A DNA stretch of 25,854 bases from a virus, in IMG/VR virus record IMGVR_UViG_3300030061_002585, positions 4,695 through 30,548 of that record. One strand, 5' to 3'. The position numbers and the translations under genes were made by a program. A model generated the notes under the pieces. It saw only the letters and a program-made list of their open reading frames with translations, was not told where the DNA came from and made no database searches. This document shows, one piece after another, positions 1 through 25,854 of this stretch; position 1 is the stretch's first letter, and each line of letters begins with the position of its first letter.

Positions 1-16
1 GAGATAATATTAGTTA

Positions 17-580
17 ATGGACTATAATTTTAAAATAGGAAATTTTGAAGGAGTAGGTAATAGGAAAAGGCCTAATAATGATATGGTATCTCAGTTTTTA
101 TCTGATAATAGCTCTGTATGGAAAGATTTTGATGTCTACCTATGGGGTAGTTACCCTGACAATAAAAAGACCTGGGATGTTGATTTTTTAGTTCATGCAC
201 CTCAAGGAATTGATACTGAGCAAATGGAAGAAATAAGTGTACGCTCTCTTGAAAATAGTATAATAAAGAATAAATTTTTAGCTGACATTGGTTTTTCAGA
301 TGAACAAAATATGATTGACTTTAATAATGTTATGAATACTTATAATACAACAGGTAACAAAACTCCTACTACAGGTTACATATATGCTGATAAATGGTAT
401 GCTGGTGACTCAGTATTTAGAGATAGAAATAAGATTACAGAAGGTATCTTAGAAGAAATGGATAATAATATGTATAAAAAAACATCGTTTATACCTTATC
501 CTAAAATGGTTAATAATATTAAAAAAGATATAAATTACTATAAAGACAAACCTATGTTAGTTTCAAGGAGAGGAGAATAA
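17..580 (+). CDS. Putative Pol-beta-type nucleotidyltransferase
   Basis: A 187-residue protein. Residues 42-59 read LWGSYPDNKKTWDVDFLV. This fits the Pol-beta-superfamily nucleotidyltransferase signature: a Gly-Ser (G44, S45) on a strand-turn, then D-x-D (D54, D56) on the next strand. D90 in a LADIGF context could be the third metal-binding carboxylate. Such enzymes transfer an NMP to protein, RNA or a small molecule; the substrate here is unknown. The ATG overlaps a possible upstream stop as TAATG (15-19), so it probably follows another gene in the same operon. It overlaps the next gene by one base (TAATG at 578-582). The N-terminus may be a short adaptor, and no signal peptide or membrane segment is visible. 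The family assignment rests on the motif only. It could instead be a degenerate, non-catalytic fold inside the virion cluster. Confidence 0.55.
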   Translation: MDYNFKIGNFEGVGNRKRPNNDMVSQFLSDNSSVWKDFDVYLWGSYPDNKKTWDVDFLVHAPQGIDTEQMEEISVRSLENSIIKNKFLADIGFSDEQNMIDFNNVMNTYNTTGNKTPTTGYIYADKWYAGDSVFRDRNKITEGILEEMDNNMYKKTSFIPYPKMVNNIKKDINYYKDKPMLVSRRGE

Positions 581-1743
581 TGGCAAATTGTTATAATGTA
601 GCAGGTGATAGTACTTCTTGTTCAGCTAATGACTGTATAGGCAGTGATTGTTCAGGTAGTTATGAAGTAGGAGGAACTGTAATTAATGATCCAGATTTTG
701 GATTAGAAGGCTTTGCAGGCATGTCGCAAGATGAATTTCAACAATGGTTTATAGGGTTACATGACTGGGGTACTGTTTATGAAGGTAATGCTAACCCTGG
801 TGTATCAGACCCAACATATATAGATGAAGATTCAGCCTCTCAATTATCAGAACTTTTTCAAGGCTATAATACTTTAGAAGAAATGTATTTAAGAGGACAA
901 AATCAAGAGAATGAGATAGAAAGAACTCTTCAATTAGAAGCGTGGGATGAGGCAACAAATTTATTAATAGAAGAAAAAAATGCTAGAAACCAATCGTTTA
1001 CCGATAAACAAAAAGAATTATTTATGCTAAATGAATCATTTGACGACTATGTTTCATCTTGGCAAAATAAAGCAGATATTACAGAGTCAGTAAAAAGAAA
1101 AAGAGATTTAGAAAACCAAAGCACACGACCAGGAAGGTTGATGTCAGATGAAAAGAAATTAATGGATGATACGGTAAAAGATGTGTTAAATGATTTCTAC
1201 TCAAAACAAAATTTTCAAGATGAGAAAATAAAAGCAAAACTTTCTTTAATGGACACAAGAACAGCAAACATATATAACTCTTCTATTTTAAAGAAACAAA
1301 ATGATTTAGAAGAAAGACAAACTAAATTGGTAAATGATTTAAACAAAGCAGATGTTAAGCTTCACGAACAAATATTAAGCTTAAGAGAAGAGTATGAATT
1401 AGATATATATAATACTATAGAAGACTTAGGTATAACAGGTGCTTTTTTTGAAACAGAATATGAAAATGAGCCTACTAATTTTGAGTGTCTCCAATGGTCA
1501 GATTCTGGCGAGTGTTTAAATTGGAATGAGTCAGGTGCTTTAGGTGGAGATTCTAACCCTGATAATGTACAAGATGAAGGCTTGTGTTATATGACAACAT
1601 GTGATGGTACAACAGTTCCAGTAAACTGTGGTGAATATTCTCAAGGCCATTACTTTGTAGACCCTGATGCTTGCTATGATCCAGAAAGCGAATGTATACC
1701 GATTCTTAACCTTCTAGGACAAGACACTGGTAATTGTGATTAA
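580..1743 (+). CDS. Virion-cluster protein with cysteine-rich ends and coiled-coil centre
   Basis: 387 residues, family not recognised. A strong ribosome binding site (AAGGAGAGGAG) precedes the ATG, which overlaps the preceding stop. All twelve cysteines sit at the two ends: C4, C14, C19 and C24 at the N-terminus, and eight after about residue 298. The roughly 270 residues between have none and are rich in Glu, Lys, Gln and Asn, with coiled-coil character (about 100-285). The C-terminal region contains a short tandem duplication, ECLQWSDSG followed by ECLNWNESG. The pattern suggests a rod with metal- or disulfide-stabilised tips, perhaps a virion or ejected protein given the genes around it. 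No enzymatic motif is visible. Expression together with the downstream giant genes is inferred from orientation and spacing. Confidence 0.55.
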   Translation: MANCYNVAGDSTSCSANDCIGSDCSGSYEVGGTVINDPDFGLEGFAGMSQDEFQQWFIGLHDWGTVYEGNANPGVSDPTYIDEDSASQLSELFQGYNTLEEMYLRGQNQENEIERTLQLEAWDEATNLLIEEKNARNQSFTDKQKELFMLNESFDDYVSSWQNKADITESVKRKRDLENQSTRPGRLMSDEKKLMDDTVKDVLNDFYSKQNFQDEKIKAKLSLMDTRTANIYNSSILKKQNDLEERQTKLVNDLNKADVKLHEQILSLREEYELDIYNTIEDLGITGAFFETEYENEPTNFECLQWSDSGECLNWNESGALGGDSNPDNVQDEGLCYMTTCDGTTVPVNCGEYSQGHYFVDPDACYDPESECIPILNLLGQDTGNCD

Positions 1744-1799
1744 GTTTTGAATTTAACAATAAAATTAGTAATTTAATAAACGGAAATAGGTAAAAATAT

Positions 1800-3653
1800 A
1801 TGGCAAAATATAAACATTTAGATCAGACTCCTGATACTCTACAGCAGTTTATAGCTCAAATTCCTTCTTTAATTAGTAACTTTAGGTCTTTAACTATAGA
1901 AGAAACTAGACGTAAAGAAACTGAAGAAACAAGAAAAATAGAAAGAAACGAAGATATTGCTCGTAGAACAAAATGGAGAGAAGAAGATAAAGCAGCAAAA
2001 TTAAAAGAAAAAAAAGAGAACGTGTTTATTACTAAAGCTGAAGCCCATTCAACTTATTTAAAGCAACTAAGAATATCAAAAATTGAAGAATACAATGTTG
2101 ATTTAGACGCTTATGAAAAGCTAGGTATGAGTGTAGATGCATCAGATAAAATAAATCAAACAAAAGGTATGGAACAGTTAATAACTTTGTTTACAGACCC
2201 TAATAATGTAGACTTATCTGAAAATGCATTAATAGCAAAAGAAATAAAAATATTAGAAAGTTTAATTAGTGACGTAGATTCAAGAAAAAAGAAAATAGAA
2301 GGAAGGTTGACTTTTGCAGACAACTTTAATAAAGAGATTAACAAACGAGAAAACTTTTTTGAAAAAGGTCCAGAAGATGAATTTGAAAGTATGACAGGAA
2401 TACAGTATTGGACTCAAGGTGATATGGATATGTTAATATCAGATATATTAAAAGATGAAGTATTTAAAGAAGAAAACGGTGTTCATGCAAATTCTAATGG
2501 TGAGTGGAAAGAATATGCTAGTGAGTATATAGAGGTTATACAAAACCCTTCAGATGCAAAGCTAAGAGCAATGAATGGTGAAATTATTAAATATCAGGCA
2601 GATAAAAACAAAGCAATGATAGATAATGTAGATTTTGAATTAGAGATGTTAGTTAAACAACAAGCATTAGACCCTGAAGTTGTTCAAGCTCAAATGGTTA
2701 ATACTATGACAAAAGTTTTAGATAGTTATGATGCATCCATACCTTACTTACCAGGAATGGCTGAAGGTTATAAAGATTTAATAATAGCTCATGAAAAATA
2801 TTCTGAAGATATAGGTATTATTAAACAACAAACTCAAGACGCTGATTATGTAGATGCATTATTTGACGAAGCAAACAAAGCATTTAAATTAACTAATGAT
2901 GGTAAGTTAGATAAAAGTAAATGGAATAAAGAGGCAGCTTTTAACTATTTAGAATGGAAAGCTCAAGCTAAATTTCATTCAAGTAGTGTACTAGCTAGTA
3001 TGATAGGAACTAGAGAAGCTGATAGAATTTTTTCTATGGATAAAATGACTTATTCTTCTTTCTTAACATCAGTTGTTGAATCTGTAACTCAATTAAATAA
3101 TTACGCAGAAAATTCTCAAACTCCATCTGGAGAAAACTGGTTACAATCAATGCAAAGTAGACATGGTTCAAATTTAGGAAAAAGTCAGTTTTTACAATTA
3201 ATGCAAGATGAACTTCAAGTCTACATAGGTACTGATAAGTTTGGTCAAGATATAGATATGATGGATTCTGATATTATACAATTATATTTTAAAATGCAAG
3301 ATTACGAAAAAAAGTTAGAAGATTTTATAATAAGCAGACCTAAAGGTTACGATGAATTAAAAGAAGTTATAGGACAATCTTCTGTTTTTGATATTAATAA
3401 TGAAACAAGTACTTCAGCATTAAGCGCATCTATTTCTTGTGGAGAAGGTTTAATTTATGACGAAACTACAGGATTATGTTTGCAAAATTTAAATGAAACA
3501 TGGTTAGGTTCAAATGCTTTAGCAGCCGCTCTTCCAGATAAAGTTAAATATCGTGGTGCAGGCGGAGCATGGTTAGAACCAGGTTCAAGAGGCTCTTCCA
3601 CAAAATATCCTGGAAGCGATAGAGGTGTTCCTGATAGAAGACCTGAACAATAA
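1800..3653 (+). CDS. Probable internal virion protein, charged coiled-coil N-terminus
   Basis: 617 residues, family not recognised. Residues about 30-100 are very rich in Glu, Lys and Arg with heptad-like spacing, predicting a long helix or coiled coil. The rest is acidic and mostly helical. Near the C-terminus C547 and C560 bracket a small loop (CGEGLIYDETTGLC) that recalls the cysteine-paired tips seen in some phage structural proteins; the preceding gene is also cysteine-rich at its ends. The last 40 residues are Gly-, Pro- and Arg-rich and probably disordered. The start has only a weak purine-rich site (ATAGGT), but no better start is visible. It lies 56 bases after the previous gene and 13 bases before the 1957-residue protein, so it is likely co-transcribed with the virion genes. 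A structural or ejected role is inferred from context. Confidence 0.55.
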   Translation: MAKYKHLDQTPDTLQQFIAQIPSLISNFRSLTIEETRRKETEETRKIERNEDIARRTKWREEDKAAKLKEKKENVFITKAEAHSTYLKQLRISKIEEYNVDLDAYEKLGMSVDASDKINQTKGMEQLITLFTDPNNVDLSENALIAKEIKILESLISDVDSRKKKIEGRLTFADNFNKEINKRENFFEKGPEDEFESMTGIQYWTQGDMDMLISDILKDEVFKEENGVHANSNGEWKEYASEYIEVIQNPSDAKLRAMNGEIIKYQADKNKAMIDNVDFELEMLVKQQALDPEVVQAQMVNTMTKVLDSYDASIPYLPGMAEGYKDLIIAHEKYSEDIGIIKQQTQDADYVDALFDEANKAFKLTNDGKLDKSKWNKEAAFNYLEWKAQAKFHSSSVLASMIGTREADRIFSMDKMTYSSFLTSVVESVTQLNNYAENSQTPSGENWLQSMQSRHGSNLGKSQFLQLMQDELQVYIGTDKFGQDIDMMDSDIIQLYFKMQDYEKKLEDFIISRPKGYDELKEVIGQSSVFDINNETSTSALSASISCGEGLIYDETTGLCLQNLNETWLGSNALAAALPDKVKYRGAGGAWLEPGSRGSSTKYPGSDRGVPDRRPEQ

Positions 3654-3666
3654 ATAAAGGAAATAA

Positions 3667-6600
3667 ATGGCAAAATTATCAGATTTATTAACACCTCCAT
3701 CTACATCAGGTGCTACTAAAAACATATTTACTCAAACTGATGAATATGAAAATAGTAAACAAGAGCTTAAGAAAAGAAGTAAGTTTTTTAACGAAACTTA
3801 TGACTATAATACAAGTGCTTTTGGAAGCTCTAACAATAATTCTAATTCTCCATTTGCAGGTTTAGAAAGCACAGAAGAAGAACAAGGTGCTTTTATGAGT
3901 TTTGCTTCTGGAGTTGGAGATTTTACAGGAAACTTAGTAGGAGGTCTTATTAACTCTGCAGGTTTAGGTATACCTGGACTTATAGATGACATATTAATGG
4001 CTACGAATGTTACTGATACTAGCTGGATTAGAGAAATAACTTCTTTTGGTGCTTATGATCCTTGGGAAGAAGAAGGTGGAGCAGGTAAATGGGGAAGAGG
4101 TCTTGGAGAAGGTATAGGTATGATAATCCCTTACAAATGGTTAAGTATGGGAGCAGGTAAAGCTATTACATATGGAGCTAGTAAAACAAACTTCTTAACA
4201 AGTCTTACTAAAACTTCACAAAAAGCTTTTACTGGAAAGTATTTAGCTAAAGAAGGTTCTGATAAATTAGTAGGAGCTATAAATAGAGTAGGTGGAGCTC
4301 GTGCAAGTCAAGTAATGGATGAGACTACAGATGCTTTTACTAAAGGATATTCTAATTTATTTAATGATGCCTGGGAATTAGTTCATAGTGCTCCATATAA
4401 AAAAATATTAAAAGGTTCGCAAAAAGCTTTAACTGAGGGCGTTGAAGAAATGACAGGCTCTATTATGGGTACTATACCTAAAATAAGTCGTAAAGATGCT
4501 AAAAACTTAGCAGACATATTAGTCAATGAGGCTAGTCATCAATCAGCTTCAAGTTTTAATACCTTCTTTGAATGGATGGTTACTAAGACTCCTGGGTTAA
4601 GAGGCATTGCAAATAACACTTATGCTAAACAAGCAATGGGTGCTTATGTATCTGATTTTACAATAGGTATGACTATGTTTACTGCTGAAGCTGTTCTTCA
4701 TAATAGTGCTGTAGGAATTGCATCTGTGCTATCAGATAAGAGTTTTTCAGACATAGCTGGTCAAGTAGACCCTAGGTCTAAAGCAGCACAAACAGTGCCT
4801 ACAGATGGTAATTTTGGGCGAGTATTAGCAGATGTAACTATGTCTTCTGCTTTTATGGGATTAATGGGTCCTGCAAGATTTATTAAAGGTGGTACTACAT
4901 ACAATGACCAAGGGCTTTATAAGTCTATTAAGCAAGGATTAGGTTCTATTACAAAAGCATGGAAGCCTATAGGTAGAATGACAGGCGATCAAGCAAGAAC
5001 TACTTTAGCTATGATAGATGAAGCTGCAGATGGTTTGTTGCGTAATAAAATCCCTAGTTTAGGTGTTAAAGAAATAGCAAGTTTAAGTGATGATGTTGCT
5101 AAACAAATATTAAAAGAAACCAGACGTAGCTTTACTAAAGAATATCCTAAATGGTTATTAAAAGAATTTGCTTCAGACATGAATGTTATATCTGATATTG
5201 CAGGTGTAGCGACAGGTAAAGGTTTTCAATCTTCTGTACCTAGAATGATTGCAGGTGCAGTAGCAATGAATGCTCCTGGTTTGTTTAGACAAATGCAAGA
5301 TAGCCCTCGAGAGTTTTACAGAGCTTTTGGTCAAGACGGACAAGAAATAGCTCAAAACATAGTAATGGGTATGGCTTTTTCTAGAAGTGGTAGAAGTTTT
5401 AATGCTGGTGGTAAAAATAAATACTTTGAATCTGGAGATTTAAGACAATATTACGGCAACAATATTAATGATATAAATAAAATGAGATTAGGTTTAGAGT
5501 TAATGGGTATGTCTACAGCAGATATGTCTTTAGCTTCTCCTAATGCTATGTATGCCGCAACATCTCAACATGTTAAAAACCAACCTTTCTTTAAAGATAT
5601 AGATGATTTAGTATTTCATGATTTTTATGTAGACAGAGTAGACCCTAATGCTCCAGCTGATAGAAAAGAAGCAGGTACAGCTTACTTTGAGTATATACAA
5701 AACGATTTAGGAATACAGCCTGGTACTCCAGAGTTTAAGATTGCAGTAGAAAAGTATAATAACTTTAAAAAAGTAATGAATGCATATGATTCAAGTGCTC
5801 CTGACATTAATAAAATGTTCAGAACTGTTAATGGTAAAGAAATGCTAGATTTAGTAGAGAATGTAAATTCGCTACCTGAAGTGGCTAACTCTAAAAACTT
5901 AGACCTTACTATAAGCAATGCTACAACTCAAGCTTATATTAGTGCTAATAAGCCTTATATAAACATTAGAAAAGAGTTTGTTGTAAATACACTAAGAGCT
6001 GCAGGTATAGATGTAGAACCTCGTAATGATGGTACTGTTGTAATTCCTGAAATAGACTTAGAGGTATTCGGTTCAAGTAACAGAGAAAGTAATTATGTTA
6101 GAAATACAGAGCTTATAAATGCAAAGTATAATTTAAAAACAGTTATAGACCAAGGTGTTAAAGATGGTTGGATTAATGTACAAGGATCAAGAAATCTAAC
6201 TTCTAATCCAGAAACTATGAAAAACTTTGTAGATTCTTTTAGTAAATCAAAAGAAGCTATGTTAGTGCATATATATGGAGCTGAAGACGTTAAAGCAGGA
6301 GCTTTTCCTATTGGAGGCAAAGATGCATCTGAGTTAGTATTAATTAATGAAGGTATGAGAGAAGCTTCTATACAAATAAAACAAATGGAGCAAACTAGAA
6401 ACTCTTTATCTTTATTAACTAGAGGTAACTATACAAAGCAAGAACTATACAACACTCTTCCTGAAGGAAAAAGAGAACGTATTGTTAACTTAATGCAACA
6501 AATAGGTATGGATAAAAATCCTCAATTAGATTTGTCTAATGTAGACCCTAAAGAGATTGATGGAATAACAGACTTTTTTGCTAAAGTAAACTCTTTAAAT

Positions 6601-9540
6601 AAGCTATTAAATCCTCAAGGTTCAAATGAAAAAGTTTCTGTAACTGCAAGTCAATTAGCAGGATTAAAAGATGCTATATTTGATGTTGTAGGTGATGCGA
6701 TTACTAATAAAGAATCTTTTAAAGCTATTGAAGGTGAAGCTTATAATCATTTTATAAATCTTTTAAGAATTAACAATTCTAGCTCACCTCATTCTGTAGG
6801 TATGGCTGTGCATCATTTATTAAATGGAACACGTGTATTGAATGGTGACTCTAGTTTTAATAACAACTTAGGAAAGTTTGCAATAAGAACACAGGATGGA
6901 ATCTTATTCCCAGATGCTGATTTATTAATTGCTAAGATTAAAAGTTTATCTCCAGATAAAGCTAAAATGATTGATGATGAAGGCTTGATGCCTTTTTATA
7001 AAGAACTTCAAAGTACTTTAGAAAACTCTGGTAGACTAGTCGGCTTTACAAAACAAAGCAGAGATATAGATTTAATCTTATCTGGTATGGGTCCAGACGC
7101 TATTGTTGATTTAATAAAGCAAGCTAAGAGCCTTTCTGATCAAGGAGCTATGAGTGATTTAATACATAAGACTTCACCTTTAGAAGCTATGCAAAATAAG
7201 GTTAGAGAAAATTTAACTGAACTTGTTAAAATAAAAGCTATTGTTCAGGGAGACGAAAGTAAGATATTTGAAAACATGCAAGAATTGTATGGAAGAACTA
7301 AGAACTTAGTTAAACTTATGCAATTTGCTATGCAAAATCATGACTATGCTATGTTAGCGAATTTAACAAAGAATAAAATGGAGTTTGATAAATTCTTTAC
7401 TCAGTTAGATGCTTTTAATAAGTTTGACCCAATGAAAGATGGCGGTATAGATTCAGAATGGGTTCAAATGCTGACAACTCAAATAGCAGATGCTAAGAAC
7501 TTTTTAAATAAGAATTACGGCACTATTGATATGCAAAACTATTCAAACTATGTTAGAGATCAGTTAAAAAGTCAAAAGTTTAATTTACCTGATTACAAAC
7601 ATGATGAAATGATAGTAAGTATCACACCTTCACAATTCGAAGGAAGATATGGTTTAAGTGCTACATCTTTAAAAACTATAATAGAACCTCATAGGAATAA
7701 TTATTTAGGTAATAAGAACACTCAATACATTACAGATGCATTTAATGATGTAAAATCACAAGCAATGAAACAACAAAGCAAACTTCCTACAGATAAAAGA
7801 AGAAGTGAAGCTGATTTAGATATTGATGTTTTACAAACTGTAGTTACAGCTTTTAACACTAAAGAAATTAATAAAGTTAAGTTTGTTGCTACTGGCCCTG
7901 GAGAAGGGAAGTTTGTACTAAGTAAAACTTATTTAGTTAACCAAAAGAAATCGGGTGTTTTAGCTGTTATGGATGTCTTGAACATGGGTGATACATTTTA
8001 TATGTTAGACCAAGCGTTTCAATTACCAGACCCTAACAATACAAATCAATTAAGAAACACAAGCACATTGTCTGAAGGCGAGTTAGCTGTATTTAAAGCA
8101 TCAATTGATAGGCCTACATACATTGATAACCCTCAAGCAAGAATTGACATTAAAAAGGGTACTGTAGGTAATAGTATTGATGCTAATATTAAAGCTGAAA
8201 ACTATGTTTACATACCTTTAGATGAGAGTGCTCAAATAGTTGTTCCTAAAAAAACGGCACAAGAATCTATAATTGAGGCTTATGGGCCTAATGGTAAGGT
8301 TAGAAAACTTTTAACTAACATATTATCAGGTACTAATGCAAATAGACTTAATGATATTATAAATAAATTCTCTGATATAAATAAACTATCTACAAGTGCT
8401 GATATTGAATCAGCTATATTAACTGCTAGGCTTGCAATAGATGCTCCACATATATTGGTAGATAATGTTAAAGATGTTCCTACATTAGCTGATGTATGGA
8501 AAAGATTAAAACTACCAGAATTTAGTAAAGGTAAAATATATACGCCTGAAATATTAGAATTTATGAGCAACTTCTACGTTAATAATGTTTCTACACATAA
8601 CTATTTTAAAGATGTAAACGCTGCATTTAATTCATTTAAAGACTCTAATGGAAAGTGGAGAAATATGAAATTTATGTCTGTTGCAGATGAAGGAGCTGAT
8701 AGTTACTTTAATAGTAAAAGTCGTATGGAAGCTTGGATGGATAGTCAAGAAAATATATATGGTAAAGATGTTTTATGGTCTGATATGGAAAGGTCTGAAA
8801 TATTAGCTCAACATGAGCATAGTGCTAAATCTATAGTAGATGCTCCTACTTATTTAAGTAAGGAAGCTTTTTTAATACACTTAGCTCAGTTAGGCTTAAG
8901 AAAAGAATGGTTAATAACAAACTCTAATGGAGATATAGTTGGCTTTAAATCAGGGGCTATGAAACCTAAAGGTGCTCATACAGAAGTTAATGACGATGGC
9001 TCTTTAGTAGTATACTATGATAAGACAGCTTTCTTTTATGATAGCAAAATGGACGCTTTAATGAAAGATAAAGGTATAGATGGTATTTCTTTTGAGAGTG
9101 GTAATAAAATTAATAAATATAGAGCTAATAGCCAGTCTAAAATGGTAGATAGGTACATTAATAGTGATAAAGCATCAGATTCTTTTAGTAATACTGTGTT
9201 TGATGATATAGGAAAGGTTATTAGAAGAACTCCAGATGGTGATTTTATAGAGCTTCCTTTAAGCACATTTAATGTTACAAACATATCTAGAGAACATAAT
9301 GCTAAAGCAGGTGCTAATATATCAGTTCATATGACAGATAATAAATCTGTATATAATTGGATGGGATTAGACACTAAAATAAATACCTTTCAAGAAATGT
9401 TAACTAGAGCTAACAGTAGTGAGTTTGCATTAACTTCTATAGCTAAAGAACTTATGGGCTTTAAAGAAGGTGAAGGTGATATGATGCTTAATAAGATACC
9501 TGTTGAGGAAATACTTCATCAAGATGGATGGGCGATATAG
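3667..9540 (+). CDS. Giant internal virion protein with RNA-polymerase barrel-like C-terminus
   Basis: 1957 residues, started by ATG after AAAGGA. The N-terminal 170 residues hold Gly-rich hydrophobic stretches (about 75-110 and 145-170) of the kind found in internal or ejected virion proteins. Long helical, polar regions follow. Near the C-terminus, residues about 1770-1815 read KPKGAH...VVYYDKTAFFYDSK...KGIDGISFESGNK. The paired lysines K1786 (YYDK) and K1814 (SGNK), and the intervening GIDGISFESGNK, resemble the beta-like double-psi beta-barrel of crAss-phage-type and other two-barrel RNA polymerases, where two spaced lysines contact the nucleic acid. The matching aspartate motif is in the next gene, so the enzyme may be split. 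The ORF ends in TAG inside the start of that gene. The virion-protein role is well supported by size and context. The polymerase reading is a motif-level inference. Confidence 0.6.
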   Translation: MAKLSDLLTPPSTSGATKNIFTQTDEYENSKQELKKRSKFFNETYDYNTSAFGSSNNNSNSPFAGLESTEEEQGAFMSFASGVGDFTGNLVGGLINSAGLGIPGLIDDILMATNVTDTSWIREITSFGAYDPWEEEGGAGKWGRGLGEGIGMIIPYKWLSMGAGKAITYGASKTNFLTSLTKTSQKAFTGKYLAKEGSDKLVGAINRVGGARASQVMDETTDAFTKGYSNLFNDAWELVHSAPYKKILKGSQKALTEGVEEMTGSIMGTIPKISRKDAKNLADILVNEASHQSASSFNTFFEWMVTKTPGLRGIANNTYAKQAMGAYVSDFTIGMTMFTAEAVLHNSAVGIASVLSDKSFSDIAGQVDPRSKAAQTVPTDGNFGRVLADVTMSSAFMGLMGPARFIKGGTTYNDQGLYKSIKQGLGSITKAWKPIGRMTGDQARTTLAMIDEAADGLLRNKIPSLGVKEIASLSDDVAKQILKETRRSFTKEYPKWLLKEFASDMNVISDIAGVATGKGFQSSVPRMIAGAVAMNAPGLFRQMQDSPREFYRAFGQDGQEIAQNIVMGMAFSRSGRSFNAGGKNKYFESGDLRQYYGNNINDINKMRLGLELMGMSTADMSLASPNAMYAATSQHVKNQPFFKDIDDLVFHDFYVDRVDPNAPADRKEAGTAYFEYIQNDLGIQPGTPEFKIAVEKYNNFKKVMNAYDSSAPDINKMFRTVNGKEMLDLVENVNSLPEVANSKNLDLTISNATTQAYISANKPYINIRKEFVVNTLRAAGIDVEPRNDGTVVIPEIDLEVFGSSNRESNYVRNTELINAKYNLKTVIDQGVKDGWINVQGSRNLTSNPETMKNFVDSFSKSKEAMLVHIYGAEDVKAGAFPIGGKDASELVLINEGMREASIQIKQMEQTRNSLSLLTRGNYTKQELYNTLPEGKRERIVNLMQQIGMDKNPQLDLSNVDPKEIDGITDFFAKVNSLNKLLNPQGSNEKVSVTASQLAGLKDAIFDVVGDAITNKESFKAIEGEAYNHFINLLRINNSSSPHSVGMAVHHLLNGTRVLNGDSSFNNNLGKFAIRTQDGILFPDADLLIAKIKSLSPDKAKMIDDEGLMPFYKELQSTLENSGRLVGFTKQSRDIDLILSGMGPDAIVDLIKQAKSLSDQGAMSDLIHKTSPLEAMQNKVRENLTELVKIKAIVQGDESKIFENMQELYGRTKNLVKLMQFAMQNHDYAMLANLTKNKMEFDKFFTQLDAFNKFDPMKDGGIDSEWVQMLTTQIADAKNFLNKNYGTIDMQNYSNYVRDQLKSQKFNLPDYKHDEMIVSITPSQFEGRYGLSATSLKTIIEPHRNNYLGNKNTQYITDAFNDVKSQAMKQQSKLPTDKRRSEADLDIDVLQTVVTAFNTKEINKVKFVATGPGEGKFVLSKTYLVNQKKSGVLAVMDVLNMGDTFYMLDQAFQLPDPNNTNQLRNTSTLSEGELAVFKASIDRPTYIDNPQARIDIKKGTVGNSIDANIKAENYVYIPLDESAQIVVPKKTAQESIIEAYGPNGKVRKLLTNILSGTNANRLNDIINKFSDINKLSTSADIESAILTARLAIDAPHILVDNVKDVPTLADVWKRLKLPEFSKGKIYTPEILEFMSNFYVNNVSTHNYFKDVNAAFNSFKDSNGKWRNMKFMSVADEGADSYFNSKSRMEAWMDSQENIYGKDVLWSDMERSEILAQHEHSAKSIVDAPTYLSKEAFLIHLAQLGLRKEWLITNSNGDIVGFKSGAMKPKGAHTEVNDDGSLVVYYDKTAFFYDSKMDALMKDKGIDGISFESGNKINKYRANSQSKMVDRYINSDKASDSFSNTVFDDIGKVIRRTPDGDFIELPLSTFNVTNISREHNAKAGANISVHMTDNKSVYNWMGLDTKINTFQEMLTRANSSEFALTSIAKELMGFKEGEGDMMLNKIPVEEILHQDGWAI

Positions 9541-12500
9541 TAGCAGATAAACTTTTCTCTTACTTCTTTGAAGGTGGTAAGATAGCAACTAACCAAGTAG
9601 GAAATAGCTCAATTACTCCAATGGCAGCTCCTATACATATGGACCTTGGTAGTAAAGACTTAGCAATTAGAAGATACGAAACAATAGTAGATGGTTCAGG
9701 TCAAACTGTTAAAGTTGGAAGACAAATTGTTATTGGTGACTATACTCCTGATTACTATCATATGAATAAGCAGTTTTCTTTTAATGGAAGGACAAATACT
9801 AATTTAAGGAATGGTGATTCTAATGTAGCTAATGAAGGTAGTTTCTTTGTTAGACGAATGAAAATTAATATCAATGGTACAGAAAAGACTGGAGACTTTA
9901 CTATTATTCCTGTAAAAGCAAAGAAAGGTGGAAAACAGGAATGGGCTATAGTAGGTATGGGTTATGAAATATTTGCAGACAGAATTGTTGATATTAATGT
10001 TAAAGATCAAAATGGAAATTCTAGTACCACTATTAAGGGTGATAATAAAACTATTTACGACACCGTTATAGCTGAAATGAATGATGTTTATGCTGATCTT
10101 TTATCTAGAGTTGATAATGCTAATAACAATAAGGGTATGACAAATCTTGATGTTGCTGATTATTTAGCTAAAAACTCTCCAGATATTAAACTAGGCATAT
10201 TAAATAATAGGCAGCCTAGAAACTTAGTTAATGATGTTGTTATTAATAAAATATCAGCAGAGTCAGTTACTGAATTAAGAAATGGTCTTAAGATTCAAAA
10301 GAACAATTTTACTACAGAACGTGAAGCTGGTAACAAGTCAGAGCAAAACTTTGTAGATGCAATAGAAACACAGGATTCAGATTATGACTATGATAAGTCT
10401 AGTGCTTATTTATCAGCTCCTGGAAGCTTTATTAAAGACATAGCAGGTAAAGCAGGTTATGGTAATAGAAATGATAGTTATTCTTTTGCTGAAAAATTCT
10501 TTGCTGAATTAAATCTGCAGCTTGATAGTGGTAGTGAAATGGCTGAACATTTAAGAGTAGTTAAAAACTCATCTGCTGTAAGAGGAAGAATAGTTAAACT
10601 TCATAATATTGTTAGTTACTTTAAAAATGCTTTTAGTAATGATGCTGTTTTAGGTAGGTATGATTACAATAATCAAGGCTATGAAATAAGATTAAAGGGT
10701 AATGCTGAGTACTTAATGGTAGCAGATAATGTTGCAAACTGGGCTAAAATATTTATTGATAACTATAAAAACCCTACAGACAGTTATAATATACAACCTT
10801 TAATAGAAACTATATTATTTGGAGACTCTGGTAGAAAGCATGAAGGGTTGTTTGAAATTGTTAACACTCGTACTAATGAAAAAACTCCTTATATTGATGG
10901 AGCTTTTAAAGATATTAAACGTGTTATTAATCAAAAGATGGTTAAACCTATTAGTAAATACTTAAGATTTAATAGGGGTATGACTGAAAATCAAGCAGGT
11001 GAATCACAATCATTAAAGTTAAAAGACTTAGCTAATGGTTTTGAAACATTACAAAAAGACTTAGACAATCCATATATATATGATAACAACTGGCAGTTTT
11101 CTGTAGGAAATAAATCTGATTATGCTTTAAATATAAGAAATGGTATGCAAACTTTATCTGATTATATATTAGGAGGTTGGTCAAATAGTGTTAATATAAA
11201 TTCAAGCCAAAATCCTTATGATATAGCTATGAGAAATTTAAATGCTTTTTACAGACAAAGTATTGCTGGTAAAAATACTGTTCTTAAAACATCTGATGTT
11301 CAAAACATTATGAATAAAGCTGAAGCTGGAATATTATTAGAATCAGAAGGTATAGCTGTATTTGATAGACAGAAAATATCTACTGCTTTATGGGAGCATG
11401 TTAAAAACGACTTTGATTTTATAGAAGTTACTAACTTAACTTACAGAATACAATCTTTGCAGAAGCAGCATGATTATTTAAAGAGAGACAAGTATGCAGA
11501 TCAACAAGAAATTAAAGAGTTAAGCACTAAAGTAGCTCAATTAGAATTAATTAAGTCTGATTTAGAATTAAAACTTGGAGCTCAAAGTGATTATGAATCT
11601 GGTAAAGCAACCTTTAAATTAGGACGTAGAGAGGCTAAAACTTTTCAAGCTACTCAAGATATAGTATTTTGGGATAAAGATGGTAATATAGCCATGACCT
11701 TAAATAAAGGTGATTATAATAGCGTGGATATTAAATCAGACTGGGTAGCTATTACTAACCCTAGAAGGTTTGCTTTAGTTCATCCTGATCAACAGAAAAA
11801 AATGTATGCTAAAATGCAAGCATTTAGTTCTTTACCAATGGAAACTAATAGTAATTCTAAAGATGTTACTTATATGGGTGACAAAGAATATCAAAGGACT
11901 ATAGTTCCTGTGTTAGCTAGATTGCAAGCTGAAATGAAAGTAGAAAAACAAAGATATAAAAAAGGACAGATAGATGGTGTAGAGCTTTCTGTTAATAGAA
12001 AAGCTATTTTAAACAAATATTTAAACGATGAGAGCATTATTACTCCATTGCAAAGAAAAGCTATTATATGGGACCTTATAAGACCAAATACTGATAGAAG
12101 TAAAGTGTCTTACTTTAAAAGCAATGAAGGTGAAAATATTAATAGTTTATATTTGTATGAAAACCCTATGAATAAAACAACTTGGCAGCTTTTAATGGAT
12201 GTTATTGGCCAAGAGTCTTTTACTTTAAACAATAATATGAGTAAACTAGAAGCTAAAAATTTAGCTCAAGAAATAATAGGAAGACAGACTTTGTCATTGC
12301 TTGGTGTAAAAAATCATCATTTAGAAGTTAAATTAGATTATAGTTTTGGAGACTTTAATGCTAATAAGAATAGAAACCTTTATATAGAGTTAAATAATAA
12401 AGATTTACAAAAAATGCCTGGGTTTGATGCTGATTCTCAAAGAGCATTAGATATATTAAACGATTTCATACATAAAGAAACTTTACTTTCACCTGCTCAA

Positions 12501-12692
12501 GTATATAGACTGCAACAAAAAGTAGATATGAATAGTCCTGATATATTTGATACAAACTCTAACGCTGTAGATAGAATACCAATAAGAAGAAAAAGAGTTT
12601 TTGGTAGTTCAGAAGAACAAACACCTGTATCTTTTATAGCTGAATTGAATCAACATAAGAAGAATAAGAGAAAGATTAACTGTGCAGAATAA
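9528..12692 (+). CDS. Giant virion protein with NRxP and DYDYDK motifs, candidate RNA polymerase beta-prime-like half
   Basis: 1054 residues, overlapping the upstream gene by 13 bases in the -1 frame. No good ribosome binding site lies near the ATG (the closest, GAGGAA, is about 18 bases away), so translation is probably coupled or frameshifted. Residues 227-230 are NRQP, and residues 283-290 are DSDYDYDK with D285, D287 and D289. In multisubunit and crAss-type RNA polymerases, the beta-prime-like barrel carries an RxP motif followed by the metal-binding DxDxD loop (NADFDGD in bacteria). The spacing here is about 55 residues, against about 35 in bacterial beta-prime. The remainder is helical and polar, with a basic tail (KNKRKINCAE). 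In the beta/beta-prime order it follows a protein with candidate barrel lysines. Alternatively it is simply an ejected structural protein in which DYDYD occurs by chance. Confidence 0.55.
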   Translation: MGDIVADKLFSYFFEGGKIATNQVGNSSITPMAAPIHMDLGSKDLAIRRYETIVDGSGQTVKVGRQIVIGDYTPDYYHMNKQFSFNGRTNTNLRNGDSNVANEGSFFVRRMKININGTEKTGDFTIIPVKAKKGGKQEWAIVGMGYEIFADRIVDINVKDQNGNSSTTIKGDNKTIYDTVIAEMNDVYADLLSRVDNANNNKGMTNLDVADYLAKNSPDIKLGILNNRQPRNLVNDVVINKISAESVTELRNGLKIQKNNFTTEREAGNKSEQNFVDAIETQDSDYDYDKSSAYLSAPGSFIKDIAGKAGYGNRNDSYSFAEKFFAELNLQLDSGSEMAEHLRVVKNSSAVRGRIVKLHNIVSYFKNAFSNDAVLGRYDYNNQGYEIRLKGNAEYLMVADNVANWAKIFIDNYKNPTDSYNIQPLIETILFGDSGRKHEGLFEIVNTRTNEKTPYIDGAFKDIKRVINQKMVKPISKYLRFNRGMTENQAGESQSLKLKDLANGFETLQKDLDNPYIYDNNWQFSVGNKSDYALNIRNGMQTLSDYILGGWSNSVNINSSQNPYDIAMRNLNAFYRQSIAGKNTVLKTSDVQNIMNKAEAGILLESEGIAVFDRQKISTALWEHVKNDFDFIEVTNLTYRIQSLQKQHDYLKRDKYADQQEIKELSTKVAQLELIKSDLELKLGAQSDYESGKATFKLGRREAKTFQATQDIVFWDKDGNIAMTLNKGDYNSVDIKSDWVAITNPRRFALVHPDQQKKMYAKMQAFSSLPMETNSNSKDVTYMGDKEYQRTIVPVLARLQAEMKVEKQRYKKGQIDGVELSVNRKAILNKYLNDESIITPLQRKAIIWDLIRPNTDRSKVSYFKSNEGENINSLYLYENPMNKTTWQLLMDVIGQESFTLNNNMSKLEAKNLAQEIIGRQTLSLLGVKNHHLEVKLDYSFGDFNANKNRNLYIELNNKDLQKMPGFDADSQRALDILNDFIHKETLLSPAQVYRLQQKVDMNSPDIFDTNSNAVDRIPIRRKRVFGSSEEQTPVSFIAELNQHKKNKRKINCAE

Positions 12693-12700
12693 GGAGAAGA

Positions 12701-15586
12701 ATGTTTAACATAAAAAGATCATTTGCATTAGGTGATTGTAAGCCTAAAATAACTGAAGAAAGTTTAGGTGAAGAACAGTTTAATAAGTCTTCAAAAAATA
12801 AAGAACAGGCAGCCCAAATGCTGCAATCATCTAGAACTTTAGGTAGATTAGGTGTTAATAAAGATATTAAGTTGTTTAGAGACATATTTGAATCTGCTAC
12901 AAGAAAAGATATAACCCTGCATGAAATGACTGATGCTGATTTAAAAAAGTTTAAATGGGAGTTGCAAGACAGAGAGTCTTGGGTTGAGGATGGTTTTGGT
13001 ACTGCTGGCACTGCTTTTAGAGTTTTAGAAGCAAATTTAAAAAGAATACCTGGAGGAAAAGATTTATATAATAGTGTAAGAAATATATCTGCTTATCATA
13101 GAGAACATACTCGTGTTAATAACAATAGAATATCTATTATTACAGATAAAATAGGTAAACTAGCTAAAGAAATAGAATACGTGGACAGTAATGGTGACAG
13201 AGTAAAAGGTATTGATATTAATAAACTTGCAGAATTAGAAACTAAAATTGTAGGTGCTAGAAATACAGCAGAAAAAAATGAAGCAATGAATGAGATAACA
13301 AAGTATTTAGGTGCATTAAACTCTGAAAACTCAAGAACTGCAGCAGGGGATCTTTATTTAAGTGTTAGAGATGCAATGGAAAATACTCCTATATCAGAGT
13401 TAAAAAGAACAAATGCTGATGGTGATAAAGTTCCTTGGGGTAGTAAAGAACAAGAAGCTTTAAAGGTTATTCAAGACAATTGGTTTGAAATGAGAAAAGA
13501 TTTAGTTAAAGTATTAAAGAATGCTTTAAGAACCGAAAAGCGTGTTATTTCGCAAACAGATAGAAACGAAGGTGGTAGACGTCGTTTAACTGAATACTTA
13601 GATAGAATAGACCATTACATTAATACATTAGAGTTTCAAGAAAGTAATCAACCTTTAGGAAGAAAGTATTCTGTATCTGGTAAAGAAAAATATGAGTTTA
13701 ATTTAGATGGTAATAAACATTATGAATTAAATACTGAGTTAGGATATATGCCTCATTATGTATTGTCTATAACTAAAGACTTACAAATGTTTAATGATTA
13801 TGCTATGGACCATACTCAAACTAAAACTGCATTTGAAACTTTTGGAGATCAGGTTAGGTTATGGGAAGGCGGAGAAGGCGTATTAAATAGAGTTAAAGGA
13901 AGACAAGATATAAATCAAGAGTATTATTCTAGAAATCCTTTCTTATTTTTAAGTAAATATTTACATGAAGTATCAAGTTATAATCATCAAGTTAGTTTAA
14001 AAGAAGCTACACAAGGTGTATTTAATATGATGGTTAACTTTAAAAGAAACGGCAAAGATATAAGCTCTGATGATGATATGGTAAATAGATTTGTTGAACA
14101 AGCATCAGAAGTTGTAAATCAATTAAGTGAATCTGCTTTAGGACAAGGTCATACAAATAATGGTTTTGGAGATAAAATGTCTAGAGCTTTAACTGGCTTA
14201 ATGTTTATACGTACAATGGGTTTTAATACTAGGTCTGCTCTTAGAAATAAAGGTCAGGTATTATTAGAAAAAATTAGAATGGGTTATTTTAGAAGGAATG
14301 AGTCTTCTGATTATTTAACCGACACTACTATAGAAACAGACATGAAACTTGAAGCTAAGAAGCATGGTATTTTGTGGACTAGAGATGGAAACTTTTTAAA
14401 GAAGTTGCAAACAGCTTATTATGATTCTCAAGGTTTAGAGGGTACTAAAGGTTCTATAGAAGGTAAAGCTTTATTGCCTGGTCTTAAAGAAGTTACTGAT
14501 CCTAAGACTGGTAAGAAAACAATAGAAATGGTTGATGAATCTATGGGTGATAAGCTTTTAGATGTTATAAATACAGTAGCTCAAAAAGGTTCAGTACTTC
14601 ATACTATGGTTGAGAATACAAACAGATTTGGTAGTTTTAAAGTAGGTTTTTCTGTAGCTCACAAAAATTTAAGCAAACAACCTCAGTGGTGGATAGAGCA
14701 AGAAATGAGGCAAACAAACACCACCCCAGAACAAAGACGTCAATGGATTAATGGTGAAGCTGGAAAACTTGCTTACAATGTAGTAAGTGACGTTCATTTT
14801 GAATATGGTAAGATGTTTAAATCTCCTATATTTCAATCAGGTACAGGACAAGTACTTGGTCAGTTTCAGCATTATAGATTCTCTTTATTTAATATGCAAC
14901 ATGATATAATGAAAAGAGGTTGGAGAGATTTTAAATCAGGAGATATAAGTTGGAATAATGAAGGAATAGCACAAGCATATAGACTTGGAACTACTTATGC
15001 AATGGTTTCAGGCTTAACTAGCATGTTTGGTCTTGGTCTTACTAACTTATTCTCAAATGATAATGTTGAATGGTTAAAATCAAAGTATGCTTTTTATACA
15101 GCAGAAAGAGATTCAGAAGGCAAGTTAACTGATGAAGGTAGAAAACAAGCAGAACAAGCAACTTATGGTGCAGGTTCTTTTTCTGATTTAGGTCCTACAG
15201 TAGGTACTATAATAGAAATTGGTGAAATGGCTCATTGGTGGACTGTTGATATGGATACTTATTTACCTATGCTTAAAAACGATGCACAGGATATGAAAGA
15301 CTTAGAATCTGAAGACATGTCATATAAAATAATGAGATTAGCAAACATACAGTTAGCAAGACTTACTCATCATACTTTACCAGCTCTTTTTAATAGGAAC
15401 TTAACTAAAGCTTTTTATACAGAAACAGGTCTTTATACTGATTATGAAACACAGCAACAGTCAGAGCAGTTTTGGGATTGGGCAAGGGATCTTACTGGGA
15501 TAGAAACTACAGGAAGAAAATCCCGTAAAGTTAATATCCCAAAAGTAAAATCTAATAGAGTTAGACCAAAAGGAATAACAAGATAG
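12701..15586 (+). CDS. Large internal/ejected virion protein
   Basis: 961 residues, preceded by AAGGAGAAG at ideal spacing and eight bases after the previous stop. The N-terminal half is helical and charged. Around residues 690-730 it contains VSDVHFEYGKM followed by GQVLGQFQHYRFSLFN. I associate this arrangement with the C-terminal segments of giant phage internal or ejected proteins. A hydrophobic stretch at about 760-787 and a second near 835 could insert into or line a membrane channel. The tail is basic (KVNIPKVKSNRVRPKGITR), as expected of a protein packed against DNA. It is the last gene of the + block and most likely works with the two giant proteins before it. Its exact role, whether ejection channel, scaffold or RNA polymerase partner, cannot be told from sequence. 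Confidence 0.6.
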   Translation: MFNIKRSFALGDCKPKITEESLGEEQFNKSSKNKEQAAQMLQSSRTLGRLGVNKDIKLFRDIFESATRKDITLHEMTDADLKKFKWELQDRESWVEDGFGTAGTAFRVLEANLKRIPGGKDLYNSVRNISAYHREHTRVNNNRISIITDKIGKLAKEIEYVDSNGDRVKGIDINKLAELETKIVGARNTAEKNEAMNEITKYLGALNSENSRTAAGDLYLSVRDAMENTPISELKRTNADGDKVPWGSKEQEALKVIQDNWFEMRKDLVKVLKNALRTEKRVISQTDRNEGGRRRLTEYLDRIDHYINTLEFQESNQPLGRKYSVSGKEKYEFNLDGNKHYELNTELGYMPHYVLSITKDLQMFNDYAMDHTQTKTAFETFGDQVRLWEGGEGVLNRVKGRQDINQEYYSRNPFLFLSKYLHEVSSYNHQVSLKEATQGVFNMMVNFKRNGKDISSDDDMVNRFVEQASEVVNQLSESALGQGHTNNGFGDKMSRALTGLMFIRTMGFNTRSALRNKGQVLLEKIRMGYFRRNESSDYLTDTTIETDMKLEAKKHGILWTRDGNFLKKLQTAYYDSQGLEGTKGSIEGKALLPGLKEVTDPKTGKKTIEMVDESMGDKLLDVINTVAQKGSVLHTMVENTNRFGSFKVGFSVAHKNLSKQPQWWIEQEMRQTNTTPEQRRQWINGEAGKLAYNVVSDVHFEYGKMFKSPIFQSGTGQVLGQFQHYRFSLFNMQHDIMKRGWRDFKSGDISWNNEGIAQAYRLGTTYAMVSGLTSMFGLGLTNLFSNDNVEWLKSKYAFYTAERDSEGKLTDEGRKQAEQATYGAGSFSDLGPTVGTIIEIGEMAHWWTVDMDTYLPMLKNDAQDMKDLESEDMSYKIMRLANIQLARLTHHTLPALFNRNLTKAFYTETGLYTDYETQQQSEQFWDWARDLTGIETTGRKSRKVNIPKVKSNRVRPKGITR

Positions 15587-15814
15587 TTAGTTCTTAATTG
15601 ATGTATCTACTTCGTATGTATCTTTTGAATTTTTAGTATAAGGCTTTATGATACTTGTTAGCATTGTTATAGCATTAGTCAGTATAGCCATTATATTAGC
15701 ATCTTGTGGATGTCTTTTAATATGACCTATAGTTTGACCTAATATACTAATAGTATTTCTTGCTAGTTCAGGTAAATGTTTATTACTTTTATCTTCAAAT
15801 TTTCTTACAGACAT
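15587..15814 (-). CDS. Small hypothetical protein
   Basis: 75 residues, mostly helical, no recognised family. The start has a good ribosome binding site (AGGAGAAATA before ATG). Its ATG shares one base with the stop of the upstream nuclease gene, so the two are translationally coupled. It is the last gene of the - block: its stop codon directly abuts the stop codon of the convergent 961-residue gene with no base between. No transmembrane segment or catalytic motif is seen. Confidence 0.6.
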   Translation of the reverse strand: MSVRKFEDKSNKHLPELARNTISILGQTIGHIKRHPQDANIMAILTNAITMLTSIIKPYTKNSKDTYEVDTSIKN

Positions 15815-16152
15815 TATTTCTCCTTGATTAATTGTATTAACTTATCTAATGGAATAACAGCATACGTTGCTTTTCTATTCCTAGTGAAGACTAATACAGG
15901 ACATCTATCATCACAATTGCTTTCAGCTTGTTCCAGAGAACCCCATAGGTCTAGTCTTTCAACATTCTTGCATTCAAATGAATAAGGTATAGCTTTTTTA
16001 GCTGCAGGAGATAATACAATATCTTCTCCTGTCATTCCCATAGTTTGAGATTTTATATCATCTTCTTCTAATGAGGGAAACACTTTTCTAAGTATATCTC
16101 TTAAAGCATTTTGTAATCTTCTACCTTTAGCTTTACTAGATCTTACGTTCAT
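15814..16152 (-). CDS. Phage PD-(D/E)xK nuclease (resolvase-like)
   Basis: 112 residues. The core motif is D44 in GEDIVLSP followed by E60-C-K62 in SFECKNVE, giving the D...ExK arrangement of the PD-(D/E)xK nuclease fold. Q75 in the following helix (SLEQAESN) matches the conserved Gln of Holliday-junction resolvase and RecB-type members. The basic N-terminus (SSKAKGRRLQ) could bind DNA. Small nucleases of this form are common in phage early regions and are thought to process branched or terminal DNA during replication and recombination. The ATG overlaps the end of the upstream gene by 17 bases and has a purine-rich site (AGGAAGATAG). Function at the nuclease level is well supported; structure-specific resolvase activity is inferred. 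Confidence 0.75.
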   Translation of the reverse strand: MNVRSSKAKGRRLQNALRDILRKVFPSLEEDDIKSQTMGMTGEDIVLSPAAKKAIPYSFECKNVERLDLWGSLEQAESNCDDRCPVLVFTRNRKATYAVIPLDKLIQLIKEK

Positions 16153-16327
16153 TTCTATCTTCCTTTTTCATGTTACTATCTAGCCAAGAATCAATTTCAT
16201 TAGCTACCTGCAATATATTGTGTTGTGTTAGTTCATGAGGTGTAGCCCCAGCGCTATCCACTGATTTAGAGTGTCTAGCCCATACGACTAATAATGCAAT
16301 ACGATGTAATATTTCTTTAGTAAACAT
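16136..16327 (-). CDS. Small hypothetical protein
   Basis: 63 residues, family not recognised. It begins after GGAGAGAAAT at good spacing and overlaps the nuclease gene at its 3' end. The sequence contains one moderately hydrophobic helix near the N-terminus (ILHRIALLVVWA, about 6-17) and a strongly charged C-terminus. The helix is too short and too interrupted by charge to call a membrane segment. It is probably a small helical early protein co-expressed with the nuclease. Confidence 0.55.
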   Translation of the reverse strand: MFTKEILHRIALLVVWARHSKSVDSAGATPHELTQHNILQVANEIDSWLDSNMKKEDRNERKI

Positions 16328-16356
16328 ATTTCTCTCCAGCTATGTTACCAAGAATA

Positions 16357-16656
16357 TTACAACTGTTTTTCCAAAGAATCAAGCTTTTTTGTTTCTAAGA
16401 CTGACCTAGCTTGTGCTTTAGCCAACGCTTCACGTCTTGCTTTTGCATCATCACCTTCAGTTTTGGAATAAGCCCATTCTTCATGTGTTTGTTTGTTTAT
16501 TAACCTATTAGGGGTCTCTAACCCTAAATCTATAACTGGTTTTTCAATCATGTCTTCAAGTTCCATATCGGATAACTTGCTTTCATAATTTAAAATAGTT
16601 TCTTCTAAATGATGTATATACTTAATTACATCCTTTAATACGTCTTTATATTCCAT
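16357..16656 (-). CDS. Small helical hypothetical protein
   Basis: 99 residues from the chosen ATG (MEYKDV), which follows AGGAGGAAT. An in-frame ATG 36 bases upstream has no comparable site and would overlap the neighbouring gene further. Residues 1-35 are predicted helical with heptad-like hydrophobics. The C-terminal half is rich in Ala, Lys, Arg and Glu (DAKARREALAKAQARS), again helical and probably a coiled coil. No known family or catalytic motif. It lies in the tightly packed small-gene cluster downstream of the replication genes. Confidence 0.6.
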   Translation of the reverse strand: MEYKDVLKDVIKYIHHLEETILNYESKLSDMELEDMIEKPVIDLGLETPNRLINKQTHEEWAYSKTEGDDAKARREALAKAQARSVLETKKLDSLEKQL

Positions 16657-16663
16657 ATTCCTC

Positions 16664-16921
16664 CTAAAAAGGATCTGCGTCTTCTTCAACACATATCTCT
16701 AGTTCTAAGTTACGAGTTCCATAATCACTTAAATTAGGCCAAGCTTTTATATAATAGTCTTTATTATCTATCTTATGCCAACCTTGCCATAAAGGTGCTA
16801 TTGTACCTCTTACAGGGTCATGATATTGTCCTTTATGTGAAGACCTATTTTTTCTTATAATGATTGTCTCTAATTTCTTTAACTCTTTTTTTGATACTTT
16901 CTTTTTCTTCAGTTCCAACAT
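16664..16921 (-). CDS. Small basic hypothetical protein
   Basis: 85 residues from the second in-frame ATG (MLELKKKK), which has GGAG about nine bases upstream; the first ATG at 16936 lacks a site. The first 35 residues are strongly basic and helical. The rest (HDPVRGTIAPLWQGWHKI, then an acidic tail EICVEEDADPF) looks like a small beta-rich domain. No recognised family. It overlaps a 44-codon ORF with a better ribosome binding site in another frame. A run of seven A's lies within the overlap, so the true product may be a frameshift fusion of the two. Confidence 0.5.
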   Translation of the reverse strand: MLELKKKKVSKKELKKLETIIIRKNRSSHKGQYHDPVRGTIAPLWQGWHKIDNKDYYIKAWPNLSDYGTRNLELEICVEEDADPF

Positions 16922-16979
16922 GTTTAAAATCTCCATATGTTTTCTTCAGATAATTTACTAATTTTTCATATGCGTCCAT
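16845..16979 (-). CDS. Possible 44-residue small ORF overlapping the next gene
   Basis: MDAYEKLVNYLKKTYGDFKH and onward, 44 codons from an ATG with a good site (CTGGAGATATATG) to TAG at 16845. It is helical, charged and plausible as a real peptide. It is the first ORF after the structured gap at 16998-17087, the position where the transcript would need a start. It overlaps the 85-residue gene out of frame for 77 bases. It may be an independent micro-protein, or the true N-terminus of the downstream protein if the A7 run near 16885 shifts frame. Not certain to be expressed. Confidence 0.4.
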   Translation of the reverse strand: MDAYEKLVNYLKKTYGDFKHVGTEEKESIKKRVKEIRDNHYKKK

Positions 16980-16997
16980 ATATCTCCAGGTTAATTA

Positions 16998-17087
16998 TAG
17001 GGGAGTGTCCGACGAGAAATTCAGCATATAATTTCTAAACAAAAAACATTTAGCACTTGACATTACTTTTTTTCTACCACTCCCCTA
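16998..17087 (-). other. Structured intergenic element A
   Basis: A perfect 10-bp inverted repeat, TAGGGGAGTG at 16998-17007 and CACTCCCCTA at 17078-17087, encloses 70 bases. Inside are two smaller hairpins: AGAAATT (17015-17021) with AATTTCT (17030-17036), and CTAAA (17035-17039) with TTTAG (17049-17053). The second overlaps the first by two bases, so they may be alternatives. The element fills the gap between two - strand genes. On the - strand, TATAAT follows the stem directly (CCCCTATAATTAACC), so a promoter -10 box is possible. No U-tract follows, so a simple intrinsic terminator is unlikely. Confidence 0.55.
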
Positions 17088-17092
17088 ATAGT

Positions 17093-17371
17093 TTACGGAT
17101 TTAAACGCCAGCAGTGGCAATTCTTTCCGTAATCACCTTTTTTCATAGTATTAGTTTTAATTAACTTTTTCTTACCAGTAAGTTCAGTTAATGCTCTTCT
17201 TATACTTGTAATAGGTGATCTCATTCTTATTCGCGCCTTAAGTTCAAAAGGCGTTAGCTCTTCTGTTGGATTATCTAAAAAGAATCTATAAATAACATTT
17301 TCTTGCGAATCTGCTCTTCTATTAGACTCTTCTAAGACTTCCCCTGTTTCGTTGTTTGTATTGTAGTACAT
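17093..17371 (-). CDS. Winged-helix DNA-binding protein
   Basis: 92 residues. The start chosen is the Met of MYYNTNN, which sits five bases after AGAGGAG; a longer in-frame ATG (17395) has no site. Residues about 25-90 read as a winged helix: a first helix (ENVIYRFFLDN), the LTPFELKARI helix, the SPITSIRRALTELTGKKKLI recognition helix, then a beta wing ending in CHCWRL. Phages often carry this kind of short protein with TSIRRALTxL in the recognition helix. It could act as a transcription regulator or a replication accessory protein. It overlaps the upstream gene by 40 bases and is followed by structured element A, perhaps its target or its 3' end. Fold assignment is good; target unknown. Confidence 0.65.
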   Translation of the reverse strand: MYYNTNNETGEVLEESNRRADSQENVIYRFFLDNPTEELTPFELKARIRMRSPITSIRRALTELTGKKKLIKTNTMKKGDYGKNCHCWRLNP

Positions 17372-17673
17372 ACATTCTCCTCTACCATTGCCCAAAGTAA
17401 AAACAAGTATACTATAGAATCTGTTATTCGACCTCTAACATCTTCCCTTTGAGATTCGTAACCTTTTACATGTGCACTTATACCATCTATGTGCTTTAAA
17501 AGGTATGTCATTAAAGCTTTTTCTCTAGATATATCTAATGATTTAGCTACTCTTTCAAAGTTTGCAAATACATTAGCAGTATCATGAGCATATTCTTTTT
17601 GACCTTTATCTCTAGTAGTAGTTACTTGTTCTACTAATACTCTGAACAGTTTATCATAGTGACTTTTATTCAT
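17332..17673 (-). CDS. Conserved phage hypothetical protein (all-alpha)
   Basis: 113 residues, all helical. The pattern GQKEYAHD...ANFERVAKSL...KHIDGISAHVKG...SQREDVRGRITDSIVYLFLLWAMVEE matches a family I recognise from many phage genomes as an uncharacterised early protein. The Glu/Asp arrangement and helical bundle recall MazG-like all-alpha nucleotide pyrophosphatases, but I cannot assign metal ligands. The start overlaps the primase-helicase stop by eight bases, so the two are coupled, and its 3' end overlaps the winged-helix gene. A role in nucleotide metabolism or DNA modification is a guess. Confidence 0.55.
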   Translation of the reverse strand: MNKSHYDKLFRVLVEQVTTTRDKGQKEYAHDTANVFANFERVAKSLDISREKALMTYLLKHIDGISAHVKGYESQREDVRGRITDSIVYLFLLWAMVEENVCTTIQTTKQGKS

Positions 17674-19411
17674 AAGTTTTATTTATCCTTACGTTATCTA
17701 CTTTTAACTTAACATCAAGCTGCTCTTTTTCTCTATTTTTAGTACTAGTTATATGAAGCATTTCTATAAGTCCTTTATCATTTTTATAAGGTTTTATAGA
17801 TAGCAACTTATTAGCATTATAAGCAACTCTAAATGAACCTTTAGCAGAGGCCATATTCATGCCTTCATTAAATGCTTGTTTAGATATTTCGCTTACAGCA
17901 AATACTATTATATTGTGTTTAACAGCTAGTTCCATTAAAGCTTGTGATGCTTCTTCTACTTTTCTGTTATTATCTTCATACTTAGACTTTAATAAGCCCA
18001 TATGATCAACAATAACAACTTCAGGTTTAACGGCTTGCATTAAGATTCTTTTCTCTAACTCATTAGGATAACATGCTGAATAATCAACTGTTAACCATTT
18101 AAATCTTTCTTGCATACCATTTTTACCTGATAAGTAGTGACTTTTAAGCTCTTCTTCTGACCAACCCATTTCCATCATAACAAACCTAGACCATATTTGT
18201 CTTGGAGACATCTCCATTTCCATAAAGTATGTTTGTTTCTTCAAATCTATCATCCAATTTTGTAATAACATTGTTTTCATTGAAGCTGGTGGTGCTTGTA
18301 CAATTACTACTTCACCAGGATATATTGGAAAGTCTTGTCCGTATAACTGCCCTATATTACAGGGACTTACGGTACTTTGAAGAAAGTTTATTAACTCATC
18401 TTCCATAGCATCAGCATCCATAGTTGATTGAGATTTCTTTGCTTTATAAAGTCTACAGGTATTTTTACAATGAGCATCCATAATAGGGTCTGCACATCCA
18501 TATCTATAACCTGCACCTCCATGTCCATCATAGCAATTATCTACAATCTTGTCCATTTCTGCTTTAGTGAATTTATGTTCAGTAGAATCTACTTTTTGTC
18601 TCCAGTTTTCCATAACTAATCTTACAGTTTCTTCTGGATACAACCATCTAAACCAAGATGCAACTCTTAACGCAGTCATATGACGTTTGCCAAAAGATGT
18701 TCTAGATAGCATAGATGATATACAAGGATAATTAATAGGGTCTGCTGATCTTCCGTGAGACACTACAATTGATTCTTTAGATTTCTTATCAAGCTTTTCA
18801 AAGCCTGTATTTAAATCAAATACGGGGGTTTGTGCCTTAAATATTTCACCGTCTGGCAAATCTTTAGGGGTTATAGCATGATGATAAATTTCATCTACTG
18901 TCCAATCTTCTTGAATCCAAACCTTGTATAAATTAGATTTAGTGTTTTTAGTATTAGGAACTCTTATAATTCTAGTCTTATCTGTTACCGAAGGGTCAGC
19001 ATAATCCCATATTTTATAATCAGCTAATACTTTTTTTACTTTCATGTGCAAATTAACATCAGGTGAAGACCTAAAAGCCTTACCTCCTATATGCAAATGA
19101 AAACCTGTACCACTAAAATACAGATAATAAAGTACTTTAAGTGACTTTAATAACTTTATTAGTTTATGACACTTATCATAAGCTACATCTACGTTAGCTC
19201 CATCTATATCTAATATAAATTCATCAGGTATATAAATCTTACCATTGTAACCAGACAATGTGTTTTTCTTAGCAAAGTATTCTTTTACATCATCGTCATA
19301 ATCATATAACGACATAAAAGTATTACTATCTAATCCTAACCATTGATCTATTTGTGAAGCTTCTTGAAAATAGTGTCTTCTGCTTAAACCAAAAGCAAAC
19401 TCTTTAATCAT
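17666..19411 (-). CDS. Archaeo-eukaryotic primase fused to DnaB-like helicase
   Basis: 581 residues. The primase half has D68-I-D70 (FILDIDGA), then SGTGFHLHI (residues 100-108, H105 and H107), and then DPSVTDKTRIIRVPNTKNTK (139-158). These are the three hallmark segments of archaeo-eukaryotic primases. A cysteine cluster, C293, C306, C315 and C319 (YGCADP...HCKNTC), probably binds Zn or an Fe-S cluster. The helicase half is a RecA-like ATPase: Walker A APPASMKT (373-380), Walker B EVVIVDHMGLL (D469), and a late SAKGSFRVAYNANKLL motif typical of DnaB/SF4 enzymes. The protein should prime and unwind the replication fork. Walker A is unusual because both glycines are replaced, although K379 and T380 remain. 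The start has GGAGGAAAAAAG just upstream and overlaps the preceding gene. Confidence 0.88.
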   Translation of the reverse strand: MIKEFAFGLSRRHYFQEASQIDQWLGLDSNTFMSLYDYDDDVKEYFAKKNTLSGYNGKIYIPDEFILDIDGANVDVAYDKCHKLIKLLKSLKVLYYLYFSGTGFHLHIGGKAFRSSPDVNLHMKVKKVLADYKIWDYADPSVTDKTRIIRVPNTKNTKSNLYKVWIQEDWTVDEIYHHAITPKDLPDGEIFKAQTPVFDLNTGFEKLDKKSKESIVVSHGRSADPINYPCISSMLSRTSFGKRHMTALRVASWFRWLYPEETVRLVMENWRQKVDSTEHKFTKAEMDKIVDNCYDGHGGAGYRYGCADPIMDAHCKNTCRLYKAKKSQSTMDADAMEDELINFLQSTVSPCNIGQLYGQDFPIYPGEVVIVQAPPASMKTMLLQNWMIDLKKQTYFMEMEMSPRQIWSRFVMMEMGWSEEELKSHYLSGKNGMQERFKWLTVDYSACYPNELEKRILMQAVKPEVVIVDHMGLLKSKYEDNNRKVEEASQALMELAVKHNIIVFAVSEISKQAFNEGMNMASAKGSFRVAYNANKLLSIKPYKNDKGLIEMLHITSTKNREKEQLDVKLKVDNVRINKTYE

Positions 19412-19601
19412 CTTTTTTCCTCCCTAGTTCAGACATTATATGTTTATAAACCCACCAGCATTCACCGTTGTTTGATGCTTTTTCAGCAGCTTTCTTAATT
19501 CTTTTAGCATAAGTTAAGCCGTGATATTCATCAATGTAAATACGCTCAGGTCCTTTTTTCTTTAGTAGTTTCTGATCAGGAAAGTTTTTTAGATTTGACA
19601 T
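19404..19601 (-). CDS. Small basic hypothetical protein
   Basis: 65 residues, started after AAAAGGAGATAGT. It is basic (many Lys) with a central YIDEYHGLTYAKRIKKAAEKAS helix and an aromatic GECWWVYKHIMSELG segment. No family recognised. It overlaps the primase-helicase start by eight bases and directly follows structured element B, so it opens the sub-operon that contains the primase-helicase. A small replication accessory role is possible but unsupported by motifs. Confidence 0.55.
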   Translation of the reverse strand: MSNLKNFPDQKLLKKKGPERIYIDEYHGLTYAKRIKKAAEKASNNGECWWVYKHIMSELGRKKDD

Positions 19602-19623
19602 ACTATCTCCTTTTTAATAGAGT

Positions 19624-19667
19624 AGAGGGGCTTTCTATTGGTATTGATTGACACATCTTACCCCTCT
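19624..19667 (-). other. Structured intergenic element B
   Basis: Inverted repeat AGAGGGG at 19624-19630 and CCCCTCT at 19661-19667, enclosing 30 bases between the ssDNA-binding gene and the small gene before the primase-helicase. The arms are perfect over seven bases. No strong inner hairpin is visible and no U-tract follows in the direction of transcription. It is the weakest of the five similar gap elements. Confidence 0.4.
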
Positions 19668-19686
19668 CCTCATCCCCGAAAGTTAA

Positions 19687-20214
19687 TTAATCAGGCATAT
19701 TTGCAAATACATTATCATCTACAAAAGAACTTGAGCTTGAGCTATCATCCTTTTTAACGTAGTCATTATAGTATTTTACAGCTTTGCCTTTCCAGTAGTT
19801 AACATCATTCTCTTTGAATGTTTCAACTACATTAGTAAACTCTATTGGAGCTGGCTGAGATAGTACTCTAAAGTACTCTCCGTCTTTATGTAAGAATACA
19901 TGAAGACTTTTGCCTATTAACTGATCAGCTGAGTCATCAAGCTTAACGATTTTAGTACCGTCATCACCATCTAAAGACTCAGTTAGCCCAGCATTTGCAA
20001 AACGAAATAATCTGCCAATAGCAAACTCTTCTCCATCTTTACCCTTCTTAGCGTATACACGCATATTAAGAGTCTCAGGAAAATCTTTGAAGTGAACATC
20101 AATATATTTACTTCCTTCCCAGTCGCCATATTTAGCAGCACTTATTTCTACAAGATTCCAGCCATCAGTAAAGTTTCCTCCACCTCCGCCAGACCTAATT
20201 GTTAGTGTTCTCAT
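19687..20214 (-). CDS. Probable ssDNA-binding protein (DUF669-like)
   Basis: 175 residues from the ATG of MRTLTIRS, eight bases after AAGGAGG; the three codons before it belong to a longer reading with a poor start. The N-terminal two thirds look like a beta-rich OB-type domain: GWNLVEISAAKYGDWEGSKY, then a strand, and MRVYAKKGKDGEEF. The C-terminus has a Ser run and an acidic tail (KKDDSSSSSSFVDDNVFANMPD), as in many phage ssDNA-binding proteins, where the tail recruits partners. Its gene overlaps the Sak4-like ATPase gene by 20 bases, and DUF669/SSB proteins are typical neighbours of Sak4. It most likely coats ssDNA and works with the ATPase and primase-helicase. Family naming is tentative; the ssDNA-binding role is more secure than the exact family. 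Confidence 0.65.
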   Translation of the reverse strand: MRTLTIRSGGGGGNFTDGWNLVEISAAKYGDWEGSKYIDVHFKDFPETLNMRVYAKKGKDGEEFAIGRLFRFANAGLTESLDGDDGTKIVKLDDSADQLIGKSLHVFLHKDGEYFRVLSQPAPIEFTNVVETFKENDVNYWKGKAVKYYNDYVKKDDSSSSSSFVDDNVFANMPD

Positions 20215-20962
20215 TAGAAGCACCTCCTTTTTTATTTAACGTTTGCAAACTCAGTGTTTTACCACTGCCAGGAGCACCGATAACTAGTATCTTGCATCCA
20301 TCAAATCCTTTTTGCTTTGCAGCATCAAGCACTAATTGATAGTCTTGAGGAATTTGAGCAGGTAGTAAATTTGTTCTATCTTTAGCATGATCGTATGTCT
20401 CACAACGTTTAGTAATCCACACCCATTCTCTTTCACCTGAAGACTTTTTAATTGTCTTAGTGTAAAGAACGAAATCAAACCATTTAGATATATCTTCTTT
20501 AGTTGAACCATCGATATAAGGTATTACTTTATTACCTTCATCCATAGATTGAACTTTTGAATGACAATTACATATAACAGTGCCAGGTATTCTAGATATA
20601 AACTCTAAAGCTGTATCTAGTTTATTTTTTAATTGGCCCCATCCTTGTAGTTTCATCTTACCATCTTTATCAGAAATACTTCTCATAAACTTTTTAGATA
20701 GCTCAGAGAAAGTGTCTAATACAACACCATCTATTATAGTATTACCTCTAGGTAGTACTTCTACTCTATCTTCAGTTATTGTTAAGTCACCGATTTTTAC
20801 ATCTACTGTATTAGATTTCTGTGTATAAATCTTACCAATAGTTGACTGGAATTGATCCCAGGATTTAGGTTCTAAACATGGGTATCCAAATATAGATTCC
20901 ACATCTTTTTTAGAGCCTAGCGATTGTGACCCGTGTTCCAGGTCAAAGTATAACATCTTCAT
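20195..20962 (-). CDS. Sak4-like RecA ATPase, apparently circularly permuted
   Basis: 255 residues. All the core elements of a phage Sak4/AAA_24 ATPase are present but in a rotated order. The protein begins with MLYFDLEHGS (D7, E9), normally found just after Walker A. Walker B GVVLDTFSEL (D83), the sensor-like VICNCHSK (H134) and the late KWFDFVLYTK strand follow. The Walker A strand and P-loop, KILVIGAPGSGKT (K235, T236), come only at the C-terminus, after a linker. In known Sak4 proteins Walker A is near the N-terminus. Joining the C-terminus to the N-terminus would rebuild a standard domain of about 240 residues. Sak4 proteins pair with SSB-like partners to anneal or exchange strands, and the SSB-like gene overlaps here. 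The start follows AGAGGAGAG. A conventional split or a missing upstream domain is less likely, because the parts add up to one domain. Confidence 0.75.
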   Translation of the reverse strand: MKMLYFDLEHGSQSLGSKKDVESIFGYPCLEPKSWDQFQSTIGKIYTQKSNTVDVKIGDLTITEDRVEVLPRGNTIIDGVVLDTFSELSKKFMRSISDKDGKMKLQGWGQLKNKLDTALEFISRIPGTVICNCHSKVQSMDEGNKVIPYIDGSTKEDISKWFDFVLYTKTIKKSSGEREWVWITKRCETYDHAKDRTNLLPAQIPQDYQLVLDAAKQKGFDGCKILVIGAPGSGKTLSLQTLNKKGGASNENTNN

Positions 20963-21005
20963 GTATTCTCTCCTCTTTTAAGGTTTATTGTAGGGTTTAT
21001 AAATT

Positions 21006-21041
21006 ACAAAATTCGGATTAAACATCCAAACAAAATTCGGA
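21006..21041. repeat. 12-bp direct repeat upstream of the Sak4-like gene
   Basis: ACAAAATTCGGA occurs at 21006-21017 and again at 21030-21041, a 24-base period, in the leader between structured element C and the ATPase start. The copies are identical over 12 bases, and TTCGGA is rare in this AT-rich setting. On the transcribed strand the unit is TCCGAATTTTGT. Two turns of helix between copies would suit a dimeric or cooperative DNA-binding protein, so an operator is possible. The repeat could instead act in RNA. Confidence 0.5.
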
Positions 21042-21045
21042 ATAA

Positions 21046-21131
21046 AGAGAGCCTCACATATTCCTTTGCTAGTCCGCCACGTATGACTAGTTTGTTAAGG
21101 CTAATATCTTAGGACCAGTTGTTGGCTCTCT
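21046..21131 (-). other. Structured intergenic element C, nested hairpin
   Basis: An 8-bp outer stem, AGAGAGCC (21046-21053) with GGCTCTCT (21124-21131), encloses a nested hairpin. Its successive stems are ATATT/AATAT (21058-21062, 21103-21107), CCTT/AAGG (21063-21066, 21097-21100) and CTAGTC/GACTAG (21069-21074, 21085-21090), with loop CGCCACGTAT on the + strand. Twenty-three base pairs fit in 86 bases. The element lies between the E1-like and Sak4-like genes and is transcribed on the - strand. It is not a tRNA: there is one arm and no T-loop. Confidence 0.65.
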
Positions 21132-21147
21132 CTATATGGGCACAAAA

Positions 21148-21804
21148 TTATCTAGCTTGTATCATAGTAGTTGGAAAGTTGAATGAAAGTTCCATATCTA
21201 ATGGTTGTTTCATTACAAATTTTCTGATAGCATTGACTATAAAGCTGCCTGACATATTGCTACAATAGCTTGTTGCTTTTGCATTGCAAGGTTCAGGATC
21301 TCCATCTTCATCGCTATACCATGATTTAAGGTAAGATTTTAAGGTAGGTTTAAGAAACAGATACTGCTGATAATGTTCAGCGCCCATTCTACCGTCTATC
21401 ATTAACATTGGTTGATTAAACTTACTACTGTTAGTTATAATTGTTACAGCCTCCAATCTTGATGCCATTGAATCAAACCCAAGTATAACTACATCAGCTG
21501 GTTTATTACTTTTTTCCCATTCATCAAAACGTTTAGCGTGAGATATAACTGTTATGTCATCATCTACTGCCTTAATATGTTCTTTTAAAGCATCTACTTT
21601 AAGTTTACCAATATCATTTTGAAAGTATTGAGATACTCCGACATTTTCTATTTCTACTTTGTCAAAGTCATGTAATACCAAGTCTTGTGCACCCATTCTT
21701 GCTAATTGCATTGCAACAGAGCTGCCAATTGCTCCACATCCTAAGATATGGAAACAAAAGGCATCTAAATTGTCTACTATTCCTATTGAACGTTCATTTA
21801 TCAT
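21148..21804 (-). CDS. ThiF/E1-like adenylating enzyme
   Basis: 218 residues, a single ThiF-type Rossmann domain. Residues 19-30 contain HILGCGAIGSSV, the glycine-rich nucleotide loop. DFDKVEIENVGVSQYFQNDIGK (46-67) follows, equivalent to the D-x-D-x-V...N and DIGKxK segments of E1/ThiF/MoeB enzymes that adenylate the C-terminal glycine of a ubiquitin-like protein. C173 and C181 in EPCNAKATSYC are candidate thioester cysteines in the position expected of short ThiF proteins. No ubiquitin-fold domain is present. The ATG overlaps the JAB stop as ATGA, with GGAGGT as its ribosome site inside the JAB gene. Given the neighbours, it should activate the ubiquitin-like protein at 24586-24798. A sulfur-carrier role as in ThiS activation is the alternative. 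Confidence 0.85.
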   Translation of the reverse strand: MINERSIGIVDNLDAFCFHILGCGAIGSSVAMQLARMGAQDLVLHDFDKVEIENVGVSQYFQNDIGKLKVDALKEHIKAVDDDITVISHAKRFDEWEKSNKPADVVILGFDSMASRLEAVTIITNSSKFNQPMLMIDGRMGAEHYQQYLFLKPTLKSYLKSWYSDEDGDPEPCNAKATSYCSNMSGSFIVNAIRKFVMKQPLDMELSFNFPTTMIQAR

Positions 21805-22796
21805 ATTTTACCTCCAAAAGTTCCATTATAATCAGAAACTTCTTTTTGTAAGGCTAAATCTCTAATAGACGTTCCATCTACTGTAATAAAATCACCAGGG
21901 AATAATTCCATGCATTTATTTAGTAACAATGGTTTATCAAACAAGATTACTCTTATTCTAGGTTCATTATTACCTTCAAGCTTTTCTAAGGTATCATTAA
22001 ACTCTTGGATAGCTATAGCATATTTTTCATATGTTATTGAGCCTTCACAATATTTTTCATTGCCTTGTTCCAATTGTTCAACTAAATACGATATAGGAGA
22101 CTCTTGTATAGTTGCACCTATTCCATGATAAGAATATCCTGTTAGTTCTGATGATTCATATTCATCTATCAGTTCTTCTAAACCTGTACTCTTAGCTCTT
22201 TCTTTAGCTTGATTATTCCATAGTGTAGCTTGCCCATAACCATTATAACTATAACCATTATGAGTATGCTTATAACTACTAATTGTTCGCTCAGAGCATT
22301 TATCTTCTATTTCTTTAAGAATAGCTTTAGGTATTGCTCTCTCTTTAGCTTTATTAGTCATTATATTTAATTCAATATCTTCACCTATTTCATATGGATG
22401 CCAATATTGAACTCTAAACTTATATTCTTCTCTTACGTTTACCACTAGAAAAGCTGACCAGTGACTGTTTTTATATTCAGTCATAGTGTTTGTATCTGTA
22501 CCTGACCAGAATGCAGCCATCTTAGCATGTGAATGCCACCATAAGAATTGTAAATCATTACCATATTTATGTGCCATGTCAGCATAATATTGAGCTAACT
22601 CATCTTTATCTAAAGTACACGTAGATCCTGTGGTTTCTTGCTTAAGTATAGTAGGCTCTTTAATAATATAATCATCATCTTTATCTTTAATGATTACAGC
22701 CATACCACCTATTTCATCACCACATTCTTGTTCCCTCGCTCTGGCATAGTTAATTATTCTATCCCAGTCTTTTTTATGAATGTAAAAATCACTCAT
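21801..22796 (-). CDS. JAB/JAMM metalloprotease with long C-terminal extension
   Basis: 331 residues. The JAMM zinc site is complete: E28 (GDEIGG), then H88-S-H90 followed by seven residues, S98 and D101, exactly the HxH-x7-S-x2-D pattern. The catalytic domain covers about residues 1-140. The remaining 190 residues are not recognised; they include a Gly/Tyr-rich stretch (YSYNGYGQ, about 205) and a helical region. Family members remove ubiquitin-like proteins or trim their C-termini. Here the likely tasks are cutting the ubiquitin-like precursor after its GG and reversing conjugation. It lacks the NlpC/P60 domain of lambda-type tail JAB proteins and lies away from virion genes. AGGAGGTAAT precedes the ATG, and the stop overlaps the E1-like start. 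The C-terminal GGKI is dictated by the downstream ribosome site. Confidence 0.88.
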   Translation of the reverse strand: MSDFYIHKKDWDRIINYARAREQECGDEIGGMAVIIKDKDDDYIIKEPTILKQETTGSTCTLDKDELAQYYADMAHKYGNDLQFLWWHSHAKMAAFWSGTDTNTMTEYKNSHWSAFLVVNVREEYKFRVQYWHPYEIGEDIELNIMTNKAKERAIPKAILKEIEDKCSERTISSYKHTHNGYSYNGYGQATLWNNQAKERAKSTGLEELIDEYESSELTGYSYHGIGATIQESPISYLVEQLEQGNEKYCEGSITYEKYAIAIQEFNDTLEKLEGNNEPRIRVILFDKPLLLNKCMELFPGDFITVDGTSIRDLALQKEVSDYNGTFGGKI

Positions 22797-22821
22797 ATTA
22801 CCTCCTAAGTTAAGTTGATAA

Positions 22822-22857
22822 TCCCTATTTTATAGTCTCGCTATAAATTAATAGGGA
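22822..22857 (-). other. Structured intergenic element D, hairpin between E2-like and JAB genes
   Basis: TCCCTATT (22822-22829) pairs with AATAGGGA (22850-22857), and directly inside it TTATAG (22830-22835) pairs with CTATAA (22841-22846). That makes fourteen base pairs with a three-base bulge and a five-base loop. It fills most of the 69-base gap before the JAB gene. No U-tract follows, so it is more likely an RNA processing, stability or translation-control element than a terminator. Confidence 0.6.
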
Positions 22858-22865
22858 ATATCTGT

Positions 22866-24482
22866 TCATTGTTGATTCATAGCATGTGCCCATGCTGCCA
22901 TTTCCTCTTGCTCATCAGTATGTTCTAGCTCATTAGCATGTCTTTGACTATATTGCTCATTAACTAAATCTACTAATTCTTTGTGACTCTTACATTTAAG
23001 TATAGCGTCTAATAACAGTACGTTATAACTATCATCTTCACATACTTTTGTAATTTGCTTATCTAAACAATATTGAAGTATTTGAATTGCTTTCTCACTT
23101 TCTTTGTTTACAAATGCATTTTCCAAAAGTCCATGAGGAGTACGAATATCTCCAAACTGTTCAGTACAATATGTAATATCAGATATAAGGTCTATAAATC
23201 TGTGACCAAGCCTATCTTCTTCCTGTTCATTTGGTAATAGTGTTTTAACTTCTAACTCTGTTACAAACGTTCTGAATGCATCTCTCATCTCAAGTCCAAT
23301 AGTATTATTTATATAAGGTCTACATGAGTCTCTAAGTAAACATTCTTTAGCATCACAATTTTCTACAACTCTAGAATTGACATTAGTGTCATCTATGCGT
23401 TCTAAATAGTGAAATGTTTTATTATAACAATTTTGACCACTATTATGACCAACAACATCATAATAATCATCAGTTTTTTCTACACCATTTAAGTCATAAA
23501 CCTTAATTTTGCCACTTGTCGCTCTATCAATAGTATTTAACGGACCAGTTACACCACATTTATATGTAGTTAACCACATATCTACGAAATAACCAAAAGT
23601 TGTCCAATCTAACTTTAAGTAAGAACCTAGAATATCACCCATCATATCACCCATACACACATTACCTGTGCCATAACCACCTCTACTAACATAAGGATGA
23701 TCATTGCCCATTGTATTGGTATGTAGCTCACCATTTGCAACAAAGCCTCTAAAGCTACCATTGTATCTATATCTATGATGAGTAGTTAAAAGTTTACTTT
23801 GTAGTCTAATATCATTATGAATTAACTGATTTTGCTCTAAATTCAAATAAGGATATAAAGTATTAAACCATATTGACAAAGGAAATGTTAAACTAAATGT
23901 TAAACCTCCAAAGTCAATAACTCCTAGTTCTCTATTTTGATTATTTCTGTCTCCAACAGATACATTTATTTTTAAATCAGGTATACATATTTTAGTTTGA
24001 ACAGTTGTACTTGCAAAGTTATCTCCTTCATGTATGTATACTTGTGAATCAGGAAATACTTCTCTAAGTTTCTCTAATTGCATTTCTAACGTTGTTTTAA
24101 ATAGATTAAAGTGCCCTTCTATTTCATCTGTATCAGTAATAAATGTCTGACCTGAATCTCTTAAATCATATAATAACCTATCTAATGATAACAACGCTTC
24201 TTTTACTCTATTCTTTGAGTAAGTTCTTTCTCTGCTAAACAAACTTTCCATTCCACTTGGTCTTTTATCCCACTGCAGCCATCTTTGAGACAACACATTC
24301 TTAACTTTGTCATAAGTACCAGGTTTCCACCTAAACTTAGGAGTAATACCTAAATTGTCATTTGGATTCCTTACCCATTCATTGTTAAATCTTGCTATTG
24401 TTTCTAACACATTTGCTTGAGGACCTATATATAGATCGTCCATAGCAGTTTTTACATCGATACTATATCGTTCTAGTTCCAT
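22866..24482 (-). CDS. E2-like ubiquitin-conjugating-fold protein, large
   Basis: 538 residues. Residues 262-279 read HPYVSRGGYGTGNVCMGD, which fits the E2 active-site signature: HPN(V/I), a glycine, then (V/I)C with the catalytic cysteine (C276 here), followed by a Trp (W293) in LDWTTF. The preceding 100 residues alternate short strands (VQTKICIPDLKINVSV, LGVIDFGGLTFSLTF) as expected of the UBC meander. Upstream is a helical N-terminal region of about 150 residues. Downstream, H346, C352, H358, C376, C381 and C387 could form a zinc site, and the C-terminus is helical. Typical E2 domains are about 150 residues, so this is a much larger protein. Its position between the ubiquitin-like and JAB genes supports a conjugation role. 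The fold is inferred from the motif and context. The ATG follows CTGGAGAATAT. Confidence 0.65.
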   Translation of the reverse strand: MELERYSIDVKTAMDDLYIGPQANVLETIARFNNEWVRNPNDNLGITPKFRWKPGTYDKVKNVLSQRWLQWDKRPSGMESLFSRERTYSKNRVKEALLSLDRLLYDLRDSGQTFITDTDEIEGHFNLFKTTLEMQLEKLREVFPDSQVYIHEGDNFASTTVQTKICIPDLKINVSVGDRNNQNRELGVIDFGGLTFSLTFPLSIWFNTLYPYLNLEQNQLIHNDIRLQSKLLTTHHRYRYNGSFRGFVANGELHTNTMGNDHPYVSRGGYGTGNVCMGDMMGDILGSYLKLDWTTFGYFVDMWLTTYKCGVTGPLNTIDRATSGKIKVYDLNGVEKTDDYYDVVGHNSGQNCYNKTFHYLERIDDTNVNSRVVENCDAKECLLRDSCRPYINNTIGLEMRDAFRTFVTELEVKTLLPNEQEEDRLGHRFIDLISDITYCTEQFGDIRTPHGLLENAFVNKESEKAIQILQYCLDKQITKVCEDDSYNVLLLDAILKCKSHKELVDLVNEQYSQRHANELEHTDEQEEMAAWAHAMNQQ

Positions 24483-24511
24483 ATATTCTCCAGTTAAAGT
24501 TTATATCAATT

Positions 24512-24567
24512 GGGAGTGAAGATTTTACAACACCAATGGGTGGTTTACGTAAACACGTATCACTCCC
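24512..24567 (-). other. Structured intergenic element E
   Basis: Outer stem GGGAGTGA (24512-24519) with TCACTCCC (24560-24567). Inside are TTTAC/GTAAA (24524-24528, 24549-24553) and CACC/GGTG (24531-24534, 24539-24542). A perfect 12-base palindrome GTTTACGTAAAC lies at 24543-24554. It sits between the ubiquitin-like and E2-like genes. The outer stem shares GGGAGTG with element A. On the - strand TATAAA follows (GATATAAAC), a possible -10 box. Confidence 0.6.
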
Positions 24568-24585
24568 TCATGACCTAACACAATC

Positions 24586-24798
24586 CTACTTAACTTCTTT
24601 ACCACCAGTTTTGTTAGATGATACAGCAGCTACATTCATTCCATCTTCTAATGTATAATCATCAGATACTACAGTTCTGTTTACATTAATAGTATGAGTT
24701 TGTAGGTCAAGCTCACGTCTTAATGAACCAACAGTTGTTGATGTAACTTCAGTTTCTGCAAATGAAGATGAATTGTTTAATAAGTTAATCTTTGGCAT
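24586..24798 (-). CDS. Ubiquitin/ThiS-like beta-grasp protein precursor
   Basis: 70 residues, preceded by AGGAGG at ideal spacing. The second half follows the ThiS/MoaD/ubiquitin pattern: a helix (VGSLRRELDL, about 23-32), a strand with INVNRTVV, then YTLEDGMNVAAVS, where ThiS-like proteins have LxDGDxVxxV. It ends SNKTGGKEVK. The Gly-Gly at 65-66, followed by four extra residues, is the form of a precursor that a protease must trim to expose GG for adenylation. The JAB protease and E1-like enzyme are encoded just downstream with an E2-like protein, which supports a protein modifier rather than only a sulfur carrier. It is shorter than ubiquitin (76) and close to ThiS in length. The N-terminal strand is less clear. 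Confidence 0.78.
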   Translation of the reverse strand: MPKINLLNNSSSFAETEVTSTTVGSLRRELDLQTHTINVNRTVVSDDYTLEDGMNVAAVSSNKTGGKEVK

Positions 24799-24806
24799 AA
24801 TGCCTC

Positions 24807-24965
24807 CTATTTATCTTTTTTATTGTTTAAGTTTCTATCACGAACTAGGTTTTTCCATTCTTTCTTAGCAATGTAAGCCCAGTCTCCAGAAGCCACTTTC
24901 ATCTCAGCAGCTCCATCATTTGTCCTAACTATTTTGCTAGTGGTCATTGATTTTATACATTTCAT
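24807..24965 (-). CDS. Small conserved phage protein
   Basis: 52 residues, started by ATG after GGGAGGTATT and ending eight bases before the ubiquitin-like gene. The body KIVRTNDGAAEMKVASGDWAYIAKKEWKNLVRD matches a short phage protein type I recognise, in which a small beta unit (xxVRV...) is followed by a V/A-x-S-G-x-W/A-x-Y-x-x-K-x-E-W motif. Its function is unknown. It is placed to be co-translated with the ubiquitin-like gene, so it is worth considering as a substrate or partner, but nothing in its sequence shows this. Confidence 0.65.
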   Translation of the reverse strand: MKCIKSMTTSKIVRTNDGAAEMKVASGDWAYIAKKEWKNLVRDRNLNNKKDK

Positions 24966-24974
24966 AATACCTCC

Positions 24975-25457
24975 CTAACCTATTTTGAATCCACCAGAAT
25001 ATCTGGCAAACTCAGCAAAATTCTTAACATTGTCTATATTAAATGGGTAGTTAGACATAAATTTGACATCTTTTTCTTCAGAATCTTCAAGTTCTTTACG
25101 TTCTTTCTCATATTCTTCAGCATATATCTTTACTTTACCTTCATTTAATAGTTCTTCCAACTTATCAGCTATTTTTACAGCCTTTTCTTTAGATATTTCA
25201 TGAAAATCATTATAACTACCACGTTCCATGTCTTGTAATGATAAAATATCTTCACATTCTTGACATATATAAGTCCATAATGGTCTCCAATACCACACAT
25301 TGTTTCTAAAGTAAGCTCCAGGTGTATTTTCTATCCAAGCCCAATAAGCTTTCCACGATTGTTTACTGCCATCCCCGTCCCATGGACTACTTGTGGGTTC
25401 ATCGCACGGAACAGAGTCGGGATGACACGGCTTTATACCAGATAAATCAAAGCCCAT
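24975..25457 (-). CDS. Conserved phage hypothetical protein
   Basis: 160 residues. The N-terminal half contains MGFDLSGIKP, then GAYFRNNVWYWRPLWTYIC (about 47-65), a pattern I recognise from uncharacterised proteins of many phages. C65 and C68 with the earlier C11 and C18 might bind a metal. The C-terminal half is charged and helical (EEYEKERKELEDSEEKDV). The ATG overlaps the stop of the membrane-protein gene as TAATG. No enzymatic activity can be assigned. It is an early-region gene by orientation and neighbours. Confidence 0.6.
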   Translation of the reverse strand: MGFDLSGIKPCHPDSVPCDEPTSSPWDGDGSKQSWKAYWAWIENTPGAYFRNNVWYWRPLWTYICQECEDILSLQDMERGSYNDFHEISKEKAVKIADKLEELLNEGKVKIYAEEYEKERKELEDSEEKDVKFMSNYPFNIDNVKNFAEFARYSGGFKIG

Positions 25458-25675
25458 TATTTACGTGTTTTCCTACATCTATTAGACATCCAATAGCCTA
25501 TTAGACTTAAAACTATAACTGACTCAAAAGTGTGGTCTTGAATCCAGTGTTTAAATGGCCACCACAAGTATGAATTATATGAGAATACGTTTCTAATCAA
25601 CATATAAGTCACAAAAGTCATACTAAATGACCAAGTATATTTAATCCAGGGTACTATATTGCTTAAATGCTTCAT
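25457..25675 (-). CDS. Small membrane protein, two predicted transmembrane helices
   Basis: 72 residues, started after GTGGAGGATAA. Two hydrophobic segments, about residues 10-31 (rich in Trp, Phe, Tyr, Met and Thr) and 50-65 (VIVLSLIGYW), flank a short polar loop (FKHWIQDHT). The tail is basic (NRCRKTRK), predicting both ends on the cytoplasmic side. The size and two-helix layout are compatible with a holin, but it lies among early genes and no endolysin is nearby, so a membrane-acting early protein is equally likely. The stop overlaps the next gene by one base. Confidence 0.6.
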   Translation of the reverse strand: MKHLSNIVPWIKYTWSFSMTFVTYMLIRNVFSYNSYLWWPFKHWIQDHTFESVIVLSLIGYWMSNRCRKTRK

Positions 25676-25694
25676 TTATCCTCCACATTTATTG

Positions 25695-25854
25695 TTAAAA
25701 GTTACCATCTGCCACCTGCATACATTGCAAGCTCAGACCATTTCTCCACATATCAACTACTTGATTTCTATCATCAAATACATATTTAACGTCATATCTA
25801 TTTTCTATTTGACTGTTGTATATATCATATTTAACATAGCAATCCTTACGATGA
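25695..25854 (-). CDS. Polynucleotide 3'-phosphatase/5'-kinase, C-terminal fragment
   Basis: Only the last 53 residues lie in the window; the start is beyond the right edge. The sequence VKYVFDDRNQVVDMWRNGLS, then LQCMQVADGNF and a stop, is the C-terminal segment of HAD-type phosphatases of the T4 PseT family, with the DD-R-x-QVV-x-MWR element followed by a Cys/Gln-Val-Ala-x-Gly-x-Phe end. Such enzymes remove 3'-phosphates from nucleic acid ends, often fused to a 5'-kinase, and repair RNA or DNA during infection. Whether the kinase half is present cannot be seen. It appears to be an upstream member of the same - strand operon. Confidence 0.75.
   Translation of the reverse strand, partial: HRKDCYVKYDIYNSQIENRYDVKYVFDDRNQVVDMWRNGLSLQCMQVADGNF

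What the first reader, a model, noticed from the sequence alone, without database searches (positions are those of the whole stretch)
21148..24798. A phage-encoded ubiquitin-like cassette: modifier, E2-like, JAB protease and E1-like in one run
Read on the - strand, the order is a GG-containing beta-grasp protein, a protein with an HPxV...VC motif, a complete JAMM site (E28, H88, H90, S98, D101) and a ThiF-type GxGxxG/DxD adenylating domain. These are all the parts for processing, activating, conjugating and removing a ubiquitin-like protein. Known bacterial sets with the same parts include Bil (BilA-D), type II CBASS Cap2/Cap3 and PRTRC systems, the first two being antiviral. Here the set sits in a phage replication arm next to a recombinase, so the phage may modify host or its own proteins, perhaps as an anti-defence or a takeover device. 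The function is inference; the parts are seen.
Basis: partly seen in the sequence, partly recalled or inferred. Interest (0 to 1): 0.93.

Follow-up and report, generated by a model that had tools for sequence, protein, structure and literature searches.

The report
Phage-encoded ubiquitin-like conjugation cassette
An uncultured tailed phage, and hundreds of its relatives, carry in their DNA-replication operon what look like all four parts of a ubiquitin-type protein-tagging pathway (tag, activating enzyme, conjugating enzyme and tag-removing protease), so phages may tag proteins themselves and not only be targets of bacterial tagging defences.

Summary
On the minus strand, 21148-24798 encodes a 70-aa beta-grasp Ubl (C-terminus K63-T-G-G-KEVK), a 538-aa E2-like protein (HPY...C276), a JAB protease with a complete JAMM site and a ThiF-type E1. 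The set is conserved, not a chance run. All 98 IMG/VR loci with enough upstream sequence carry Ubl-E2-JAB-E1 in that order. All 96 distinct Ubls have K-x-G-G with tails of 0-119 residues. The JAMM residues, E1 C173 and E2 C276 are invariant in every alignment. The cassette sits directly upstream of ssDNA-annealing, SSB-like and primase-helicase genes (93 of 94 loci). Cultured crAss001-type and Flavobacterium phages carry a diverged counterpart. It was not found in 84,980 GTDB species genomes at the sensitivity used. It fails tested defining features of Bil, type II CBASS, PRTRC and the lambda tail Ubl. Best reading: a phage-owned, reversible Ubl-conjugation pathway used during replication; whether it targets phage replication proteins or host proteins is unknown. 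Weakest link: the E2 assignment (confident AlphaFold model with UBC-like matches in residues 125-325, but weak direct PDB matches). Conjugation itself is untested.

The parts
24586..24798 (-). Ubl: 70-aa single beta-grasp modifier precursor
   Evidence: AF2 pLDDT 84, E-E-H-E-E; Foldseek/VIA hits ThiS, MoaD, Ub, SUMO; ThiS Pfam matched by 25 of 60 homologues
24601..24612 (-). K63-T64-G65-G66: conserved C-terminal motif, predicted JAB cleavage after G66, followed by tail KEVK
   Evidence: KxGG in 96/96 distinct homologues, tails 0-119 aa; K63, G65, G66 invariant
22866..24482 (-). E2-like conjugating enzyme, 538 aa; UBC-like core about residues 118-330 with N- and C-terminal helical domains
   Evidence: AF2 pLDDT 91, pTM 0.81; UBC enzymes align to 125-325; hhalign vs UBE2D2 above 241 of 241 decoys
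23688..23699 (-). HPYV motif (E2 residues 262-265), counterpart of the E2 HPN motif
   Evidence: motif in homologues; aligned to UBE2D2 HPN by hhalign
23655..23657 (-). C276: predicted E2 catalytic cysteine
   Evidence: invariant in 77 homologues; aligned to UBE2D2 C85
23322..23429 (-). C352, C376, C381, C387: cysteine cluster C-terminal to the UBC core, probably zinc-binding
   Evidence: C387 invariant, the others at least 90% conserved in 77 homologues; zinc is inference
21801..22796 (-). JAB/JAMM metalloprotease, 331 aa
   Evidence: Prok-JAB and JAB matches; profile best hit Caldiarchaeum Rpn11-like 6fjv, 5.8e-7
22494..22535 (-). JAMM HxH..S..D (H88, H90, S98, D101); E28 lies at 22713-22715
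   Evidence: invariant in 56 homologues including crAss001 and Fpv3 phages
21148..21804 (-). E1-like ThiF-type adenylating enzyme, 218 aa, single adenylation domain; ATGA overlap with JAB at 21801-21804
   Evidence: ThiF 3.1e-21; profile best hits UBA5 2e-16, UBA6, ThiF, MccB
21724..21741 (-). GCGAIG nucleotide-binding loop (E1 residues 22-27)
   Evidence: G22 and G24 invariant, C23 and G27 at least 90%, in 47 homologues
21286..21288 (-). C173: predicted E1 thioester cysteine
   Evidence: invariant in 47 homologues including crAss001 and Fpv3
20195..20962 (-). Neighbour: Sak4-like ssDNA-annealing ATPase
   Evidence: phrog_124 2.2e-23
19687..20223 (-). Neighbour: 178-aa putative SSB-like protein
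   Evidence: conserved position between the annealing protein and the helicase; function inferred
17666..19411 (-). Neighbour: primase / DnaB-like helicase
   Evidence: phrog_19 6e-23, phrog_16345 primase 1e-18; downstream of E1 in 93 of 94 loci

Best explanation
A phage-owned, reversible ubiquitin-like conjugation pathway. JAB trims the Ubl after K-x-G-G. The ThiF-type E1 adenylates the exposed glycine and takes the Ubl on C173. It passes to C276 of the E2, which, with its own extra domains and cysteine cluster and no separate E3 seen, puts it on target proteins. JAB also removes it. The pathway lies in one operon-like run with replication genes and most likely acts in the replication/recombination stage. 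The preferred target class is the phage's own replication-recombination proteins or host proteins met there (about 45%), with dedicated anti-defence targeting next. Shown by computation: gene set, predicted folds of Ubl and E2, active-site conservation, gene linkage. Inferred: every catalytic step, the timing of expression and the targets.
For: Same four genes in the same order in 98/98 loci. KxGG in 96/96 Ubls; 22 end exactly at GG yet all 22 keep an intact JAMM, so JAB very likely does more than mature the tag. Ubl beta-grasp. E1 profile closest to UBA5/ThiF, JAB profile to archaeal Rpn11. E2 model pLDDT 91 with UBC enzymes aligned to 125-325; HPY/C276 align to HPN/C85 of UBE2D2 at a score no decoy reached. 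C276 invariant while E2 is the fastest-diverging member in 332 of 339 locus pairs, as expected of a target-selecting part. Purifying selection on all four (dN<dS). Fixed place ahead of annealing and helicase genes. No rhodanese or cysteine-desulfurase-type gene in 16 records.
Against: E2 is not matched by Pfam, NCBIfam, PADLOC or a direct PDB sequence or Foldseek search; the matches to true UBC enzymes have Z of about 3.4-4.0 (UEV domains up to 4.7), within the range the tool calls common. No conjugate, thioester or substrate is known. Gene linkage does not show that replication proteins are targets. Loci were found through E1 or JAB motifs, so the sample leans to intact cassettes.
Confidence: 0.7

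Rival explanations
1. Same biochemistry, but the targets are host defence or host-takeover proteins: the phage tags and disables or rewires host factors. The E2 diverges fast because targets differ between hosts.
For: Position in the replication arm; E2 is the fastest-diverging part while the Ubl is among the most conserved in the close relatives (dN 0.013); known bacterial sets act in phage conflict (PMC10097602; PMC12135933).
Against: The cassette is present in essentially all sampled relatives at a fixed core position, whereas anti-defence genes usually come and go (general knowledge). No direct evidence.
Confidence: 0.28
2. A sulfur-carrier or small-molecule pathway (ThiS/CysO-like): the Ubl is activated to a thiocarboxylate and the E2-like Cys protein is a sulfur acceptor or modifying enzyme.
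For: Ubl and E1 are nearest ThiS/ThiF in the family libraries; JAB also occurs in sulfur-carrier operons (PMC1779556).
Against: No rhodanese or Aminotran_5 gene in 16 records, though the host could supply sulfur; UBC-like core with HPx...C motif.
Confidence: 0.1
3. The large protein is not a conjugating enzyme: it is a partner that binds the activated Ubl, and the Ubl acts as a single-target switch or self-modifier of the E1/E2 complex.
For: Weak fold matches; 538 aa is far larger than a minimal E2.
Against: Invariant C276 in 77 diverged sequences; hhalign decoy test.
Confidence: 0.1
4. A virion-assembly role like the lambda tail Ubl (TAPI) with the JAB protease TAPK.
For: Phage Ubl plus JAB pairs are known there (PMC1779556).
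Against: Here E1 and E2-like genes are present and the genes lie in the replication arm, on the opposite strand to the virion genes.
Confidence: 0.06

Closest known systems
Bil (BilABCD) antiphage system
   Same: Four separate genes for Ubl, E2, JAB protease and E1; BilC trims BilA to free its C-terminal glycine (PMC11354881). The letter order A-B-C-D corresponds to Ubl-E2-JAB-E1, as here.
   Different: Phage-borne, in a replication operon; single Ubl domain; 218-aa single-domain E1 without the inactive adenylation half; E2 with HPY...C, not CEHH.
PRTRC / Iyer 2006 operon type 6d (equating the two is from my own knowledge)
   Same: Small Ubl with C-terminal Gly, E2-like, JAB and E1 as separate genes (PMC1779556).
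   Different: E1 far below the PRTRC_ThiF cut-off (27.9 vs 144.75 bits); no PRTRC_A match by the window JAB; no ParB-type gene among the annotated neighbours.
Type II CBASS Cap2/Cap3
   Same: E1 adenylation domain related (PADLOC E1-E2, 7e-17); JAB protease.
   Different: E1 and E2 not fused; dedicated Ubl present; no CD-NTase beside the cassette.
Lambda/T1 tail Ubl TAPI with TAPK (JAB-NlpC)
   Same: Phage Ubl plus JAB.
   Different: There no E1 or E2 and a tail-gene location (PMC1779556).
crAss001 gp79-gp76 and Flavobacterium phage Fpv3 counterparts
   Same: Same order: Ubl-like N-terminal domain, Cys protein with MHSHx...C.G, JAMM, ThiF E1; JAMM and E1 Cys invariant with the window set; cr128_1 E2-like found by fold search (E 0.025, prob 0.82).
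   Different: About 26-36% identical E1; Ubl domain carries a long C-terminal extension and an internal K-S-G-A/G instead of a terminal K-x-G-G; deposited as hypothetical, metalloprotease or thiamine biosynthesis proteins.

Membership tests
Ubl conjugation pathway (general: Ubl + E1 + E2 + DUB) | Beta-grasp modifier with C-terminal GG | tested here: met
Ubl conjugation pathway (general: Ubl + E1 + E2 + DUB) | E1 adenylation domain with catalytic Cys | tested here: met
   ThiF Pfam match; ATP-site residues and C173 invariant; that C173 forms the thioester is inferred
Ubl conjugation pathway (general: Ubl + E1 + E2 + DUB) | UBC-fold E2 with HPx...Cys | tested here: inconclusive
   motif and Cys conserved, confident model, UBC rows in VIA, hhalign above decoys, but no significant direct match
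Ubl conjugation pathway (general: Ubl + E1 + E2 + DUB) | JAMM deubiquitinase active site | tested here: met
Ubl conjugation pathway (general: Ubl + E1 + E2 + DUB) | Covalent conjugates formed | not testable with these tools
   needs an experiment
Bil | BilA with two tandem Ubl domains | tested here: not met
   70 aa, one beta-grasp domain; feature from PMC11354881
Bil | BilB CEHH motif (Glu, His, His at +6, +8, +13 from Cys) | tested here: not met
   window E2 has G282, I284, L289 at those positions (sequence; feature)
Bil | BilD with inactive plus active adenylation domains and a Cys domain | tested here: not met
   218 aa, one adenylation domain
Type II CBASS | E1-E2 fusion Cap2 beside a CD-NTase | tested here: not met
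   E1 and E2 are separate ORFs; flanking genes are replication genes
PRTRC | PRTRC family models reached | tested here: not met
   PRTRC_ThiF 27.9 bits vs cut-off 144.75; no other PRTRC model for the window proteins
Lambda tail TAPI/TAPK | Ubl and JAB in the tail gene cluster without E1 or E2 | tested here: not met
   E1 present, E2-like present, replication arm
Sulfur-carrier operon | Sulfur-mobilising partner (rhodanese or cysteine desulfurase) in the same genome | tested here: not met
   none in 16 records for PF00581 or PF00266; controls rang; host supply not excluded

The most novel reading that the evidence does not exclude
A large group of uncultured tailed phages carries, as a core replication-operon module, its own ubiquitin-like system that tags and untags the phage's replication/recombination machinery (a phage analogue of SUMO/ubiquitin control of PCNA), with an E2 whose own cysteine-rich and helical domains serve as the E3. 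The same module occurs in crAss001-type gut phages.
Probability: 0.32. Interest if true: 0.94.

Novelty: new variant of a known kind. Interest (0 to 1): 0.84.

Why it matters
Complete Ubl conjugation sets are known in bacteria, where several fight phages; in phages only a tail Ubl-protease pair was described in the literature I could search. A complete set kept in hundreds of phage contigs would turn that picture round and raise the question of whether phages supplied or borrowed these parts. Because crAss001 and Flavobacterium psychrophilum phages carry a counterpart, the idea can be tested in cultured systems.

Tried and rejected
E2 by Pfam, NCBIfam, PADLOC, PHROGs: no family. E2 profile against PDB sequences: no UBC hit. 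Foldseek of the full E2 model against PDB: no significant hit. Two GTDB scans (E1, JAB): pattern hits but no relatives, so not a common host gene or prophage. Tblastn of the window E2 and JAB, and of the L013 JAB, against 50,697 phage records: none; only E1 found the crAss001/Fpv counterparts. Profile comparison of the E2 and Ubl families with the crAss counterparts was weak. A Bacteroidota host, suggested by those E1 hits, was not supported: Shine-Dalgarno-like sites precede most genes and TAnnTTTG is at chance level. Host remains unknown; terminase, portal, MCP and helicase have only remote isolate matches. Consensus promoters and terminators at or below chance. Literature: nine completed searches found no report of a phage E1-E2-JAB-Ubl set, but bioRxiv and most subscription journals are not held, so a published report could have been missed.

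Full report
What is there. The window is part of an IMG/VR virus record of 30.5 kb and is 99.5-99.97% identical to a 52.3-kb record whose two ends both fall inside the E2 gene, so that record is close to a complete circular map. That genome has a large terminase, portal, major head protein, an internal-virion-like protein, endolysin and polynucleotide kinase: a tailed phage with no close isolate. Virion genes lie on the plus strand; the replication arm, including the cassette, lies on the minus strand.

The four proteins. (1) Ubl, 24586-24798, 70 aa: AlphaFold2 with a 60-row alignment gives E-E-H-E-E at pLDDT about 90 over residues 1-60; the top 50 Foldseek matches are almost all beta-grasp proteins (ThiS, MoaD, TGS, ubiquitin, SUMO) and VIA-align gives Z 9.2 to ThiS and about 7 to ubiquitin. 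(2) E2-like, 22866-24482, 538 aa: pLDDT 91, pTM 0.81. A helix (118-142), strands 147-151, 160-177, 183-201 and 247-255, HPYV (262-265), C276 and following helices give the order expected of a UBC core. (3) JAB, 21801-22796. (4) E1, 21148-21804, which overlaps JAB by ATGA, as in a translationally coupled operon.

Conservation. Scans with the E1 and JAB alignments found 367 and 352 viral stretches encoding relatives; the best 80 of each were kept. In all 98 loci with at least 5 kb upstream of E1, Ubl, E2, JAB and E1 occur on one strand in that order. Median gaps are 104, 2 and -9 bases. The sample was drawn by E1 or JAB motifs, so it leans to intact sets, and some loci come from the same contig; but a locus found by E1 need not have kept the other three, and all did. 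Even where other genes are inserted between Ubl and E2 or E2 and JAB, the four remain.

Active sites. E28, H88, H90, S98 and D101 of JAB are invariant in 56 sequences, including crAss001 and Flavobacterium phage proteins at 14-17% identity. The E1 ATP-site residues and C173 are invariant in 47 sequences, likewise including those phages. C276 and C387 of E2 are invariant in 77 sequences at a mean column identity of 12%. All 96 distinct Ubls have K-x-G-G; 22 end exactly there and the rest have tails of 1-119 residues with no obvious common sequence. All 22 that need no trimming keep an intact JAMM. This is the best evidence that JAB also removes the tag.

How sure is the E2. Sequence libraries do not know it, and direct Foldseek or profile searches of the PDB give nothing significant. 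In the VIA re-alignment, matches that cover residues 118-330 are mostly UBC or UEV proteins (E2 H, UbcH5, UBE2E1, UBE2F, Ubc7, Cdc34, Ubc9, TSG101) at Z 3.4-4.7, which the tool warns can be chance. HH-alignment of the domain profile with human UBE2D2 placed HPY on HPN and C276 on C85 and scored 21.1; the best of 241 shuffled or unrelated decoys scored 19.7. UBE2I (18.2) and UBE2N (13.9) scored lower. The comparison sequences were written from memory. I judge the E2 assignment likely, not proven.

Divergence. E2 is the least conserved of the four in 332 of 339 locus pairs with E1 identity of 70-96% (pairs are not independent). Between the window and L004 the Ubl is 97% identical, E1 85%, JAB 73% and E2 45%; dN stays below dS throughout. 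The region around the catalytic Cys is better conserved (62%) than residues 112-257 or the C-terminal half (31-38%). A fast-changing E2 with a slow-changing tag fits an E2 that chooses targets; that is inference.

Context. In 93 of 94 loci a primase-helicase gene follows within 7 kb, median 1.4 kb, and in most loci read the gene just after E1 is an ssDNA-annealing protein (Sak4-like, or ERF-like by sequence pattern), followed by an SSB-like protein. crAss001 gp76-gp79 lie beside primase, uracil-DNA glycosylase, resolvase and exonuclease genes. So two diverged versions of the module sit with replication and recombination genes. This is why I prefer a role in that stage, acting on phage or host proteins there, over virion assembly.

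Comparison with known systems. Iyer et al. 2006 (PMC1779556) predicted bacterial E1/E2/JAB/Ubl operons and a tail Ubl-JAB pair in lambdoid phages; the passages I read describe no phage E1 or E2. Bil has the same four functions, but BilA has two Ubl domains, BilB a CEHH motif and BilD two adenylation domains (PMC11354881), none of which holds here. CBASS Cap2 is an E1-E2 fusion; the phage E1 is related to it but is separate. PRTRC models are far below cut-off. It works like these systems but is not filed under any of them.

Verdict. A complete Ubl pathway carried by phages is, as far as the held literature shows, new as an arrangement; every part belongs or probably belongs to a known superfamily, so I call it a new variant of a known kind. 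Biochemical activity and targets are unknown.

Noticed in passing
L074:3068-3943, L165:6781-7728, L122 downstream of E1: A radical-SAM-like gene of about 290-315 aa (FGCxYKCxYCYMRRH) lies between Ubl and E2, between E2 and JAB, or downstream in some relatives.
   Followed up: no
L021:2686-3300 and L069:2288-2878: Ubl followed after KTGG by an extra domain of 117-119 residues, which JAB would have to release.
   Followed up: partly
L176:2232-2909 (crAss001 gp79): N-terminal Ubl-like domain with internal K-S-G-A/G and a long C-terminal extension; deposited as hypothetical protein.
   Followed up: partly
window 3667-15586: Three very large virion-side ORFs (1957, 1054, 961 aa) without any PHROG or Pfam match.
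   Followed up: no
window 17-580: Weak nucleotidyltransferase (NTP_transf_2, E 0.0028) match at the plus-strand end of the window, far from the cassette.
   Followed up: no
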